From IMG/VR virus record IMGVR_UViG_3300009502_000047, positions 1 through 64,000 of that record: DNA of 64,000 nt. One strand, written 5' to 3'. The notes beneath the pieces were generated by a model, which was given only the letters and a program-made list of their open reading frames with translations, was not told the DNA's origin and ran no database searches. Of this stretch, positions 1-64,000 are shown in pieces. The stretch comes from a virus. A program made the position numbers and the translations under genes. How positions within the stretch are numbered: position 1 is the first letter of the stretch; each line of letters begins with the position of its first letter.

Positions 1-1303
1 AAGTTAGATATTGCCACCTGGTTGTTGACCCCATGTCTGTTAGGTTTGCAGAATAATACATGAACCGATTGGTATCTTTGGCATAGACTATTTGACCCAC
101 AATAGGAGTTATAAATGTCCAAATCGAATTATTATAATAGGCAATTTCGTTATTATGACCATACCAATCATTACCAGAAGCTGTTGGATATAATACATAA
201 TATGTATCATTATCTGGAGTTGCAGTTTGTGTTGATATGAGAGCACTTTCTACATAGATTATACCAAGTGTTGTATCATTCAATTTAAGTAAAGTCTTTG
301 TTTCACTTAATGTTTTTTTAATAAAGGTATTGCTTCCACTGCCAACTAAAAAGTCATTCTCTGCAGTTGATAAACCATGTTTGATATATTGGGTATGGTC
401 ATCATCTGATAGACCTGCAAGACCACCATGGTCAATTTGTCCACCATCACCACCTACATGATCATGTGAGTCTCCATTAGTTACACCATTACCAGTTAGT
501 GCATATATTGATGGATCAATATTGCTTTGTATTATATTCCAATTAGATCCTACTGTGGCTTGGTTACCAGATACAGATGCATCGGTATTACATAACAATA
601 AATCTCCAATTTCAACTGTGATACCTGAAGACCCTCCTATTTTACCAGCAGTAGATACCTTATAGATATGACCTGCGTCTGCTGCAGGGTAATTAGGGTT
701 TCCAGCACATGCAACTACACCCTTATATATTAATGCATCTAGGTTTCCAAAAGCAGCCTGAACAAATGCTGTAGTGGCAATCTGTGTTGTATTTGTTCCT
801 ACTGATGCTGTTGGTGCTGCTGGTACTCCTGTAAATGTTGGATTGGCTAATGGTGCCTTTAATCCTAAATCACTAACTAAATTAGTTATGTCTGATTCAG
901 CATGTGAATGAACTGTACCTATCCATGACAAATTAGCAACGGTTGTAATACCATCACCTTTTTTAATTCTACCAGTAGCAGCAAGTGTAGAATTATTAAC
1001 TTCAATCCACATCTGATAAGCAGGAATCACGGTTGCACCCATAGATGCAAAGTTAGCCACGGTTACAAAGCAAAAGATTGGATCATGCTCCCATCTCCCA
1101 TGGGTATCACAATATCTTACAAAGTCATTGAGTGATGGTATTGATGATTCAACAGATAACCCTGAAACTGATGGTGTTGATGTCCATCTCGTAATTCCAT
1201 CCCCTATCCGCAGGTCTCGTGTATCAGTAGCAAAATATAACTTACCTTTTAAAAGGATTGGATTGAGTGATGTAAAATTAGCACTGGTATTTAATTCGTA
1301 CAT
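1..1303 (-). CDS. Tail fibre protein, C-terminus beyond the window
   Basis: An open leftward frame starts at ATG 1303 and stays open to position 1, so the C-terminus is missing. The N-terminus (MYELNTSANF) leads into a segment with ATDTRDLRIGDG; a related 'GDG' head module occurs in the fibre-like gene at 63271-63774. Near residue 160 lies LANPTFTGVPAAPTA, the collar-type repeat seen in many phage tail fibres, followed by SVGTNTTQIATTAFVQ and further Gly/Ser/Thr-rich sequence with HDHVGG and HTQY. The start overlaps the upstream stop as TAATG, so it is the last visible gene of the late operon. Probable role is host recognition at the tail tip. The family is secure; the receptor is unknown. 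Confidence 0.8.
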   Translation of the reverse strand, partial: MYELNTSANFTSLNPILLKGKLYFATDTRDLRIGDGITRWTSTPSVSGLSVESSIPSLNDFVRYCDTHGRWEHDPIFCFVTVANFASMGATVIPAYQMWIEVNNSTLAATGRIKKGDGITTVANLSWIGTVHSHAESDITNLVSDLGLKAPLANPTFTGVPAAPTASVGTNTTQIATTAFVQAAFGNLDALIYKGVVACAGNPNYPAADAGHIYKVSTAGKIGGSSGITVEIGDLLLCNTDASVSGNQATVGSNWNIIQSNIDPSIYALTGNGVTNGDSHDHVGGDGGQIDHGGLAGLSDDDHTQYIKHGLSTAENDFLVGSGSNTFIKKTLSETKTLLKLNDTTLGIIYVESALISTQTATPDNDTYYVLYPTASGNDWYGHNNEIAYYNNSIWTFITPIVGQIVYAKDTNRFMYYSANLTDMGSTTRWQYLT

Positions 1304-1599
1304 TATTCATACACCACCATGCCATCAAAGGAAATGTATGCTGAACTACCGGATACATTCTTAATTCTTATATAATTGGTATATGAGCAATGAAAGCTTA
1401 CGTCAAGTATACTCTCTGATGCTGTAAGAAATAAGATTGAATTAGTTCCATCATACCTGTAGACTTCGATGGTAGTCCCAAATGGTACATAAATATTTGA
1501 TATTATGACCTCGGCATCTGCACTGGGGGCCATGGCATTCAGATAGCCATCATCCGCAACTGATGTTGCTGTCCCACCTATCATCTGACCTGTAGCCAT
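1303..1599 (-). CDS. Small beta-rich virion protein, probable tail fibre accessory
   Basis: A 98-residue protein with no recognised domain. It has many short beta-prone segments (VIISNIYVPFGTTIEVYRYD, then YIRIKNVSGSSAYISFDG) and almost no charge clusters, which fits a virion surface module. It sits between two fibre-type genes, with its TAA overlapping the ATG of the next fibre gene. Probably structural, by position only. Confidence 0.55.
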   Translation of the reverse strand: MATGQMIGGTATSVADDGYLNAMAPSADAEVIISNIYVPFGTTIEVYRYDGTNSILFLTASESILDVSFHCSYTNYIRIKNVSGSSAYISFDGMVVYE

Positions 1600-1605
1600 A
1601 GTTAA

Positions 1606-2109
1606 TTACCTCGTGCTTGCTATCTGCCAGATAAATCCAAATGACTGACCTGTTGTTACAGACTGGGCACATGATGTCTGACGTGCATACATAGTTCCAC
1701 TCGTATGGGTACTGTGCAGTCCAACTTCTGCAATATTATAGTTGTTATCTGCAACAAATATACCCATAAACTGGGCAGTATCATTGGTTACATAAGTTGT
1801 AGTTAATGATTTGACTGCCAGAACCCTTGTCATAACCGGAGACTGTAAATCAGTGAATGCATCCTGACCAGTTGTAGTTCCACTTATACCAACCGAGATA
1901 TAAGATAAATTATCCATTAGTAAATCAGCAGCAAAGGCCAGACCAGCATTGGTTACCCTGTCATCAATACAATTAAGTAACCCCAGCCTCTTCTTAATTT
2001 TCTGAGTTAAAGTTGGCTTCTTAATAGTCTCTGCAATTAATACCCATTCCCCATTTTCCTTAATGTTAAAGAATTGGAGTTTATCTTCCATTACAACGTT
2101 ATCAATCAT
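1606..2109 (-). CDS. Putative tail fibre or baseplate-wedge protein
   Basis: A 167-residue protein. After a charged N-terminus (KKPTLTQKIKKRLGLLNCID) comes a segment of the kind found in phage fibre-associated proteins: ISVGISGTTTGQDAFTDLQS, then an ending with MGIFVADNNYNIAEVGLH. 'VGxGxTxxxxxDxxL...EVGL' is common in small tail proteins that sit beside fibres. It overlaps the upstream gene by 4 bp. ATG 2109 is used; a second ATG at 2091 (MEDKLQ) is possible. Confidence 0.5.
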   Translation of the reverse strand: MIDNVVMEDKLQFFNIKENGEWVLIAETIKKPTLTQKIKKRLGLLNCIDDRVTNAGLAFAADLLMDNLSYISVGISGTTTGQDAFTDLQSPVMTRVLAVKSLTTTYVTNDTAQFMGIFVADNNYNIAEVGLHSTHTSGTMYARQTSCAQSVTTGQSFGFIWQIASTR

Positions 2110-2822
2110 CTAATCACCGTAGTCTTCCAATATACCTTATATTCAATTTTAACTTTAACCTTGACAGTTGTTGGATAATCATGTTTAACATTAACACTAT
2201 TTAAAGAATCATTCACTCCAACATTGAAAACAGTCTTATCGAATTTAGGGGTATCTGTATTATTATCAGAGAAAGTTGTGTAGGCATCAGTTGTAGCATC
2301 CAACCATTCTGAATTAGCATTATCATTAATCCTATAGGATACAGTTCCACTTCCATCTTCTATTGCAGTAGGTAATGAAGGTTGTTCTCCTTGCTCAGTT
2401 GGCAAGGCTATCTCATCATCTTCATCAGGGTCAGCTGGATCGGGGATAACAGGAACATATGGTTCAGTTGTTACAGTAGTTAAACCAATGGTGAACCACT
2501 GAGAGACATCCAGTAAACTTCTCCAACTATTAAAGACTATTTTACCACCACCATTTATTAAATGGATGATTGTAGCCCAAGCATCTGCATTACTCTGCAT
2601 CTCACTTAATGAGAAGTTAACAGTGTAAACTTTTTGACTGTAATACATGAAATAAGATGAGGATGAGAAGGGCTTTTTAATTCCACCATAAGTTGCTGCG
2701 ATAGTAGAGAGATCTGTTGATGGTGAATTAACCATTATCTCAGCCCTGACATAGTAATTACCATTATCATATCGTGTTTGGGCCTGATACCACGAGACCA
2801 ATTTAGGTACAGTATTACTCAT
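2106..2822 (-). CDS. Tail-region protein of unknown function
   Basis: A 238-residue protein I do not recognise. The N-terminal half (residues 1-120) is mixed alpha/beta with aromatic stretches. The middle is an acidic Pro/Asp/Glu linker (PVIPDPADPDEDDEIALPTE). The C-terminal part is beta-prone and ends VKVKVKIEYKVYWKTTVIR. A similar Asp/Pro linker occurs in the Ig-like protein at 62920-63258. It overlaps both neighbours by 4 bp, so it is translationally coupled in the tail operon. Probably a baseplate or fibre-linking protein. Confidence 0.5.
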   Translation of the reverse strand: MSNTVPKLVSWYQAQTRYDNGNYYVRAEIMVNSPSTDLSTIAATYGGIKKPFSSSSYFMYYSQKVYTVNFSLSEMQSNADAWATIIHLINGGGKIVFNSWRSLLDVSQWFTIGLTTVTTEPYVPVIPDPADPDEDDEIALPTEQGEQPSLPTAIEDGSGTVSYRINDNANSEWLDATTDAYTTFSDNNTDTPKFDKTVFNVGVNDSLNSVNVKHDYPTTVKVKVKIEYKVYWKTTVIR

Positions 2823-3406
2823 GAGTACTCCTCTTTGTTATATAAGAAGGTTAAGGTATTTTGTATATCATTTATTTTAATTGCTGTACTTGCATTGTTT
2901 GTAACTGTGATTAATAAATGACCATTGGGTGCAAAACTGGGATTTGACTTACTACATATTGATGTTGTTGTGATGGCCCTGACTAATGCTCGTTTAACTA
3001 CAGAGACTCCATCAATCTGGTTGGTTAAATTGGAGGAACCCTTATCAAACTGAACCATGTCACTTGGAAATGACTGTCCATCATCACTTACCCATGAACC
3101 CGACAAGGTAAAGTCAAATGGATGGGTATCTGTTGTGATGGCTTTGGGTGTACTGATGTCCAGTTGGATGACCAAGTTACCTTCACGGTACTTGAGGGGT
3201 AAGTTGGTTACATCAATTCTATATGCATAACTTCCGCTCCCTGCTATGGTCTTGGGATGAGCAGTTGCTGTGTAGCTAACTGTTGTTGTTTCACGGGGTG
3301 CTGTAGATGATAAATCTGTATTAACTGTTACGTTTATATCATCAGGACTTATGCTCTCATCCATAACAAAGGTAAAGGGAACTGTTGTCCCTGCAGGTAC
3401 ATCCAT
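2819..3406 (-). CDS. Tail-region beta-sandwich protein of unknown function
   Basis: A 195-residue protein. Its sequence begins MDVPAGTTVPFTFVMDESIS and alternates beta-prone strands with Thr/Ser-rich loops, which suggests an Ig-like or jelly-roll virion module. There are no catalytic motifs. It overlaps the downstream gene by 4 bp and follows the hub-like gene by 1 bp, within the baseplate block behind the tape measure. Confidence 0.45.
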   Translation of the reverse strand: MDVPAGTTVPFTFVMDESISPDDINVTVNTDLSSTAPRETTTVSYTATAHPKTIAGSGSYAYRIDVTNLPLKYREGNLVIQLDISTPKAITTDTHPFDFTLSGSWVSDDGQSFPSDMVQFDKGSSNLTNQIDGVSVVKRALVRAITTTSICSKSNPSFAPNGHLLITVTNNASTAIKINDIQNTLTFLYNKEEYS

Positions 3407-3407
3407 A

Positions 3408-4625
3408 TTAGCTACTCTCCACTACTTTATTTTCTGTTGGAATTGGTAAACCATCTGTTATTTCGCTTAACTGATTTGTATAGATATCAAAGATAGATAA
3501 TTTATTTTTACCAATTGTTATATCTGTATATTGGTCAGTAATATGTATATCAGTTATCTTCCAATATATTGCATTACCACTTTTAAATGCACTGTAATTT
3601 AGAGGAGTAGTTATATATGGGTTACTATGTCCTTTCCACTCCATATATAATTGTTCATCTGAATTTGTTTTATCTCCAATACCAGTAAACAAAGTACCTT
3701 CAATATAACTAAGAGCTTGACCAGCAGGCCAATGTAATGTAAAGGATTCATGTGTATCCTGTCTATCATTTAAGATTGAGGATGCAAAGACATTTAAATC
3801 ATCTTGTGTATAGGTTCCATCAATTTTATATTTAGCTACTAATGGAGAAGAAGTGGATGTAGATGATGTTGCTAATCCCATCATTTTACCATCTGAACTA
3901 ATAACATATACCTTTTGAACTGGAGTTAATTCAGTAGACTCTATCTTACTGCATGTAGTCCATGGTTGTGTAAGATCTAAACATGACCACCCATTGGATA
4001 ACCCATAATTAACACTTATTATATACTTACTTCCTCCAGCATATGCAGTAGCAGTAAACCACATATCTAAACCAAGTGTATCAGTCATCATCTTTCTGAT
4101 AGCAGATACCACCATCATATTACCAAATTCCATATCTGGAATAGGTACTTTATCAAGTAGGGGGATAGTAGTTAAGTTACCTACTCCACTCATATCATGA
4201 AAGTTAACAGAGGTTAATATTATATTATCATTATCAACGTGATTATCAATTAAATCAACTATAAGTCTGTTAATAGTTTTTTTATTATTAAATTTATCTT
4301 TACTTTTAATTACTAAATTATGGTTATCTCCATCAGTTAATGGGACATTATATAAAAATGATGATATTTCTTCAACAGTTACCGCAAAGATACTTTTACC
4401 CTGATCTGCACATTTAATTACCTTTGCATAGTCAAAAACAGGTTTTGGATATGTACTACAATATATCCTGACTAAATTTGCAGTTACACCATCTGATGTA
4501 GGTATAAATGATGGAGAGTTGAAGGTAGCTCTATTAACTTTCTTTGTTGACCTATCAATAGATAAATTTGTTATTTTTATTACAGTTCCATCGTTTAGTA
4601 CTACAGTCCAATTTATCTCACTCAT
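3408..4625 (-). CDS. Putative baseplate hub / tail-associated protein
   Basis: A 405-residue protein. The N-terminus resembles the first beta domain of tail hub proteins (INWTVVLNDGTVIKITNLSI, then a basic segment and FNSPSFIP), and the size and position fit a Gp27/gpD-type hub: three genes after the tape measure and before the fibres. The segment around residues 100-190 (KSKDKFNNKKTINRLIVDLI... MMVVSAIRKMMTDTLGLDMW) looks like the hub domain linking phage tail proteins. No lysozyme or peptidase motif is visible. The assignment rests on gene order and a weak sequence pattern. Confidence 0.5.
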   Translation of the reverse strand: MSEINWTVVLNDGTVIKITNLSIDRSTKKVNRATFNSPSFIPTSDGVTANLVRIYCSTYPKPVFDYAKVIKCADQGKSIFAVTVEEISSFLYNVPLTDGDNHNLVIKSKDKFNNKKTINRLIVDLIDNHVDNDNIILTSVNFHDMSGVGNLTTIPLLDKVPIPDMEFGNMMVVSAIRKMMTDTLGLDMWFTATAYAGGSKYIISVNYGLSNGWSCLDLTQPWTTCSKIESTELTPVQKVYVISSDGKMMGLATSSTSTSSPLVAKYKIDGTYTQDDLNVFASSILNDRQDTHESFTLHWPAGQALSYIEGTLFTGIGDKTNSDEQLYMEWKGHSNPYITTPLNYSAFKSGNAIYWKITDIHITDQYTDITIGKNKLSIFDIYTNQLSEITDGLPIPTENKVVESS

Positions 4626-5117
4626 TTATATCAACTCAAATAACATACCTTCAATCTGATCTTCCCATTGATAAATCAAACTTAAATCAAATGATTTTAA
4701 CATAGGTTTAATAGATTCCTCATCATTATCAACACCTGTTATCTTCCAATAACCATACTGTAAGATAATAGGTATATTTAACTTAGATTTTACTGTATCA
4801 ACATTGATAACATATCCAATATATGGACAAAAATCAAAGTCATCATATTCAGTTCCTATGGTACATTGTGCCTTAAGAGTCTTATCATTTAATCCCAATG
4901 TTATAACTCTGGCATGATCATACATTGGTGTACCAATTGAATTCCATATTCCACCAGTTTCACTTATAACAGTTGTATTTAACTTGCCACCAATAGTAAG
5001 ATTACTTATGTTAATAGGAGGTATGTAAACTCCTGCTGAAGTATAAATTGGTTTGGCATTTGAATTGGCACTATTGATAGGTGATTCTATAATCCATAAA
5101 TTAAGATATATCACCAT
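4626..5117 (-). CDS. Tail tip / baseplate protein of unknown function
   Basis: A 163-residue protein starting MVIYLNLWIIESP. It has a Gly/Ile-rich N-terminal half and a C-terminal part with PYIGYVINVDTVKSKLNIPI and KSFDLSLIYQWEDQIEGMLF. It overlaps the upstream gene by 17 bp and ends next to the hub-like gene. The 'pY.GYv...' pattern and the position suggest a small baseplate component. No enzyme motif is seen. Confidence 0.45.
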   Translation of the reverse strand: MVIYLNLWIIESPINSANSNAKPIYTSAGVYIPPINISNLTIGGKLNTTVISETGGIWNSIGTPMYDHARVITLGLNDKTLKAQCTIGTEYDDFDFCPYIGYVINVDTVKSKLNIPIILQYGYWKITGVDNDEESIKPMLKSFDLSLIYQWEDQIEGMLFELI

Positions 5118-5577
5118 ACCACCTCATGATACTTAGATCTATGTTATATTGATTAAATTTAGAAACATCCTGAGTTTCAGTTACATCAGTAACCAACCAA
5201 CAGGTATTAACTGGTAATTTAACAGGTATCTCTGATTCAAGTACTATTAACATTATGCCCATACTAATTACATTATGTATATAAGCATTAAGCGGATTTA
5301 TTACTCCATTATGAATTGTAGATGCAGTATAAATTTCACCAGTATTTATATCAGCAAGATTACCAGTTAACTTATATGATATTGGTTCTACACCAATTGG
5401 GACATTAATAGGTAATGGCCCATTATTAGCCAAAACAGATTTAATCTTGCTACCACCAGTAATTCTATTAATCATAAAGACATAATCACCCTTGGGAACA
5501 AGAGTAAATTTTTTATTACCATATTTCCCATCAGCATGCATATCAATTTTACTTTGATTAATTTGAAATCTCACCAC
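5101..5577 (-). CDS. Putative distal tail protein
   Basis: A 158-residue protein encoded immediately after the tape measure; its GTG start overlaps the tape-measure stop (GTGGTGA). It is beta-rich (KFTLVPKGDYVFMINRITGG, then VTETQDVSKFNQYNIDLSIM) with a Trp-Tyr-Gly-Asp end. Distal tail proteins normally follow the tape measure, and the 'ydLsfm' ending is reminiscent of them. The call is positional. Confidence 0.45.
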   Translation of the reverse strand: MVRFQINQSKIDMHADGKYGNKKFTLVPKGDYVFMINRITGGSKIKSVLANNGPLPINVPIGVEPISYKLTGNLADINTGEIYTASTIHNGVINPLNAYIHNVISMGIMLIVLESEIPVKLPVNTCWLVTDVTETQDVSKFNQYNIDLSIMRWYGDIS

Positions 5578-8500
5578 TTTCTACTCACCAGTCCTATGAC
5601 TCTGGCAACTTCATTAGATAATTGTGTTATTAAACTTTCATCCATAACATTTCCCTGAATTGTAACTGGAACCGTTATATTAATTATCTTGGCCTCTGAC
5701 TGTACCGGGACACTATTAACAGAGTTACCTGAATTATTACCTACTATATTTGCTACAGACGAGCTAGTCTTATGCATTTTACTTATGGTGTTTTGTAAAG
5801 CCTGTGAAGCCTTCCACAATGCATATTGATTTCCTGTAGTATCACCAATTGCCTTACCTGAATTAATTGCAGTCAATGTCGAATAATTCTTCTTTGTTGC
5901 ATCAGCATTAACCACAAATTCATTATCACTTAACAGTGTGGGTATGCTATCAGATGTTTCACTTCCCGGCCCAGTTACTAATCCCCCAGATGCTCTTGCT
6001 CCGGGTTTTTTACTGGGTGACTCTGGTTGTGCTGTTGTTATTCCCAATAATGCCAATACCTGGGGACTGTTGGATAAAATATACATTAGTTGTTTGGCAA
6101 ATACAGGATCATATTCCATCGTACCGCTTACACTACCCCTTGAAGTAGTCAACATGGTTTGAATATCAGATAATGTCTTACCTTTAAATTTGTCAGAGTT
6201 ATTCTCAATATATTTCTCTACCAGATAAAGTGATTCGTTACCTTGAACTCCCCATTCAAATGTCTTTTTATATTCTTCATCAGTTCCTCCACCACCATTA
6301 CCAGATGGATAGGTTGATTGCTGTGGTTGGTTGGTTCCTGTATTTGAAGATATTGTCCCGGTATTATTTTTTATTAAATTAGATATTTGTGCATTATATT
6401 GTGATATTGTATTCAAAATTGATGCTGCACCAGTTAATGCACTCGTACCTAATGTATTAATCTTTGGTATGTTAGTATTAATTGAAGATGCAAGTTTACC
6501 TGTTGCTACAGATGCTGGATTTATCTGACTACTAAAAGTAACAGCACCATCTTTGGCAGTTGAGATACTAATTCCATATTTAGATAACGCATCTATACTC
6601 GTTGCCGTAGCATTTGATTGATTGTTAAAAGCTATCTGAGCCTTTGTACCATCAGGAAGTGCTACTCCCATGGTCTTATTGGCAAGGTCACCCATCTTTA
6701 AATTTACATCAGAAGATACATTTGTTAAATCAAGGAATTTCTCTTGTACACCTGTTAATGCATTGGGAATATATTTACAGGCATCTGTCATGTTTGTTTG
6801 TGAGTCTGTCAATATGTTGGTAGCATCAACCTGTTTAATCTGTGATTCAGTACCCTTAACTACAGCATCAGACATATCATTGACATTTACACCAAAGATA
6901 CTTAGGAATCCAGCCTTTTCTTTTATCTTATCAGCAAAGTCCTTCATGGCCTCTTCCTGATTGGGTGTGGACATTGCTTCATATTTATTACCCTCTAATG
7001 TCGCAAAACTGGCTAAATTACCCATACCCGGAAACATATTATTCATGGCATTAATTGCTGGTTTAGCAGCTCCATGTTCATTTAACCAGTCATAAATACC
7101 AGATGCAGAAGTTAGAGTACCAACACCTAATCCCGGCATACCTTCAGATACTTTGGATAATTCAGTAGGGGCTTTGGCTGCTGCTCCTATACCTAAAAAT
7201 GGAAGAGTAAAAGCATTTATACCCGGTATTGAACCTGCAAGTGAAAGTGTATTTATACCCAGATTAACTGCTTTACTACCTAAATCATTGGCTCCTTTTA
7301 CAAAGTCATTTTGTCTGAAATTCTCAAAAGTATCATGGAAATTCTGCATCTTGGCATTACCAACTGCATTGATTAAAAGTCCATTTCCATAGGTACCCAT
7401 TCCACCTGATCCCAAAGATAAAATCTGATCTGGTACAGGTGTATTTTCAATTGCTGTCTTTGTTGCTTTATTTGTTATATCTTTTCTAATTGCACTTAGT
7501 TCTTCATCACTTAATCCAGCAGGTAAATTATTTGTCCTGCTATTAACAAGTTGATTAGGTAAATTTTCACCTGTGGTTTTTGCTCCAAATAATGGAGCAG
7601 CAGGAACTGCATATTCACCAACAGCACCTATAATACCCCCAAGACCAAGTGCTCCTGCACCCATCATTAACGCAGTGCTTGTACCAAGGCCAATTGCAGA
7701 TTCTTTGGCTGCCTCATCGTTACTTGCACCTTTACCCTTTGCAGTTCCAAAGCCTGTTAAGAGTAAAAGTGGATCTATTGGATTAATTGCAAACTCAGCA
7801 CCTGCTTTTAATCTATCAGCAGCAAAAGCCTTGGGATCTTTAATAACATCTCCAACGCCACTCTTTAAGGTATCCCACCATGAAGGTGCTTCTGGTTTTG
7901 CTTCTGGAGCTGATGGGAAGTTAGTTTCTCCACCTTTAAAATCACCACCAGCATTCTTGGTTGTTGCCTCATCAATAATTCTCTGATTGGCTTCGCTAGT
8001 TATCTTATCTAACTCATTAAACTTATCAGCTAATTCCTCTCTGGTTCTATCTACATCAGATTGTTTAACACCAGTGTCTTCACCTGTTTTTTCATCTGTT
8101 TTTGTATCTTGTTTATTCTCATCGGGTTTGGTCTTATCTTTTTCATCTGTTTTTTCATCTGTTTTTTCATCTGTTTTTTCATCTTGTTTAGTATCCTGCT
8201 TGGGTTCTCCACCAAATTTATCTTTGAGTTCTCCTAATCTCTCCCAGATATCTTTGAGCCAATCAGTTATTGATGATATATCGAATTTAAAGTCTGGGAA
8301 AGTAGGCCATGGGAAGCTAGTAATTCCACCATTTGTTATGTTACTGTTATTGGTAGTTTCATTTGAAATACCAGCAAGACCCTGAAGTTGACTTTGGTTA
8401 TCAACGATTACATGGAATGCTCCACTTCCACCATATGCACTGGATAAAAAGTTATTACTGTTATATGCAGAGTCAGCTTGGTTCTGTAATATTGAGTTAT

Positions 8501-11500
8501 TTATGTTCATCTGGTATCTTTGGTCACTGACATAACTGTCAGGCAATGATACTGATGGCATAGGTGTTCCTTCAGCAAATCCCTTGATTTTAATAGGTCT
8601 ATCATGATTCATTGCAGAAACTAATGCCCTGTTGGTGGGACTTTCCATTGCCTTTTCTTTAACAATGGCTTCATGTCTGGAAACAGCAACTAAATTCTTA
8701 TCTTCAGTTGGCCCTCCTGATCCCTCAATTACCCCGGTATCACCCACTTCTGCGGGTGTGTATCCGGTAGCAAAACCAACTGCCTTGCCAACAAATGAAG
8801 CTGCACCATTAAATTCATTGACACCAGCACCTTTTCCAAGTAACAACTCGGATGGTGTTGGAATGACCATTTGGCCTGCAACATAGTTGACAACTCTACC
8901 AACTGCTTCCCATAATAACACGATTGTACTCAATGCCAATACTAACTTTACAACTCCCGCATATGCTCTATTTGTAGCAAATGCAAAGGTATCTACATAA
9001 GCAGAAGAAGCCAATGCTGCTTTACCAAATGTACTAAATATTAAACTTCCACCAGCTAAAATGGACATGAATGGTTGTATCACCCACATCATTGGTACTA
9101 ATGCAGCTAAGAATGTAACCAATCCTTTCTGTCCAGCCACAGATGTTAATATACCCACTAATGTAGTTAGTCCATCAACTAGGGTAGGTAAAGATGCAAT
9201 TAATCCACCATTACCATCCTTACCAACCATCATATCAGATAGTTTATCTAGGATGGTATTTCCCTTTGTTCCTGCAGTTACCTTATTGACAACTGCATCA
9301 AATGCATCCATTAAACCCTTGACAAAGTTGGTATTTAAAAGAATCTTACTTGCCATTCCTGACATTAAGGTAGATGCTACTGCTGTAACTGCAGTTGATC
9401 TCTTCCATGCATCTACAAAGTTTCCTGCAGATACCCCCATCTTATTAAGTTGAGCATCAATATCGATGAAATCCTTACCAAAAATCTTTGCATAAGAATA
9501 ATTGGTAAACATTGACTGTAAATTAGATGCACTACTCAGTATGGTAGTGATGGTATTTTGTAAGACCTTATATATATTGGTCAATGAGAAGTTGATACCC
9601 ATAGCGGTCATGGAAACAGAAACTGCAGCCCAATTTAAGGTCTGCATATGTTTACCCATCCAATTAAGTAGTCTCTCACCAGCACCTAGATGCTTATTTA
9701 ACTTCTCAAATCCCTCTATATTTTTACCTGTAGTTGATGATTCTGACAGAACATGGGGTGCTTCATGTGGTGATATCTTATCTGCATATGATGCATTTAA
9801 CTCTGTAAAATAATTTGCAAAATCAAAACCCTGTGTTTTGGCAGCTTCAACTGCTGTTTTGGGTATCAGGAAGCTACCCGATGCACTATAGATTGGTCTC
9901 TGACCACCCTGTTGTGTTACTGTCTCTTTGATATCACCCAATGTATTAAGTTGCTTAGATGACTTTATGCCTGTAATCTGTGAGAGGAAGTTGATATTTT
10001 CCTGTTTCCATTTATTTAAATCATCTTGAGATTCAAAGTTAACTACACTCTTATATTGGGTAAATGGAGTTTGCTTAAACTCATATGATTTAGGCTTCCA
10101 ATCCATCTTTTTAACAGCATCACTTGATGCAGCAATTCCAGCTTCAAATTTACTTAAGTCCGTTTTTGGGACATTTAGTTGACCAGAAATACCTGCTGCT
10201 CTTCCTGCCAAACCTTTCATGAAATTGGCATCCTGTTGGTTGATATTGGAAGTTAAAACACCACTCAAATTCTTTGTTATATCAGTAGGATTAACCAGAC
10301 TAAATTTAAGGTTGCCTGATGTAAATTGTTTTGTTAAGTTATCCATTATCAATTTAAATTCGGCAACATCAGTTGGATTATCAGTAAATCCTCTTCCCGG
10401 TAATCCCCTCTGTTTATCTCCATAGATAGTTTTATGCAAAGTATCTAAAATAGCATTTATTGCGTTAACTGAACTGGATTCGCGTCTATTTACTAAATTA
10501 TTATATGTAGAGTCAACTGTTGCATTAGGATCTACCTCACCACCAAGAGTATATCCCTTGGGTTTATCTTCACTGGAATCCCTATCCAGTATAAAACTAC
10601 CCGGTTCTGCATATCCAAAGTTCTTATCACCTTCGGTATATTCCCCCTCCAGTTTATGTCCACCAAATGGATTGACTACATCAGAAAGTGCATTTAACTT
10701 CTTAAGATTATTAATACCAATTTTGGATACGTCTTCAGGATCAAAGATAGTCTCCCCTGCATTATACCTAATTGGAACCATCCCACCATCATTGAAGCCA
10801 GGAATTATTTTTTCCTGTATCTGTTCATGAGTATTTACCTTATTACCTGTATTTTCACTATCTTCTATCTTGGATATTTCAGATACATAATTTCCACGAA
10901 TGTTCTCTTCATTTACATCATATGGTAAGTTAGATAACATATCAAACTTTTGTAAAAGTGGAATTAATAAGGGTGAATTTATCATTGGTCTACTGAGACG
11001 ACTAAAGAAACTGTTATCTAATATCTCCCCGGAATATGAGATACCTTCTTTTGCCCTCTTTCTACTTTCTTCTTCTAATGACCTTGTTGCATCGTACTTA
11101 CTAAACTTGGTATTGTCTGGTAAATCTTGGAAAGGTATTGGTTTAAACTCTTCCAGTTGTTCAGGGATTGTCATCACATAGTCATTATGTGATAACTTAG
11201 GTAACCATGGATAATTTGATGGATGTAAAACAGAGTAGCCTTTGGGTTCAGGAGCCTTGAGAGGTAACTTACTTCTTCTGGGAAATATACCTGGACTAAA
11301 GTAGTTGTATAGACCTGATAAAAACCTTGAGTGTATAGATGTTGGCTTATCAGAGTATCTTTTAGGTAATATAGATAAATTATTAATTTCCTTTACATTT
11401 CCAGTTATACGATTCTGTAATTCCTCATTGAATTCATCTCCAGTGTAGGTAAATTCCTCACCATATTCACCCATTGGTTGTTTATTTTCTTTGGTAGTTA

Positions 11501-14500
11501 AACCCTCACCTTTATCTTTAAATAATGATTCTTTATATGCCTGTTTATAATTTGATATTTTATTCCGTATGGATACTATATCATTTCTGTTACCACGGTT
11601 TTTTGCATCTTCAAGTTGATTTCTTAAATCAGATAATGTATCCTTATACTCAACTTTATATTTATCCTTGTCAGAGGTTAAATCATTAAATTTACCCGTA
11701 GTAAATCGTGTATTACCCTTCAATCTATATTCTAAGTCTCTAATCCACTGGATAGGTATACCTGTCTGTCCATGGGTTTCTGCCATCTCCACATCTGATC
11801 TAAATATACCTGTTTTACCAATGTAATTGGGATCTACATTCTTACGTGTAGATTCAGTTAAGTTAGACAGTAACTTATTATTTACTGTCCTATAGATATC
11901 TTTGAATACATCAAGCCTTGAATTGTGAGTACCAGATGAACCATACATACCTGTGCGAGTACCCGGAGTTAAACCGGGTATCTCAAATCCAAAGGATGTA
12001 ATTCCATATTTCTTTAAGTCAGATAATGTAATATTGTGTCCGGTTGTAGTCTTTTTTGCTATTTTATCTAAAGACATACCCCGAGCAAAGTTGTCAATAT
12101 GTTCATCAATATCCCAGATACCATCATATTCCTTCTTAGCTAACTCTGTTATTGCACCTCTATATCTGGGATCAAAGTTTGTATTTCGTCTAACATACTC
12201 CATTATTTTATCAGGTCTGGACATTGCCTTAACGTGTGGAGTTGATTTAGTCCAGTCAAAATCATCAATATTTATATCCCCAGTATCTATTTTCTGAAAT
12301 AAATTAGATAATCTTTGAACTTCTGCTTCAACAACTTCCTTTTTAATCTTAAATTTATCATCACCATATTCTGCATGGATGTCACTTGGTATACCCTCAG
12401 CAAAAAGACCTAATGTACTATCAGTTAAACTTCCCTTACCCACTAACTTCTCACTATCATCAACAAATCTAACTGGATTCTGACCTTCTACATTTGGGAA
12501 AAACTTTGCTATCTTATCATTAGATTGGGTAAACTGGGTAATAGAGTGTGATATTGCATTACCCAGAAATTTACCTGATGTCATTGTCTTAAGTATATCA
12601 CTCTCTTTGCCCTTAGATAGATCAGTTGTAAAGTCATCTCGTATCAACCCTTCTTTACCTAAATTCTTAATTATCTTAGGGAAATCACCAACCGGGTCAC
12701 TGCTTACTTCACCTAAATCAAGACCATATGATTTACGACCTTCAGTGATTGAGTTAATAAAGTTCTTTAACTTTCCACCCTGATTCATCGCACGTAAGAA
12801 GATACTGCTTAATGATCCGGGTGCTGGTTTGTCACCTCTAAACTCAGGGACTGCTTTATTAGTTACTGTTTTGAAAAAAGCCTTTACTCCCTGATTATAA
12901 ATGTTAACATTGTGATCCTTAAATTTACTATATTCTTCAAGTGTATCAAATAACATACTTGAGTACTTAATACCTTCAAATTGGTCACGGACATATTTAT
13001 ATGAACTGCGACCCAGTAAATACCTTAGTTTTTCCTCATAAAATACACGTTTACCCAATTCACTATCTGCATATCTCTCTGTATTATGCTCCTTGGGTAT
13101 CATGTTCCACCAAGTATCGTGAGCAGAGACTCTTTTACGTGACATTGAAAACGATAAATCTTGGAAGGTACCCAAGTGCTTACCTAATGTCCCATATCTC
13201 CTATATTTATTATTAAATTCATTCCAGTCAATTGAATGAACATTACCAGATTCATCTGTGTTTGCTGAAGACATCAATTTACTTCGTATAAAGTCCTGTA
13301 CTCTGGGAGAGTAACCTTCAATATCCTCGACCATATTACGGATGGAAGATTGATGTAATTTGGGATTAACCCAGATACCCGCATTCTGCAAAACAGGATC
13401 AGTTATAAATGGTTCTTTAATACCAGTTGTACTGGAAATAGGTATAGCCTTTATATTTTCAATATCACCTTCACCATATCCTGTACCTGCTGCAAAATCC
13501 AATATCCTCTTATTATCGTCATTAGTATATGATAATGCAAATTTATGTGGAGTTCCTGTGTAAGATGCTGAGAACTTATCAACAGCAGGGAAAAACTCCC
13601 TTACATCTTCAGGAAGTAATGAAGGGTCAAACATTGAGATGTCAATTGCACCCTTTTTCTCCAAGCTCTCACGTTGCTGAGCACCTCTCGAAGCAGAACC
13701 AAGTGGTGAAACTGTTTTATTTAATCTTGTGACATTACCGGGATTCTCAAATAATTTAAGATATGATCCCTGAATTGCATCAACAATCTTATTTACCTTT
13801 GTTGGAGATAATCCCCTCAACGAAGTCCTTTGTCCACTTATTAATCTCTCAACAAATTCAAATTTCTTAAGTGTATTAACACCCTTTGCTGGATCTTGTG
13901 GCCCTCTAGGATCTATCATGTAATCCTGAATTGCTGTACGTAATTTGTAAGCCTGTTTATTTTTGTCCTCAATTATTTTAACACCAAAGTCAGATGAATA
14001 ATCATCTAAGTTAGATAGTATAGCATCTGATTCTCCAATGTTACTTTTACCATGAGAAAATACCCTGAGTAACATTAAGTTATATAGATCATTGTGTTTA
14101 ATCCGGGTACCTGACTTAACATTTAATCCACCCTTCCCCAATATCTCAGAATTTATCTTATTCAAACTATCAGGTGCAAAGGAACCATATCTAACTCTGT
14201 TATTTAAATCATATATAGAGTACCCACCAGACCTCATCTGTTTATCAAATGCAGCAACAGGTACATCAGGAAGAAAAATCTGTCTGTTTTTATTCCCTCT
14301 AATAGATTCACCTGCAAAGTTGAGTACATCATTCATCTTCATCTGTTTCTTGACACCATTATCAATAACAGTTAAAGTGCGAGTATCTAACCCCATGTAC
14401 CTAGATAAGTTAGCCTTAAAATTCTTGGATATATCACCCATAAATAAATTGGTTATTGATGCAACCTTTGGGTTCTTCTGCATCATTGTCTTGAAAATCT

Positions 14501-15416
14501 GACCCGTGGCTATAACATCATAAGCAGCATATTTAATCTGTGATTTACGGAGTTTACTTGATGCCCAGTCATGATCTGTTTTTTTAGTAAGATTGACTCC
14601 CAAAACACGAGATGCAATTGAACTTAAATCATGTTTATCACGTTCTGCATCAATTGATCTTGATACGTGCATCGTATCAAAGATTCTATCAGTAAATCCT
14701 TTATCTTCTATATCAGATTCTTTTAATATCCCAGCCTTGGTTAAAAAAGCTAAGTCATAAGATGCATTTTGAAAGACTAAATTAGATTTGGTTTTTCTCA
14801 TTAGGTGGGACAAGACCTTGGGATCATTTATCTTGTCCATATCTATAATATGAACTACATCGGTATCTGGATCATGAAGTTGAACTAATCTTGTATGAGC
14901 ATCATGTGGTAAGATATATCTCGCTGTCTCTGTATCAATAGCAACATTCTTTGACTTCTCATAGTGTAAGATAGCTTTATTTAAATCATTGTCATTGGTA
15001 ACATAAACCTGCTTGTATTTTTTAAATGCTTCATCTTCATGAACAAGAGGTTTTATTGTAGACTGTTGATGAGTTGTGGGTATCTCATCCAATGGTTGGC
15101 CCTGATATTTATTATATCTGGCATTCTCATCATAATTCTGTATATCTATCTTGTGGACAGTAGCAATTTCATCCAGTCTCTTCCTTAATTTCTCCCTAAC
15201 CTCTACACTTTCTTTTTTTTGAAATTCTATATACAATTTTTCAATATCATCATATGCTTCTTTATATCTTTTTATATCATCTCCTTTAAGTTCAGAGACC
15301 AACTTTGAATTATCAATCTGACTTAATCCCCGTCTTAACTCATAAAAAGATTGATCATTAGACAGGCCAAACCTTAATAAATTCATGTTTTCCTGCCAAT
15401 TATCTTTGTAATCCAT
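5571..15416 (-). CDS. Giant tape measure protein with N-terminal DEDDy 3'-5' exonuclease domain
   Basis: At 3281 residues this is the largest gene. Family evidence: glycine-rich loops typical of tape measures (around residue 1540, GGMVPIRYNAGETIFDPED; near 3142-3176, GGLVTGPGSETSDSIPTLLS then NEFVVNADATKK), long hydrophobic segments near residues 1930-1945, 2096-2128 and 2152-2177, and a position after the tail assembly genes and before the baseplate. Unusually, residues ~140-310 form an RNase D/PolA-like exonuclease: D161/E163 in AIDTETA (Exo I), N217...D221 in VFQNASYDLAFL (Exo II), D247, the HDLSSIASRVLG helix and Y296xxxD300 in KYAAYD (Exo III). Residues ~2408-2450 are a KTDE repeat linker. 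No polymerase motif follows the exonuclease. The start at ATG 15416 has an AGGTGAT ribosome site. Confidence 0.9.
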   Translation of the reverse strand: MDYKDNWQENMNLLRFGLSNDQSFYELRRGLSQIDNSKLVSELKGDDIKRYKEAYDDIEKLYIEFQKKESVEVREKLRKRLDEIATVHKIDIQNYDENARYNKYQGQPLDEIPTTHQQSTIKPLVHEDEAFKKYKQVYVTNDNDLNKAILHYEKSKNVAIDTETARYILPHDAHTRLVQLHDPDTDVVHIIDMDKINDPKVLSHLMRKTKSNLVFQNASYDLAFLTKAGILKESDIEDKGFTDRIFDTMHVSRSIDAERDKHDLSSIASRVLGVNLTKKTDHDWASSKLRKSQIKYAAYDVIATGQIFKTMMQKNPKVASITNLFMGDISKNFKANLSRYMGLDTRTLTVIDNGVKKQMKMNDVLNFAGESIRGNKNRQIFLPDVPVAAFDKQMRSGGYSIYDLNNRVRYGSFAPDSLNKINSEILGKGGLNVKSGTRIKHNDLYNLMLLRVFSHGKSNIGESDAILSNLDDYSSDFGVKIIEDKNKQAYKLRTAIQDYMIDPRGPQDPAKGVNTLKKFEFVERLISGQRTSLRGLSPTKVNKIVDAIQGSYLKLFENPGNVTRLNKTVSPLGSASRGAQQRESLEKKGAIDISMFDPSLLPEDVREFFPAVDKFSASYTGTPHKFALSYTNDDNKRILDFAAGTGYGEGDIENIKAIPISSTTGIKEPFITDPVLQNAGIWVNPKLHQSSIRNMVEDIEGYSPRVQDFIRSKLMSSANTDESGNVHSIDWNEFNNKYRRYGTLGKHLGTFQDLSFSMSRKRVSAHDTWWNMIPKEHNTERYADSELGKRVFYEEKLRYLLGRSSYKYVRDQFEGIKYSSMLFDTLEEYSKFKDHNVNIYNQGVKAFFKTVTNKAVPEFRGDKPAPGSLSSIFLRAMNQGGKLKNFINSITEGRKSYGLDLGEVSSDPVGDFPKIIKNLGKEGLIRDDFTTDLSKGKESDILKTMTSGKFLGNAISHSITQFTQSNDKIAKFFPNVEGQNPVRFVDDSEKLVGKGSLTDSTLGLFAEGIPSDIHAEYGDDKFKIKKEVVEAEVQRLSNLFQKIDTGDINIDDFDWTKSTPHVKAMSRPDKIMEYVRRNTNFDPRYRGAITELAKKEYDGIWDIDEHIDNFARGMSLDKIAKKTTTGHNITLSDLKKYGITSFGFEIPGLTPGTRTGMYGSSGTHNSRLDVFKDIYRTVNNKLLSNLTESTRKNVDPNYIGKTGIFRSDVEMAETHGQTGIPIQWIRDLEYRLKGNTRFTTGKFNDLTSDKDKYKVEYKDTLSDLRNQLEDAKNRGNRNDIVSIRNKISNYKQAYKESLFKDKGEGLTTKENKQPMGEYGEEFTYTGDEFNEELQNRITGNVKEINNLSILPKRYSDKPTSIHSRFLSGLYNYFSPGIFPRRSKLPLKAPEPKGYSVLHPSNYPWLPKLSHNDYVMTIPEQLEEFKPIPFQDLPDNTKFSKYDATRSLEEESRKRAKEGISYSGEILDNSFFSRLSRPMINSPLLIPLLQKFDMLSNLPYDVNEENIRGNYVSEISKIEDSENTGNKVNTHEQIQEKIIPGFNDGGMVPIRYNAGETIFDPEDVSKIGINNLKKLNALSDVVNPFGGHKLEGEYTEGDKNFGYAEPGSFILDRDSSEDKPKGYTLGGEVDPNATVDSTYNNLVNRRESSSVNAINAILDTLHKTIYGDKQRGLPGRGFTDNPTDVAEFKLIMDNLTKQFTSGNLKFSLVNPTDITKNLSGVLTSNINQQDANFMKGLAGRAAGISGQLNVPKTDLSKFEAGIAASSDAVKKMDWKPKSYEFKQTPFTQYKSVVNFESQDDLNKWKQENINFLSQITGIKSSKQLNTLGDIKETVTQQGGQRPIYSASGSFLIPKTAVEAAKTQGFDFANYFTELNASYADKISPHEAPHVLSESSTTGKNIEGFEKLNKHLGAGERLLNWMGKHMQTLNWAAVSVSMTAMGINFSLTNIYKVLQNTITTILSSASNLQSMFTNYSYAKIFGKDFIDIDAQLNKMGVSAGNFVDAWKRSTAVTAVASTLMSGMASKILLNTNFVKGLMDAFDAVVNKVTAGTKGNTILDKLSDMMVGKDGNGGLIASLPTLVDGLTTLVGILTSVAGQKGLVTFLAALVPMMWVIQPFMSILAGGSLIFSTFGKAALASSAYVDTFAFATNRAYAGVVKLVLALSTIVLLWEAVGRVVNYVAGQMVIPTPSELLLGKGAGVNEFNGAASFVGKAVGFATGYTPAEVGDTGVIEGSGGPTEDKNLVAVSRHEAIVKEKAMESPTNRALVSAMNHDRPIKIKGFAEGTPMPSVSLPDSYVSDQRYQMNINNSILQNQADSAYNSNNFLSSAYGGSGAFHVIVDNQSQLQGLAGISNETTNNSNITNGGITSFPWPTFPDFKFDISSITDWLKDIWERLGELKDKFGGEPKQDTKQDEKTDEKTDEKTDEKDKTKPDENKQDTKTDEKTGEDTGVKQSDVDRTREELADKFNELDKITSEANQRIIDEATTKNAGGDFKGGETNFPSAPEAKPEAPSWWDTLKSGVGDVIKDPKAFAADRLKAGAEFAINPIDPLLLLTGFGTAKGKGASNDEAAKESAIGLGTSTALMMGAGALGLGGIIGAVGEYAVPAAPLFGAKTTGENLPNQLVNSRTNNLPAGLSDEELSAIRKDITNKATKTAIENTPVPDQILSLGSGGMGTYGNGLLINAVGNAKMQNFHDTFENFRQNDFVKGANDLGSKAVNLGINTLSLAGSIPGINAFTLPFLGIGAAAKAPTELSKVSEGMPGLGVGTLTSASGIYDWLNEHGAAKPAINAMNNMFPGMGNLASFATLEGNKYEAMSTPNQEEAMKDFADKIKEKAGFLSIFGVNVNDMSDAVVKGTESQIKQVDATNILTDSQTNMTDACKYIPNALTGVQEKFLDLTNVSSDVNLKMGDLANKTMGVALPDGTKAQIAFNNQSNATATSIDALSKYGISISTAKDGAVTFSSQINPASVATGKLASSINTNIPKINTLGTSALTGAASILNTISQYNAQISNLIKNNTGTISSNTGTNQPQQSTYPSGNGGGGTDEEYKKTFEWGVQGNESLYLVEKYIENNSDKFKGKTLSDIQTMLTTSRGSVSGTMEYDPVFAKQLMYILSNSPQVLALLGITTAQPESPSKKPGARASGGLVTGPGSETSDSIPTLLSDNEFVVNADATKKNYSTLTAINSGKAIGDTTGNQYALWKASQALQNTISKMHKTSSSVANIVGNNSGNSVNSVPVQSEAKIINITVPVTIQGNVMDESLITQLSNEVARVIGLVSRKW
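8085..8195 (-). repeat. KTDE-coding direct repeats inside the tape measure
   Basis: Several copies of a 12-nt unit (ttttttcatctg on the plus strand) encode repeated Lys-Thr-Asp-Glu in a highly charged linker (DEKTDEKTDEKDKTKPDE). Some copies are identical and adjacent, so copy number could change by slippage without breaking frame. The linker separates the membrane-like central part from the C-terminal third of the protein. Confidence 0.8.
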
Positions 15417-15426
15417 GTTATATCAC

Positions 15427-15654
15427 CTATTTTTTACTTTCTATATGTTCAGCGTAAATTGAGCTAATTTTAAAGTCAAACATCAATCTCTGATACCATT
15501 CACCCGGATTATTCCAATCCAACAGATCAGATGGTCTTTGTCCACACATCTTGGCTAATTTACCTAAAGATAATTGTAAGTCTAAATCCCTTTGTAAATC
15601 ATCTTCGGGATTCCACTTACAAAATTTCTCATCGTACGAATCGAAATAATTCAC
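15427..15654 (-). CDS. Putative tail assembly chaperone, second frame (GpT-like)
   Basis: A 75-residue frame directly upstream of the tape measure (SLGKLAKMCGQRPSDLLDWN, then EWYQRLMFDFKISSIYAEHI). Small helical proteins of this type, with an 'S.a..lG..Ps....' pattern, are common second tail assembly proteins. The only start near its 5' end is GTG 15654; in-frame TGATGA lies just upstream. It overlaps the preceding gene by 26 bp in the +1 (equally -2) frame, so it may be made by frameshift or by re-initiation at GTG. Confidence 0.6.
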   Translation of the reverse strand: MNYFDSYDEKFCKWNPEDDLQRDLDLQLSLGKLAKMCGQRPSDLLDWNNPGEWYQRLMFDFKISSIYAEHIESKK

Positions 15655-16033
15655 CTTGAAGGTTCATCACCATAAACATTGCATTAAATATTGCATACTG
15701 GTCTTCACCCGGCATAGTATCATAGGTAAACGGCCCATCTACAATAATATGTGGCAAAATCTGCTGGCACCACTGTGCAAAGGCTTCATCAAAGTTAAAC
15801 TGATCTGCTGGTGATGCAATCAACTGACCTCTTTCATCCCTAGTTTTGGGTAAAGCCTTTACCATAAGTGAGATATGTTTACCACCCAGTGGCCCTACTG
15901 GTTTCCTTATCGTATAAATATGACCTGCAATTTCCAACTTAAATTCTGTATTTACAATTGCAAGTTCTTCAGGAGACTTCTCAATCTCAACTGGTTCTTC
16001 AATCTTACTTTCTGTGTTGGTCTTTCTAACCAT
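15629..16033 (-). CDS. Putative tail assembly chaperone (GpG-like)
   Basis: A 134-residue protein from ATG 16033 (a TTG two codons earlier is less likely). The charged N-terminus (TNTESKIEEPVEIEKSPEEL) precedes a compact domain with EFKLEIAGHIYTIRKPVG and a C-terminal helical part (FDEAFAQWCQQILPHIIV). Acidic, small, and placed between the tail-tube genes and the tape measure, it fits the first tail assembly chaperone. Its 3' end overlaps the next gene in another frame, as in many chaperone pairs. Confidence 0.65.
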   Translation of the reverse strand: MVRKTNTESKIEEPVEIEKSPEELAIVNTEFKLEIAGHIYTIRKPVGPLGGKHISLMVKALPKTRDERGQLIASPADQFNFDEAFAQWCQQILPHIIVDGPFTYDTMPGEDQYAIFNAMFMVMNLQGELFRFVR

Positions 16034-16069
16034 ACACAAAGATATAATCCTACCATTTAAAAAAGATTT

Positions 16070-17131
16070 TTAGTTTGTTAGCAGATAGAATGAATCTGCA
16101 CTGGGTGTAATAACTTGGAAGTTAACTGTCTTCTCAAATTGATTACGTGCCTGCACTGACCTATTCATTTCAGTAAACTTAAGTGCATCAGTACCCGATA
16201 TAATGGCTAATTGAGCCTCATTTATTGCAGGTGTGCCACTTAATGCTGGGCCACTTGCAGTAGGCCCATACAAATACATAGCCAGAGTACCACATCCAAG
16301 ATCGTTGGATTTAGCCTGTAATCCACCAGTTGATTCGAGATTTCCACCTCTCATGACCTGTTCAATCTGAGTCCATTGATTACTACCAAAGGTAAAGGTA
16401 CCTGTGATAGTAGTTAGACCATTAAGCCAGTGTCCTCTAATAAATGGACTACCTAAATATGCAAATTGCTCATCAAATTTCCTTGTGATATTTAAGGTCA
16501 TTGACTTAGCCACAATCGATACTCCACCGACTAAAACAGCCATGTTATAGAATACCAATGGTGATTCTGTATTGGTAGCAGCAGTATAGGTTACTTCATC
16601 TATATCACTACCTGTATATGCCTTAGAAGCCATCCAGTTAAATTTGGCCTTGACAAACTGAGCTGTCTCACAGGTTATATCCATGGATGAAACTGCACAG
16701 TTAACATACAAGGTATTCTTCATGGCTTGATCATCACCCAGTATCATATCAAATACACCGGGTATATTTCCAAGTGTATAGATATAATAAGGAGTAAATG
16801 TCAAACCATCTACGCCACCAATTCCTCTCTTTGCTATTCCAGCATGTGAAACACCTGATGCTCTATTACCAAACATCGAGTGTAATAGTTCAGCTAACAT
16901 AATGGGTCTCAATGAACCATCAAGAGTTCCTGAAGCCTTAAACAGTCCACCTGCCATAGATGCCACTGATGGCTGATCAATAGCTTCCTCAACGATTGGG
17001 TTCCTGCTAACAGGATCACTAAACCCGGAAAGTGTTAACTCATTAAAATCAGTCAACGTAGGTTTAGCATGTGAATCACTAAAAGCTGACTTATTTTTAA
17101 CAAGTACATACCTGTCAATACCTTGGGTCAT
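16070..17131 (-). CDS. Major tail tube protein paralogue B
   Basis: A 353-residue protein clearly paralogous to the next upstream gene. Shared landmarks: DRYV near the N-terminus, FSDPVSRNPIVEEA, a GG..K.SG...G..RP segment, TRKFDEQFAYLGSPFIRG, NGLTTITGTFTFGSNQW and the C-terminal FTEMNRSVQARNQFEKTVN. This layout (long beta-rich protein with a conserved 'NGLT...GT.TFGS..W' core) is what tail tube subunits look like. Its start overlaps the upstream stop as ATGA. With no sheath gene, it points to a long non-contractile tail. Confidence 0.75.
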   Translation of the reverse strand: MTQGIDRYVLVKNKSAFSDSHAKPTLTDFNELTLSGFSDPVSRNPIVEEAIDQPSVASMAGGLFKASGTLDGSLRPIMLAELLHSMFGNRASGVSHAGIAKRGIGGVDGLTFTPYYIYTLGNIPGVFDMILGDDQAMKNTLYVNCAVSSMDITCETAQFVKAKFNWMASKAYTGSDIDEVTYTAATNTESPLVFYNMAVLVGGVSIVAKSMTLNITRKFDEQFAYLGSPFIRGHWLNGLTTITGTFTFGSNQWTQIEQVMRGGNLESTGGLQAKSNDLGCGTLAMYLYGPTASGPALSGTPAINEAQLAIISGTDALKFTEMNRSVQARNQFEKTVNFQVITPSADSFYLLTN

Positions 17132-18219
17132 GCGTCAACATCTCCTATGGTTATTTTGAAGTCATCATCTGTCTTAAAAGAAGCCTGCCAATTAAGTGTC
17201 TTCTCAAACTGATTTCTACCCTGAACAGACCTGTTAAATTCAATATACTTCATGTTATTAATTGCAAAACAACATGTTGAGGTAGCACCAGTTGGATCAA
17301 ATAACTTCAATCTTGCATACTTCCCAAATATCGGGTTATCCAATGGTTCAAGCACAGGATCAGTTATATTTCCAATGATTGTCTGTCTAAGTGCATCCCA
17401 TTGTTTGCTACCAAAGGTAATAGTACCATTTAGAGAAGTTAAACCATTCATAATTAAATCACGTAGATACGGAGTACCCAGTGTGTAATAATTCTCATCA
17501 AACTTCCTGTCAATGGTCATTGTAAAGCCTTTAGCCTCACAATCATGCCAAACATTTCCATCATCACTTATCTGAACGACACCATTGTAAAAGTAACTAC
17601 CCTCTTCTGTTGAATCTATATATCCACTTATATCTCCAAAGGTAGTGTCACCAGCACTTGGTTCTATGATGGTTGCATGCTTACCAATCCATCCAAACTT
17701 AGCTGTTGCTGCAGCACCCACGGTCATGGATAATTCCATGGACTTAACACCAACACCACCATACTGTATAATCCTACCATTACCAACGCCAGAATTTCCA
17801 GTCCCATATGCCTGATCATCACCAACTCTAAGTGTAAGAGCACGAGGCTGTGAACCTAATGTCATCTCTAGTTTTTTGGGTGATGCAGCATTATATGCTC
17901 CAAATGGATCATCACTAGCAGCCTGTGTGTTACCCGGATATCCCATCATTGCAGATACTGCCCACATCATGTTCTTAGGTCTGAAGAAACCCTCAAATCC
18001 ACCGCCTACCTTGTAAGGCCCACCGATAACGGCAGCAGCAGCTTTAAGTTTAAGAGTCTCTTCAATGGAAGGTTGTCTGTTGATTGGATCACTAAACTGC
18101 GTTACACGCATCTTATACCACTTATTGTCTGCTCCACCATCACTATTTATAGTTCCGTAAGTATCTCCGGTACCCTCAAAGCCAGTGTGATAAGCGACAT
18201 ATCTATCAATATTAGCCAT
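17128..18219 (-). CDS. Major tail tube protein paralogue A
   Basis: A 363-residue protein from ATG 18219, chosen because GGAGG lies about 10 nt upstream; the TTG at 18228 is less likely. It shares DRYVAYH, FSDPINRQPSIEETL, DRKFDENYYTLGTPYLRD, NGLTSLNGTITFGSKQW and FNRSVQGRNQFEKTLNW with the following gene, so the pair arose by tandem duplication and then diverged strongly in the middle. Probably the tube polymer subunit; the partner may be a second tube or tail-completion form. Confidence 0.75.
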   Translation of the reverse strand: MANIDRYVAYHTGFEGTGDTYGTINSDGGADNKWYKMRVTQFSDPINRQPSIEETLKLKAAAAVIGGPYKVGGGFEGFFRPKNMMWAVSAMMGYPGNTQAASDDPFGAYNAASPKKLEMTLGSQPRALTLRVGDDQAYGTGNSGVGNGRIIQYGGVGVKSMELSMTVGAAATAKFGWIGKHATIIEPSAGDTTFGDISGYIDSTEEGSYFYNGVVQISDDGNVWHDCEAKGFTMTIDRKFDENYYTLGTPYLRDLIMNGLTSLNGTITFGSKQWDALRQTIIGNITDPVLEPLDNPIFGKYARLKLFDPTGATSTCCFAINNMKYIEFNRSVQGRNQFEKTLNWQASFKTDDDFKITIGDVDA

Positions 18220-18595
18220 GTTGTACAAACCTCCTAAAGCTAAATTCTTGTTCTACTCTAATCATAGTACCACCATTATCAAAGAAATTTGTTTTCTCAA
18301 ACATAAAGGATGTACAGTCAGTCACTCCCGAATTCATCACATCCGACTCAACAATCTGAAGAAAATCATCAGTCCTGTCAACTATGTTAATAGGATCATC
18401 AATAGTATAACCAATGATGCAGATAACCTTCCTTAGATATGAATCAGTTGTTTCGGGTGTCGGATCAATACCAGAGATAATAACATAACATTCCTTTGGA
18501 CGTAGTTGCTCCTGTCTCCTAGTATTAACCTTCCAGTTCAGCTTCTTTAACGACTTTATAACTTCATTATATACATCTATGCTAGACAACATCAT
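18212..18595 (-). CDS. Putative tail terminator / tail-completion protein
   Basis: About 128 residues, starting at one of several adjacent ATGs (18595 or 18592; GTG 18598 is also open). The fold-like pattern (SIDVYNEVIKSLKKLNWKVN... CYVIISGIDPTPET... EQEFSFRR) matches small tail terminator proteins: an N-terminal helix, then four to five strands. It lies between a connector-like gene and the tail tube genes, the usual place for a terminator, and overlaps the tube gene by 8 bp. Confidence 0.55.
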   Translation of the reverse strand: MMLSSIDVYNEVIKSLKKLNWKVNTRRQEQLRPKECYVIISGIDPTPETTDSYLRKVICIIGYTIDDPINIVDRTDDFLQIVESDVMNSGVTDCTSFMFEKTNFFDNGGTMIRVEQEFSFRRFVQHG

Positions 18596-19161
18596 CACCT
18601 GCTAATATAACCATGACCAAACTGATCTGGTTTAACCAATGTCTTACCAAACATATTAACATCATTCAATGAGTAACTTTGAACACTAGATAAATTACCT
18701 TCTAACTCATATTCAGCATTCTTCATACTTAACGTAAAAGCAGTAGTAAATGCTAAATCCCATCGTTTCCAGTATTCTCTTGTTATACCAGCCCATCTCC
18801 CATGATGAATTCTGTATCCCAATACCGGATTATATGCTCCAGCACCTGGTTGAGCACCATTCTGAAGTATCTCAACAATCTGATCATTTTTTATGTCCAT
18901 TCTCAAATCATATCTATAGACATAAGGTCTTTCAAGAGCATATAAAATGTGATTTTTTCTGATAGCAGGTGTATTACGTTCTATAATCTGACCCCTAGTA
19001 GTAACAAAATGAGTCTTGTATGACCTGTTAAAATATGAGTTACAATGTTTACGCCAGAAATTCCATGCTACCTTTCCATGTTTTACTAAAATCTCATTAA
19101 ACATAGGATTTAAACTAAGTCTCCTATCAAAGGTATACACATAACGTTTTTTAAGTAACAT
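18595..19161 (-). CDS. Putative neck / head-tail joining protein
   Basis: A 188-residue basic protein (LLKKRYVYTFDRRLSLNPMF, then WNFWRKHCNSYFNRSYKTHF). It is rich in aromatic residues and Arg, without a known motif. Its position between the head-completion gene and the tail terminator suggests an HK97 gp10-type minor component or adaptor. It overlaps its downstream neighbour and follows the upstream stop within 3 bp. Confidence 0.45.
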   Translation of the reverse strand: MLLKKRYVYTFDRRLSLNPMFNEILVKHGKVAWNFWRKHCNSYFNRSYKTHFVTTRGQIIERNTPAIRKNHILYALERPYVYRYDLRMDIKNDQIVEILQNGAQPGAGAYNPVLGYRIHHGRWAGITREYWKRWDLAFTTAFTLSMKNAEYELEGNLSSVQSYSLNDVNMFGKTLVKPDQFGHGYISR

Positions 19162-19163
19162 TA

Positions 19164-19574
19164 TTATCTATCAGGTATAATCGTCTTTGTTAGTCCAAAT
19201 CCACAGGCTGCCTGCTTATTCAGTGTCTTCGTATCTATGTTTAGCTCCTCATCAAGAGGATACTCAGAGATAGGAAGTAAGAAATTACGGGCAATCGACC
19301 TCAATGCCCTTATTCTGACTAATGAGGTCGGTGGCAATTCGCCAAGCTGCCTTTCAGCTAAAGATGTATAAGTTACGTAGTTGTAATAAGCCGCGACTGC
19401 AACAATAGCCTCTTTGAGATATGATTCTTCCACATTGGGAATCACAATCATTTCAACAAATTTATCGGCTCTGATGATATCATTGTAAACTATCTCATCT
19501 GCATCATACTGTATGTCAATATCACTTAGGATAGTCCTGACTTCCAGTATCAGATTAGATAGTTCAATAGCCAT
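19164..19574 (-). CDS. Putative head-tail connector (head completion protein)
   Basis: A 136-residue mostly helical protein (SNLILEVRTILSDIDIQYDA... YLKEAIVAVAAYYNYVTYTS). The first helix with 'Ll..vr..l.D' and the helix-rich composition resemble gp6-type head completion adaptors. It directly follows the major capsid gene with a 1-bp overlap. Role inferred from order and helical pattern. Confidence 0.55.
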   Translation of the reverse strand: MAIELSNLILEVRTILSDIDIQYDADEIVYNDIIRADKFVEMIVIPNVEESYLKEAIVAVAAYYNYVTYTSLAERQLGELPPTSLVRIRALRSIARNFLLPISEYPLDEELNIDTKTLNKQAACGFGLTKTIIPDR

Positions 19575-20449
19575 TACGCTACACCTGTAATCATCTGTAC
19601 ACGGTTGTTATGAGACTTATCGTCTTTGCTGTTAGGCAGGATAAAAGTCTTGTACATCTGTGTGACATAATAATCATTACCAACACCCGGTACCCTAACC
19701 GGTTCTGAAAGTGGTATCTGATTACCCGAATAAGTCAGGTGAAGTGCTGTCTCATTGGACTGCATGACCAACATAGCTTTATTACTATATAGACGAGTTG
19801 GCTTTAAAGTCAACCTGTAATTAGTTGTAATCCAGTTTCCAATTGAATTCTGAATATTTGCCATCTCGGTTGGCTTCATAAGATAAGGCCAGAGTTTAGC
19901 CGGATAGTAAAGTAACAACCCACCAATATCCTGATCGGTTATGTAAGTTGTATCAAAGATTTTACCTATAACAGTTGCAATATCATCAGCAATACTGGCA
20001 TCTCCAGAAGTCCATGCCTTTGTAGCTGCTGTAGTGCCACCCTTACCAGATTCCAGAGTCCCTGCAATCTCAATATCCTTGGCCCTTGCAAGACCCTTTG
20101 ATGACATTGCATTTGACTGCTGCATCTCAATCTCAATCTGGTTTCTGACTTTAGCCTCATCAGTTATCCTGATTCTGGTCTGATACTTCTTCATTGAAGT
20201 CTGTACTTTATACCATTCAATCTTCTGGAAATCAGCAAGAGCACCCTCTGTAATTTCTTCAACTTCCATAAACTGCATATCTGGTAATGTCACCTGAAAT
20301 TCAAGTGAATCAATTGGTGTCATTGTCACAGCATCTGAGAACATCATCAGAGTCTCAGCCTGTTTATATAACATTCTTTGAACTATATCGGCCTTAAGAG
20401 CCTCCATAGCTCCATCAGTGGAGACATTTGCTCCCCAAAGTGATGCCAT
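19574..20449 (-). CDS. Major capsid protein, HK97 fold
   Basis: A 291-residue protein with features of HK97-type capsid subunits lacking a delta domain: a long N-terminal helix region, a spine-like segment with ITEGALADFQKIEWYKVQTS, KYQTRIRITDEAKVRN, and a central A-domain with IGGLLLYYPAKLWPYLMKP. Scaffolding is supplied separately by the upstream protease-scaffold fusion. Gene order (protease, decoration, capsid, connectors) supports the call. Strongly expressed late protein by position. Confidence 0.75.
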   Translation of the reverse strand: MASLWGANVSTDGAMEALKADIVQRMLYKQAETLMMFSDAVTMTPIDSLEFQVTLPDMQFMEVEEITEGALADFQKIEWYKVQTSMKKYQTRIRITDEAKVRNQIEIEMQQSNAMSSKGLARAKDIEIAGTLESGKGGTTAATKAWTSGDASIADDIATVIGKIFDTTYITDQDIGGLLLYYPAKLWPYLMKPTEMANIQNSIGNWITTNYRLTLKPTRLYSNKAMLVMQSNETALHLTYSGNQIPLSEPVRVPGVGNDYYVTQMYKTFILPNSKDDKSHNNRVQMITGVA

Positions 20450-20460
20450 TTTCTTTCACC

Positions 20461-20922
20461 TCACGCCGATATATATCTCTTATCAATTTCAACAATTACA
20501 AAAGTACCACTATTAATATTAATAGCTTCCATGGCAATACCTACCTGCCATGCTGCTCCACTTCCAGCGTACTTATCTACACAACCTGCCCCTGCAGTAA
20601 CAATCCTATCTCCAATAGAAATTGCTGCATTATCTGATACAAGAGGAATTGCCCATCTTGTTCCAGTTAACATTGGGAACTTTGCAATAGCCTGTCCTGT
20701 GAGAAACACAGGTGTAGACTCAGGTCTCCAGTTCGTAACCGGGTCAACTGAACTATCAAGCATCAATCCCTGCGGATCTCTACCATCACCAGTCAAACCA
20801 TAATTGCCAGTATTCTTAGCAGTAACTAAACTGCCAGAAAACTCAACAGCATCGTCAACGGTTACCTTTTTACCAGCCATGCCGATACCAAGGTCATTGA
20901 CTAATCCACCTTTAAGTGCCAT
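20461..20922 (-). CDS. Head decoration / stabilisation protein
   Basis: A 153-residue beta-rich protein (KKVTVDDAVEFSGSLVTAKN; GDRIVTAGAGCVDKYAGSGA; INSGTFVIVEI). 'GD.v...a.G.v....ag' and closing 'V.v' strands are typical of capsid decoration proteins of the DUF2190/gpD kind. It lies between the protease-scaffold and capsid genes, exactly where decoration genes are expected. Confidence 0.6.
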   Translation of the reverse strand: MALKGGLVNDLGIGMAGKKVTVDDAVEFSGSLVTAKNTGNYGLTGDGRDPQGLMLDSSVDPVTNWRPESTPVFLTGQAIAKFPMLTGTRWAIPLVSDNAAISIGDRIVTAGAGCVDKYAGSGAAWQVGIAMEAININSGTFVIVEIDKRYISA

Positions 20923-20933
20923 TTAAAACTCAC

Positions 20934-21968
20934 CTACTTATACAGTTCCTTATACTGCTCATATGTTATGCCAATATCTTTACAAGCTTCTCTAATCTGA
21001 AGTTCCTGCTGATTTTCAGTAGAAGTAGCAGATGCTCCAATATTAACCGGAGGTTGCATTAGACTTCCAGACTTTGCGATGTTCTCCTTAATCTTAGTAA
21101 GTGTAGCAATCTTCTGCTTAGGATCAAGTCCAGCCACAATAGTACCCGGATTAGCAACACCCAGTCCCTTAAGTTCATTAACAATACTACTGTACTGATT
21201 TTCCAACATCTTCTCATTATCAGCCTTAAGTGAGTCAATGGTTTGCTTCATCATCTCAAAGTCTTCAACGCTAATCGTTGGAGCTGTTGGAGGATTACTA
21301 GCAACAGGTTTATCAGTCACTTTAGGTTCAACAAGAGGGATATCAGCAACTACAGGAGTAGGTGGTGTTGCAACAACCGGGGGTGTAGACGATACATCAG
21401 TTGTCACCGGAGGTTCAACTACAGCCGAAAATGCTTTACTTACTGTAAGAATCTCTTTATCAGTGAGACCCTTTGATTTAAGGAATTTATCAACATCGTT
21501 CATATCAACAGGCTCTTCCACAGGTTTTGAGAAAGCTGTGATGACAACATTTACATTATTGCCATCAATGGCTGGATCTTTGACAAATGCCATTCCAACC
21601 AGTTTTACATCTACAACCTTATCCCCCTCATAAACAAACTCAAGTTCTGGAGAAATATGATCATAACCTTCCATAACAATTTTCTGCTTTGCTTTTTGAT
21701 CAAATACAAAGCCATTATGAGCTAAATCAAATATTTCTTCATCCAGAGCAAATTTGAATCCATACCCAATGTTCTTCCTGCTTGGATCTCCAAGTTTCTC
21801 ATGGGTCAGATAGAAAGGAATATGGTCATCGATGTTTTCATACGCTAACCTTACATCTTCTTTAGTGATGGGAGTAGGTTTACCATCAACACCAGTATAT
21901 ACTCCGGGCTTAACCACAGAGCTACTGGTCTTGTAGATTTCACTACTTTTCCAGCTAAGCGAATTCAT
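20934..21968 (-). CDS. Prohead maturation protease fused to scaffold
   Basis: A 344-residue protein. Residues ~20-140 resemble the Mu I-like / assemblin-type protease: ITKEDVRLAYEN, IPFYLTHEKLGDPS with candidate catalytic H56, GYDHISPELEF with candidate S106, and GMAFVKDPAIDG after it. Residues ~170-235 are a Pro/Val/Thr linker. Residues ~235-344 are a helical coiled-coil-like scaffold (EDFEMMKQTIDSLKADNEKM) ending ITYEQYKELYK. Protease-scaffold fusions are known in tailed phages. The gene has its own promoter (TATAGTGGTA about 35 nt before ATG) and a GGAG ribosome site. Confidence 0.75.
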   Translation of the reverse strand: MNSLSWKSSEIYKTSSSVVKPGVYTGVDGKPTPITKEDVRLAYENIDDHIPFYLTHEKLGDPSRKNIGYGFKFALDEEIFDLAHNGFVFDQKAKQKIVMEGYDHISPELEFVYEGDKVVDVKLVGMAFVKDPAIDGNNVNVVITAFSKPVEEPVDMNDVDKFLKSKGLTDKEILTVSKAFSAVVEPPVTTDVSSTPPVVATPPTPVVADIPLVEPKVTDKPVASNPPTAPTISVEDFEMMKQTIDSLKADNEKMLENQYSSIVNELKGLGVANPGTIVAGLDPKQKIATLTKIKENIAKSGSLMQPPVNIGASATSTENQQELQIREACKDIGITYEQYKELYK

Positions 21969-21994
21969 ACTCCATCAATTAAGATTTATATAAC

Positions 21995-22012
21995 TACCAC
22001 TATAAAAGCGAT
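21995..22012 (-). promoter_or_regulatory. Late promoter of the capsid operon
   Basis: The leftward strand reads GCTTTTATAGTGGTA, a TATA box with a TGGTA extension, about 35 nt before the protease-scaffold ATG at 21968. The same TATA[G/C]TGGTA occurs before 27857, 28479 and 63774. Confidence 0.7.
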
Positions 22013-22045
22013 ATCTTTAAATATACAATAAAGTTTAAATACTGC

Positions 22046-22069
22046 GTAATTTTGCTGACGCAAAATTAC
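22046..22069. promoter_or_regulatory. Perfect 10-bp hairpin
   Basis: GTAATTTTGC and GCAAAATTAC are exact reverse complements separated by TGAC. The hairpin lies between portal and protease genes, just upstream of the late promoter. Related GTAATTTT hairpins occur at 28503-28565. It could be a terminator for the portal transcript or an operator. Confidence 0.6.
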
Positions 22070-22079
22070 TTAAAAAGAG

Positions 22080-22126
22080 TGGCGGCCCAACTATTAGGAG
22101 GGAAGTTTCACAATTTCCCTCCAGGC
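22080..22126. repeat. Intergenic hairpin element, copy 1
   Basis: Contains CTATTAGGAGGGAA followed by a short loop and TTCCCTCC (8-bp stem at 22097-22104/22115-22122), framed by GGCC on both sides. A diverged copy with the same CTATTAGGAGGGAA block is at 62401-62436. It lies downstream of the portal gene on the leftward transcript, so transcription termination is one possible role. Confidence 0.65.
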
Positions 22127-22134
22127 CAATTAAC

Positions 22135-23673
22135 TTAATATTTATTGACAATGGCTTGTCCACTATCCGTAGAATGTTGATTATCTGAATGAGGAGTCTG
22201 ACTATACTTATCAGACTGAGGGCCAGTGGTATTGGCTACCTTACCAGTCCCAGTTGAACCACCCACATTATTAATGCCCATCTTCTGTGCAGCAATATTA
22301 ACTATATTCTTCCTCTGATCTTCGGCTAGAGGAGCATAATCATCAACTGCTCTGATTTCGTCCTCGGTATAAACACCAATTCCTGCCATAACTGCTTCTT
22401 GCCTATATCTCTCTAACTTAGTGTTAGCCAGCTCAAACTTTAACTTGGCTTCCAATAAATCAACCGGATATCTTGCATTAATTAACAGTAATCTCTTCTT
22501 AATGTTGTCAATGATAACATCCAAGATATTGTTGGCTGTAGCAATGACTTTAACTGCCATGTAATTAGACACAATCAATTCGCTTGCATATGAATTACTG
22601 GATGATCCAGTTACAATTGACTTGGGCACACCAGTTGCACCCCAAAGCTGATCGGTTATTTGTAGGATGATGTCATTCGGAGCCATATAGTTTGACGAGG
22701 AATGCTCAATAGGAGTTATCTTGATAGCAGAGGTAGTTACATATCCCTGATCTGGTACTTTGTCTTCAAGTGCCTTGGCATATGCCGCAATCATGTTATT
22801 AACTGCAGATTGAGCAGCAACCATCTTCTCATCCTTGGTACCCACGAATTTGTCTAGGGTAAACATCTCCATATCCAGCGTATGATGATCCCTTGGTACA
22901 TTTGACCATCTCCAAAGTATATCTATGATGGTAATCTGTCGTTTCTGCCACACTGGAATAACAGCCCTCTTTAACGGCGAAACAGCATATAAACCAAATG
23001 TCTGCCTGCCCCTCAAATCAAAGCAATGAACAGGAGTCTCCTTGTACTTAACTATGTAAAACTTTTCCTTGGGTATTATACGTTGATACTGACTCCATCC
23101 TTCAAGCACAATTAGGTAATTAGACTGGGTCATCTTGATATTAGGGTCACCAGTCCCATCAATCCTATTTAAATTATCAACAATGGTAATATCTTTGTTG
23201 GGCAAGATAGTTAATGACAAATCATCCAGTATCTCAAGATATAATTGTCCTTGGGTATGAACTATCTCCGCATATACCTCAATGATACCTTTAATCTTTA
23301 AATTCTTCTTCATCTGGTTAGCTGCATTGACCATCTCATCAGCCAGATTCTCATCATAATTTATGTTGGATAAAAGAGCATCCGGCAAGTCCTTCAGCTT
23401 CTTTGATTTATCATAGATGAAGTATTGGAAAGATTCAGCCACCATCGTACTGAATTTATCAACAGAAGCCCCGATTTCAGCCTCTCTCATATATAATTCT
23501 TCATAAATCTCCTCCTCAGTCATCTGCTCAAATCTAGACTTACTAATTAAGAAGTTAGCCAACTGTGAGGTTATGTTACGACTGGCTGTCATCCCGCCCT
23601 GCATATTATAGCCCATAGTTCCGGCAGCAAAGGCTTTGGTAATGACTGATTTAGCCCTGTTATATAATCCCAT
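22135..23673 (-). CDS. Portal protein
   Basis: A 512-residue protein at the expected place after the terminase. Portal-like features: an N-terminal helix-rich segment (EEEIYEELYMREAEIGASVD), a central wing/clip region with RRMHGRQ-type basic loops such as FDLRGRQTFGLYAVSPLKRA, then ILWRWSNVPRDHHTLDMEMF, and the stem-type segment APNDIILQITDQLWGATGVP followed by SIVTGSSSNSYASE. The Gly/Ser-rich C-terminus (GGSTGTGKVANTTGPQ) is probably disordered. ATG 23673 overlaps the upstream TAA as TAATG. Confidence 0.8.
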   Translation of the reverse strand: MGLYNRAKSVITKAFAAGTMGYNMQGGMTASRNITSQLANFLISKSRFEQMTEEEIYEELYMREAEIGASVDKFSTMVAESFQYFIYDKSKKLKDLPDALLSNINYDENLADEMVNAANQMKKNLKIKGIIEVYAEIVHTQGQLYLEILDDLSLTILPNKDITIVDNLNRIDGTGDPNIKMTQSNYLIVLEGWSQYQRIIPKEKFYIVKYKETPVHCFDLRGRQTFGLYAVSPLKRAVIPVWQKRQITIIDILWRWSNVPRDHHTLDMEMFTLDKFVGTKDEKMVAAQSAVNNMIAAYAKALEDKVPDQGYVTTSAIKITPIEHSSSNYMAPNDIILQITDQLWGATGVPKSIVTGSSSNSYASELIVSNYMAVKVIATANNILDVIIDNIKKRLLLINARYPVDLLEAKLKFELANTKLERYRQEAVMAGIGVYTEDEIRAVDDYAPLAEDQRKNIVNIAAQKMGINNVGGSTGTGKVANTTGPQSDKYSQTPHSDNQHSTDSGQAIVNKY

Positions 23674-23834
23674 TATCTATGTCCTCCATGTTTTACAGCC
23701 ATAATGACTGATTTAGCCCATGTTCTATACTTGTCCTTGACCTTTACATCAAGAGATGTGAATTCACCGACATTGTTTGCTAGAAAAATCATCTCTGCAA
23801 TTGTCTCATGTAAGTTATTATCTACCATTGTCAT
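23673..23834 (-). CDS. Small protein between terminase and portal
   Basis: A 53-residue frame (ATG 23834, overlapping the terminase TGA as ATGA; ATG 23828 also possible). It reads MTMVDNNLHETIAEMIFLAN, then DVKVKDKYRTWAKSVIMAVK, mostly one or two helices. Both ends interlock with neighbours through overlapping stop and start codons, which supports translation. Function unknown; perhaps a portal or packaging accessory. Confidence 0.6.
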   Translation of the reverse strand: MTMVDNNLHETIAEMIFLANNVGEFTSLDVKVKDKYRTWAKSVIMAVKHGGHR

Positions 23835-26800
23835 ACTACCTGAAAACCCATTACCATGGGAGTTAAATTTTCCAATTCAAAGTTGTCCATAAACCATATT
23901 ACATTTGCCACACAGTCTGCTATATCTTTCGAGTTATGCACAAAAACACCAGATAATAAGCCAAAGTTATTCCATCTCTCAACTTCTAAATCATAAACCG
24001 GGATTGCATAATCCAGATATATATTAATCTTAAATATGACTATGTGGTTATCACCCGTTGTTTCATGCATAAATTTAGCCCATGAATCAAAGTTATTTTC
24101 TCGTAGCACCCTCATAATTACATTTCTATCACAATTCAACATTTTAGATGCCTGATGTGGATTTAATGCTCCCTTACATTTTGCCTCCTCTAATGAAGAT
24201 ATGTCAATATCCCTAAATTCATAGTAACCATCTCCACCAATCTGGTGAATTCTACATGGCATTAACCTATCAAGTTCAGGGACTATGTCTTTGGCTGCCT
24301 TATAAGTACCATCTCTCATCATAATTGGATGTTCAGGAGTACATTTGAATGATGCTCCCGAGTCCAGTACAATCTCAATAAGTTCATTGACATATTTGGT
24401 TAACTTACCCTTTGCATAACCGGGAACCAACCTACCATCAGGAGTACATGACATAACCCATATGGTTTTATCCTGTAACTCTGAGATTGTGGGACAACTT
24501 CCATCTAATGCCCTGATTCTGGTTTCTCCAACAAAACAACCACTGTAAGGGTGATCGACTTTTGGCTTACGAGGATTGTTAATGACCAACAAATCCTCAG
24601 CTTCTCTTTTTAACTCCTCATCTTCCACCACCATGACCTTAAAGTCACCTTCCTCCGAATTCTGAAGTTCTCTCCATCTGTCATAATCTTCCTTCTCCAC
24701 AATATGTTTTTGAGCAGTAATACCAAATTTTTCTTCTACCTTCTCAATTATTTCTGGAAACATCCAAGTGTCAAAGACCAATTCATTAATATTTAATTTG
24801 GGAATTGCCCTTTCCATAAATGACCATATATCACTTGGCTTTATGTACGAAGCACCATCGTCCTTGGTAAACTTAATGGCTCCATCCACAACATACAAAT
24901 GTTCGTCCTGATATCCACAGGACATTCCAAACCCATCATTTTTAACTGCAGGATCAATAGCCATAACTCTGCTTCTCATAGTTCGGTTAACCCGGAAGTC
25001 TGAGCGTAGAACATTAGTCATCTTGGTCATGACAATACCTTCGGGGAACTGCATACCACCCGTCATCTCCGGGGCACACGCAAAGTCCCTATAAAATGCC
25101 CCCATATCTCCCTTAGCTCTATATTCAGCTTTCAGTCCTTCCTCTGATAAGTGGGGATTCATTTCCCATGACTTATATAAGACTGAAACAGTATGTGGAG
25201 CACTTAATCCCTGCTTATATAGCGTCATCATGATTCCAGTGGGAGTCTGGGGTGAAGAACAAGCTAAAACATGCCCATCAAAGCCAAGAGTAGCCGTGGA
25301 CTTACTCAACCTCGTATAAATTTCCCAAGCACCTCGTCTGGATTCAGTTTGCTCAAAGAGGTCTAATTCATCAAAGACTACAAGCTTACTGGTACGACCT
25401 ACGGCAGTATTGGCCCATGAACCCAGAACTTCAGCATGGACATGCTTATCGTTGCAGTTGATACGCCCCTTATAGAAGTCGGTATTAGTCCAACTGCTAA
25501 TCCACTCGTTAGACTCCAGCATATTGTACATGTTGCTGTAAACACCATCTTCAGCAAGTTCCGTGGACGTTGCTACCCCAATGATGAAGATTTTTTGGTT
25601 CTTAAGTAAGTTGTAATGGACAGAAGGACTTTCCAAAGTACAGATGTCAAAGAATTCATAGGCCATTATCATACTGGCAAGAGCGGTCTTCCCAGAGTTA
25701 TGCGAGACAATACCATTAGATATAAATTCATGATAACCGGGAACATGAACATCATAAAGTATTTCATCATTACACTGTTCAATGCTTACTATTTCATCAT
25801 AGAATAAATGATTATAACGAACCCATTTAAGATATTCAACAGCATTATGTTTACCATCAAAATAATCAATGATTTTATCTAATATAAAATAAGTTATTCC
25901 ACTGGCTTTGGGTGTATTCTTACGAAGGTTGCCATAACATTGATGTCTGATTTCTTCCCAACCTTCACTATCAACTACACTTTCACGTTTCATTTTACGA
26001 AGTAACTTATGTAAATGGGGTATTTTGTCAACCTGACTGGTAGACTTTAAACTTGGTTCTTTTATCTTTCTTGGAAGCGTAAAACCTATTTTATCATAGA
26101 ATAAACGAGCAGCATCATGATAGATAGTTAAGCACCAACAATATGATTTTTCTCCATTTTGACGAGTGTACTTAATAGATTTATATCTTACTGATGATAT
26201 AATACCATATTGAGTAACTAATATATTTTGAACCTGTTTTATTAATTTCTCACTTGTACAGTCAAGATGAACTGAAGAACCATTATTTAATATATAACCA
26301 TCTGTATCAAATAATCCCTGTAAAAATGCAGTTATCTCATTTATAGAACCATTAAGTATTGAATTAGGTACTGTTTTATTATATGAACCAACATAATCTA
26401 GGTCAAGTTGTTCTCTGGCTACTTTGCTATTTACTCGTAAGTCAACTGTACAGCCATTTTTTTTACCATTGTATCTCAATGGAACCAAATTAAATTTTTC
26501 CTTTACAATAGATGTAAAATCAGATATTAATCTCTCATCGGCAGAGGTAAATGTAAATGAGTTTTTTCTTGCCATTGTATAGCAACCATCACCTACAAGT
26601 AATCCCAGCAATCTGGCAATACGTAAGTCACCTATGGGTTTCCATGATCCATTGGGTGTTTTACGTGATATACATACAAAATCACCCACTTTTAATTCAG
26701 GTAATTTCTGCCAGACATGATCACCATGACTATTCATCACTAATACAGGATGTTTATGTGAACCCTTTAACTCATAACCATATCTTGTTTTAAATTTGAT

Positions 26801-27196
26801 AATTGGTTGAGAATCCTGTTCTATTTTATGAGTATAATCATACATGCCAAATCGAGTTAAGATACTTCCAGATTCATCTATGTCTTTGATTTGTTGAATG
26901 CCTTCCTTGGTATAAACTAATGTATCCCCAGTGACGCATCTCATCCCACAACACATATGTAAATACTTGTTTGGAGGCAGGGATGGGTCGTATTTTTGCT
27001 GATAAAATCTACGGGCTATATCAGCCTGAACTGGAAATAATTCATTGCCCAGTACCTCGGTCATAAACCAGACAGGATCTTGTCTACCTTTCAGCACAGT
27101 CCTCATGTACTGGAAGTAGTCTTTGCCGTCTAAGGTTTCGCCTTTAGTAACTTCGCATTCTGTTTGTCTAGTATCTCGATTATTTTTCCTCGGCAT
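23831..27196 (-). CDS. terL: Terminase large subunit containing two inteins
   Basis: A 1121-residue precursor; the spliced product would be about 505 residues, normal for the family. It packages DNA by ATP hydrolysis and cuts concatemers. ATPase: spliced Walker A CCGMR/SGKT, Walker B LVVFDELD (D609, E610), ACSSPQTPTG coupling region. RNase H-like nuclease: D748 in AIDPAVKNDGFG, D809 in VFDTW, and D1094 in SKDIADC. Intein 1 (residues 87-500) interrupts Walker A; intein 2 (887-1088) interrupts the nuclease domain just before SKDIADC. Both begin with Cys, end His-Asn and are followed by Ser. The gene overlaps the small subunit gene by 67 bp. Confidence 0.92.
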   Translation of the reverse strand: MPRKNNRDTRQTECEVTKGETLDGKDYFQYMRTVLKGRQDPVWFMTEVLGNELFPVQADIARRFYQQKYDPSLPPNKYLHMCCGMRCVTGDTLVYTKEGIQQIKDIDESGSILTRFGMYDYTHKIEQDSQPIIKFKTRYGYELKGSHKHPVLVMNSHGDHVWQKLPELKVGDFVCISRKTPNGSWKPIGDLRIARLLGLLVGDGCYTMARKNSFTFTSADERLISDFTSIVKEKFNLVPLRYNGKKNGCTVDLRVNSKVAREQLDLDYVGSYNKTVPNSILNGSINEITAFLQGLFDTDGYILNNGSSVHLDCTSEKLIKQVQNILVTQYGIISSVRYKSIKYTRQNGEKSYCWCLTIYHDAARLFYDKIGFTLPRKIKEPSLKSTSQVDKIPHLHKLLRKMKRESVVDSEGWEEIRHQCYGNLRKNTPKASGITYFILDKIIDYFDGKHNAVEYLKWVRYNHLFYDEIVSIEQCNDEILYDVHVPGYHEFISNGIVSHNSGKTALASMIMAYEFFDICTLESPSVHYNLLKNQKIFIIGVATSTELAEDGVYSNMYNMLESNEWISSWTNTDFYKGRINCNDKHVHAEVLGSWANTAVGRTSKLVVFDELDLFEQTESRRGAWEIYTRLSKSTATLGFDGHVLACSSPQTPTGIMMTLYKQGLSAPHTVSVLYKSWEMNPHLSEEGLKAEYRAKGDMGAFYRDFACAPEMTGGMQFPEGIVMTKMTNVLRSDFRVNRTMRSRVMAIDPAVKNDGFGMSCGYQDEHLYVVDGAIKFTKDDGASYIKPSDIWSFMERAIPKLNINELVFDTWMFPEIIEKVEEKFGITAQKHIVEKEDYDRWRELQNSEEGDFKVMVVEDEELKREAEDLLVINNPRKPKVDHPYSGCFVGETRIRALDGSCPTISELQDKTIWVMSCTPDGRLVPGYAKGKLTKYVNELIEIVLDSGASFKCTPEHPIMMRDGTYKAAKDIVPELDRLMPCRIHQIGGDGYYEFRDIDISSLEEAKCKGALNPHQASKMLNCDRNVIMRVLRENNFDSWAKFMHETTGDNHIVIFKINIYLDYAIPVYDLEVERWNNFGLLSGVFVHNSKDIADCVANVIWFMDNFELENLTPMVMGFQVV
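23933..24538 (-). other. Intein 2 of terminase: endonuclease-free intein with HTH-like insert
   Basis: 202 residues from C887 (CFVGETRIR) to H1087-N1088 (GVFVHN), next residue S1089. Block B is CTPEHPIMM; the end has YAIPVYDLEVERWNNF, a normal block F. No LAGLIDADG or HNH motif is present. The central part instead has a helix-turn-helix-like stretch (LNPHQASKMLNCDRNVIMRV), probably what is left of a DNA-binding homing module. Confidence 0.88.
25697..26938 (-). other. Intein 1 of terminase: DOD homing-endonuclease intein
   Basis: 414 residues from C87 (CVTGDTLVY) to H499-N500 (NGIVSHN), next extein residue S501. Block B is GSHKHPVLV. Two LAGLIDADG motifs are intact: ARLLGLLVGDGCY (Asp203) and AFLQGLFDTDGYI (Asp299), so the homing endonuclease could be active. 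The insertion lies inside the P-loop, so without splicing the ATPase site is broken. Confidence 0.92.
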
Positions 27197-27639
27197 TTAG
27201 TACAAACTCCATTTACAATGACCTCTGTGAGCATCATATAATTATTTTTGATTAGGGTAATCTGCTGTGTGGTATTACCCTCATTAAATCTGCCTTGTAA
27301 TTCAGCAATCGTCTTGATAGTCTCCCTAGCCTCCTTAGATAATTTAACGCATAGTTCAATTGAGTTTCTATCAAGTCGCCCAGTACCTACAACGGTATCA
27401 GTCCATTCCCTGACATTGTTGAAGATACGAAGTAACTCATTCATGACCATATCTGGAGACGTTAACTCACCAGTTACTTCATCTTCAATTATCTCATGGT
27501 TATTTACGTGGTCATTTATAGCATCAAATGACATATTGAAGAAGAGAGCAGCCTCTCCAACGCTCTGGTTGCCCATTACTATATTACGTGTCCAAGTTCT
27601 ACCAAGAGCCTTGGCATCACACATTGGGCAATTGGTCAT
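27130..27639 (-). CDS. Putative terminase small subunit
   Basis: A 169-residue protein overlapping the large subunit gene by 67 bp in another frame. It starts with CPMC and has a helix-turn-helix stretch (QSVGEAALFFNMSFDAINDH) near residues 25-45, a helical middle (SKEARETIKTIAELQGRF), and CTKC near the C-terminus, so a zinc site joining the ends is possible. Size, DNA-binding motif and position fit a terminase small subunit that marks the packaging site. Confidence 0.65.
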   Translation of the reverse strand: MTNCPMCDAKALGRTWTRNIVMGNQSVGEAALFFNMSFDAINDHVNNHEIIEDEVTGELTSPDMVMNELLRIFNNVREWTDTVVGTGRLDRNSIELCVKLSKEARETIKTIAELQGRFNEGNTTQQITLIKNNYMMLTEVIVNGVCTKCRGKIIEILDKQNAKLLKAKP

Positions 27640-27857
27640 TTACGCCCAACAACCTGTGGAGTGAATAAACCTACGAAGATACCAATAGTCGTTGATAAGG
27701 TAGATGTGATGAAAATAGGCACATCCTTGCCAATTATAACCACATAAATTCCACAAAATAAAGCTGATAAGATAACTGCTGCAAGCACACCCACAGAGAT
27801 AACGATAAACTTAATATCTGTGGTGCTAGTTGGCAGTTCTTTTTCCAAATCTTCCAT
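27636..27857 (-). CDS. Small two-helix membrane protein, holin-like
   Basis: A 73-residue protein with a short charged N-terminus (MEDLEKELPTSTTD), two predicted transmembrane segments (FIVISVGVLAAVILSALFCG and PIFITSTLSTTIGIFVGLF) and a basic end (GRK). This is the size and topology of class II holins, but no endolysin is recognisable nearby, so it could equally be a virion or host-membrane factor. It has its own promoter 30 nt upstream and overlaps the terminase small subunit gene, so it heads the packaging operon. Confidence 0.6.
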   Translation of the reverse strand: MEDLEKELPTSTTDIKFIVISVGVLAAVILSALFCGIYVVIIGKDVPIFITSTLSTTIGIFVGLFTPQVVGRK

Positions 27858-27877
27858 ATATCTAAATACTTGTCGTT

Positions 27878-27892
27878 TACCACTATAAAAAA
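27878..27892 (-). promoter_or_regulatory. Late promoter of the packaging operon
   Basis: The leftward strand reads CTTTTTTATAGTGGTA, with the TATA core about 30 nt before ATG 27857. That spacing predicts a leaderless or nearly leaderless mRNA. Confidence 0.7.
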
Positions 27893-27894
27893 GT

Positions 27895-28479
27895 TTATGG
27901 AGATATTTTAACAGACCGCTTAAGGGTCATGTTACCAACACCCATCAATCTTGACGTTGATTGGTTGAGCATTGATGTACCTTTGAATGACCACTCACTA
28001 TGGCCTATGTCTCCTATTCCATTACCGCTCATCTCTACATTATATAGAGTGCCCGGTTTCCCACTCGTATAGAAGTCAGCGTTATTACCTACGAAGTTAG
28101 ATGTCTGCGTAGAACCACTGCCACTCGTTAATTTATCTATGTCCTTTGCTGAAGACAGACCACACTGGTTGGTTGGTGCTGTTTTAACATGTGTTGAACT
28201 CTGTGCATCATAAAGCAAGGCATTACCCTTTGATTTAACAGCACTTTCTGACTCACCTGTAGAAGTGTCCAGATACTTGCTGAACTCTGCTCCACCAGTT
28301 GCCAAGCCGCTTGCCGCATGGTCAGTCTCATCATAGGAGTTATTTCCCTTATTTACATTCACAACATTATCCATATATATGACAGTGTCACCCTTTGCAC
28401 TGGACATGATTAATGATGCCTGTGAAAGAGCAACAACTGCCATAATTAATAGGCTGAAAGTTAGTATTTCTTTAAACAT
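27895..28479 (-). CDS. Secreted protein with signal peptide, possible virion or surface protein
   Basis: A 194-residue protein. Residues 1-22 (MFKEILTFSLLIMAVVALSQ) form a signal peptide or membrane anchor. The rest is Ser/Gly/Thr/Asn-rich and repetitive in style (NKGNNSYDETDHAASG; TSGSGSTQTSNFVGNN), beta-prone, with a single Cys. It is the first gene of the leftward arm and has a separate promoter and a leader of about 160 nt with hairpins. Not recognised. Possibilities are a cell-surface protein made during infection, a pseudopilin-like protein or a membrane-linked virion protein. Confidence 0.6.
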   Translation of the reverse strand: MFKEILTFSLLIMAVVALSQASLIMSSAKGDTVIYMDNVVNVNKGNNSYDETDHAASGLATGGAEFSKYLDTSTGESESAVKSKGNALLYDAQSSTHVKTAPTNQCGLSSAKDIDKLTSGSGSTQTSNFVGNNADFYTSGKPGTLYNVEMSGNGIGDIGHSEWSFKGTSMLNQSTSRLMGVGNMTLKRSVKISP

Positions 28480-28499
28480 AGTGTTCCACCACCAAGTTA

Positions 28500-28566
28500 T
28501 TACGTAATTTTACTTCGTAAAATTACTCCAGAATAATACCGGAGTAATTTTCGTTAGAAAATTACG
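28500..28566. promoter_or_regulatory. Hairpin cluster in the leader of the secreted-protein gene
   Basis: Contains GTAATTTTAC-ttc-GTAAAATTAC (10-bp perfect stem, 28503-28525), ACTCC...GGAGT around 28525-28546, and GTAATTTTC...GAAAATTAC (28545-28565). They lie within the predicted 5' leader of the gene ending at 27895 and could control its translation or transcript stability. Confidence 0.55.
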
Positions 28567-28657
28567 GAGTTATCCAAATTAGCTGTAAAAGCCAATTTTT
28601 CATCATATTATGGGATTATTGGTTACCCCATACGAGTAACACGTATATATATATTGC

Positions 28658-28680
28658 TACCAGTATAGTAAACTTTTTTA
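28658..28680 (-). promoter_or_regulatory. Late promoter of the secreted-protein gene
   Basis: The leftward strand reads AAGTTTACTATACTGGTA. It shares TATACTGGTA with the promoter at 63845 and TATA.TGGTA with those at 21995 and 27878. A start site about 25 nt downstream would give a leader of about 160 nt. Confidence 0.6.
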
Positions 28681-29215
28681 AGCCAAGTTTTTTGTGTTGG
28701 GTTGTTTGGGTAGTTTTTGGATGTACTTAAGGTATTTAGTGTTTTTGTGTAATTGTGTTAGGAAATTACGGAGTATATAAGACTTTCTATCCAATTTGTG
28801 GATTTTTTGGATTCACTTACTGCTACCTGTTTTATATATCTATTATTGAGCATTATCTGCTTTTTTCTTCCGTGACGGAAGAAGAGATGACAGTGAATGC
28901 TCATCTGCCGTGAGGTATTCACGGTACCCCATGGAGGTGAAAATAACAGGGCAATAAGAATTGAAGATGAGTAGGGGTCAAACCCTATCATCCTTTAGTC
29001 CAGCATGACGTTAAACTGCTAGGCTGGGACAATACGATTGCGATACATTCGTACTACGACCCCTGATTACCCAGCCGACTACCACTGTTAGAAGTCGCCT
29101 CTCTAGCAGTGGCTTCGCCCCAGAGGTGAGATGTCAGTCATGCCATGACTATAAACAGGCAGGTGTAATCCCACCATTTCCACCAATGAAGGGGCACAAT
29201 CAAAGGTGTAAGACT
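28681..29215. other. Divergent control region with rightward promoter and structured leader
   Basis: No convincing gene in 535 bp. A rightward TATA box is at 28830-28838 (CCTGTTTTATATATC). At 28865-28883 is the near-perfect palindrome TTCTTCCGTGACGGAAGAA, a likely operator. Downstream the DNA is rich in pairable segments: CCGTGA/TCACGG at 28904-28920, CTGGG/CCCAG around 29025-29076, and CCACTGTTAG (29082-29091) with CTAGCAGTGG (29103-29112). The leader before the first rightward gene would be about 350 nt and strongly folded. No tRNA cloverleaf could be built. Confidence 0.55.
28865..28883. promoter_or_regulatory. Palindromic operator candidate
   Basis: TTCTTCCGTGACGGAAGAA has 9-bp arms around a single G. 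It begins about 27 bp after the TATA box at 28830-28838, at the predicted transcription start, where a dimeric repressor would block early transcription. The ribbon-helix-helix protein (61914) or the HTH protein (33624) are candidates to bind it. Confidence 0.5.
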
Positions 29216-29353
29216 ATGTTACAATATAAAATAGAAGTGGTTCTTCAGAATGGAGAACCAGCCAACCTCTATGCACCAGATGCATATGAGGCCCAGTGTA
29301 TAGCAGAAGAATTCGCATCGGCACGAGTTGTGCCCATAGTAATAGCATGGTAG
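29216..29353 (+). CDS. Small early protein of unknown function
   Basis: A 45-residue protein starting at ATG 29216, preferred over the longer frame from 29126 because AGGTG lies 7 nt upstream. Sequence: MLQYKIEVVLQNGEPANLYA, then DAYEAQCIAEEFASARVVPI. It looks like a small alpha/beta domain. The next gene has a similar start (MYYKIEALFGEVVESVNTL), so the two may be distant tandem paralogues. Confidence 0.55.
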   Translation: MLQYKIEVVLQNGEPANLYAPDAYEAQCIAEEFASARVVPIVIAW

Positions 29354-29518
29354 ATGATATCAATGTACTATAAAATTGAAGCGTTATTTGGTGAAGTTGT
29401 TGAGTCAGTCAATACACTAACATTAACAGATGCAGAGGTAGAGGAACAAGACTTCCTGCTTGCAGGGGCAGAAGTACAAGTGTACAAAATGTATGGGGTG
29501 ATGCCCTGTGCATTCTAA
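29354..29518 (+). CDS. Small early protein of unknown function
   Basis: A 54-residue frame directly after the previous stop; ATG 29354 or ATG 29363 (MYYKIEALFG). It has an acidic middle (TLTLTDAEVEEQDFLLAGAE) and overlaps the next gene by 11 bp. Resembles the preceding gene at the N-terminus. Unrecognised. Confidence 0.5.
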   Translation: MISMYYKIEALFGEVVESVNTLTLTDAEVEEQDFLLAGAEVQVYKMYGVMPCAF

Positions 29519-29717
29519 AGTAAAGCAAGATGAAATCAAGTCATATGCCATTAAGTTGGCAGTAGGTCATGGGCTGATGACATATAAGATGTCATCACTC
29601 CCCAAGTTCTATTCAGATATCAGGAAATCAGTAAAGCACTATCCTGATATTAGTGATGCAGAGATAGCAATCGAACTGACAAAGATCATGTTTGACCGCA
29701 TAAAGATGGGATGGTAA
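29508..29717 (+). CDS. Small helical early protein
   Basis: A 69-residue protein with GTG start 29508 overlapping the preceding gene. Mostly helical and basic (VKQDEIKSYAIKLAVGHGLM; SDAEIAIELTKIMFDRIKMG). No known motif. Its position in the first rightward cluster suggests an early host-interaction role. Confidence 0.5.
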   Translation: MHSKVKQDEIKSYAIKLAVGHGLMTYKMSSLPKFYSDIRKSVKHYPDISDAEIAIELTKIMFDRIKMGW

Positions 29718-29718
29718 C

Positions 29719-30039
29719 ATGAAAACTAAAGTTGTAGAGGGAAAGGTAACGGCAATCACCGTTACTTTTGAAAGTATGACTCTATCAGTATCAGAGTATG
29801 TCTTCTTAAACAAAAAGTTTGGAGAATTCAAACTCGATTATTATATCGATGGAATTATTAGCAGGTTGAGAAGCTACGAAAACAACACATATTGGATGGA
29901 TAGCCCAGAAACCGTCCAAATGTGGACGGATGCCTGTAAGATACAGGCAAGAATGATAGAGTCAATGAACTCTATCTCACAAAAAGGAGAGTGGAAAATA
30001 AAACATGAAAAGAATGGGATATGTGATACATATGAGTAA
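29719..30039 (+). CDS. Early protein of unknown function
   Basis: A 106-residue protein starting one base after the previous stop. The N-terminal half is beta-prone (TKVVEGKVTAITVTFESMTL), the rest helical with Trp residues (MWTDACKIQARMIESMNSIS). It overlaps the next gene by 35 bp. Unrecognised. Confidence 0.5.
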   Translation: MKTKVVEGKVTAITVTFESMTLSVSEYVFLNKKFGEFKLDYYIDGIISRLRSYENNTYWMDSPETVQMWTDACKIQARMIESMNSISQKGEWKIKHEKNGICDTYE

Positions 30040-30241
30040 TTTCACTATCAAGCAAAGAGAGTTGATGATGATAATGTGGGACATTTTATGGGATGACCCA
30101 CAGGAGTGGTACAAAGTACCAGATATCACTTCCCATAAAGCCCGTACATTGAGAGCATTGGAGAGGAAAGGATGGATAAGAGTACTGCACAGAACTGATA
30201 CAGGTTGCCCCTGTGTCATACGCCCAAGATACCCAAAGTAG
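30005..30241 (+). CDS. Small winged-helix-like protein
   Basis: About 78 residues (ATG 30005; ATG 30032, MSNFTIKQREL, is also plausible). The core looks like a compact wHTH: TIKQRELMMIMWDILWDDPQ, then HKARTLRALERKGWIRVLHR, followed by a beta wing with TGCPCVIRP. 'raL.rkGwi.v...' is a typical recognition-helix-and-wing pattern. A possible early transcription factor; last gene before a hairpin pair. Confidence 0.55.
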   Translation: MKRMGYVIHMSNFTIKQRELMMIMWDILWDDPQEWYKVPDITSHKARTLRALERKGWIRVLHRTDTGCPCVIRPRYPK

Positions 30242-30313
30242 ATGGGCCTCCTATTAGCACAACAGGCAATTAGCCTAAATGTGCATTCAATCAAAACACC
30301 TATTTTCACACAG

Positions 30314-30365
30314 GGACATCCGGGTTCACATACGGATGTCCTTCTACCCACCTGAGCACGTGGGT
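30314..30365. terminator. Two adjacent hairpins between early gene groups
   Basis: GGACATCCG (30314-30322) pairs perfectly with CGGATGTCC (30333-30341), and ACCCAC (30346-30351) with GTGGGT (30360-30365). They lie in the only sizeable gap (30242-30391) within the first rightward cluster. No T-run follows, so attenuation or RNA processing is as likely as termination. Confidence 0.45.
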
Positions 30366-30391
30366 TACCAACTACTCAACAGGAGATAATC

Positions 30392-30637
30392 ATGGTAGAC
30401 CCATACGAAGCCAAACTCCGAAAGGAGTGGTGCCTCGGTAAGTTGCTGTATCTTAAGTCAGCAATGACACCAAAGCAAACCGAGTTAATCAGAAAACTGA
30501 TTGAACTCGAGGGAACCCCATATTATTGGGGCGAGAGTGATGACTTCAAAGACATAACTGTCAAAGAGTTACAGCAGAAATGCTTTAACTGCTGTTACTA
30601 TGACAGTTACAGTGTTTATTATAGGGACGTGAAATAA
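30392..30637 (+). CDS. Small Cys-containing protein
   Basis: An 81-residue protein with a strong ribosome site (CAGGAGATAATC before ATG). The helical N-terminus (EWCLGKLLYLKSAMTPKQTE) is followed by an aromatic, Cys-rich tail (CFNCCYYDSYSVYYRD). A metal site in the tail is possible. First gene after the hairpin pair. Unrecognised. Confidence 0.5.
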   Translation: MVDPYEAKLRKEWCLGKLLYLKSAMTPKQTELIRKLIELEGTPYYWGESDDFKDITVKELQQKCFNCCYYDSYSVYYRDVK

Positions 30638-30638
30638 A

Positions 30639-30824
30639 ATGGCAGAACTAATTGTACCGAATAACATGGCTTCGTCAGAAGTCGGAGTGCCCAGCAAAGG
30701 TGGGGCACTAAAAGTGTACTACAATGCGAACAACTATCGACAATCTATTCGCACCATAGACAATGCGATACGACTACACAAGTACTTCTTTGAGGAGTAC
30801 CAGAAGATACACGAGGTGAAGTAA
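30639..30824 (+). CDS. Small early protein of unknown function
   Basis: A 61-residue protein. Polar N-terminus (AELIVPNNMASSEVGVPSKG), then a helical C-terminal half (YRQSIRTIDNAIRLHKYFFE). It starts 1 bp after one gene and ends at the base before the next ATG. Unrecognised. Confidence 0.5.
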   Translation: MAELIVPNNMASSEVGVPSKGGALKVYYNANNYRQSIRTIDNAIRLHKYFFEEYQKIHEVK

Positions 30825-31076
30825 ATGACAGGGTATGTTCCGATGCAATATAACTCGGAAACAAAAAGGATGGAATTCATTCCGACAAAGACTGCTCTCA
30901 AAGCAGCAGTTAAGGCTGGGAGAGAACTCCCAGTCATCAACCCCAATCATCAGGATGAATACAATCGAGCAGTTGCAGAAACTGTGGCTATAGTAGGGCC
31001 TGATCCCTACAAGAACCGCAAGTGGTACGCCACAGTCACAGTTGACTGTGAGGGATTTATTGTAACGGTGAAATAA
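30825..31076 (+). CDS. Small early protein of unknown function
   Basis: An 83-residue protein with GAGGTGA just before the ATG. It contains YNSETKRMEFIPTKTALKAA, then VINPNHQDEYNRAVAETVAI, and a beta-type end (YATVTVDCEGFIVTVK). No catalytic or metal motif. Unrecognised. Confidence 0.5.
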   Translation: MTGYVPMQYNSETKRMEFIPTKTALKAAVKAGRELPVINPNHQDEYNRAVAETVAIVGPDPYKNRKWYATVTVDCEGFIVTVK

Positions 31077-31077
31077 A

Positions 31078-31317
31078 ATGGCAGAGAAATATAACGGATG
31101 GACAAACTATGAGACATGGGCGGTTAACCTGTGGCTCACTAATGATGCAGAAAGTTATAGATATTACTCTAAACTCTCTGTGGATGAGTTAAAAGAAGAA
31201 ATAGAGAACAGTGCACCCACCAATGGGTGCTGTAATCTCTATGCAGACTTGTTGAATTCGGCTCTTTCCAGTGTAAACTGGTATGAGATCGTTAAGTCAT
31301 TTAGGAGTGATGAGTAA
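31078..31317 (+). CDS. DUF7249-type small protein
   Basis: A 79-residue protein with the diagnostic opening NGWTNYETWAVNLWLTNDAE, found in a small conserved family widespread in phages and archaeal viruses. The rest is helical (SVDELKEEIENSAPTNGCCN, then DLLNSALSSVNWYEIVKSF). Function of the family is not known to me. It overlaps the next gene at the stop/start (TAATG). Confidence 0.7.
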   Translation: MAEKYNGWTNYETWAVNLWLTNDAESYRYYSKLSVDELKEEIENSAPTNGCCNLYADLLNSALSSVNWYEIVKSFRSDE

Positions 31318-31694
31318 TGTTAGCAACAGTTAGATGTAAAAAGTGCAACATAACATTTAAACTAGACATAGGTGATAAGTCACCTGATGAAGTTGTAGAA
31401 GGATGGAAGAACATAGATAGTTTCCACTGCAAAGTAGGTTGCCATGTGGAATTGAGTAGCCCAGCCAACTACTGGAACATAATTTCACTGGGAGAAGGTC
31501 ATGCTCCCTCCGATGAAGAGTTCATGGAGCGGTTTAAAGGCCGTGAAACATGGACTACCGAGGAGTTTAGTCAACAGTTTAAAGATATTGGGTTCTGTGC
31601 TCCATGTGTCACAGGGACACATATCCCAACAGGAAGGAAGATGGTGCTGGAGTTCTGTCACACTCCATCAGGAAAACGTATTTATTATGACTAA
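31317..31694 (+). CDS. Zinc-ribbon protein of unknown function
   Basis: A 125-residue protein. The N-terminal part has CKKC (residues 8-11) and later C...C (FHCKVGC), enough for a zinc ribbon. A second pair (GFCAPC) lies near residue 95, with a His and Cys near the end. The middle is acidic (EGHAPSDEEFMERFKGRETW). Probably nucleic-acid or protein binding; not recognised further. Confidence 0.55.
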   Translation: MLATVRCKKCNITFKLDIGDKSPDEVVEGWKNIDSFHCKVGCHVELSSPANYWNIISLGEGHAPSDEEFMERFKGRETWTTEEFSQQFKDIGFCAPCVTGTHIPTGRKMVLEFCHTPSGKRIYYD

Positions 31695-31842
31695 ATATAG
31701 AACGTGCCGGATATGTAAATGCAGGATAAACATATCCAAACAAAACCATTCTTATGGTATCATAGGAAGGGTTAAACACTTCTTTTGTTGGGAGTGTTCA
31801 GGTGTAAAGGCAGATGAATACCTAGATAACGGAGGTGAATAA
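31687..31842 (+). CDS. 51-residue zinc-finger microprotein
   Basis: Starts at ATG 31687, 8 bp inside the previous gene. MTKYRTCRICKCRINISKQN contains CxxCxC; HFFCWECSG supplies CxxC. The four-Cys arrangement fits a small treble-clef or ribbon finger. The tail DEYLDNGGE is acidic. Its stop overlaps the next ATG. Confidence 0.65.
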   Translation: MTKYRTCRICKCRINISKQNHSYGIIGRVKHFFCWECSGVKADEYLDNGGE

Positions 31843-32057
31843 TGGTTTGTAGATTTTACCATCACCTATCACCTGATGAGGGTGATGGAGAGACATGTGA
31901 GTATGAAGATGCTTACTGTCCAATGTATAGCGAAGAAAGAGGCCAACAGTTACTCTGTGAGGATGTAAGTGGATGGCAATGCATCAATGTTGACACAAGA
32001 GACCCCGATGATGCCTACGAGAGGTGGAGGGATGAAAGGAGTGAACACAATGACTAA
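31842..32057 (+). CDS. Small CxxxxxYCP-type Cys-rich protein
   Basis: A 71-residue acidic protein. VCRFYHHLSPDEGDGETCEY followed by YCPMY and two further Cys matches the pattern of the protein at 38884-39165 (NCPFFYTAQDNGDSYGC, then YCPFY), so the two look paralogous. The C-terminus is Asp/Arg-rich (RDPDDAYERWRDERSE). Probable zinc binder. Confidence 0.6.
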   Translation: MVCRFYHHLSPDEGDGETCEYEDAYCPMYSEERGQQLLCEDVSGWQCINVDTRDPDDAYERWRDERSEHND

Positions 32058-32715
32058 ACAGTACAAAGTAACACTGTCCTTTGGCAGTGGTAAAATGGGA
32101 GCGTCAGATGGATCAAAGACAAAGGCCATTGGGCCTGATGGATTAATAAGATCCATCAACACCAATCCGTTATCAAATCCATTCTGTATGTATAATAGTC
32201 AGATAACCACACCATGGAATGTGTGTGGTCACTGCTATTCCATCAAAATGTGTAGACAATCACGCCAGAACTGTGTAGGTGCATGGGAGCGTAACTCCAT
32301 AGCACTAAGTAATATGTCTTTGGAGGCTAAAGACTTCCAACCTCCCAGACCAGAGGAGGATGTCATACGTATTAACAGTCATGGTGAACTGATAAACCGG
32401 CAGCATCTTCTGAACACATATGAGTTTGCCAATGCATATCCCAATGTGTTGGTGGTGTTGTGGACAAAGAGGGCCAATCTTTTACTGGGGACAATCCAAC
32501 CCCCAGAGAACTATAGAATAATCTATAGTAACCCTAGCCTTGATCATGTGAGACATAGACCCCCAATAGAAACAGGTATAATAAATGGGATATTTAATGT
32601 GGTTACTAATCACAATGACCCAGAGATAAACTGCATTGGGAAATGTAGAGCATGTATGCGATGTTACCAATGGGATGAGATGCCCGGTGTGATAATAGAA
32701 GGGATGAAGAAATAA
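32050..32715 (+). CDS. GP88-like family protein
   Basis: A 221-residue protein starting at ATG 32050, 8 bp inside the previous gene, chosen over an upstream in-frame ATG. Landmarks: NPFCMYNSQITTPWNVCGHC then YSIKMCRQSRQNC, RINSHGELINRQHLLNTYEF, YPNVLVVLWTKR and CIGKCRACMRCY. The mix 'CgyCYa..k', 'SHGEl' and 'alWTKr' is what I recall for the phage gene-product-88 family, whose biochemical role is unknown to me. Two Cys clusters could bind a metal or Fe-S cluster. Assigned from motif memory only. Confidence 0.6.
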   Translation: MTKQYKVTLSFGSGKMGASDGSKTKAIGPDGLIRSINTNPLSNPFCMYNSQITTPWNVCGHCYSIKMCRQSRQNCVGAWERNSIALSNMSLEAKDFQPPRPEEDVIRINSHGELINRQHLLNTYEFANAYPNVLVVLWTKRANLLLGTIQPPENYRIIYSNPSLDHVRHRPPIETGIINGIFNVVTNHNDPEINCIGKCRACMRCYQWDEMPGVIIEGMKK

Positions 32716-32793
32716 TTAATCATCCCTTCCTCCTATATTCTGGCCCTGATAGCCATTGCTATGGTTGTCAGGCGATTAACGGAGGAACAAAAA

Positions 32794-33030
32794 ATGGTAG
32801 CAAACACAACCACCAACAACATGGTACAGAATCTGAACAACATCCTGAATCAGATCAAATACATGGATGAACAGTTATTAAAGTTCAGTGTACTCTATGC
32901 AAATACACCTATTGAACAGGATGTAGCCATGAAGATGGCGATGTTCGAGATGCAGATTAACCAACTATCAGCCAAGGCTGATGGGTTAATCAACCATATA
33001 TCCAAATATACATACAATTACCGCATGTGA
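32794..33030 (+). CDS. Small coiled-coil protein
   Basis: A 78-residue protein from ATG 32794, chosen because GGAGG lies 9 nt upstream; an earlier in-frame ATG at 32761 lacks this. Long helix, heptad-like (NNMVQNLNNILNQIKYMDEQ; MAMFEMQINQLSAKADGLIN). Its stop codon sits inside a small hairpin (TACCGC/GCGGTA). Unrecognised. Confidence 0.55.
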   Translation: MVANTTTNNMVQNLNNILNQIKYMDEQLLKFSVLYANTPIEQDVAMKMAMFEMQINQLSAKADGLINHISKYTYNYRM

Positions 33031-33064
33031 GCGGTAACTCACTCAAATTTTTAAGGTGATTACA

Positions 33065-33292
33065 ATGAAACTAAAAATATATTTTGACGATAAGACATCT
33101 GTTGAGTACTATTGTATACAGTCGATGTATCATGACAACATCAATGACATCTCCCTATTCTACTTGGAAGATGGTAGTGATTTATTCTATCATGATGGTG
33201 ACAAGAAGATAACAGTGTATAACGATGGAATGAGCATAAACAGTATACCATCCCTCATCTACAAAAATATTCGATCCATCTCACTATACTAA
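33065..33292 (+). CDS. Small beta-rich protein of unknown function
   Basis: A 75-residue protein from ATG 33065 with AAGGTG 9 nt upstream. Alternating beta strands (KLKIYFDDKTSVEYYCIQSM; SLFYLEDGSDLFYHDGDKKI). Last gene of the first rightward cluster. Unrecognised. Confidence 0.5.
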   Translation: MKLKIYFDDKTSVEYYCIQSMYHDNINDISLFYLEDGSDLFYHDGDKKITVYNDGMSINSIPSLIYKNIRSISLY

Positions 33293-33623
33293 TCTTTTTA
33301 TCACCACACAATAACAGTGGGTCATACCATTGTCATTGCATAACCCAGCGTGCAGGGTGAATTGCACTTGGCAATCATAGCACGAAAAGTACGAGATTGC
33401 CGTTGGGTAATTCCAGCAATATGCCCTTAAGTTGGGACTCCTTATCGCCCCTATAATACATGGCCTACCATTAAGCGCCATGCCCCAACCTAACATATTA
33501 GGCGCCAATTAAAACACGAGGCCCAAATAGCAGTTAGACTAATTCAGCAAAACCCACATACAAATAATAAGCCAATTTTCATTAAGCGAAAAAATTATAT
33601 TAAATCAGTTATACTTTAATCAA
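33293..33623. other. Non-coding gap between convergent genes, with inverted repeats
   Basis: 331 bp without a supportable gene, between a rightward gene end and a leftward gene end. Pairable segments: TGGGT (33318-33322) with ACCCA (33343-33347), and GGCAATC (33370-33376) with GATTGCC (33395-33401). The motif GCGCCA occurs near 33473 and, as GGCGCCAA, near 33500. It may hold bidirectional terminators or a small RNA. No T-arm or cloverleaf was found. Confidence 0.4.
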
Positions 33624-34208
33624 CTAGACACTATCTATGCCACGCTGCACTATCTCTATGGCTATATCCTTAACAGCCACGGGTTTATACCTGCCATCCT
33701 CAAAAACCAGCAAATTATCCTTATTAACTATCACCCGCATCATCTTCATTAGGCCCACATGTATAGCAAAATGCTGCTCTATATCCCTACAGACATATAC
33801 ATTAGCCTCATCTGTATTAGACGGATCACAATCAATATAATGTCGCCTAAATGCCATTGGATCAACTAACATCAAGTCCTTCACATAGTCCAAAATATCA
33901 TTAATCGGCCTACTAAACAGCACCTGTAACTCAAAGATATCCTTCGTAATAAACCATTCAGGCAATAATTGACGCTCTTCGGAGCTCCAAACTGACATGT
34001 CCCTCTTTGGTGTCTTCTGTGACGTAGTACCCCACCTACTACTTATCAAAGGTGTCCGCATAATAACAGAAGGCTCTCCTTTTCGCTTTAAATTCTGAAC
34101 GGCCCTATATACCTGCCTCGTTGACACTTTCATAGCCTCTGCCATCTCCTGCGCGGTCTGCTTTCCATACATATTTATCACATAACCCTCTAACTCCGTA
34201 CAACGCAT
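33624..34208 (-). CDS. HTH transcriptional regulator
   Basis: A 194-residue leftward gene between two rightward blocks. The N-terminal winged-helix motif is clear: VINMYGKQTAQEMAEAMKVS, then TRQVYRAVQNLKRKGEP. The C-terminal two thirds has no recognised domain (SRPINDILDYVKDLMLVDPM; HFAIHVGLMKMMRVIVNKDN) and may sense or dimerise. A TATA-like TTAAATAT about 28 nt before the ATG predicts a leaderless mRNA, and a TACATGTGACATAC element lies just upstream, so autoregulation is likely. Candidate master switch between early and later blocks. Confidence 0.7.
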   Translation of the reverse strand: MRCTELEGYVINMYGKQTAQEMAEAMKVSTRQVYRAVQNLKRKGEPSVIMRTPLISSRWGTTSQKTPKRDMSVWSSEERQLLPEWFITKDIFELQVLFSRPINDILDYVKDLMLVDPMAFRRHYIDCDPSNTDEANVYVCRDIEQHFAIHVGLMKMMRVIVNKDNLLVFEDGRYKPVAVKDIAIEIVQRGIDSV

Positions 34209-34245
34209 ATTTATCTATTTAAGCCCCAAATATTTAACCTTTTTC

Positions 34246-34466
34246 TACATGTGACATACCACTACAGGCCATCTATGACCATACTGCACCCTGCTCAAAT
34301 CGAGTTCATAAATTAGCCTCTGATTGTCCATTAAATGGCGTAAATCGTTCTGAATACATGCGACATGCATTCTAAGGCCGTAGGAGGCTGCGCGTTTTTT
34401 TGGGCATTTTAATCAATTTTTTTTCCCTTAAACGGATTTTAATCGCTCTGAATACATGCGACATGC
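34246..34466. repeat. Iteron-like repeats, TACATGYGACATRC core
   Basis: Copies at 34346-34368 and 34444-34466 share about 20 identical bases (TCTGAATACATGCGACATGC) 98 bp apart; 34246-34259 (TACATGTGACATAC) is a diverged core next to the promoter of the HTH gene. They could be operator sites for that regulator or origin iterons. Confidence 0.65.
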
Positions 34467-34535
34467 GTGTAAAAATCGAAATGCTCGTTTTTTGCTTAGA
34501 TGGAATCGGGGTTCAGAATGGACTCCGATTGACTT

Positions 34536-34584
34536 TTGCAGCAAAACGAACATATAAATAATACGATTAGCGTCCATGTTTCGA
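34536..34584 (+). promoter_or_regulatory. Paired CGARCATATAAA elements
   Basis: CGAACATATAAATAA and CGAGCATATAAAGAT occur about 33 bp apart. Each has a TATA-box-like core with an identical CGARCA prefix that may act as BRE. No gene starts directly downstream. Confidence 0.4.
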
Positions 34585-34937
34585 GCATATAAAGATTTCA
34601 CATTTTATTAAAAAAAACTCTCACATAACGACATTTTTAGAAGGGGGTCAAGGTTTAGGGTCTTGACCATGTAAAAATACACCCACCACAAAAATATGTA
34701 ATTCTAAGACAAAAGGTAATAAATCACGAAACACCTTGTTGTAGAGATATCTTCCCAACACTATATAAAACCACCCCTTCAATCTCCCCGTATCATCCCC
34801 CAAATTTAATCCCCCCATTACCTACACAACAACCCTTAAGTATCACTCCCAAAAACTTCCAAACAACGCTGCGCTCATTTCCCAATAAGCCAACTTTTAC
34901 AGCCAAATTACCTTTACTTTCTTTACAATCTTAACAA

Positions 34938-34970
34938 CCTTTATATGCTGATAAACCAACCTATTATAGT
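34938..34970 (+). promoter_or_regulatory. Rightward TATA promoter before the middle gene block
   Basis: AACCTTTATATGCTG at 34936-34950 resembles ACCTTTATATTGG at 45281. A second TATA (CCTATTATAGTGC) follows at 34960-34971. Transcripts from here would carry a leader of about 290 nt, with hairpins, before ATG 35254. Confidence 0.5.
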
Positions 34971-35253
34971 GCAACGGATGTGGAATTACCCATCCACCGC
35001 ATGTGGCCGTTTACCCGAGCAATCGCTTGCGATTGTGAGATCCCACTAAATCACCAGCATAATCTGAAGTGAGTTCCATCCAAGATAGAGTAAGTACTCG
35101 GTTTTATTTCATAAAACCTCAAACAGGGTACATATGCAGGCCAGTGGGTGGAATGATGTAAGCGGGTCTGTTTACCTCAAATAACGCAATTTACTACGTA
35201 AATTGCTTAACTAATCTCAAACCCTATTTAGACTAAAATTGAAGAGATTTAAC

Positions 35254-35445
35254 ATGACTACTAAAATAGCCTACGTTAAGACCTACATAGATTGCTGTGA
35301 TACACGGTGCCCTCACTTCCAGCGGATACGTGGCGACCCAGCAGTATACGGTCATTGTGCCAGATTTTTAACCCACAAGCCCGTAACAATGTCAGAAATC
35401 GCAGACAAACCATTCCCTGACTTCTGTCAACTAGAAGACTTTTGA
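35254..35445 (+). CDS. Small Cys-rich protein
   Basis: A 63-residue protein from ATG 35254 (an in-frame TTG at 35239 is less likely). DCCDTRCPHFQRIRGDPAVY is followed by GHCARF and FCQLEDF. Cys spacing (CC...CP.F...G.C...C) resembles the CP-F/Y modules elsewhere in this array. Probable zinc binder; first gene of the middle block. Confidence 0.6.
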   Translation: MTTKIAYVKTYIDCCDTRCPHFQRIRGDPAVYGHCARFLTHKPVTMSEIADKPFPDFCQLEDF

Positions 35446-35451
35446 CATCCT

Positions 35452-35685
35452 ATGACTAAAGAACTCCGTGTAGACGTTAAATACGTCACAGTGAGCGATG
35501 CAACAAGCGATGTCCAAACATCTCTATTACACCGCCCAATCACTATCAAAGTGACCAACAACAATGGCAAGTGGACTCAATTCATAGAGTGCCCTAACTC
35601 CCTTGTAATGTATAAATGTGATGAAGTAGTAATCGATGAAAACCCTGACATGGTAATTGTCCTAGTTAAACTAGCAGAGGAGTAA
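35452..35685 (+). CDS. Small beta-rich protein of unknown function
   Basis: A 77-residue protein beginning MTKELRVDVKYVTVSDATSD. Beta-prone throughout, with PITIKVTNNNGKWTQFIECP and an acidic end (NPDMVIVLVKLAEE). It precedes the DUF932-like gene by 9 bp. Unrecognised. Confidence 0.5.
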   Translation: MTKELRVDVKYVTVSDATSDVQTSLLHRPITIKVTNNNGKWTQFIECPNSLVMYKCDEVVIDENPDMVIVLVKLAEE

Positions 35686-35694
35686 GATAAAATC

Positions 35695-36573
35695 ATGACA
35701 AACGCAGCACCAAGAATGAACTTAAACCCCAAGAATCTAAACAGCAGACAACCCCGTTACACCCTCGAACAAATCAGTCACTATACCAACTACCTTGACA
35801 CAGCCCACAGTGAACCCCTTTATCGAGCACTAAACAATCCCACACCCTTTAACTGTGTAGTCAACGACCATACCAACGAGGCCGTCTGTACCACCTCCCA
35901 GATGTATAGCATCATCCAGCACAAACAAGCCATAGATACCGTTCTCCTTGGCCTCCAAGGTGAAGGAATCGAAGCCAAAGGTATCATCAAAGACTATGGC
36001 AATGTCGCAGTCCTTGAACTCCTCTTTGACAACGCTGTCAAAGCCAACGACAACCAGCCAGTCACCATGGGTATCCGCTTCGTTAATTCCTTTAACAAGT
36101 CCACAGGCTTCTCCGGTGGTGCTTATGCATGGAGACAAATTTGTAGCAACGGTATGCACGCCATGGCCCTGCTCCGTAACACTAACATCTACTTCAAGCA
36201 CATCGGCGAGGCAGAACTACGTATGGAGAAAGCCATCGGTAAATTTATGAACAACTTGACCCGCAACGAGGAACTCCTAGTTTCCTTCATCAACACTGCC
36301 CTCGATACCCCTGTTCGCTTCAAGGACAACGCCGAGAAAATAGCCACCATCGCAGCCTATGTCGGAAGCGAACGCCGGGCTAAATCCGTTATCGAAGTCA
36401 CAGGCATACCTAACGACACCGATGTCTACAGCCTTTACAACGCCATAACCGACTACGCAAGTCACCAAGAAATGTCCTACAGTATGGTCAATACCTTGCA
36501 ACAGGGTGCTCAACACCTACTTTCCAATGCCCGTGACTTCTCCGTAATCGAAGCAGTCCCAGTGTCCACCTAA
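35695..36573 (+). CDS. DUF932-like protein
   Basis: A 292-residue protein. Segments resembling the phage/plasmid DUF932 family: TMGIRFVNSFNKSTGFSGGA, then YAWRQICSNGMHAM, and the C-terminal helical domain (SLYNAITDYASHQEMSYSMV, then QQGAQHLLSNA). Family function is unclear. C-ending codons (ATC, GTC, TTC, AAC, CTC) are far more frequent than in the late arm, so the gene has a distinctly higher GC3. It is preceded by GGAGTAAGATAAAATC, a usable ribosome site. Confidence 0.65.
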   Translation: MTNAAPRMNLNPKNLNSRQPRYTLEQISHYTNYLDTAHSEPLYRALNNPTPFNCVVNDHTNEAVCTTSQMYSIIQHKQAIDTVLLGLQGEGIEAKGIIKDYGNVAVLELLFDNAVKANDNQPVTMGIRFVNSFNKSTGFSGGAYAWRQICSNGMHAMALLRNTNIYFKHIGEAELRMEKAIGKFMNNLTRNEELLVSFINTALDTPVRFKDNAEKIATIAAYVGSERRAKSVIEVTGIPNDTDVYSLYNAITDYASHQEMSYSMVNTLQQGAQHLLSNARDFSVIEAVPVST

Positions 36574-36589
36574 ACAGAGGTTAAACAGA

Positions 36590-36820
36590 ATGATGAACAT
36601 ACCACCCACCCAACAATTTTCAGCCATAGGCAAAGGTGTCAAACTCGCATGGCTTATCACCATGTCCGCAGTTTCTAAAGAAACTGCTCAATTTAAAAAA
36701 ATTGTAGTAGTAGCAAACAACCTCCGAGAAATCGTCAACCACTATGATGACGTAATCGAAGCCCAATGTCTGGGAGAAGGAGAGTACCTCCTCAGTACCG
36801 GAGAAGTGACTTTAATATGA
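36590..36820 (+). CDS. Small protein of unknown function
   Basis: A 76-residue protein (ATG 36590 or 36593). GVKLAWLITMSAVSKETAQF, then KKIVVVANNLREIVNHYDDV suggests a small alpha/beta fold. ATGA overlap with the next gene supports translation. Unrecognised. Confidence 0.5.
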   Translation: MMNIPPTQQFSAIGKGVKLAWLITMSAVSKETAQFKKIVVVANNLREIVNHYDDVIEAQCLGEGEYLLSTGEVTLI

Positions 36821-37140
36821 CCAATATGACCAACGAAACACCATTCCCCAAGTACCTACTGATAGAACGTCTAACCAACGAAGATAACAGCAACAGCCCT
36901 GATATAATCGAGATGGTCAACGACTTCGATACCGCCATCACCAACATGATTTGGTATAACAGCAGGGGACGTGACATCGAAATCTATACCCTGATGGACA
37001 AGCTCGGTGTTGGATGGTGCAAGAAGGGGGCCAGTGCCTGTCCCCCATCGCCCCCCGCGCCCTCCTCGATTGAAAACAAAAGGGCTGTACTACCAGCTTA
37101 TGGCCCTTACATGAAAGGAAAGACGACCATACAAACATGA
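36817..37140 (+). CDS. Small protein of unknown function
   Basis: A 107-residue protein from ATG 36817, overlapping the previous stop. The N-terminal half is helical and acidic (DNSNSPDIIEMVNDFDTAIT). The C-terminal part is Pro/Ala/Ser-rich (SACPPSPPAPSSIENKRAV) and looks disordered. Local GC rises in this tail. Unrecognised. Confidence 0.45.
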   Translation: MTNMTNETPFPKYLLIERLTNEDNSNSPDIIEMVNDFDTAITNMIWYNSRGRDIEIYTLMDKLGVGWCKKGASACPPSPPAPSSIENKRAVLPAYGPYMKGKTTIQT

Positions 37141-37165
37141 CAGTATCATACAAAGGAGAACAACC

Positions 37166-37369
37166 ATGATTGACAAAGAAGGAACCCTGAAACAACAAAT
37201 TTACAGATGTGTAGCTTGTTTAGAAAGAATATGCACATTGACTACAGACATACATCCCATATGTTGTCCAAATATACCCGGAAGAACCACAAATTGGGTA
37301 AAACTTACCCAGCCACCAAACAGAGACACAGTTGCCAGAATAGTTGATAAAATTATGGAGGAACTATGA
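37166..37369 (+). CDS. Zinc-ribbon-like small protein
   Basis: A 67-residue protein with AGGAGAACAACC before the ATG. IYRCVACLERICTLTTDIHP, then ICCPN gives CxxC plus CC, a possible zinc site. The C-terminal half is helical (NRDTVARIVDKIMEEL). It overlaps the next gene by 4 bp. Confidence 0.55.
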   Translation: MIDKEGTLKQQIYRCVACLERICTLTTDIHPICCPNIPGRTTNWVKLTQPPNRDTVARIVDKIMEEL

Positions 37370-37647
37370 TAACCTGCTTGAACTGCGGTAACGACATCTT
37401 TTATGACCAATGTGATGACACAGCCTACATTGATGACGATGAGGACACCTTTTGTTCACCTGAATGTGCCCTTGAAGCACATGGACACGACCTTCACCTA
37501 ACCTGTGAAAAATGTAACACCGAAGTAGTCATTCCATGTAGCATCGAAGGTAAAATTCTCTGTCGTAAATGTGCCCTGAAATCACTCAAAATCAGGAGAC
37601 TGACAGAGGACAAATATGATGAACTATGCCCAGACAACGGAGACTAA
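37366..37647 (+). CDS. Multi-zinc-ribbon protein, paralogue 1
   Basis: A 93-residue acidic protein with Cys pairs in order: CLNC (4-7), FCSPEC (~30), LTCEKC (~47) and ILCRKCALK (~66). The last two form the pattern CxxC...E/V...ILCRKCA shared with the protein at 39415-39693 (CNDC... ILCKTCA), so these two are paralogues. Probable tandem zinc ribbons; nucleic-acid or protein binding. Confidence 0.65.
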   Translation: MITCLNCGNDIFYDQCDDTAYIDDDEDTFCSPECALEAHGHDLHLTCEKCNTEVVIPCSIEGKILCRKCALKSLKIRRLTEDKYDELCPDNGD

Positions 37648-37649
37648 CC

Positions 37650-38117
37650 ATGAAAGTAGAATTTCTGAATGAATCAGGTACTGATATATACAGTGTAACA
37701 TGTGTAACCAAATACATACCTGAAAGCCGTGTCAACCACCCGGCCTTCAACACAATTGAAAAGGAATTCGTCTTTAACAAAAAAGATAAAGCAGTTTATA
37801 TCTTCAATCAGGGTGCTAAAACTCACAACAATGTTATTGAGGATGTCCATTCTTTCAAACTAACCAATAACCCAGTCATGAAAGCAGAAGTATATGCACA
37901 TGATAAACTGGACAAGCCAGCATTCATGATTTATGACATCACTCGAATACGAACCTTTGCAACGGTCACAGTCTACGACACCGACCGTGGTGATGTATTC
38001 ACCTACACTCCATCCCTGAAACGACTATTCAGGTCATCTACGACTCATGACAGTGTCAGTAACTACCTATTTGAAGAAAAGATAGACTGCATAGAAGTTG
38101 ATGCCCATGATTCTTGA
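37650..38117 (+). CDS. Protein of unknown function
   Basis: A 155-residue protein from ATG 37650; an upstream in-frame ATG (37626) lies inside the previous gene. Beta-rich (TDIYSVTCVTKYIPESRVNH; DKPAFMIYDITRIRTFATVT) with a repeated 'VTVYDTDRGDVFTYTP'-style strand pair. No catalytic motif. It overlaps the next small gene by 11 bp. Confidence 0.5.
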   Translation: MKVEFLNESGTDIYSVTCVTKYIPESRVNHPAFNTIEKEFVFNKKDKAVYIFNQGAKTHNNVIEDVHSFKLTNNPVMKAEVYAHDKLDKPAFMIYDITRIRTFATVTVYDTDRGDVFTYTPSLKRLFRSSTTHDSVSNYLFEEKIDCIEVDAHDS

Positions 38118-38262
38118 CCTGCACATAGTTCCATGGGTACATTGCCCAGTCCAAACCTGTGGAATGACCATCAAATTCTGCAAGATGTGCAAATATCACA
38201 TAGGTATCGTAGACAACATAGTAAAATGCAGGGTTCTCGAATCCTACAAGGATGCACCATGA
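38107..38262 (+). CDS. Mini zinc protein, tandem copy 1
   Basis: A 51-residue protein: VPWVHCPVQTCGM, then KFCKMCKYHIGIVDNIVKC. It shares the frame PWVxCP...C.(M)CKxCKYHI......V.C with the next gene, giving four to five Cys per protein in a ribbon-like spacing. ATG 38107 overlaps the upstream gene; TGA overlaps the next ATG. Confidence 0.6.
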   Translation: MILDLHIVPWVHCPVQTCGMTIKFCKMCKYHIGIVDNIVKCRVLESYKDAP

Positions 38263-38417
38263 CCAATACCTTTGACATCATCCCATGGGTTAACTGTCCC
38301 ATAATGATAGGAGGCTGTATCCTTTCCATGTGCAAGAAGTGTAAGTACCACATTAAATTACTGAATGACCAAGTGCAGTGTAATGCCTTGGATGACTACC
38401 ATGACAACATACTGTGA
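38259..38417 (+). CDS. Mini zinc protein, tandem copy 2
   Basis: A 52-residue protein: IIPWVNCPIMIGGC, then LSMCKKCKYHIKLLNDQVQC. It is the diverged tandem duplicate of the preceding gene, with PWVxCP, CKxCKYHI and final VxC conserved. ATG 38259 overlaps the previous TGA (ATGA). Confidence 0.6.
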   Translation: MTNTFDIIPWVNCPIMIGGCILSMCKKCKYHIKLLNDQVQCNALDDYHDNIL

Positions 38418-38440
38418 CATTTGTGGAGATGAAAGACACC

Positions 38441-38887
38441 ATGACAATCTACTCACCATTTGGCTTTCCAGTGGACATCATCCGCGTAACAAGCCATTGC
38501 AATGTACGAGTCCAGTTTCAGGATGGCTCGAAGAAAGACTACCATATCGCTGAACTCAAAGCCGATGGCGGTTACATAGAGGTCAGAAAAGCCATAGAAA
38601 GCGTAGCACACAAAAACCGAATGGCACCGCCGCAGGAATACTTATCTGATTGTCAAGTAAAGGCACTCCGGGCCATCATTTATGATGGTGCCTATCCAGT
38701 AGCATGGATACGTCGTAGTGACCTAGCTAAAATCTATGGCTATAAAAACATGCATCCTGATGTCCAGAAAGCCATAGGAAAGATAGCCGACAACTTTGAA
38801 GTCTTCGTAGAGCAACTATCAAAATACATGAACTCGGCTCTCGATGAACACGTAACCTATCTAATTAACCAAGAGGCTAAACAATGA
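38441..38887 (+). CDS. Protein of unknown function
   Basis: A 148-residue protein. ATG 38441 is preferred because GGAGATGA lies 10 nt upstream; GTG 38414 and ATG 38429 are in frame. The N-terminal part is beta-type (SPFGFPVDIIRVTSHCNVRV); the C-terminal part is helical with YLSDCQVKALRAIIYDGAYP and AWIRRSDLAKIYGYKNMHPD, which could be a helix-turn-helix. It overlaps the next gene by 4 bp. Confidence 0.5.
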   Translation: MTIYSPFGFPVDIIRVTSHCNVRVQFQDGSKKDYHIAELKADGGYIEVRKAIESVAHKNRMAPPQEYLSDCQVKALRAIIYDGAYPVAWIRRSDLAKIYGYKNMHPDVQKAIGKIADNFEVFVEQLSKYMNSALDEHVTYLINQEAKQ

Positions 38888-39165
38888 ACTGTCCATTTTT
38901 TTACACAGCCCAAGACAATGGTGACTCCTATGGTTGTGACATAGATTACTGTCCCTTCTACAAGCAAAAATATCATGAGATGATAAAGCGAGAGAAGTGC
39001 GAATCAGTAGAAAAATCACCTATAGGTAAGAAAATCGAAAAATTATCTGAAGTCATCCATGGACAAGACCTGATGTATTACATATCAGTGTCCAACCACG
39101 AAATGTACAAACAAATAATGGAATATGCCCGATGGCAACTAAAACAACAGGAGTTAGCAACATGA
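38884..39165 (+). CDS. CP-F/Y zinc module with helical tail
   Basis: A 93-residue protein. NCPFFYTAQDNGDSYGC, then DIDYCPFYKQKYHEM and a further Cys match the protein at 31842-32057. The C-terminal 50 residues are helical (KKIEKLSEVIHGQDLMYYIS; EYARWQLKQQ). Probably a zinc-stabilised N-terminal module with a helical partner-binding tail. Confidence 0.55.
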   Translation: MNCPFFYTAQDNGDSYGCDIDYCPFYKQKYHEMIKREKCESVEKSPIGKKIEKLSEVIHGQDLMYYISVSNHEMYKQIMEYARWQLKQQELAT

Positions 39166-39440
39166 CTGAACCAAACATGATAACACCACTAAACATACTG
39201 GCAACCTACATGAAAATGATAGGTTCAGAACCGAAAAACGTAGATCAGAAAGATTTAATATCACTAATGAGAATACCAAACGATCAACTACTCATCCTAG
39301 AAAGCCAAATGAAAGAGGAATGCCTCGTAACCATGCAGAAGGTAACAGAGAGATTCATCAAAAACTACCTTCTAACAATAAACTCACCATTAACAGTCAA
39401 CTGGGAGGCCAGAGATGTCAACTCAACACACATGCAGTAA
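39162..39440 (+). CDS. Small helical protein of unknown function
   Basis: A 92-residue protein from ATG 39162 (CAGGAG upstream). Helical throughout (NILATYMKMIGSEPKNVDQK; QLLILESQMKEECLVTMQKV). It overlaps both neighbours (4 and 26 bp). Unrecognised. Confidence 0.45.
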   Translation: MTEPNMITPLNILATYMKMIGSEPKNVDQKDLISLMRIPNDQLLILESQMKEECLVTMQKVTERFIKNYLLTINSPLTVNWEARDVNSTHMQ

Positions 39441-39693
39441 GTGTAATCACGAAGTTGTAGCCCTCTACAGCCCCATCACAGAAAAATACTACTGCAGCAC
39501 TGACTGCTGGATTGATGACAGCAATCGAATCGAACACCTTGAAGCCATCTACTGCAACGACTGTGAAACCGAACTCATCACACAGAACGGCGAAGTCTTC
39601 TACGATATTAACAGAAAGAGAATCCTCTGCAAGACCTGTGCCATGACCTACGATCATCTTGAACCTTTCTACGGCGATGACGATGAGGACTGA
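39415..39693 (+). CDS. Multi-zinc-ribbon protein, paralogue 2
   Basis: A 92-residue acidic protein with CSKC (7-10), YYCSTDCW (~26), IYCNDCETE (~46) and ILCKTCAM (~70). The four Cys pairs and the ILC.TCA block mirror the protein at 37366-37647. The tail YGDDDED is strongly acidic. Probable tandem zinc ribbons. Confidence 0.65.
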   Translation: MSTQHTCSKCNHEVVALYSPITEKYYCSTDCWIDDSNRIEHLEAIYCNDCETELITQNGEVFYDINRKRILCKTCAMTYDHLEPFYGDDDED

Positions 39694-39841
39694 ACAAGAA
39701 ATCCAAGAGGCACTGATCCAGATGCAAAACACACCACCACCCATGCAACCCTACTGCGAACAGTACATCTATATGGGAGTCATCAGGGCACTAGACTGGG
39801 TACTCAACGACAAAAGCAAAGAAAATATTGAATGGATGTAA
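39677..39841 (+). CDS. EQEI-type small helical protein, copy 1
   Basis: About 54 residues (ATG 39677 or 39683): RTEQEIQEALIQMQNTPPPM, then YIYMGVIRALDWVLND. It shares 'EQEI...L' at the start and 'YxxGxIxALxWVLxx' at the end with the proteins at 41627-41764 and 42136-42276, and with a small protein type common in archaeal viruses. Probably a two-helix hairpin. Confidence 0.55.
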   Translation: MTMRTEQEIQEALIQMQNTPPPMQPYCEQYIYMGVIRALDWVLNDKSKENIEWM

Positions 39842-39847
39842 CTTAAA

Positions 39848-39898
39848 ATGACAACCAACTTTGTATGTCCCTATAACAACTGGAAGGCTAAAAAATGA
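39848..39898 (+). CDS. 16-residue CPYxNW peptide
   Basis: Very short frame from ATG 39848 to TGA 39898, encoding MTTNFVCPYNNWKAKK. Support: its stop overlaps the next start (ATGA), as in neighbouring genes, and CPYNNW recurs as CPYRNW in the 51-residue protein at 52352. It could be a truncated copy of that protein. Confidence 0.35.
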   Translation: MTTNFVCPYNNWKAKK

Positions 39899-40113
39899 CC
39901 CTGATATCTTGCAGTGCATGTGGATGTGATTACATCTACAAGAAAAGCAACTTCAAATACACCTTAACAATCAAGGTCAAGACCTGTATGAAAGACCTGG
40001 AAACCCGACCCACAATCAAAAAGGTATTTTGCTCCCAGCGATGTTTAAATGCCTACTTATCCAAATACCTCGAAGAATACCACAAGTACCTATTAACAGA
40101 GGCCCAAATATGA
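39895..40113 (+). CDS. Zinc-finger microprotein with FCSxxC motif
   Basis: A 72-residue protein. CSACGCDY at the N-terminus and VFCSQRCLNAYLSKYLEEY near the C-terminus make a CxxC...CxxxC finger of the treble-clef style ('FCS..C...y'). The segment between is basic. Its last bases overlap the next gene. Confidence 0.6.
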   Translation: MTLISCSACGCDYIYKKSNFKYTLTIKVKTCMKDLETRPTIKKVFCSQRCLNAYLSKYLEEYHKYLLTEAQI

Positions 40114-40265
40114 TTGAATATAGATGTGATAACTGTGGTATTGTCATGGAAGAAGGTAGCATAGTCCACCAGTTTGTAATCTTTTACCACAAAATGCAGC
40201 CTGAAGAAGTGCTCTGTGGGCATTGCTTTGACGAAAACTGGCGTGATGCCAGCGATGAGGATTAA
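40110..40265 (+). CDS. Zinc-ribbon microprotein
   Basis: A 51-residue protein from ATG 40110: YRCDNCGIVMEEGS, then EVLCGHCFDENW. Two CxxC pairs about 30 residues apart make a standard zinc ribbon with an acidic C-terminus (RDASDED). Confidence 0.65.
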   Translation: MIEYRCDNCGIVMEEGSIVHQFVIFYHKMQPEEVLCGHCFDENWRDASDED

Positions 40266-40267
40266 CC

Positions 40268-40663
40268 ATGGAACTAAAAGGTTTAGGCAAGGGTGCCTTC
40301 ATCCAAATCCTATCTTATATCCATGGCCCAGTTATCAACAAGGTCGAGAGATTACCCGATAGGTCTATCATCACCCACTACTACAAAGACAGCCAACGGA
40401 TAGCCACCTTCCGTGACAGGTTCAAAAGTGGCTTCATTGAAGATGTTAACCAAGAGGTAAGTAACAGCATGACATTAAACAACAACATCTATGTATCTGA
40501 ATACGAAATTCTGAACTCCATCTACAGCATCAAAAAAGTAGATAACAACTGGATTCTATTCAACAAGCTAACCAACAGACCATATTCACCACCATCCATG
40601 TTCTCTACCCCTGACCTAGCCTACTCCTATTACCTCAATCACTTACGGAGTGACAGCATATGA
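40268..40663 (+). CDS. Protein of unknown function
   Basis: A 131-residue protein. LKGLGKGAFIQILSYIHGPV and the basic stretch DSQRIATFRDRFKSGFIEDV precede a C-terminal domain with SIKKVDNNWILFNKLTNRPY and 'TPDLAYSYYLNHL'. Unrecognised. Ends with TGA overlapping the next ATG. Confidence 0.5.
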   Translation: MELKGLGKGAFIQILSYIHGPVINKVERLPDRSIITHYYKDSQRIATFRDRFKSGFIEDVNQEVSNSMTLNNNIYVSEYEILNSIYSIKKVDNNWILFNKLTNRPYSPPSMFSTPDLAYSYYLNHLRSDSI

Positions 40664-40824
40664 TAGGTGAAAGAATGACACTGATTGACGGACGAGCATG
40701 GAAATGTGACCAATGTGGTGATGGTGTCTACTGTTATCTAATCTATGATTTTAGCAGAGTTAAGCCATCATATTGCCCAGTCGATGGAGAAGACAATGAA
40801 CCTTGCTGGGAGTGTTTAGACTAA
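40660..40824 (+). CDS. Zinc-ribbon microprotein
   Basis: A 54-residue protein: RAWKCDQCGDGVYCYL, later SYCPVDGEDNEPCWECLD. Six Cys, with CxxC at both ends, fit a zinc ribbon with extra Cys. It interlocks with both neighbours (ATGA upstream, TAATG downstream). Confidence 0.6.
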   Translation: MIGERMTLIDGRAWKCDQCGDGVYCYLIYDFSRVKPSYCPVDGEDNEPCWECLD

Positions 40825-41036
40825 TGATATTAACCATTGTCTACAAGAGTGGAATTGAAATAAATATTCCCGAAGTAACACACTGTATGTACGATGCTCA
40901 AACAGGTTACTGTCATTATTCCTTCATATCAAACGATAGAGTAGAACGAAGGATGACCATTGAGCATGAACAAGTCTTTGAAGGTAACATCTTAATTAAC
41001 GAAAGCAGAATTGCAAAGGTGATAGTCAATGACTAA
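40824..41036 (+). CDS. Small beta-rich protein
   Basis: A 70-residue protein from ATG 40824 (TAATG overlap). ILTIVYKSGIEINIPEVTHC, then YDAQTGYCHYSFISND and a strand ending RIAKVIVND. The pattern suggests a small beta-barrel. Unrecognised. Confidence 0.5.
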   Translation: MILTIVYKSGIEINIPEVTHCMYDAQTGYCHYSFISNDRVERRMTIEHEQVFEGNILINESRIAKVIVND

Positions 41037-41199
41037 ATTAAAAGAGTTAGTTGACCTTGAAACCGCGATTAAAACGAAATTGAGCGTTGATGTAAATAAG
41101 CTGATTCCTTGTGATGCTTGTGCCGGGTGTAATTTCTTTATGGTTGGAAAAAAGGACTGTTGTCTGGTTGTAGAATTAAGGAGAATATGCAACGGGTAG
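41029..41199 (+). CDS. Cys-rich microprotein
   Basis: A 56-residue protein: LKELVDLETAIKTKLSVDVN, then IPCDACAGCNFFMVGKKDCC and ELRRICNG. Six Cys in CxxCxxC...CC...C. It could bind zinc or a small Fe-S cluster. Overlaps the previous gene by 8 bp and ends the first half of the array. Confidence 0.6.
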   Translation: MTKLKELVDLETAIKTKLSVDVNKLIPCDACAGCNFFMVGKKDCCLVVELRRICNG

Positions 41200-41258
41200 A
41201 AAATTATCTAAATTAATGTGTATAGATTGTTTTAAAAGCATCTATATACGGAGAGAAG

Positions 41259-41630
41259 ATGATGACTGAAGAATTGATTGTTGCAATAATAATCCAAAAA
41301 GACCTTGGCATGTCCTGTGGGAAGATTGGCGTTCAATGTGCTCACGGATTATCTAATATGTTCATGAACTACGAAGAAGCCGGTATCATGATTAGAACTT
41401 TAAACGATTGGTATTTTAATCATGATCAGAAAAAGATTGTTCTTAAAGTTCAAGATAAAAGTACTTTACATGCAGTCGAAAGTGAACTGGAGTATAATGA
41501 GATAGCATTTGAGCAGATATACGATTTGGGTCTCACTCAACTAGATGGTGAAACCCTTACAGGCATCTGTACATATCCAGTGGATAAAATTATCTTGGAA
41601 CCATTTATCAAAGGACTGAAGTTATTATGA
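41259..41630 (+). CDS. pth2: Peptidyl-tRNA hydrolase 2 (Pth2) homologue
   Basis: A 123-residue protein, about the length of archaeal Pth2. Family signatures in order: IIIQKDLGMSCGKIGVQCAH (canonical 'v.r.DLgMskGKiaaQcaHa'), KKIVLKVQDKSTLHAVESEL, IYDLGLTQLDGETLTGICTY ('i.DaG.Tqi..gt.Tvlaig'), and FIKGLKLL at the end. The Asp and Lys of DLGM.cGK and the GxTQ region are kept. Pth2 frees tRNA from stalled peptidyl-tRNA. ATG 41259 or 41262 follows CGGAGAGAAG. An inverted repeat (GTATAGAT/ATCTATATAC) precedes it. Confidence 0.8.
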   Translation: MMTEELIVAIIIQKDLGMSCGKIGVQCAHGLSNMFMNYEEAGIMIRTLNDWYFNHDQKKIVLKVQDKSTLHAVESELEYNEIAFEQIYDLGLTQLDGETLTGICTYPVDKIILEPFIKGLKLL

Positions 41631-41764
41631 AAAGTGAACAGGAAATTCGAGAAAGACTATTTCGCTATAAAGAGATGGAAAAGCAGGATATTATTGGACT
41701 TGTTTCAATTGGTTTAATGGAATTAGAGTGGGTATTAGAAGAAGAACAAGGGGAACTAATATGA
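41627..41764 (+). CDS. EQEI-type small helical protein, copy 2
   Basis: A 45-residue protein: MKSEQEIRERLFRYKEMEKQ, then LVSIGLMELEWVLEEEQGEL. The same start MKSEQEI also opens the adjacent HAD gene, a striking local duplication of the 5' end. Overlaps both neighbours by 4 bp. Confidence 0.55.
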   Translation: MKSEQEIRERLFRYKEMEKQDIIGLVSIGLMELEWVLEEEQGELI

Positions 41765-42132
41765 AAAGTGAACAGGAAATAACCAAGTTAACATTATGCA
41801 TTGACTTTGATGGTGTCATCCATAGTTATTCCAAAGGATGGCAAGACGGAAGCATCTATGATGCACCAGTACCCGGTGCTTTAGATTTCATCAAAGAAGC
41901 CTTAAAACATTTCAAAGTGGTCATCTATAGCACCAGAGCATCAACACAATCAGGACAACTCGACATCCTAAATTACTTAATTGACCATAAATTTCCAACC
42001 AACACCCTAGAGATAACAGACAAAAAGCCAATAGCCTTCTTAACCATTGATGACAGAGCCATCTTATTCACTGGTAAATTCCCATCCATACAAGAGATTA
42101 TTGACTTCAAAACATGGAATGCATCATCATGA
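41761..42132 (+). CDS. HAD-superfamily phosphatase
   Basis: A 123-residue protein from ATG 41761. Motif I LCIDFDGVIHSYSKGW (nucleophile Asp in DFDG), motif II VVIYSTRAS, and FLTIDDRAILFTG for the C-terminal acidic motif. The short cap region (IYDAPVPGALDFIKEAL) matches small phage HAD hydrolases, which often act on nucleotides or polynucleotide 3' phosphates. The substrate is not evident. The first seven residues repeat those of the preceding gene. Confidence 0.75.
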   Translation: MKSEQEITKLTLCIDFDGVIHSYSKGWQDGSIYDAPVPGALDFIKEALKHFKVVIYSTRASTQSGQLDILNYLIDHKFPTNTLEITDKKPIAFLTIDDRAILFTGKFPSIQEIIDFKTWNASS

Positions 42133-42135
42133 CAC

Positions 42136-42276
42136 ATGAAAACTAAAGAAGAGATTAAGCAGAGACTTGCATATTGTAAGGAAAATGAACCTGCCTTTAT
42201 GAATAGACCTGAAAGATATTTTCGAGGATATATTGATGCTTTAACATGGATAATAGAAGAGGAACAGGGGAATTAA
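42136..42276 (+). CDS. EQEI-type small helical protein, copy 3
   Basis: A 46-residue protein: MKTKEEIKQRLAYCKENEPA, later YFRGYIDALTWIIEEEQGN. 'Y..gyIdAL.WiieEeqG' aligns with 'l..IGLmeLeWVLEEEQGE' of copy 2 and 'YMGVIRALDWVLND' of copy 1. Ends 1 bp before the next ATG. Confidence 0.55.
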   Translation: MKTKEEIKQRLAYCKENEPAFMNRPERYFRGYIDALTWIIEEEQGN

Positions 42277-42277
42277 C

Positions 42278-42631
42278 ATGAAAAGATGTAAGAAATGTGG
42301 TATATTTTTACGTTCTGATAATAAATCAGGTGTATGTTATATTTGTCAGACAGGTATATCATTTGCCAGACGAAAGACGACTGATGCTGAACAACTAAAA
42401 GCCAAGGACTTTTTAATATCCAATAACTTTCCGTCAACTGTCCATCGTGATGATATTGTTGACTTAATTTGTCCACATAACATCTACAAAAACAGTAAAA
42501 GTCTGGATAAAGAAGAAGTTAGATTAATCAGACGAACAGTTTCCTATGTTCTGAAAGAACATGGCTATACCAAGTCAAATAGCAGAGGAACAATATGGAG
42601 CAATGCAAGACTTGCAGATACAACCTGCTAA
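42278..42631 (+). CDS. Zinc-finger plus HTH-like protein
   Basis: A 117-residue protein. CKKC (4-7) and CYIC (20-23) form an N-terminal zinc finger. Residues 40-110 (FLISNNFPSTVHRDDIVDLI... LIRRTVSYVLKEHGYTKSNS, then RGTIW) align by eye with most of the 88-residue protein at 44733-44999, suggesting a shared winged-helix-like domain. Possible transcription factor. Confidence 0.55.
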   Translation: MKRCKKCGIFLRSDNKSGVCYICQTGISFARRKTTDAEQLKAKDFLISNNFPSTVHRDDIVDLICPHNIYKNSKSLDKEEVRLIRRTVSYVLKEHGYTKSNSRGTIWSNARLADTTC

Positions 42632-42765
42632 TCGAACCCATATCTCACACCGAGATTTGCCTATTAACCAAAAAAGCATCACCATGCTTCAAGACAGTAA
42701 TCTACACCCTATGCAAAGAAGTAATCAACTGTCCATTAGAAGAAATGGAGTTAGGATTTATATGA
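42595..42765 (+). CDS. Cys-rich microprotein
   Basis: A 56-residue protein: MEQCKTCRYNLLIEPISHTE, later PCFKTVIYTLCKEVINCPLE. CKTCRYN recalls CKxCKYH of the 38.1-38.4 kb pair. Chosen over a longer frame at 42561 because its TGA overlaps the next ATG and its Cys pattern matches the array. Confidence 0.5.
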   Translation: MEQCKTCRYNLLIEPISHTEICLLTKKASPCFKTVIYTLCKEVINCPLEEMELGFI

Positions 42766-42854
42766 AATCTATGGTATTAACAATATTCCAAGAACTCTAC
42801 GAGCAAGGCAGCATTGATGCTAATGACCCCTACTTAATCGAGGCTTTCCAATGA
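42762..42854 (+). CDS. 30-residue helical peptide
   Basis: MKSMVLTIFQELYEQGSIDA, then NDPYLIEAFQ. Its ATG overlaps the previous stop and its TGA overlaps the next ATG, the coupling used throughout this array. Otherwise nothing recognisable. Confidence 0.4.
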   Translation: MKSMVLTIFQELYEQGSIDANDPYLIEAFQ

Positions 42855-43063
42855 AAGATGAAGTAGCATGTTCATGTTGTAAGAAACTTATTAAACCAGA
42901 TGACCTGGTCTTCATTCTCAAAGGCCACACATTCATTTGTTGTAGCCTTGGATGTCTAATCAACGTCTATGGCATAAACGTACGGACAATGAAATTAAAG
43001 GACTTCGCCCACAAATGTCACAAGTATAAGGAGATGATTAAAGAATATGACAAATCTAATTAA
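42851..43063 (+). CDS. Zinc-finger microprotein with FICCSLGC motif
   Basis: A 70-residue protein: VACSCCKKLIKPDDLVFILK, then HTFICCSLGCLINVYGINVR. CxxC...C(C)xxxC resembles the 'FCS..C' finger of the 39895 gene. The basic helical tail (DFAHKCHKYKEMIKEYDK) could bind nucleic acid. Overlaps the next gene by 17 bp. Confidence 0.6.
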   Translation: MKDEVACSCCKKLIKPDDLVFILKGHTFICCSLGCLINVYGINVRTMKLKDFAHKCHKYKEMIKEYDKSN

Positions 43064-43406
43064 TTGCACAGCACACAACATCGTTTTATTTATCAAAGAA
43101 AACGAGAAGATAACCATCAAACCTTCAGGATACCGAAGCAGAATAACTTACGATCAGTATTTTGAAGATAACATCGAAGTCAATGACGTTGATATCCCCA
43201 TCTATATAAATTCCTATAACCATCACAGTGGCTTACCACCGCCTGAAAAGGATACTCTTTGTATCGTCTCAATGATGGCTGCCTGTGAATTAGCTAACAT
43301 ACGTGATGACTTAATAGTGCCCAATACAGCCCCAACAGCCTGTATACGTGACGAATACGGAAACATAAAGGGTGTCTCATCCTTCTTAAAGATTACAGGG
43401 AGATAG
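43047..43406 (+). CDS. Conserved small viral/archaeal protein
   Basis: A 119-residue protein with a pattern seen in many phage and archaeal genomes: an opening 'N.t.H.i.l' (LINCTAHNIVLFIKENEKIT), a central PPP plus 'cIVS..aA...a..RdDLivPn' (DTLCIVSMMAACELANIRDD) and a closing 'iRDe.GnI.GvssFlk'. I recognise the pattern but know no function for it. Confidence 0.6.
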   Translation: MTNLINCTAHNIVLFIKENEKITIKPSGYRSRITYDQYFEDNIEVNDVDIPIYINSYNHHSGLPPPEKDTLCIVSMMAACELANIRDDLIVPNTAPTACIRDEYGNIKGVSSFLKITGR

Positions 43407-43412
43407 ATAATC

Positions 43413-44168
43413 ATGACCTTAAACTTCATTATATCTGATGTCCATTTGATGTCAGATACATCAAAAGAAAAACAACAGTTAATAATAACCTTTTACGATT
43501 ATGTAAAAGAAAATGGTCATCAACTAATTAACCTAGGTGACTACTTTGATTTCTGGAGATCAAATAACACAGATTGCATCATCCACAATGTAAATGTAAT
43601 TGAAACTGAACCTGTAGATGCCATCTACATTATAGGTAATCACGATTACCTTGGAGATTCCTTTGGATATTATAGATACAAAACAAAGGATAAGATAATT
43701 TATACACATGGCTGTGAACTTGATGTTGTAGCCAACATGGAAGGTTTATCCTACTACAATTACATGAGGATAGCCAAGAGGTTGTCAGCCAATGGAACTG
43801 CAGTTGGCTCTGTTTTATCTACCATGTGGAATTTCTCTGATTATGCTGGTAAAATATGGAGGTTTACCCGAAATCACGGAGACTGGGACAACGACATCAC
43901 CCGCATTGAGCAACTGGTAGCCAACAACCTATCCCATAAGTTATGTCGTAATATCCCCCGTGACTTCTATGTCTTCTTTGGTCATACCCACCGACAGTAT
44001 GTAGGGCCATATGGTGCAAACCCCGGAGCATTCCCCGATTACCTAATCTATAACGATGAATCTAAATTAATTACATTAAAGACTTGGAGAGGATTTTATG
44101 AGGACAATAAAAATAACTTTAGCCCTCGCACTATTACTAATCAGCCTGTTGATATCCCCAGCAGTTAG
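43413..44168 (+). CDS. Calcineurin-like metallophosphoesterase
   Basis: A 251-residue protein. Metal-binding blocks are in order: IISDVHLMSD (DxH), LGDYFDFWRSN (GDxxD), YIIGNHDYLG (GNHD), YTHGCELD (H) and FGHTHRQY (GHTH). The GD.fDfw form is typical of UDP-2,3-diacylglucosamine hydrolase-like enzymes, although archaea lack lipid A, so another phosphodiester or phosphomonoester is more likely. The next, secreted gene begins inside its last 71 bp. Confidence 0.8.
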   Translation: MTLNFIISDVHLMSDTSKEKQQLIITFYDYVKENGHQLINLGDYFDFWRSNNTDCIIHNVNVIETEPVDAIYIIGNHDYLGDSFGYYRYKTKDKIIYTHGCELDVVANMEGLSYYNYMRIAKRLSANGTAVGSVLSTMWNFSDYAGKIWRFTRNHGDWDNDITRIEQLVANNLSHKLCRNIPRDFYVFFGHTHRQYVGPYGANPGAFPDYLIYNDESKLITLKTWRGFYEDNKNNFSPRTITNQPVDIPSS

Positions 44169-44736
44169 CTCAATGACCAGTTGTGAGAAGGCTAGTAACA
44201 ACCCATCAGATATGGTGGCATTAGGAGACTGTAACTGGGAAAACCACAATGTTGAGGGAGCAGAAGATGCTTATAGCCAGACATCTGGAGTAACTTACCT
44301 GGCCAAGATGGGAGAGGTTAAACTTAAAACAGGAGATTATAAAGAAGGCAGACGTATGCTCTTACTTTCAGAGCAGTGGGAGACTCTATGTGCCTATGAG
44401 TACAACAATGATTACAAGAGAGAAGCAGCAGATGACTGCATTCAGATGGGGCCTAATGATAGGGCTGTATTTGCCAATGTAGACAGTGGTCAGTGTGACA
44501 GAGCAATTGACCTAGTTAAAAACTATGGTTACTGTGCTGAAGAGTCTTATTGCAGAGATTATGCCTATGCCTGTAAAGCATATGATAGACCCTTGTTACC
44601 CTACGCAACAGACAAAGTTGACTGGCCTCGTATAATCGTAATGATATTAGTTCTCTTTATTATCATTGGATTACCAACAGTAGTTATCTTGGGAACATGG
44701 GATGTTAAGAGAAAACAGAGGAGAGATAAGAAATGA
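44098..44736 (+). CDS. Secreted Cys-rich protein with C-terminal membrane anchor
   Basis: A 212-residue protein. The signal peptide (RTIKITLALALLLISLLISP, cut near AVSS) requires ATG 44098, which overlaps the phosphoesterase by 71 bp; GGAGAGG precedes it. The ectodomain has about 8 Cys and helical, TPR-like repeats (GAEDAYSQTSGVTYLAKMGE; GDYKEGRRMLLLSEQW). A transmembrane segment (RIIVMILVLFIIIGLPTVVI) is followed by a basic tail. It is predicted to display a disulfide-rich domain on the cell exterior. Possible roles: superinfection exclusion or surface modification. Confidence 0.65.
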   Translation: MRTIKITLALALLLISLLISPAVSSMTSCEKASNNPSDMVALGDCNWENHNVEGAEDAYSQTSGVTYLAKMGEVKLKTGDYKEGRRMLLLSEQWETLCAYEYNNDYKREAADDCIQMGPNDRAVFANVDSGQCDRAIDLVKNYGYCAEESYCRDYAYACKAYDRPLLPYATDKVDWPRIIVMILVLFIIIGLPTVVILGTWDVKRKQRRDKK

Positions 44737-44999
44737 AAGAGGTAGTTGCTAATCAATTTGCAAACAAAGACATTTATCAGAAGGTAACAGATTATCTGGA
44801 AAGACACAATTATCCTAGGCTGGTCAATCGTGACAGCCTAATTATCTCTGTGTTCCCAGAAGCTTTCCCTGATAAGTGGTCGCAGCGCAATATGAAGATA
44901 ATCAGGAAGTTTAGGAAGTCAACTTCCCTCTCCCTTATATATCACAAGTATACAAGGGATAATAGCATTGGAAGTATATACAGGAGATATAATGGATGA
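44733..44999 (+). CDS. HTH-like protein, paralogue of the 42278 C-terminal domain
   Basis: An 88-residue basic protein: YLERHNYPRLVNRDSLIISV, later NMKIIRKFRKSTSLSLIYHK, then YTRDNSIGSIYRRYNG. It aligns with residues 40-110 of the zinc-finger protein at 42278 (HNYP/NNFP, V.RD, IR.., H.YT..NS.GSIY/GTIW). Probable DNA-binding module without the zinc finger. Confidence 0.55.
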   Translation: MKEVVANQFANKDIYQKVTDYLERHNYPRLVNRDSLIISVFPEAFPDKWSQRNMKIIRKFRKSTSLSLIYHKYTRDNSIGSIYRRYNG

Positions 45000-45132
45000 T
45001 TTTCAAATTGAGTGCATAACAACGTCTGTTATAGAGAAATTAAGTAAGTATCCATTAACCAAAATGGTTAAGCAGGATGTACTTACGAAGACTTACCAAC
45101 TTATAAATGAAACTCTCAAAGAGTGGAGGTAA
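44992..45132 (+). CDS. Small helical protein
   Basis: A 46-residue protein with CAGGAGATATA just upstream. MDDFQIECITTSVIEKLSKY, then KQDVLTKTYQLINETLKEWR is fully helical. Last gene before a promoter region. Unrecognised. Confidence 0.5.
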   Translation: MDDFQIECITTSVIEKLSKYPLTKMVKQDVLTKTYQLINETLKEWR

Positions 45133-45172
45133 CCAAAGTGTAATATAGTTTCAGAGTCCATAGAAGTATGGT

Positions 45173-45300
45173 GGTTTGTTATACTATATACCTCAAGTTA
45201 TGTCTTGTGTATCTCTAACAAACCAGCTATTTCTTGACGAAATTAATACAGGGGTCTTAGTTCCACCACCACCCCTGTATACCTTTATATTGGTTCGCTT
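45173..45300 (+). promoter_or_regulatory. Promoter of the replication block with two inverted repeats
   Basis: TATA box CCTTTATATTGG at 45282-45293 is about 28 nt before ATG 45316, giving a leaderless mRNA. Directly upstream, ATACAGGGGT (45246-45255) and ACCCCTGTAT (45271-45280) are a perfect 10-bp inverted repeat that abuts the TATA box at the BRE position. Further out, GGTTTGTTA (45173-45181) pairs with TAACAAACC (45216-45224) around another TATA-like ATACTATATACC. Strong candidate for a regulated promoter; the repeats could also terminate the upstream array. Confidence 0.65.
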
Positions 45301-45315
45301 GGTATGTATATATAT

Positions 45316-45612
45316 ATGAGTGACACCAATCTCCGCGAAATATATACTTACTTTGTCGAAGAAGAAAAGAAACGTGTCGCTATGGGTAATAAAGCCGATA
45401 CTATAAGAACTTTTGTTAAGTTATTATCAGCACAGTTTAATGAAACTAAATTGGTCAGGTCGGCTACATGGCACGCACTGAAGAACAAACATGAAGAAAA
45501 AAACATCACCCAAAGTTATTTTGGACATGTTGTATCTGAAGAGTGGGAGACAATTTGTGATAAGGATGGCGTGATATGGATAGATCTAACAAGACCACGG
45601 AGAAGAAAGTGA
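45316..45612 (+). CDS. First protein of the replication block, unknown function
   Basis: A 98-residue protein from ATG 45316, chosen over ATG 45304 from TATA spacing. Helical N-terminus (NLREIYTYFVEEEKKRVAMG), then FVKLLSAQFNETKLVRSATW and a basic tail (DLTRPRRRK). It may be DNA-binding by charge. Overlaps the next gene by 37 bp. Confidence 0.5.
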   Translation: MSDTNLREIYTYFVEEEKKRVAMGNKADTIRTFVKLLSAQFNETKLVRSATWHALKNKHEEKNITQSYFGHVVSEEWETICDKDGVIWIDLTRPRRRK

Positions 45613-45833
45613 AACCTCTATTAACAGTAAGCAACTTAAGCAGACTTAAGTCACCTCATATTATCTCTACCTTCCTATCTTCGCCGTATGCAAATTCATC
45701 AGTTAACATAGAGGTAACAGGGCGACAAAAACGGAATGTTTACATCGCTTTACATCAATACCTAAAGATACACCCTAATATCCCTGTAGAAGTCAACATG
45801 ATAGAGGGTACTATTGTTTTATCTAAGAGGTAA
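45576..45833 (+). CDS. Small basic protein of unknown function
   Basis: An 85-residue protein: KTTEKKVKPLLTVSNLSRLK, then a segment with VNIEVTGRQKRNVYIALHQY and PVEVNMIEGTIVLSKR. Mixed alpha/beta. Its ATG lies inside the previous gene. Unrecognised. Confidence 0.45.
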   Translation: MDRSNKTTEKKVKPLLTVSNLSRLKSPHIISTFLSSPYANSSVNIEVTGRQKRNVYIALHQYLKIHPNIPVEVNMIEGTIVLSKR

Positions 45834-45842
45834 GACAATCAA

Positions 45843-46088
45843 ATGACTTTAGGTGATAATATCATCCAGTTCTATGAGAACAACTGGAAGGATGATGAAT
45901 TCTATACCATAAGTGACTTCGTTAAGATCTTTGATGCTAATAGACATGCTATTCGACACCATCTAATTAGAATGGTAAAGAAAGGCCACCTATTCAGAAT
46001 CAAATATGAAAGATATACATGGTATGGAAAGTCTATGCACCTTGAGGTGTTTAGACGATTTGAAATAATTGGAGTTGAACTCGAATGA
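45843..46088 (+). CDS. Winged-helix DNA-binding protein
   Basis: An 81-residue protein. YTISDFVKIFDANRHAIRHH, then LIRMVKKGHLFRIKYERYTW is a typical wHTH with recognition helix and beta wing ('l.rm.kkG.l.ri...'). It sits near the start of the replication operon, so it may regulate the promoter at 45282. Ends with TGA overlapping a possible ATG at 46085. Confidence 0.65.
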   Translation: MTLGDNIIQFYENNWKDDEFYTISDFVKIFDANRHAIRHHLIRMVKKGHLFRIKYERYTWYGKSMHLEVFRRFEIIGVELE

Positions 46089-46153
46089 AAGTACAAAAGG
46101 TATCTACATCAAGCCTTGAGAGTTACTCCCCAAGACAACAGGAAGAAACCAAC

Positions 46154-47113
46154 ATGACAGCAGACTACGTAAAACTTTTAAACGATGCCGGAATTGAGAA
46201 TGCAGAAGAAGTTGTCGAGAAGATAACTGCAAAGGTAAATGAAGCATGTAAAGGAGAAAAACCTGATTTCATTGCTGCAGCTCTTGATACCAAAATTAAA
46301 CAGTATGCAAGCAAGCCAAAAGGAGATAGATTTAGTGGTATACTTGTAGCACTCGGAGACATCAAAGATACCAACCAATACTCAAAGAACATGGCAATCA
46401 AAGCCTACAATGACAACCCGACAGTTGCACTCCGTAAGAAGATGGTTCAGGTTGTATCGGGAGAAGTAATCCCCCTTGATGACAAGAAATTCTTTGATAA
46501 GGCAGGTAAGAATCCAAATCCTAACTATGGCAAACCCCTGAAAACCAGACTCTCACGTAGTGGTATTCTCCTAACCGAAGATAATAACCTAATCAATGTC
46601 TATGGAGACTTTGATGCTCAACTTGGTGCCTACGTTACCTTAACAGGCAACTACAACAAAGACAAAAATATCATCAACGTTAACACCAATGGTTGCAAAC
46701 TTGGAGACGAAGTAGACCCAAGTGATGTATGGAAGACCTTATTTGCAGCAGGCAAGAAGTCATCTGTGGCAGTATCCCTAAGCAAAGTCTTTGGTCTCAA
46801 GAATAACACAGTCTTCATGACTACAGGGGTAGTAGCAGCAAGCCGGGAGACTTCAAACGGTGGTGCTATGCTCAATATCTCTGACGAAACAGTAGATGAA
46901 GAGTTAACTGCATTCAGTGATTCAGAAGAAGTTAAAGATAACATGCTCAATGTTGCACCCGGTAACCAAGTAATAATCATTGGACGCACCAAATCCTACG
47001 TCAACAGGCGTGGTGACGATGTTTTCAACGCAGTTATCACAGGAGTAACTGTTAATCCAGAGAGTAGTAAACTTGCTGACACCCTGAAGGACATAGATAT
47101 CGATGATATCTAA
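46154..47113 (+). CDS. Putative OB-fold ssDNA-binding protein
   Basis: A 319-residue protein from ATG 46154 (AGGAAG upstream); ATG 46085 would add 23 residues and overlap the previous stop. Helical N-terminus (YVKLLNDAGIENAEEVVEKI), then OB-like strands: FSGILVALGDIKDTN, NLINVYGDFDAQLGAYVTLT, and VIIIGRTKSYVNRRGDDVFN. The acidic C-terminal tail (DTLKDIDIDDI) is typical of ssDNA-binding proteins. Placement directly before the Sak4-like recombinase supports an RPA/SSB role; similarity is weak. Confidence 0.5.
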   Translation: MTADYVKLLNDAGIENAEEVVEKITAKVNEACKGEKPDFIAAALDTKIKQYASKPKGDRFSGILVALGDIKDTNQYSKNMAIKAYNDNPTVALRKKMVQVVSGEVIPLDDKKFFDKAGKNPNPNYGKPLKTRLSRSGILLTEDNNLINVYGDFDAQLGAYVTLTGNYNKDKNIINVNTNGCKLGDEVDPSDVWKTLFAAGKKSSVAVSLSKVFGLKNNTVFMTTGVVAASRETSNGGAMLNISDETVDEELTAFSDSEEVKDNMLNVAPGNQVIIIGRTKSYVNRRGDDVFNAVITGVTVNPESSKLADTLKDIDIDDI

Positions 47114-47258
47114 GGATAAAATTTTATCCTTTCTAAATTCCAGATTAGATTGTATGCTGGGCACAGAAATGAAGGCATTTACAAAGAACTTAATTCATAA
47201 AATCGAAGAAGGAGACTTTAACTACAATGGCATTCGGAGCGAAGAAGACAACAGTTGA
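47103..47258 (+). CDS. Small helical protein
   Basis: A 51-residue frame: MISKDKILSFLNSRLDCMLG, then MKAFTKNLIHKIEEGDFNYN. It overlaps the previous gene by 11 bp and the next by 32 bp, filling an otherwise unexplained gap. Unrecognised. Confidence 0.45.
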   Translation: MISKDKILSFLNSRLDCMLGTEMKAFTKNLIHKIEEGDFNYNGIRSEEDNS

Positions 47259-48021
47259 CAACGAAGTACCCTCTGTCAACCTATTAGACATCTTTAAACC
47301 ATCAATTGACTTGGAAGTTGTACCAGCCCTGCACATGGCTATCTATGGACGGGCCAAGACAGGAAAATCATGGTTTAGCCTGACAGCAAAGCCACCCATC
47401 TACATAATAGATACCGAAGGAAGCATCAAAATCAACATCAAAAGTTTCCCAGAGGAAATCCGTAACCAAATATTTATAGCAGAAGTCTTACTGGCAGCCG
47501 ACAAGCTAAACAGAAAGATTGACTTAACCAAGTCCTTACAAGCACTAACAGATGCAATTGACTTAATCACTACCCACACCATGTCTCAAGATATCACAGG
47601 GACAATAGTGATTGACTCAGCAACCGACATCTGGGACTGGCTTGGCATCTGGCTTGAAGATGGACTCGGCAAGGGCGAAGGTGACCGCATCAACCGCCTA
47701 GAGTGGGGTAAAGCTAACAAACGATACACCCAGCTAATGTATATGTTACTTAGGTCTAACTGGAATGTAATCATGACCTTCAGAGCAGCCCCAGCCGTAG
47801 ACAACAAAGGCAGTGACCTAGGCTACGACAAAGCAAGATGGCAGAAAAACTCTGAATACTGGTTTGACTTAATAGCCGAGATTACCCGAGAAGGTAGCGA
47901 TCACATAATCCAGACGACTGGTGGGAGATTCGGAGATGAGACTTTAGACTTTACCAATGCAACATGGACAGAAGTAAGAGATGAGATATCCAGTAAATCA
48001 GGAGTGAAATTTATTACATGA
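47227..48021 (+). CDS. Sak4-like RecA-fold recombinase/ATPase
   Basis: A 264-residue protein. Walker A HMAIYGRAKTGKSWFS, a DTEGS strand (YIIDTEGSIKIN), Walker B TGTIVIDSATDIWDWL, and a later NWNVIMTFRAAPA strand. This is the short RecA-like (AAA_24/Sak4) ATPase common in phages, which assists strand annealing or exchange with a viral SSB. Arrangement OB-like protein - Sak4 - polymerase supports that. Walker residues are intact. Confidence 0.8.
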   Translation: MAFGAKKTTVDNEVPSVNLLDIFKPSIDLEVVPALHMAIYGRAKTGKSWFSLTAKPPIYIIDTEGSIKINIKSFPEEIRNQIFIAEVLLAADKLNRKIDLTKSLQALTDAIDLITTHTMSQDITGTIVIDSATDIWDWLGIWLEDGLGKGEGDRINRLEWGKANKRYTQLMYMLLRSNWNVIMTFRAAPAVDNKGSDLGYDKARWQKNSEYWFDLIAEITREGSDHIIQTTGGRFGDETLDFTNATWTEVRDEISSKSGVKFIT

Positions 48022-48329
48022 CAGCATTTGCAGGAGATAACGATGATAAACCTCAACGACTTCAAAAGAAATCAGAGAGACAATCCTTTGCTTTTATACT
48101 TGAAAAAATCAGGGATTATATAGATGCTAAAGATGGTGTCTATAAAAAAGACCCCATGTATAAAATAGACATTGAAGATGCTTTATCCCAATTAAAAATA
48201 AAGGCAATACGTGCCCAACTGGTAGTCCACAAGGCCAAACTCGAAGATGAGCTTATGGACTGTGTTATCTACAGCATCTTAATTATGGAGCGGTTATCCA
48301 AAGATGAGAGATACTTTAATGAACAGTAG
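48018..48329 (+). CDS. Small helical protein, possible NTP-pyrophosphatase-like
   Basis: A 103-residue protein: FAFILEKIRDYIDAKDGVYK, later HKAKLEDELMDCVIYSILIM. The 'K.eDEl.D...Y..l' helix recalls all-alpha MazG/DUF1599 nucleotide hydrolases, but only one metal-type helix is clear. Overlaps the recombinase gene by 4 bp. Weak call. Confidence 0.4.
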   Translation: MTAFAGDNDDKPQRLQKKSERQSFAFILEKIRDYIDAKDGVYKKDPMYKIDIEDALSQLKIKAIRAQLVVHKAKLEDELMDCVIYSILIMERLSKDERYFNEQ

Positions 48330-48979
48330 GTGGTTTTACTCTGAAGTTTATTCCCTTCATAAGAAAAGGAGACCACGTTAATGTACTCAAACGAGCAAAT
48401 TTCGATTCTATATGTCTGGGAGATGAACTTTGGGATGAGTCGGACAGTAGGGATGCCATCTCCTCCATCACATGGGATACAGTTGTCATCATGCGAAAAC
48501 AACAATCCTTTAAGTATTGTACCGAGATAGCCGAGTGTTTAACAGCAAAACACATTTTTATATTAACAAAACCCGGTCACACAGATGATTTACCTCACAT
48601 AGGTGAGAACTACGAGGCTGCCTTCCTACTAAAATTAAATAGTAAAGTTACCTTGGAAGACTTAAAGGATGTAGCCAAGGAATGGCGAAGCTCCCGAGTA
48701 CCCTACTTTATATGCAGTAACCATGCACCCGGCTTAGTTGAATACCTAAATCTAGGCAAGTACAACTATCTAATGACCAGATTCCAGAGCAATAATGTCC
48801 TCGACATAATAAACTTACGAGCCAGCAAGATAAGTGCAGTAATATCCGAGATAGTAACGTATGACCCCAAAGACATGATATTACAAAGTCTTGCTTACAA
48901 AGACAACTTATCTTCCTATGATATCAAAGGACTAATTGATGTCAGACACATCTGCGAGCGTGGTTTCAATGGTGGATGA
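48323..48979 (+). CDS. Unknown protein; coding frame extends upstream without a standard start
   Basis: The first ATG is 48491 (162 residues), but the same frame is open from 48323 and reads like protein upstream: FTLKFIPFIRKGDHVNVLKR, ANFDSICLGDELWDESDSRD, AISSITWDTVVIM, joining RKQQSFKYC. No ATG, GTG or TTG occurs in that stretch and no ribosome site precedes 48491. AGGTGG at 48328-48333 would suit a CTG start at 48341. A -1 shift from the previous gene, a non-standard start or a sequence error are the options. Later sequence (HIFILTKPGHTDDLPHIGEN; YDIKGLIDVRHICERGF) is unrecognised. Overlaps PolB by 41 bp. Confidence 0.5.
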   Translation, partial: TVGGFTLKFIPFIRKGDHVNVLKRANFDSICLGDELWDESDSRDAISSITWDTVVIMRKQQSFKYCTEIAECLTAKHIFILTKPGHTDDLPHIGENYEAAFLLKLNSKVTLEDLKDVAKEWRSSRVPYFICSNHAPGLVEYLNLGKYNYLMTRFQSNNVLDIINLRASKISAVISEIVTYDPKDMILQSLAYKDNLSSYDIKGLIDVRHICERGFNGG

Positions 48980-51900
48980 CAATGACTCCATATTTATCTG
49001 GGAGGATTCCACCTATAAGTTGGATAGAGGAAAACCCATAATTTATATTTATGGACGGAATTACCATGACCCAACCATCACCCGAGAATTCAAAGTCAAA
49101 GGTTTCAAACCCTATTTCTACGTACCAGACGACACTGCTGTCATTCTACCCTCAGTTACTTTCAGAGGAGAAGTCAGACAGGATGCCCTTGGGCGTAAAG
49201 TACGGAAAGTCTACACAGGTATGCCATCTGACGTCTCAAGATTGCGAGAGTTGTATGAATGGACAGACGAAGCCGACATCCTCTTCGATAAGCGCTTCGT
49301 CATTGATAAAAAAATCAACTATTCCTTCAGAGTATCAGAGAGTGATGAACTTACACCCGTCACAGTCGAAACTCCTCTAATCCCAAGAGTTTGTTTTTTC
49401 GACATTGAAGTCAGGGCACCCTACGGTATAGTCCCACTCCCTGACTTTGCCAATTATCCCATAGTCACTATCCAGTGCATGGACAGCTACACGAAGAAGA
49501 TAACCATATTTACTATCGACATGCCCAAGATAGCAGATGACCAAGTAGCCTGCAAAGACGAACGTGAGTTACTAAAGTCCTTTTCCACATACGTAAGCCA
49601 CATGGACTTTGATAGTCTATCAGGATGGTGGAGCAATGCCTATGATTTACCATACATCATCCATAGAGCTAAAAATCTAAACCAAGGAATAACCAGTTTA
49701 TCTCGTCTTGGTGTACAACCTACCTGCAAACCCATCGAAGGTAGCCGTGAGTATTTTGTAAAGATAACAGGCAGACAGTGTCTTGACATGCTCGCAGCCT
49801 ACAAGAAGATATCAGCTGGCAAATCTGAACTAGATGACTACGGCCTTAAAACAGTTTCCAAATCCTATGGTTTTGCCTACACAGACTACGGTGCCAACAT
49901 TGATGAGCTATATAACAGTGGTAAATATGAAACTTTACTAGAGTACTGTCGTAACGATGTTCGTGCCCTAGACATAATAGATACCAAAGAAGGTATGTTT
50001 GAATTCTTTGAAGGAATGAGACATGTAGCAGGCATTAAACTAGAAGAGACCCTAATGAACTCCCGAGTTATCGAGAGTTTAATCATGCGAAATGGCATCA
50101 AACCAATGCCCACCAAACGACATGTCACTACAGGAATAGAGAAATTTGAAGGTGCCTTGGTAGTAGACCCAATCATCGGCCTACACTCCAACGTAGGTAC
50201 CTTTGATGCTACTGCCTTATACCCAACCATCATGCTTGGTCTCAACATCAGTCCCGATATAGATGGAATCGTAGTCAAAACCCTCTCAATAGCAGTAGAT
50301 GAACGTGAGAAGCTGAGGAAGTATCGTAATGAAACTGGTGATAACTCCAAGAAGTCTAAAGAAAACATCTGGAAGTTTATTGCCAACAGTTTCTACGGAG
50401 TCATAGGCTGGGATAAATTTCGATTATACAATGTCGAACAGGCTGCCTTGGTTACAAAGACTGGACGAGACCTAAATGTCTTCCTACAGACCTGTGCAGT
50501 TGATAAGGGTAAGACTGTTGTTGCTGGTGATAGTATAATAGGATCAACTAAAGTTTCAATTAATGGTAAATTAATTCCAATTGAACAATTGTTTACCAAT
50601 GTTTCATATTCATGCCCAAATGGTAAAGAATATTGTAAACTAACAGATACTTATGCAGATACTATTGATTCAAATGGAAATCATAGAATATCTAATGTGC
50701 CCTATGTTATGAGGCATAAAACAAATAAAAAACTCTATAAAATATCATTTAACAACACACAATCTCTAACTGTCACCGAAGATCATTGTATATTTGGTTT
50801 ATTAAATAAATCAATTATATGTGTAGAACCTATTGAATTAGGTAAAACAGTTAAATCACTTATTTATCAAAAACATCAATTATCTACATCTCTTATATCC
50901 AGCAATTATCCTATTGAGTTAGTAAAGTTATTGGGATATTATGTAGGAAATGGATGTATAGATTATAAAAAAGAAAAACCCATTGGTATAATGATTGCAA
51001 CTGGAAATGATACAGATGAAATACTAAAAAAAATAATAAATCCTCTTATTAACTTGGGATTTATAGATAGAGTTGCAATAAAAAATAATAAAGGTGACAT
51101 CAGGATATATGGTAAGATTACCTCTTTAATATATAATTTATTTGGACAATCCAAACATGTAATACCTGATTTTATATGGGAAGATACCTGTGAAAATAAA
51201 GCAGCATTTATTAGTGGATTTTTTAGTGCAGATGGTACTGTATTATCACGTAATAACAAACCAATTATACGTGCTACTCAAATTAATCAGGAATTCCTAA
51301 TTAATTTACAGAATCTACTTTTACATGTAGGTATTTCATCTACAGTATTTAGAGATAATACCCCAAATTCTTATAAGGGTAAAACATCAGGTACCATAAA
51401 TTATATATTATATATTAAAGATACATCTGATTTTACATCTAATGTACAATTTATCCAAGAACGTAAAAATAAAAAGACATTAAATTGTACACTAACTAAT
51501 CGTAATTATTCATTGGTAACAATAAAATCAATAGAGATGATTGACAATTATAACGATTATGTATATGATATAGAAGTTAAAGATACCCATAGATTTTTTG
51601 CTAATTTTATATTAGTACATAATACTGACTCTGTACTCGTAAAACCTATTAACTCTGCAGATGAAGGTTTACAACTTCAGCAGTTCATGAATGATCAGCT
51701 TCGGGACATCTTCACTCCTAGTATCAACTCCACCCATATCTTCACTGTAAAATTTGAGAAGTTATATTCCAGAATATTCTTCAAAACAACAGTCAATTCA
51801 AAGAAAGCAGCTAAGAAGAGATATGCAGGTCAAGTAGTGTGGGATGAAGGAGTTACATGTAACAAACTATCATTCTCTGGCAACGAGCTAAAAAGAAGTG

Positions 51901-52337
51901 ATCAGGCAATCTTATCCAAGAGAATAGTTAAGTCCTTTTTAGATACACTTCTCATGGAAGGTGATGTAGATAAAGCAGTTAATCTAGTCCGTAAAGCCTA
52001 TCAGGATGTATCATCAGGTAGTATCTCAGTCCATGACATCTCAATACCTAGAGACATCAAAGCATCTAATCACAATGATCCATGGAGCCGTGGTCTAAAA
52101 GTCTTAAACGAAGAGTACCATGAGACAATACCAGCTGGTGTTAAGCCCCGTGTATTATATCTTCTCCATGACAAAACTGTAGTCATACATCCCGAATTAA
52201 ATCTATCTGGTCTCCAGATTGACTACAAATTAACTGCCAACAAAGTCATTGAAAAGAAAATGAAGTCCTACATAGAATCTTTAGGATACACATGGAATAA
52301 CATAGTCCATGGACAAAAAAATCTATTCGACTTTTAA
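48939..52337 (+). CDS. polB: Family B DNA polymerase with intein in motif C
   Basis: A 1132-residue precursor from ATG 48939 (a TTG precedes it); spliced length about 768. Exonuclease: Exo I CFFDIEV (D155, E157), Exo II WWSNAYDLPY (N233, D236), Exo III YCRND (Y336, D340). Polymerase: motif A GTFDATALYPTIM (D423), motif B KFIANSFYGVIGW (K479), motif C rebuilt by splicing as AGD/TDSV, slightly divergent from YGDTDS. KKRYAGQVVWDEG is the thumb-proximal KKRY block. The intein spans residues 532-895. With the clamp encoded nearby, this is the viral replicase. Confidence 0.93.
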   Translation: MSDTSASVVSMVDDNDSIFIWEDSTYKLDRGKPIIYIYGRNYHDPTITREFKVKGFKPYFYVPDDTAVILPSVTFRGEVRQDALGRKVRKVYTGMPSDVSRLRELYEWTDEADILFDKRFVIDKKINYSFRVSESDELTPVTVETPLIPRVCFFDIEVRAPYGIVPLPDFANYPIVTIQCMDSYTKKITIFTIDMPKIADDQVACKDERELLKSFSTYVSHMDFDSLSGWWSNAYDLPYIIHRAKNLNQGITSLSRLGVQPTCKPIEGSREYFVKITGRQCLDMLAAYKKISAGKSELDDYGLKTVSKSYGFAYTDYGANIDELYNSGKYETLLEYCRNDVRALDIIDTKEGMFEFFEGMRHVAGIKLEETLMNSRVIESLIMRNGIKPMPTKRHVTTGIEKFEGALVVDPIIGLHSNVGTFDATALYPTIMLGLNISPDIDGIVVKTLSIAVDEREKLRKYRNETGDNSKKSKENIWKFIANSFYGVIGWDKFRLYNVEQAALVTKTGRDLNVFLQTCAVDKGKTVVAGDSIIGSTKVSINGKLIPIEQLFTNVSYSCPNGKEYCKLTDTYADTIDSNGNHRISNVPYVMRHKTNKKLYKISFNNTQSLTVTEDHCIFGLLNKSIICVEPIELGKTVKSLIYQKHQLSTSLISSNYPIELVKLLGYYVGNGCIDYKKEKPIGIMIATGNDTDEILKKIINPLINLGFIDRVAIKNNKGDIRIYGKITSLIYNLFGQSKHVIPDFIWEDTCENKAAFISGFFSADGTVLSRNNKPIIRATQINQEFLINLQNLLLHVGISSTVFRDNTPNSYKGKTSGTINYILYIKDTSDFTSNVQFIQERKNKKTLNCTLTNRNYSLVTIKSIEMIDNYNDYVYDIEVKDTHRFFANFILVHNTDSVLVKPINSADEGLQLQQFMNDQLRDIFTPSINSTHIFTVKFEKLYSRIFFKTTVNSKKAAKKRYAGQVVWDEGVTCNKLSFSGNELKRSDQAILSKRIVKSFLDTLLMEGDVDKAVNLVRKAYQDVSSGSISVHDISIPRDIKASNHNDPWSRGLKVLNEEYHETIPAGVKPRVLYLLHDKTVVIHPELNLSGLQIDYKLTANKVIEKKMKSYIESLGYTWNNIVHGQKNLFDF
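50532..51623 (+). other. PolB intein with degenerate endonuclease
   Basis: 364 residues, starting with Ser (SIIGSTKVS), ending VHN, followed by Thr of TDSV. Block B TVTEDHCIF lies near residue 612. LAGLIDADG motif 1 is KLLGYYVGNGCI, with Asn671 where the catalytic Asp belongs; motif 2 SGFFSADGTV keeps Asp765. The endonuclease is therefore probably weakened or dead. Codons are much more AT-rich than the flanking polymerase. Confidence 0.92.
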
Positions 52338-52351
52338 ATAAAGGAGATAAA

Positions 52352-52507
52352 ATGTTACCTATGGCACCACTATGCCCTTACAGAAACTGGTCAGCGTGTT
52401 TACGAGACCTATGTATCGCCTATTACACAACCAAAAAGGTAAACAAAAATGCAGAACCCGACACCATAGTTCACTGCAAGTTTATCGACAAAGGAGTTAA
52501 GCCATGA
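52352..52507 (+). CDS. Small Cys protein with CPYRNW motif
   Basis: A 51-residue protein with AAGGAGATAAA before ATG 52352. APLCPYRNWSACLRDLCIAY, later DTIVHCKFIDKG: four Cys (CP...C...C...C). CPYRNW matches CPYNNW of the 16-residue peptide at 39848, and the CP-Y start recalls other members of the small zinc family. Its TGA overlaps the ThyA start. Confidence 0.6.
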   Translation: MLPMAPLCPYRNWSACLRDLCIAYYTTKKVNKNAEPDTIVHCKFIDKGVKP

Positions 52508-53157
52508 CATTTTTTGTTAAAACACTGGCAGAAGCCCACGATTTAGCAGTAAAACGAGTAATTCTTGATGGTATTCACATTACCACCGAGAACAATGAAG
52601 AGACTATTGAATTACCTTACAGTTTCCAAGTTATAATTAGCCATCCACTAATATATCCACAAACATCACCCGGATTTACCAAGTATGGCCCAGCATTTCT
52701 AACTGCCTACACCAAAAAGGTAATGGACATGACTCCCAATAAAAATGATGGGAGTGATGCCTCATACACCTACGGAAACAGATTACGTGAATATACAACC
52801 ATTGACCAAATAGAAACAACCATCACCAAACTAAATAAGAGCCCAAGGACAAGACGGGCAATCATGCACACATGGAGAGTAGCACAGGACATATATTCCC
52901 CGGAGCCTCCCTGCATGCAGACTGTTCAATTAACCATCCGAGATGGTAAACTAAACATGACAGTTTACTTCAGGAGCAACGACATGTTAATGGCCTACGG
53001 AGCCAACCTTTACGCTTTATCCCAGCTCCTTGCAAACATGGCAATTCAGACCAATACACTACCCGGACATCTTGAAACCATCTCATGTTGTCCTCACATC
53101 TATATAGAACGTGATAAAGACGAATTAAACGAGATGAGAAGGTATATCAATGTTTAA
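52504..53157 (+). CDS. thyA: Thymidylate synthase, archaeal ThyA type
   Basis: A 217-residue protein, the short length of archaeal ThyA. Nucleophile Cys in PPCMQTVQ; dUMP-binding segments SPRTRRAIMHTWRVA and VYFRSNDMLMAYGANLYALS, with Asn in GAN where dCMP hydroxymethylases have Asp, so dUMP is the likely substrate. It methylates dUMP to dTMP with methylene-tetrahydro-folate or -methanopterin. The dCMP deaminase at 59056 supplies dUMP. Overlaps PCNA by 8 bp. Confidence 0.85.
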   Translation: MTFFVKTLAEAHDLAVKRVILDGIHITTENNEETIELPYSFQVIISHPLIYPQTSPGFTKYGPAFLTAYTKKVMDMTPNKNDGSDASYTYGNRLREYTTIDQIETTITKLNKSPRTRRAIMHTWRVAQDIYSPEPPCMQTVQLTIRDGKLNMTVYFRSNDMLMAYGANLYALSQLLANMAIQTNTLPGHLETISCCPHIYIERDKDELNEMRRYINV

Positions 53158-53845
53158 GGAGACAGTTGATACAAAGTCCTTTCAACAATGGTTATCCAGT
53201 ATCTTTATCTTTAATAAATACCCAACTTTCAGGCCATCTCCCGAGGGTATTTACTGCCAAGCCGTAGACCCCAGTAACACCAGAGTTATCCATACAACCT
53301 TTAAAATCGACAATTTTACAACAGACTGGGAACCTTTCTCTCTTGACATCGAGAGATTAATCAAAGCAAAAACAACATCATCAACCATCGACATATCCAC
53401 AGCAGACAACGACTACATCTTTAAGATAGGTAGGTTGACCCTAACTATACGAAAGAACTTTGAAGTTAAACCCATCCAAAACATCCCATCGTTTGATTAT
53501 CAAGTCAAGATAACCAGTATAACACCAAAGGACTTTGTTGAGTTATTAAATACCTTCTCAATCATCAAAACAGATTCTGACAAAGCCATACGATTTGCCT
53601 ACGAAGATAAAGTCTTTACTGCAATAGCCATCCCAGATAAAACCATCAAATATGAGTTACCTACATCCTGTGAGATAACAGAGAGATATTCAAGTAAATT
53701 TTCTTTTGACTTAACCATGGATTTATCAGGTATAATAAAAGCAGCAGATAACTTAACCATCTACATAGACAATGACAAACCCATTACCTTTACTATGGGT
53801 AATTATACATCTATAATGGTAACACCCAGAATATCTGAGGACTGA
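53150..53845 (+). CDS. pcna: PCNA-type sliding clamp
   Basis: A 231-residue protein. The two-domain clamp pattern is visible: FKETVDTKSFQQWLSSIFIF, PEGIYCQAVDPSNTRVIHTT ('gi...aid.s....v.l'), the interdomain segment near residues 105-125 (IQNIPSFDYQVKITSITPKD), and the C-terminal strands FDLTMDLSGIIKAADNLTIY, then MGNYTSIMVTPRI. It is archaeal-type rather than a bacterial beta clamp. No clamp loader is seen, so host RFC probably loads it. Confidence 0.85.
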   Translation: MFKETVDTKSFQQWLSSIFIFNKYPTFRPSPEGIYCQAVDPSNTRVIHTTFKIDNFTTDWEPFSLDIERLIKAKTTSSTIDISTADNDYIFKIGRLTLTIRKNFEVKPIQNIPSFDYQVKITSITPKDFVELLNTFSIIKTDSDKAIRFAYEDKVFTAIAIPDKTIKYELPTSCEITERYSSKFSFDLTMDLSGIIKAADNLTIYIDNDKPITFTMGNYTSIMVTPRISED

Positions 53846-53854
53846 TGATTTATC

Positions 53855-54193
53855 ATGGCATTAAAAAAGATAACAGAAGAAGATAGATGCTACATTATCT
53901 ACGAAGGTAATAAAATATGGCGTATTCACTTAACCTACAAAGGAGTTCTAAATTCTTTTACAGAATTACATAACTACAAAGTTAAGATTTCAAAGACCGT
54001 ATTAGATGAAATAACCAAGCAATTAAACAACAACATACCTAGCTTTGAGATTAGAAATGATTTATTGAAAAAATCAGTTAAATTAAATGAAGAAATAAAA
54101 GAACCCATGAACGTAAACAGTAAAGACAACTTCCTATATCATGGGTCTACAAAAAGCAACTATCACTTTGAAGAACATGATTTAATGGGATGA
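53855..54193 (+). CDS. Protein of unknown function
   Basis: A 112-residue protein: RCYIIYEGNKIWRIHLTYKG, later VLDEITKQLNNNIPSFEIRN and a His-rich tail (YHGSTKSNYHFEEHD). Overlaps the next gene by 4 bp within the PCNA operon. Unrecognised. Confidence 0.45.
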   Translation: MALKKITEEDRCYIIYEGNKIWRIHLTYKGVLNSFTELHNYKVKISKTVLDEITKQLNNNIPSFEIRNDLLKKSVKLNEEIKEPMNVNSKDNFLYHGSTKSNYHFEEHDLMG

Positions 54194-54714
54194 TGTTTAT
54201 GACATTCAAAAACAAATATCTAAAGCATCTATCCTATATCATAACTCATAAATTCTGGGTCTTAATCTACTGTTTTAAACATGGCCTATATCTTCAGGGT
54301 ATATTGCATGACCTATCCAGATTTACACCCATTGAATTCATGGTATATGCCAAGACAAAGGTTGAACGTAACAGCACTGGTTACTATAATCCCAGCATTT
54401 TAAAGTATGCTTGGAATCACCATGCACATCACAACAAACATCATTGGCAATACTGGGTGACAATCGGAGACAACGGAACTCTGGACATCCTTAATATGCC
54501 CTTTAAATATGTAGTTGAGATGATTTGTGATTGGTATGGTGCAGGTAGAGCACAACACACCAATCCAACCGGAGACCCACAGGAACTGTTAAATTTCTAT
54601 ATGGAAAATGGTTTTAAATTCATAGTTACCTTTGAGACCAATGAGCTAATTAAGGAAGTAATAGCAAGAGAAATCAAAAGTACAAGAAAAGAAACATTTG
54701 GAGACATAGTTTAA
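54190..54714 (+). CDS. DUF5662-type protein
   Basis: A 174-residue protein. Family-like blocks: YIITHKFWVLIYCFKHGLYL, then LHDLSRFTPIEFMVYA, YAWNHHAHHNKHHWQYW and MPFKYVVEMICDWYGAG. Conserved His and Asp (HDLSRF, H.HHN.HHW, EMICDW) form a probable HD-like metal site. The function of this phage family is unknown to me; a nucleotide phosphohydrolase would suit the neighbourhood. ATG 54190, 54193 or 54199. Confidence 0.65.
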   Translation: MMFMTFKNKYLKHLSYIITHKFWVLIYCFKHGLYLQGILHDLSRFTPIEFMVYAKTKVERNSTGYYNPSILKYAWNHHAHHNKHHWQYWVTIGDNGTLDILNMPFKYVVEMICDWYGAGRAQHTNPTGDPQELLNFYMENGFKFIVTFETNELIKEVIAREIKSTRKETFGDIV

Positions 54715-54715
54715 C

Positions 54716-55006
54716 ATGATTACTTGGAAGGTTTACATTAAGAAGTTAGAGGAAGCCAGAAAGAGAATGGTAGTGGAAAATATGGATGATATGACAATGG
54801 GCATCTTTAAAGATGAAATTGAGATAGCACAGAAGGCAATGCGAAACAAAATATCCCCAGAAGACTTCTTACAAATATCTATTAATGAAGCATGTGGCAA
54901 AGCAACCAAATTATTGGAATTCAATGATATCTCAGAATACAAACTGTATTTAGTTAACTTCATAATTAAACTGTCAACCAGAAACAAAATTCTGGATAAG
55001 AGGTAG
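54716..55006 (+). CDS. Small helical protein
   Basis: A 96-residue helical protein: WKVYIKKLEEARKRMVVENM, later DEIEIAQKAMRNKISPEDFL and EYKLYLVNFIIKLSTRNKIL. No motif. One base after the DUF5662-like gene. Unrecognised. Confidence 0.45.
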   Translation: MITWKVYIKKLEEARKRMVVENMDDMTMGIFKDEIEIAQKAMRNKISPEDFLQISINEACGKATKLLEFNDISEYKLYLVNFIIKLSTRNKILDKR

Positions 55007-55016
55007 GTGGATAAAC

Positions 55017-55703
55017 TTGGTTTTAATTAGGAAATCAATGATAGAAGAATTTCATTTTTGTCCCTACAAATTCAAAAAGAGGTACATAGATGAGAGTATA
55101 GTTGACTTACCAAACCAATCCATGTTGATGGGTACTCGTTTTCATGAGGTAGCCGAGAAATTCTTTGACAATCACGAATCAGCCTTATGCTATGACTTCA
55201 CTAAACATTACAATAACCACGAAGTTAAGATGATAGACTGGTTTATGGACATGGAAATGAAGAGGTTAGCATGGCTTATAGACCAAGATAGACAGGAAGA
55301 ATGGATGCCGCTTCATCGTGAAGTAACCCTGACCAACGAGGAATTAAATATCACAGGGACAATTGACAGGGTAGACTGGATTGACAAGGAAAGGGGTATC
55401 ATCAGACTTGTAGAGTATAAGACAAGTAAGAAGGTGGATGATGCTTCATTACGCCGACAACTTGGTTTCTATTCGTACTTATACAACAATACCCTTAACA
55501 TGGGGAAAGTAGAGAAACTTAGATTAATCAATCCACGCCTTCAAGTTGTGATTGATTACGATGTACCCTCAGTGGAATCAATAATGAAACATGTGGATAA
55601 TTTAAAAGATTCAATGTTAAATAATAACTTTCCTCCCAAATGCAATCCAATCAAATTATCAACTTGTCGATGTTGTTCCCCTGATGAAGTACTTCCAGAT
55701 TAA
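55017..55703 (+). CDS. Cas4/RecB-like PD-(D/E)XK nuclease
   Basis: A 228-residue protein. The TTG start at 55017 is preferred because it keeps the conserved opening IRKSMIEEFHFCPYKFKKRY and has AGGTGG upstream; ATG 55038 would cut into it. Motifs: GTRFHEVAEKFF (H), TGTIDRVDWID (D), LVEYKTSKK (ExK) and RRQLGFYSYLYN (Qxxx(F/Y)). C15 with C209, C217 and CC at 219-220 could hold a 4Fe-4S cluster, as in Cas4. Probable 5'-3' exonuclease for recombination; there is no CRISPR array here. Confidence 0.8.
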   Translation: MVLIRKSMIEEFHFCPYKFKKRYIDESIVDLPNQSMLMGTRFHEVAEKFFDNHESALCYDFTKHYNNHEVKMIDWFMDMEMKRLAWLIDQDRQEEWMPLHREVTLTNEELNITGTIDRVDWIDKERGIIRLVEYKTSKKVDDASLRRQLGFYSYLYNNTLNMGKVEKLRLINPRLQVVIDYDVPSVESIMKHVDNLKDSMLNNNFPPKCNPIKLSTCRCCSPDEVLPD

Positions 55704-55723
55704 CTTAGATAGAAGGATAAACC

Positions 55724-55849
55724 ATGACACTTGAACATTTACTTTTGGAAAAGTTAGATTACATTGAGCATGAACTTCACTTAGTTAAATGTGAATTAGC
55801 CGCAGTACGTGGTACATTGGATAATCATCATGACGAAAACAGGACGTAA
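55724..55849 (+). CDS. Small helical protein
   Basis: A 41-residue frame: MTLEHLLLEKLDYIEHELHL, then VKCELAAVRGTLDNHHDENR. A single amphipathic helix is likely, perhaps a coiled-coil partner. GAAGGATAAACC precedes the ATG. Overlaps the next gene by 20 bp. Confidence 0.45.
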   Translation: MTLEHLLLEKLDYIEHELHLVKCELAAVRGTLDNHHDENRT

Positions 55850-55964
55850 AATCTTCCTATTAGACTATAACATCTGTTTAAAAAAGAAGTTGGATGAAGG
55901 TTTGTCGGTAAAAGAAGCACAGGAGTTTTGTAATGAGCAACGTAGACGAAATATTAAAAGATAG
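55830..55964 (+). CDS. Small basic protein upstream of ribonucleotide reductase
   Basis: A 44-residue frame: MTKTGRKIFLLDYNICLKKK, then LDEGLSVKEAQEFCNEQRRR. 'L..GlS..eA..fC.e' looks like a small HTH or UBA-like helix set. Overlaps the reductase gene by 32 bp. Unrecognised. Confidence 0.45.
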   Translation: MTKTGRKIFLLDYNICLKKKLDEGLSVKEAQEFCNEQRRRNIKR

Positions 55965-58023
55965 ATATTATCAACCCGGAGAATCCTCTTGGAGTGATAT
56001 AGCCAAGAGAGTAAGTAACTTCATAGGTAACACTGAACTAGAACGTGAAATATTTTACAAGTTAATCAACGATAAAGTCTTCATACCAGCCTCACCTATT
56101 TTAATGAATGCAGGAACAGATGTCCCAATGCTATTTGCATGCTTCGGACTAACTCCGAATGATTCCATGGACTCAATCATGAAGACCATGGTTACCTCTG
56201 CGAAAATAATGAAGATGGGTGGTGGGATTGGTATTGACTGGTCTAGATTACGACCCGAAGGTGCTCCGGTAGGTTCAACAAATGGAACATCTTCAGGGCC
56301 AGTGTCCTTCATGAGTTTATTTAACGAAGTGATTGACGTAGTCAAACAGGCAGGGAAACGAAGAGGAGCAGGTATTAGTCTCTTGAGCATAGACCACCCT
56401 GACATCCCATCATTCATCCACTCAAAGCACACTGAAGGCAAATTTCCCAACTTCAACATCAGTGTTAAAATAACTGATGACTTTATGCATCATTTAGATG
56501 TCCCAGAAAATAAGCATAGATTGGATGCAATTGCCAAGGCCATGTGGGATAATGGTGAACCCGGCATTCTCTTCATCGACAACTACCTTAATTCCCTACC
56601 CATAGTATTATCAGAAAACGAAAATTTGGTCGCGAATCCATGCGGGGAGCAAGGATTGATCTCCAATATCGAAACGGGGGCAGGAGAATGCTGTTGTCTT
56701 GGTAGCATGGACATGAGCAAGATGGAATCAGAAGAGATGCTCCGTGATACAGTTAAGTGGTCAGTAACCTTCCTAGATAGGTGCATAGACAAAGCAATTT
56801 ATCCATCGCCCGAAATTGAGGAGATGCAAAAGTCATCAAGACGCATTGGTCTTGGTGAAATGGGCTGGGCAGACTACCTAATCGGATGTGGCATTAGATA
56901 TGGTAGTGAACGATGCATCAAAGAAATAACCATAATGAAAAAGATAATCAGGGATGCAGCATTCAAAGCATCAGCCGAATTAGCCAGAGAAGCAGATGAT
57001 ACCTTCCCATGGAACTACAGATTAAAGGAAGAAAGTGACTTTGGCTTCAGACGAAACATGCTTTTATCATCAATTGCTCCTACAGGTAGTATAGCCATCT
57101 TTGCAGGGTGCTCATGGGGAATCGAACCCATCACCAAGCTAGTCTATGACAGAAAGAATGCCATAGGTGAAGTAACCAAGAAAGTACATCCACTATTTCT
57201 CATAGAACTCCAGAAACTTGATCTGGATAACATAGATGAAGTAATTGACGAAGTTTACATCAAAGGTACGTGTCAACACATAACCAGTTTACCACAGAGT
57301 TTCCGTGATATCTTTGTATGTGCCACAGATGTCTTGCCATTCCAACACATTGACGTACAGGCTGCCTTTCAAAGTCTAACAGATACATCTATCAGCAAGA
57401 CCATAAACTGCCCAGCCTCGACAAGCGTAAGCGACATAGAATCCATGATTCACTATGGATGGTCAAAGGGGCTTAAAGGCTTCACAGTCATCAGGGAAGG
57501 AAGCAGGGAGGTAGTCTATACCCATGGTAGTTCTGGCATAGTAAAGAAAAATACAGGCCCCAACTACGTACGACCAATTGAATGCCCAGCCCGAAGGTAC
57601 ATCATGAAGGTAGGCTGTGGAACAATGTCCATAATCGTATCAGGTGACCCCCAAACCATGGAGGCCATAGAAGTTTATCTAATACCCATATCAGGTGGGG
57701 GATGTGCAGGGCACTGTGCCGGGGAAGGCATGACAATAAGCAATAGTCTACAATACGGAGTTCCTGCAGAAGTACTAACCAAATCATTACGTAAGGTAGT
57801 TTGCAAGGCTTGCATAGGAAAGGATGGATTAGATGCCAAGTCATGTCCAGATGCCATCGCATTAGCCCTAGACAAATTTACTAATGGTAAGGGAAAATTA
57901 TATACTGATCCATTACCTGTTCCATCAGTCAGTGACATATGCCCTAAATGCGGAACTATCCTGACAGTAATTGAGGGATGCATCAGTTGTACAGCATGTA
58001 ACGGATATTCAAGGTGTAGTTAA
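55933..58023 (+). CDS. nrdJ: Class II (B12-dependent) ribonucleotide reductase
   Basis: A 696-residue protein. Blocks: FIPASPILMNAGTDVPMLFA, then CFGLTPNDSMDSI; MKMGGGIGIDWSRLRPEGAP; KRRGAGISLLSIDHPDI; NPCGEQG near residue 235; SSIAPTGSIAIFAGCSWGIE; SKTINCPASTSV. The C-terminus has the redox/zinc-type tail (CPKCGTILTVIEGC... CTAC). Absence of a partner subunit or activase and the NrdJ-like block order support the adenosylcobalamin class. It reduces ribonucleotides for viral DNA synthesis, without an oxygen requirement. Confidence 0.88.
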   Translation: MSNVDEILKDRYYQPGESSWSDIAKRVSNFIGNTELEREIFYKLINDKVFIPASPILMNAGTDVPMLFACFGLTPNDSMDSIMKTMVTSAKIMKMGGGIGIDWSRLRPEGAPVGSTNGTSSGPVSFMSLFNEVIDVVKQAGKRRGAGISLLSIDHPDIPSFIHSKHTEGKFPNFNISVKITDDFMHHLDVPENKHRLDAIAKAMWDNGEPGILFIDNYLNSLPIVLSENENLVANPCGEQGLISNIETGAGECCCLGSMDMSKMESEEMLRDTVKWSVTFLDRCIDKAIYPSPEIEEMQKSSRRIGLGEMGWADYLIGCGIRYGSERCIKEITIMKKIIRDAAFKASAELAREADDTFPWNYRLKEESDFGFRRNMLLSSIAPTGSIAIFAGCSWGIEPITKLVYDRKNAIGEVTKKVHPLFLIELQKLDLDNIDEVIDEVYIKGTCQHITSLPQSFRDIFVCATDVLPFQHIDVQAAFQSLTDTSISKTINCPASTSVSDIESMIHYGWSKGLKGFTVIREGSREVVYTHGSSGIVKKNTGPNYVRPIECPARRYIMKVGCGTMSIIVSGDPQTMEAIEVYLIPISGGGCAGHCAGEGMTISNSLQYGVPAEVLTKSLRKVVCKACIGKDGLDAKSCPDAIALALDKFTNGKGKLYTDPLPVPSVSDICPKCGTILTVIEGCISCTACNGYSRCS

Positions 58024-58187
58024 TGAATGAAATAACAGAAGAAATTAATAAAGCAATGGTTAAATTTAGTAATTTAACATTTCCCGAGATTCTTGGGATG
58101 CTCTTTGAAATGTATGATGAGGATTTATTTGGTATGACCAACCTGGAATTTGTGGGTGCATTAGATGGTTTTCAGCAAATTTACTAA
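58023..58187 (+). CDS. Small acidic helical protein
   Basis: A 54-residue protein: MNEITEEINKAMVKFSNLTF, then PEILGMLFEMYDEDLFGMTN. Starts within the reductase stop (TAATG) and overlaps the next gene by 23 bp. Unrecognised. Confidence 0.5.
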   Translation: MNEITEEINKAMVKFSNLTFPEILGMLFEMYDEDLFGMTNLEFVGALDGFQQIY

Positions 58188-58440
58188 GAGACCAATAACC
58201 ATAGATGCCGAAAGAATTTCAGAGACCATTGAAATCAAAACCCGAGAGGGAAGTCTATTAGGATATAGGGGTGACTGGCTAATCAAAGGCATAGAGGGCG
58301 AGTTGTACCCATGTGGTGACGCTATATTCCGAAAGACCTACGAACCATCGGGTGATGGTAAATGCAGATATTGTATGCATCAAAAAAGCCAACTATGTAA
58401 TGACTTTGAAACATGTATCTTTGAATGGAAAGAGGAATAA
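58165..58440 (+). CDS. PGDYG-like domain protein with zinc tail
   Basis: A 91-residue protein. FTKRPITIDAERISETIEIK, then GYRGDWLIKGIEGELYPCGD and FRKTYE match the small phage domain with 'GDwli.G..GE.YP...e.F...Y'. The C-terminus has C..C....C....C (KCRYCMHQKSQLCNDFETC), a zinc-knuckle-like extension. Family role is unknown. Confidence 0.65.
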   Translation: MVFSKFTKRPITIDAERISETIEIKTREGSLLGYRGDWLIKGIEGELYPCGDAIFRKTYEPSGDGKCRYCMHQKSQLCNDFETCIFEWKEE

Positions 58441-58442
58441 CT

Positions 58443-58772
58443 ATGAAGTTAAATGGAACTATTGAAATATCAAATTTTAATCAGGTAGCAATTGAACATA
58501 CCCTGTGGAACAAAAACCCATATGGATGGTGGACACCCGAAGATAATACTGGTAAATATGCCCACAACATCCCCCACAACAAGATGGTAAACAAAATCAA
58601 ACAGTATCAGGGCAGTCGTAAGTACAAAGTCTGGATATCAGGTTATACCATCAACATTACCAGAAAACCACGTAAAGCAACAGTGATAAGAAATAAACCA
58701 GTCCTAGTACCAAGACGAGTTTTCAAGCGTCTTATGTACGTCATTGGTAATCTGTGGGTAGGTAAAAAATGA
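58443..58772 (+). CDS. Basic protein of unknown function
   Basis: A 109-residue basic protein from ATG 58443: KLNGTIEISNFNQVAIEHTL, then GWWTPEDNTGKYAHNIPHNK and a very basic C-terminus (TRKPRKATVIRNKPVLVPRR). Probably nucleic-acid binding by charge. Overlaps the next gene by 4 bp. Confidence 0.45.
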   Translation: MKLNGTIEISNFNQVAIEHTLWNKNPYGWWTPEDNTGKYAHNIPHNKMVNKIKQYQGSRKYKVWISGYTINITRKPRKATVIRNKPVLVPRRVFKRLMYVIGNLWVGKK

Positions 58773-59098
58773 TTGATGTAAAACCTTTTTGTGACTATGC
58801 AATCAGACTCTTTGGGGCTAACAATCAGATTGACAAGTCTATTGAGGAACTATCCGAGTTAATTCAGGCCTTAATTCATCGTAAACATAAACGTCCTGAA
58901 GAATATGACAGGGTAGCCGAAGAAATTGCAGATGTAATGCTGATGTTAGAGCAGCTTAAGATAGTCTATGGAATCCCACAGAGTACTTTGGATAGGATAA
59001 TCTCTGACAAAATACAGCGTGTTTACCACAGGTATAGTACGGGAGCAACTGAAACATGGACAACAGAATCGACAAGGAACTTTGGTTCCTCAAGTTAG
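58769..59098 (+). CDS. MazG-like NTP pyrophosphohydrolase
   Basis: A 109-residue protein. The all-alpha NTP-PPase motif is present: QIDKSIEELSELIQALIHRK (ExxE), then YDRVAEEIADVMLMLEQLKI (ExxD). These four acids bind Mg. It hydrolyses non-canonical or excess (d)NTPs; next to dCMP deaminase a dUTP/dCTP house-cleaning role fits. The 3' end overlaps the deaminase gene by 43 bp, so the tail (TETWTTESTRNFGSSS) is constrained by that frame. Confidence 0.8.
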   Translation: MIDVKPFCDYAIRLFGANNQIDKSIEELSELIQALIHRKHKRPEEYDRVAEEIADVMLMLEQLKIVYGIPQSTLDRIISDKIQRVYHRYSTGATETWTTESTRNFGSSS

Positions 59099-59535
59099 CC
59101 AAGGTCATAGCCGAGCGTAGTACCTGTCTTCGCCGACATTACGGAAGCATCATAGTCAACGACTACGATGAGATTATCTCCACAGGTTATAACGGAGCAC
59201 CACGAGGTCAGCACCACTGCGAGAAATGTTATCGCATAGAACATAAAATTCCTGCAGGTAGTCATTATGAAAAATGCTTTAGTATTCATGCAGAATGTAA
59301 TGCAATAATACAGGCAGGCAAAGACGCCCGAGGCTGTACCATCTACATAAACGGATACAATGTCATTAGCAACAACGATGACAAAATATCCTATTTACCG
59401 TGTTTGATGTGTAGCAGAATCATAGTTAACTCGGGATTAGATAGAATAATTGTTCCTGATGAATCAGGTGAATCTTACATCATGATAGAACCTACTTTAG
59501 CCTATTTATCAGCAAATTTAAAGGAGGGCATGTAA
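59056..59535 (+). CDS. dCMP deaminase
   Basis: A 159-residue protein. Zinc and catalytic motifs: SIHAECNAIIQAG (HAE) and PCLMCSRIIVNSG (PCxxC). The N-terminal LAKVIAERSTCLRRHYGSII, then STGYNGAPRGQHHCEKC is typical of ComE-like dCMP deaminases, with an extra HCEKC zinc site. It converts dCMP to dUMP for the viral ThyA. Confidence 0.9.
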   Translation: MDNRIDKELWFLKLAKVIAERSTCLRRHYGSIIVNDYDEIISTGYNGAPRGQHHCEKCYRIEHKIPAGSHYEKCFSIHAECNAIIQAGKDARGCTIYINGYNVISNNDDKISYLPCLMCSRIIVNSGLDRIIVPDESGESYIMIEPTLAYLSANLKEGM

Positions 59536-59879
59536 TGTTTTTCAAAAATAAAAAGAATAAAGACATTAATAAACTTAAAGACAGAATTCAGAATTTAGAG
59601 TTGGTAATCTCGGAATTTATTGATTCCAAGTCTCCACAGAACATCCCTAAATACTATTTTAGATATCCTATTAATCCCATTAAAGTAGAGCATGTATGTG
59701 ACGAGGAACTCCAGGTAATGTCAGTAGTTAAATACTTGGTCACAGTTGTAGTTCCAATGTCTGAACCATCCACCAAACAAGTATTTAGGATGACACGTAA
59801 GGAACTAGATGACTTCATGGTTGCCTTACCTTCGATCGGTGGTGCTTATATCACAGACTTAAGAGGTGAAGATTTATAA
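59535..59879 (+). CDS. Coiled-coil N-terminal protein of unknown function
   Basis: A 114-residue protein with a basic start (MFFKNKKNKDINKLKDRIQN) running into a short coiled coil (LELVISEFIDS), then a compact beta-rich domain (VVKYLVTVVVPMSEPSTKQV; ELDDFMVALPSIGGAYITDL). AAGGAGGGCATGTA precedes the ATG. Unrecognised. Confidence 0.45.
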   Translation: MFFKNKKNKDINKLKDRIQNLELVISEFIDSKSPQNIPKYYFRYPINPIKVEHVCDEELQVMSVVKYLVTVVVPMSEPSTKQVFRMTRKELDDFMVALPSIGGAYITDLRGEDL

Positions 59880-60145
59880 TGAACATGGATGCTACAATCT
59901 CAATTTTAATTAAAGACCACGTTTATACAGCCATAATCAATGACTTTTATGATATCAAAATGAGGAATATAGATGGTAATTCCGATTACTTTCAATGTGG
60001 AATATTTGATGAACATACAATCCCTACAGATCATATTATCCTTGACTATATTCACGCTATCAAAGGTACTCATTTTTACTCTGAGTGGATGGAGAAGTGG
60101 ACGACTGTAGCCTTTCAGGTGATGAGTCGTGATCATAACTGTTGA
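59879..60145 (+). CDS. Protein of unknown function
   Basis: An 88-residue protein: NMDATISILIKDHVYTAIIN, later FDEHTIPTDHIILDYIHAIK and WMEKWTTVAFQVMS. Mixed alpha/beta. Overlaps the nuclease gene by 17 bp. Unrecognised. Confidence 0.45.
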   Translation: MNMDATISILIKDHVYTAIINDFYDIKMRNIDGNSDYFQCGIFDEHTIPTDHIILDYIHAIKGTHFYSEWMEKWTTVAFQVMSRDHNC

Positions 60146-60770
60146 TACCAGAGAACCACCTGAAAACTATGAGTTTCTGGTAAACACTTTTCGCACTACC
60201 CAATTTAAAAAGGCTGCTTTACCTGAAGGCGATTACTCAACAGAAAAAGTCCTTGTTGAACGTAAGACTCTCTCTGACTTATATGGCAGTATAATGGGTA
60301 GCAAAGATAAATCAGGCAGACTACAACATCAAGTCTCCAGATTAACTACTCACACAGATCAAATAGTATTAATTATGATTATAGGCAATATGTTTGATTA
60401 TATCCGTAAGATGGATAAGCTCGGCATAAACGTAAACCCTGACATTATATACGCTACAATCTCTTCTATAATCTGCCGGGAACATATCCATTTCTTATGG
60501 TACGAACATGAATCAGATGCCTTAATCAACATGGTTAGATTCATGATGAAAGTCGAAGATGACAAGCATCATGTGCCTTCAAGACGAGAACCTGATCATC
60601 TTGCTGCGCGTCTGTTAAACATCTCATTACCCCAATGGCTGGCCCTAAAGTCCAAATACGGGACTATTTACGGAGTGATGCAAGCCTCTGATACCCAAAT
60701 AATGGAAGTCAAAGGTATTGGGAAGATTAAAGCCGGAAAGATTAAGGAGATATTAAAATCGGGGTGGTGA
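60129..60770 (+). CDS. ERCC4/XPF-type nuclease with helix-hairpin-helix
   Basis: A 213-residue protein from GTG 60129 (AGGTGAT 7 nt upstream), needed to keep the first strand IITVDTREP. The nuclease core has DTREP, LPEGDYS and VLVERKTLSDLYGSI (GD..., ERKxxxD), the XPF/MUS81 signature. The C-terminal HhH (MEVKGIGKIKAGKIKEILKS) binds DNA. It would cut branched DNA during recombination or replication. No helicase domain is fused. Confidence 0.88.
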   Translation: MIITVDTREPPENYEFLVNTFRTTQFKKAALPEGDYSTEKVLVERKTLSDLYGSIMGSKDKSGRLQHQVSRLTTHTDQIVLIMIIGNMFDYIRKMDKLGINVNPDIIYATISSIICREHIHFLWYEHESDALINMVRFMMKVEDDKHHVPSRREPDHLAARLLNISLPQWLALKSKYGTIYGVMQASDTQIMEVKGIGKIKAGKIKEILKSGW

Positions 60771-60774
60771 CAAT

Positions 60775-61929
60775 GTGGACATATATACCGACATAATGGA
60801 TGAACTAAATAGTAGAAATACCTATAAATCAGATGTATATGCTCCCTTTTACATTTGCAGTTATATGTCCCATATGTTCAACATCTTCAACCAACATCAT
60901 CAGATATACTGGGAATCCAAACGACTTCCCAATCTTCGTCTTCATCTTCTCTTTGTAGCTCCTCGGGGATACATGAAAACTTACTACCTCTCAACCATGG
61001 GTGGTAATGACCACAGTATCTTTCCTACTGACACACCATTTCCAATGGGTTACGAGCAGTCAATGACTGAATCAGGTTTAATAGGCACTATCAACTCACA
61101 TGATGGCGAAGCAGTTACCACAGCAGGTGCAGCAAGTGAATACCGAAATGGCTTCATGCTAATCGATGAATTCAGCAGCATAACCGAGTCAATGTCCCAA
61201 GCCTATAACAAAACCTTGGAATCCCACATGTTAACCCTCTTGGATTCAGGTCACGTTAACAAGAGATTAGGCCCCGGTGTCCTTAGATACGACAGCCAGA
61301 TGACTTTATGGGCTGGTGTCCAACCCGCCAAGTACGACTTATCATCAGGTTTAGGTCGCAGAATCTGTTATTTAGTTTTCATGCCAACACGCCACGACAA
61401 TGATAACCTCATGGAAGTTATGAATTCAACCCGAAACATAAAACCATCAGCCGATGAGTCATATAAACGACACGAAAAAGTTAAGAATTTACAAGCTGGC
61501 TTCCACTGCATCAAAGACATAGAATTCGGAGATTCAGTCTACAAAACCTACAAAGATCTCAAACTCTTTTCGTTTGAAACATCTCTCTTCGACAGATTAC
61601 TAATTGGATGGCATATAGCCCGTCAGGGTGTAGAAGGTCACATGACTATTGATGTAGACAAAGATGCCTATAAACTCTTAAAGCAACAGAAAGAATGGCG
61701 CGATAACATAGCAAGGGGTGCAGATCATTCCCAGATGTCTCACATAATCAAGACATGTAGCAATGAGAAGGAGATAACAGAAGGCATGATAAAAGCCAAT
61801 AAATCCTGTATCATAAACGAATGCCTTATGATTGGATGGTCATCAATCCAAGTATCATCAGTTCTAAATGACATGGCAACAGTAGGGTTACTACGAATAA
61901 AAGGAGGTGAAGTATGGTTAAACGTATAA
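60775..61929 (+). CDS. AAA+ ATPase, possibly MCM-like replicative helicase
   Basis: A 384-residue protein (GTG 60775; ATG 60796 possible). Walker A region LHLLFVAPRGYMKTYYLSTM, Walker B NGFMLIDEFSSIT, then a helix (NKTLESHMLTLLDSGHVNKR, LGPGV), a sensor-1 strand with TLWAGVQPAKYDLS and an arginine-bearing GLGRRICYLVFMP. The order resembles the MCM core (DE-F, 'E....g.v.k.g', 'aA.NP..g.yd', 'SRFDl'). A C-terminal wHTH-like segment (KSCIINECLMIGWSSIQVSS) closes it. Walker A is atypical (GYMKT). Replicative helicase is inferred. Confidence 0.55.
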   Translation: MDIYTDIMDELNSRNTYKSDVYAPFYICSYMSHMFNIFNQHHQIYWESKRLPNLRLHLLFVAPRGYMKTYYLSTMGGNDHSIFPTDTPFPMGYEQSMTESGLIGTINSHDGEAVTTAGAASEYRNGFMLIDEFSSITESMSQAYNKTLESHMLTLLDSGHVNKRLGPGVLRYDSQMTLWAGVQPAKYDLSSGLGRRICYLVFMPTRHDNDNLMEVMNSTRNIKPSADESYKRHEKVKNLQAGFHCIKDIEFGDSVYKTYKDLKLFSFETSLFDRLLIGWHIARQGVEGHMTIDVDKDAYKLLKQQKEWRDNIARGADHSQMSHIIKTCSNEKEITEGMIKANKSCIINECLMIGWSSIQVSSVLNDMATVGLLRIKGGEVWLNV

Positions 61930-62390
61930 TCTCAGTCAACTTAGATGAGGAATTAATTGAGAAGATTAAAGACACAGGGATGAGACCCACTGAAGTAGTC
62001 ACATGGGCATTAACTCTCTACCTAAACGATGTAGGTGACGATGTACTCCATAACATCAGGGTTAAACGAATGAAAGCCGAATTACTCTACTTAACTAACT
62101 CAATAAACCTCTGGGATAAACAATTAGAAGATGGCAAGGAACGAATTATATATTTAACCGAACGAATAACCAAGATACATGAAGAACATCAAATTGAATT
62201 GGACAAGAAAGCAGGAAATGAGGCTGTACGTAAGCTAAATGACCTAATTAAATCCTATGAATACGATATAAGCAAAATATTAGCTGATTCAGAAACTACA
62301 ACTTATATAGCAGCAATTAAACGATTTAATCCTTTATTCAAGATTACCAGTCACATAAACCGATTGAAAAAGTTAATTAACTATAAATAA
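61914..62390 (+). CDS. Ribbon-helix-helix protein with coiled coil
   Basis: A 158-residue protein with AAAGGAGGTGAAGT before the ATG, the best ribosome site in the window. Residues 1-40 (KRIISVNLDEELIEKIKDTG, then MRPTEVVTWALTLYL) are a ribbon-helix-helix; the rest is a long coiled coil (ELLYLTNSINLWDKQLEDGK; KLNDLIKSYEYDISKILADS). Probable DNA-binding repressor or partition-like protein. Overlaps the ATPase gene by 16 bp and ends the rightward operon. Confidence 0.65.
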   Translation: MVKRIISVNLDEELIEKIKDTGMRPTEVVTWALTLYLNDVGDDVLHNIRVKRMKAELLYLTNSINLWDKQLEDGKERIIYLTERITKIHEEHQIELDKKAGNEAVRKLNDLIKSYEYDISKILADSETTTYIAAIKRFNPLFKITSHINRLKKLINYK

Positions 62391-62400
62391 TAATATTATT

Positions 62401-62436
62401 GTGGCCCACTATTAGGAGGGAATTTCATATTTCCCT
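62401..62436. repeat. Intergenic hairpin element, copy 2
   Basis: Contains GTGGCCCACTATTAGGAGGG followed by AATTTCATA and TTTCCCT, giving a 6-8 bp stem. Same plus-strand orientation as copy 1 at 22080, though the upstream gene here is rightward. It lies between convergent transcription units, where a terminator is expected. A TTCGAG loop follows near 62461, but no tRNA fold could be made. Confidence 0.6.
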
Positions 62437-62480
62437 TTGAGTACCTAATAAGGATATGGTTCGAGTTCCGTGTCTTTATC

Positions 62481-62891
62481 TTATAAACTATCATTTTGAA
62501 CTGCAGTTGAAACTGTAAAGTCAATTATTTTGTCAGAATAGTCTTGTTTTATAACTTCCAATGATGAGCAGCCTACATCCTCGCAGGTATCTATATCGTT
62601 CTGTGAGAAATCAGAGCCATTGGGATGGTTATGGACAAAATGTAAGCCTTTTAAAATTATCTTGTCATAGTTGTCAATGCCTATGAAATTAGCATCGCCG
62701 TTTTTAATCCACTTAACCTCGCCATTGTCATCGTAGGCAAAGCCAACTTCAGTCGGTGAATTTCTGGCATACTCATAATAATAGTGTAAAAGAGTGGGTA
62801 AACTTCCTGAAAACAACAGCAGGGTAGTAATAAGAATTACTCCCTTTGTTGCCTTCCTAATTTGTGGGCCACCTCTATAGTTAGCTGTCAT
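62481..62891 (-). CDS. Membrane-anchored JAMM/MPN-type protein
   Basis: A 136-residue protein. Residues ~15-35 form a transmembrane anchor (KGVILITTLLLFSGSLPTLL). The rest has GLHFVHNHPNGSDFSQNDID, the JAMM zinc motif HxHP...S..D, resembling RadC and tail JAB proteins. An upstream Glu (EVGF or GEVKW) could complete the site. JAMM enzymes cut isopeptide or peptide bonds; a membrane-tethered viral version might trim cell-wall peptide or surface proteins. It is downstream of fibre-like genes. Confidence 0.6.
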   Translation of the reverse strand: MTANYRGGPQIRKATKGVILITTLLLFSGSLPTLLHYYYEYARNSPTEVGFAYDDNGEVKWIKNGDANFIGIDNYDKIILKGLHFVHNHPNGSDFSQNDIDTCEDVGCSSLEVIKQDYSDKIIDFTVSTAVQNDSL

Positions 62892-62919
62892 GCTTTATAA
62901 CCTTTATTTTCTTTATCAA

Positions 62920-63258
62920 TTAGGTCATAATAAACAGCCAAAGTGACTCGTTTACTGGTAATGACTTAACCATTCCTGATTTGTCAGTTATTCTGAAGAC
63001 CATTGGATACATACCCGGAGTGTCTGTGATGTCGATTGGTTCATCATCTGGGTCAGGTTCTGCATCAGGATCAATTCCCCAGTCATAAGTTATTTGACCA
63101 GTTATGTCCTCGTCAATTGTACATTCTCCGTTTGTGACTAATGAGCCGATTGTAACAGTGACTGTGGTATCTTTAAGGTCTACTGGGGTGTTATCAGCAT
63201 TCTGAATAACATAGGTTAAAGGACTTGTATCTCCGGTCTTAATTCTGATTGTTGACAT
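62920..63258 (-). CDS. BppU-like immunoglobulin-type virion protein
   Basis: A 112-residue protein. TIRIKTGDTSPLTYVIQNAD, then NTPVDLKDTTVTVTIG is the common N-terminal Ig-like module of phage baseplate upper proteins ('GDt.pl.y.l...ngtpvdLtga.V.f'). An Asp/Pro loop (DPDAEPDPDDEPIDITD) and a final 'PGMYPMVFRITDKSGMVKSL' strand pair complete it. Structural role beside fibre genes. Confidence 0.65.
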   Translation of the reverse strand: MSTIRIKTGDTSPLTYVIQNADNTPVDLKDTTVTVTIGSLVTNGECTIDEDITGQITYDWGIDPDAEPDPDDEPIDITDTPGMYPMVFRITDKSGMVKSLPVNESLWLFIMT

Positions 63259-63270
63259 GGTTAAGTTTAT

Positions 63271-63774
63271 CTAATTAACTTTAACCCAGTCAGAGCCTGT
63301 TGCTCCACGAGCAATATAAACATCTGCTGGAGTTGCTGATGAGTTAATGTAGATGGCACCTATGAATGCAGGTACTCCACTTGGGACTCCTGAACCAGAT
63401 GTTGCTGCAACTACACCTGCATGGGTGTGACTCGTGATTGAACCAGTGAGAACTGCTTCAACTTCGCCTTTGGTTATGTCAGAGTTCTTCTGGGCATTGC
63501 TGGGTGCATGTGCAACCTGTGAGTGATCATAGGCTGTTTTGCCTCTGTCTCCCCTATATGCAGTTGAGGATGTCTCACCAAGTTGTAAACCACCATATGC
63601 ACCGTCTCCCACGTATGTGAGTGACGCGAATGCATGGACACCATCACCTACTTTCATTTTGCCTGTGTCGGTTTCAAGAAGTAAGTAGTCGCTTGTATAT
63701 ACCTTGGTATCTGCTGTGAGACCTGTAGCAGTGTTTTTGAGGAGTTTAATCCTTCTAAAAAGTCTTTCTGTCAT
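63271..63774 (-). CDS. Tail fibre / collar-type protein
   Basis: A 167-residue protein. The opening LFRRIKLLKNTATGLTADTK and LLLETDTGKMKVGDGVHAFA form the same head module as the fibre at the left edge; TAYRGDRGKTAYDHSQVAHA and SHTHAG are frequent tail-fibre segments. The end ADVYIARGATGSDWVKVN is compact. Preceded by a late promoter, it heads the leftward operon. Its similarity to the left-edge fibre suggests that the tail genes continue across the ends. Confidence 0.7.
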   Translation of the reverse strand: MTERLFRRIKLLKNTATGLTADTKVYTSDYLLLETDTGKMKVGDGVHAFASLTYVGDGAYGGLQLGETSSTAYRGDRGKTAYDHSQVAHAPSNAQKNSDITKGEVEAVLTGSITSHTHAGVVAATSGSGVPSGVPAFIGAIYINSSATPADVYIARGATGSDWVKVN

Positions 63775-63804
63775 TGGACATTACATCCCGGTGGATTCTT
63801 TAAG

Positions 63805-63821
63805 ATGTGGAAACCACTTCC
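63805..63821. promoter_or_regulatory. Short palindrome in the fibre-gene leader
   Basis: GTGGAA and TTCCAC flank ACCAC, giving a 6-bp stem within the predicted leader of the gene starting at 63774. It could affect ribosome access or be an operator. Confidence 0.4.
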
Positions 63822-63844
63822 ACCTTAATTAATAGCTTTATAAT

Positions 63845-63860
63845 TACCAGTATAAAGATT
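63845..63860 (-). promoter_or_regulatory. Late promoter of the fibre/JAMM operon
   Basis: The leftward strand reads AATCTTTATACTGGTA, sharing TATACTGGTA with the promoter at 28658. The start site would lie about 45 nt before ATG 63774. Confidence 0.65.
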
Positions 63861-63863
63861 AAA

Positions 63864-63890
63864 GGGATGAGGGGAAAGAGATCTCATCCC
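63864..63890 (-). terminator. Hairpin terminator upstream of the fibre promoter
   Basis: GGGATGAG (63864-63871) and CTCATCCC (63883-63890) are exact reverse complements. Read leftward, the stem is followed by TTTAATCTTT, terminator-like, for a transcript entering from beyond the window. The run overlaps the TATA box of the next promoter. Confidence 0.5.
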
Positions 63891-64000
63891 AGAGGTTACC
63901 AATGGATCTAAAGTTTCGTATACAGGATATAGTGTCTGTTGCCACGAAAACAGACAATAAAAGAGTTAGATTCAAAAGTATTTAATTATTTTTACTTCTT
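63891..64000. other. Right edge, no assignable gene
   Basis: 110 bp. A 27-residue rightward frame (ATG 63903, MDLKFRIQDIVSVATKTDNK, then RVRFKSI) is open but has no supporting context. A leftward gene end could also lie here. Nothing else is visible. Confidence 0.3.

What the first reader, a model, noticed from the sequence alone, without database searches (positions are those of the whole stretch)
14490..14990. 3'-5' exonuclease domain built into a tape measure protein
Residues ~140-310 of the 3281-residue protein carry all DEDDy landmarks in order and spacing: D161/E163, N217/D221, D247 and Y296xxxD300, plus the HDLSSIASRVLG helix of RNase D/PolA exonucleases. Tape measures are known to carry lytic or peptidase domains; I know of none with a DnaQ-fold nuclease. 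The tape measure occupies the tail lumen and is expelled at entry, so this domain could enter the cell with the DNA, trim genome ends, degrade host nucleic acid or oppose defence. Lumen packing of a folded domain would itself be unusual.
Basis: partly seen in the sequence, partly recalled or inferred. Interest (0 to 1): 0.85.

Follow-up and report, generated by a model that had tools for sequence, protein, structure and literature searches.

The report
Exonuclease fused to viral tape measure
An uncultured tailed virus, probably of archaea, has a complete DNA-polymerase-type 3'-5' exonuclease built into the protein that fills its tail, and a relative has a different enzyme domain in the same place, which suggests that these viruses use the tail-length protein to carry exchangeable enzymes into the cell.

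Summary
The ORF at 5571-15416 (minus strand, 3281 aa) carries a DEDDy 3'-5' exonuclease at residues 137-313 (nt 14478-15008; Pfam PF01612, E 4.7e-22). All catalytic residues (D161, E163, D221, Y296, D300) are intact. The predicted structure is confident and matches NrnC, PolA and WRN exonucleases. By curated models and tree it is closest to phage PolA exonuclease domains; no polymerase domain follows. The protein is a tape measure: it lies just after a frameshift-type tail chaperone pair, and its core (residues 1907-2195) is homologous to the syntenic tape measures of four related IMG/VR viruses. Three of those are short (465-578 aa) and lack the extension. The fourth is 2379 aa and has a different enzyme-type domain, YpsA/SLOG, in its own N-terminal extension. 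No other tape-measure-exonuclease fusion turned up in the collections or papers searched. I therefore read the N-terminal extension as a cargo slot in the tape measure. Delivery into the host and nuclease activity are inferred, not shown. D247 is not a catalytic landmark (it is C in relatives). Archaeal host: likely, not proven. About 1,200 aa between the exonuclease and the core remain unexplained.

The parts
5571..15416 (-). Tape measure protein, 3281 aa, with exonuclease-bearing N-terminal extension
   Evidence: Single ORF; tape-measure PHROG matches at the C-terminus; core homologous to syntenic tape measures of relatives
14478..15008 (-). DEDDy 3'-5' exonuclease domain, residues 137-313, PolA type
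   Evidence: PF01612 E 4.7e-22; NCBIfam NF011539 75 bits against rnd 27 bits; AF2 pLDDT 83.5; Foldseek matches NrnC/PolA/WRN
14928..14936 (-). Exo I motif, codons of D161-T-E163
   Evidence: Positions; invariant D and E
14754..14768 (-). Exo II motif, codons N217 to D221
14517..14531 (-). Exo III motif, codons Y296 to D300 (YAAYD)
9699..15416 (-). N-terminal extension (residues 1-1906), absent from the 465-578 aa tape measures of three relatives; proposed cargo region; residues about 340-1900 have no recognised domain
   Evidence: Relatives' tape measures; no family match; single-sequence model uninformative
8832..9698 (-). Conserved tape-measure core, residues 1907-2195, hydrophobic helices
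   Evidence: 28% identity to L105 tape measure, E 2e-19; profile of three short tape measures aligns at 1922-2133, E 1.7e-5
5781..5999 (-). C-terminal tape-measure motif region, residues 3140-3212 (GGLVTGPGSETSDSIPTLLSDNEFVVNA)
   Evidence: PHROG 25241 and 17300 tail length tape measure; five annotated phage tape measures
15423..15428 (-). AGGTGA ribosome-binding site of the tape measure
   Evidence: Sequence context compared with other structural genes
15629..16039 (-). Tail assembly chaperone (G-like)
   Evidence: Conserved next to the tape measure in all relatives
15427..15654 (-). T-like frame read by probable programmed frameshift from the chaperone
   Evidence: Same T-like sequence in the same relative frame behind the chaperone of L105

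Best explanation
This is a chimeric tape measure. A PolA-type DEDDy 3'-5' exonuclease domain without polymerase has been joined, within a large N-terminal extension, to a normal tail tape measure. Shown here by sequence and structure prediction: the intact exonuclease active site, the tape-measure core, the single uninterrupted frame, and the fact that the extension is optional and variable in this virus family (absent in three relatives, a YpsA/SLOG domain in a fourth). Inferred: the extension is packed with the tape measure in the tail tube, C-terminus at the tail tip and N-terminus head-proximal as in other siphoviruses; it leaves the tail ahead of or with the DNA; and the exonuclease, whole or after cleavage, works at the cell membrane or in the cytoplasm on 3' ends of DNA. 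Most likely it acts at the very start of infection on host or defence-generated nucleic acid (counter-defence or takeover). The N-terminal extension would thus be an exchangeable cargo slot, working like injected polyvalent and MuF-fusion proteins but mounted on the tape measure.
For: PF01612 E 4.7e-22 with intact catalytic residues; confident model and Foldseek matches; PolA type. Tape-measure identity by core homology, gene order and C-terminal motif. Swappable extension: short tape measures in three relatives, YpsA/SLOG in L105 (E 4.5e-32), exonuclease absent from the relatives. Literature: tape-measure C-terminus at the tail tip of 80alpha (PMC7048315); lambda tape measure contacts inner-membrane proteins during injection (PMC13190303); injected multidomain polyvalent proteins (PMC5512222).
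Against: Only two extended tape measures were seen, each with its own cargo, so the slot idea rests on two cases. No direct evidence of virion localisation, delivery or activity. A folded domain of this size is hard to fit in a tail lumen in several copies. About 1,200-1,500 residues of extension have no recognised domain. The ART-like and HAD-like motifs seen by eye in L105 are not supported by Pfam or PDB searches.
Confidence: 0.5

Rival explanations
1. The exonuclease works on the virus's own DNA. The tape-measure N-terminus is at the head-proximal end, next to the leading end of the packaged genome, where the domain could bind or trim that end, or process it in the new host.
For: N-terminal placement in the protein and C-terminus of tape measures at the tail tip (PMC7048315); PolA-type domains act on DNA 3' ends.
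Against: The related virus with an extension has no exonuclease but a SLOG domain, and three relatives have no extension at all, so such trimming is not a family need.
Confidence: 0.2
2. The N-terminal part is cut off before or during tail assembly and the exonuclease works in the producing cell, for example in replication or packaging; the virion holds only the core and C-terminal part.
For: The extension is far longer than the tape measures of relatives; tape-measure processing is known in lambda (general knowledge, not tested here).
Against: No cleavage site or protease tied to it was found; the virus already has a PolB with its own exonuclease domain; no independent start for the core was found.
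Confidence: 0.17
3. The domain is a non-catalytic DNA-binding or structural piece that holds or guides the DNA end.
For: Tape measures are structural proteins; activity has not been measured.
Against: All catalytic residues D161, E163, D221, Y296 and D300 are kept, which a purely structural role would not require.
Confidence: 0.1
4. Assembly error: the exonuclease part and the tape measure were joined by a chimeric contig.
For: Single metagenomic contig; no second copy of this version was found.
Against: 3281 codons open without a stop, even GC and codon usage, own ribosome-binding site directly after the chaperone pair. A relative present in two records has the same architecture with other cargo.
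Confidence: 0.03

Closest known systems
3'-5' exonuclease domain of phage-type DNA polymerase I (PF01612, NCBIfam NF011539; e.g. Pseudanabaena phage PA-SR01)
   Same: Same fold and same catalytic residues, about 32-34% identity; nearest neighbour in the tree
   Different: No polymerase domain follows; fused instead to a tape measure
NrnC / diDNase / RNase D family
   Same: Same DEDDy fold; best PDB sequence and structure matches
   Different: Forms a separate 100/100 clade in the tree; RNase D model scores only 27 bits
Giant tape measure of the related virus L105 (IMGVR_UViG_3300001605_000025)
   Same: Homologous core, same gene order, large N-terminal extension with an enzyme-type domain
   Different: YpsA/SLOG instead of exonuclease; the extensions share no detectable sequence
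Tape measures with cell-wall lytic or peptidase domains
   Same: Enzyme domain fused to a tape measure (general knowledge)
   Different: A nucleic-acid enzyme cannot serve wall penetration; placed at the far N-terminus, not near the tail-tip end
Polyvalent proteins and MuF-ADP-ribosyltransferase fusions
   Same: Large structural or injected phage proteins with enzyme domains against the host (PMC5512222; PMC7302621)
   Different: Those are not described as tape measures; the term tape does not occur in the polyvalent-protein paper

Membership tests
DEDDy 3'-5' exonuclease (PF01612) | RNase H-like exonuclease fold | tested here: met
   AF2 pLDDT 83.5, pTM 0.83; Foldseek probability 1.00 to NrnC, PolA, WRN, RNase D
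DEDDy 3'-5' exonuclease (PF01612) | Four acids plus tyrosine in Exo I, II, III | tested here: met
   D161, E163, D221, Y296, D300 present and invariant
DEDDy 3'-5' exonuclease (PF01612) | Acids cluster in space around two metals | tested here: inconclusive
   Fold and sequence alignment to solved enzymes imply it; distances in the model could not be measured
DEDDy 3'-5' exonuclease (PF01612) | 3'-5' exonuclease activity | not testable with these tools
   Needs purified protein
DNA polymerase I (PolA) | Polymerase domain after the exonuclease | tested here: not met
   No polymerase match after residue 333 in Pfam or NCBIfam
RNase D | Match to the RNase D model | tested here: not met
   27 bits against a cut-off of 299
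NrnC | Falls in the NrnC clade | tested here: not met
   NrnC rows form a 100/100 clade without it
Tape measure protein | Gene follows tail tube and G/GT chaperones | tested here: met
Tape measure protein | Homology to known tape measures | tested here: met
   PHROG matches at the C-terminus; five annotated phage tape measures; core shared with four relatives
Tape measure protein | Present in the tail and sets its length | not testable with these tools
   Needs virions
Polyvalent (injected multidomain) protein | Several enzyme domains in one large protein | tested here: inconclusive
   One enzyme domain recognised; residues 340-1900 unassigned
Polyvalent (injected multidomain) protein | Delivered into the recipient cell with the DNA | not testable with these tools
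   Needs virion proteomics and infection assays

The most novel reading that the evidence does not exclude
In this virus family the tape measure is a delivery vehicle with an exchangeable N-terminal cargo slot. Nucleic-acid and nucleotide-handling enzymes are stored in the tail tube and pushed into the cell ahead of the genome, where the exonuclease acts in counter-defence or host takeover before any viral gene is expressed.
Probability: 0.4. Interest if true: 0.88.

Novelty: new variant of a known kind. Interest (0 to 1): 0.72.

Why it matters
Tape measures were known to carry cell-wall enzymes and to reach the inner membrane, but not, as far as was found here, to carry nucleases. If the exonuclease enters the cell, it is a virion-borne nuclease delivered before any viral gene is expressed, exactly when defence systems act. 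It also raises a direct physical question, namely how a folded domain is stored in and passed through a tail tube. The family comparison (no extension, exonuclease, SLOG) gives a natural series in which to test tape measures as protein-delivery vehicles.

Tried and rejected
Single-sequence scans of IMG/VR with the exonuclease, capsid, portal and residues 314-1600 found no relatives; the terminase and the chaperone did. Terminase scan of GTDB genomes: none, so no provirus and no host. Rejected: that the domain is RNase D or NrnC; that D247 is catalytic; that a polymerase domain follows; that GG-V motif copies exist at about residues 1541 and 1606 (not significant by shuffling). Single-sequence structure prediction of residues 340-1530 failed (pLDDT 36). 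ART-like and HAD-like motifs seen by eye in L105 could not be confirmed. PADLOC gave only a generic DEDDh match.

Full report
The thing itself. On the minus strand, 5571-15416 is one open frame of 3281 codons. It begins with ATG preceded by AGGTGA, like other structural genes of this window; GC content (32-39%) and codon usage run evenly through it, and no in-frame internal start with a strong ribosome-binding site was found. Pfam PF01612 (DNA_pol_A_exo1) matches residues 137-313, i.e. nucleotides 14478-15008, with E 4.7e-22, almost end to end of the profile. In an alignment with 23 viral exonuclease domains these are invariant. D247 is not: relatives have C or D there, so it is not a catalytic acid. 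AlphaFold2, given that alignment, models residues 101-340 with pLDDT 83.5 and pTM 0.83. Foldseek finds NrnC, Aquifex PolA, apicoplast PolA, WRN, Nibbler, Rrp6 and RNase D, all at probability 1.00, and viral DNA polymerases in the viral library. Active-site distances in the model could not be measured with the tools at hand.

Which exonuclease. PDB sequence search ranks NrnC and diDNase first, then PolA. Curated NCBIfam models give 75 bits for the PolA-type exonuclease-polymerase and 27 for RNase D. The tree puts the domain beside the exonuclease of Pseudanabaena-phage-type PolA (support 92/84, long branch, so not firm), while the NrnC rows form their own 100/100 clade. All but two of the 80 nearest IMG/VR relatives sit in ORFs of about 590-700 aa of polymerase type or in polymerase ORFs cut by the contig end; the remaining two are a 228-aa ORF and a 349-aa ORF cut by the contig end. 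None is a tape measure. The 80 nearest GTDB hits are mostly NrnC-sized proteins of alphaproteobacteria plus one Aquifex PolA-sized protein; none is a giant protein. In 50,697 phage records the matches listed are DNA polymerases, or weak partial hits to helicases and hypothetical proteins; none is annotated as tape measure (the lists are samples of 372 records).

Is it a tape measure? The gene follows two tail-tube paralogues (16070-17131, 17128-18228; PHROG 290 tail), a chaperone (15629-16039) and an overlapping T-like frame (15427-15654). A similar T-like sequence lies in the same relative frame behind the chaperone of L105, which is the pattern of the G/GT programmed frameshift. Residues 3140-3212 match tape-measure PHROGs, and the C-terminal motif matches annotated tape measures of five phages. 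Through the terminase and the chaperone, relatives were found in IMG/VR. They share terminase, portal, capsid, tail tube and chaperone in the same order. Their tape measures at the same place are 465, 578 and 520 aa, and a profile of these three aligns to window residues 1922-2133 (hhalign E 1.7e-5 against this one target). None of the eight related records has a PF01612 match, although several are fragments.

The key comparison. One relative, L105 (and its near-identical copy L106, one base different over 20 kb), has a 2379-aa tape measure. Its core, residues 1691-1956, matches window residues 1907-2195 at 28% identity, E 2e-19. Upstream of the core it has about 1690 residues of extension carrying a YpsA/SLOG domain at 553-698 (PF06908, E 4.5e-32). 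No PF01612 is present. So within one virus family the tape measure comes without extension, with an exonuclease, or with a SLOG domain. This is what an exchangeable cargo slot would look like, with the caution that it rests on two extended examples. YpsA-like proteins elsewhere in phages are annotated as DprA-like, GTP-binding or DUF1273 proteins or as hypothetical; none of the rows shown is a tape measure.

Mechanism. Shown: intact exonuclease plus tape measure in one frame, variable extension. From the literature: the tape-measure C-terminus is at the tail tip in phage 80alpha, three copies per tail (PMC7048315); the lambda tape measure contacts inner-membrane proteins during injection (PMC13190303); polyvalent proteins are large injected multidomain proteins (PMC5512222); a MuF minor capsid protein is fused to an ART toxin domain in Microbacterium phages (PMC7302621). 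Inferred: the N-terminal extension is head-proximal in the tail, leaves with the tape measure, and the exonuclease acts on DNA 3' ends at the membrane or in the cytoplasm at the very start of infection. Storage in the lumen is a real difficulty and may need an unfolded state or cleavage. Rivals are action on the virus's own genome end, cleavage before assembly, a non-catalytic domain, and an assembly error; the last is unlikely.

Host. The window encodes PolB with an intein, RNR, thymidylate synthase, an ERCC4-HHH nuclease, a Cas4-like nuclease and a weakly MCM-like protein. The PolB's top hits are haloarchaeal tailed viruses. An archaeal host is likely but not established.

Literature. Searches for tape measures with exonuclease or nuclease domains, fused enzymes, polyvalent proteins, SLOG or ART returned nothing describing this fusion. 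Only open-licence papers could be searched, so priority cannot be claimed with certainty.

Noticed in passing
15427-15654 and 15629-16039 (-); L105:9998-10513: G/GT-like tail chaperone frameshift, +1 or -2, in the window and in L105: the second frame has no ribosome-binding site of its own and a shared T-like signature (LGxLAxxxGxRPSxxxxWNxPxxWxxRLxFD).
   Followed up: partly
L105:10513-17652: A 2379-aa tape measure with a YpsA/SLOG domain at residues 553-698; by eye also an ART-like (about 855-960) and a HAD-like motif set (about 1060-1200), neither confirmed by Pfam or PDB search.
   Followed up: partly
window TMP residues 2211-2300 and 3131-3200 (nt 5817-8786): Two copies of the GG-V/GP tape-measure motif region resemble each other (0 of 500 shuffles as good), about 850 residues apart, hinting at a duplicated or interrupted C-terminal module.
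   Followed up: partly
23831-27196 (-) and 48936-52337 (+): Terminase carries two intein-like insertions and PolB one, with LAGLIDADG or Hint matches; two of the terminase sites are free in relative G1.
   Followed up: partly
16070-17131 and 17128-18228 (-): Two tail-tube paralogues in tandem (both PHROG 290), where each relative has one.
   Followed up: no
60129-60770, 55017-55703, 60775-61929 (+): ERCC4-HHH nuclease, Cas4-like PD-(D/E)XK nuclease and a weakly MCM-like protein conserved in the relatives; suggests an archaeal-type replication and repair set.
   Followed up: no
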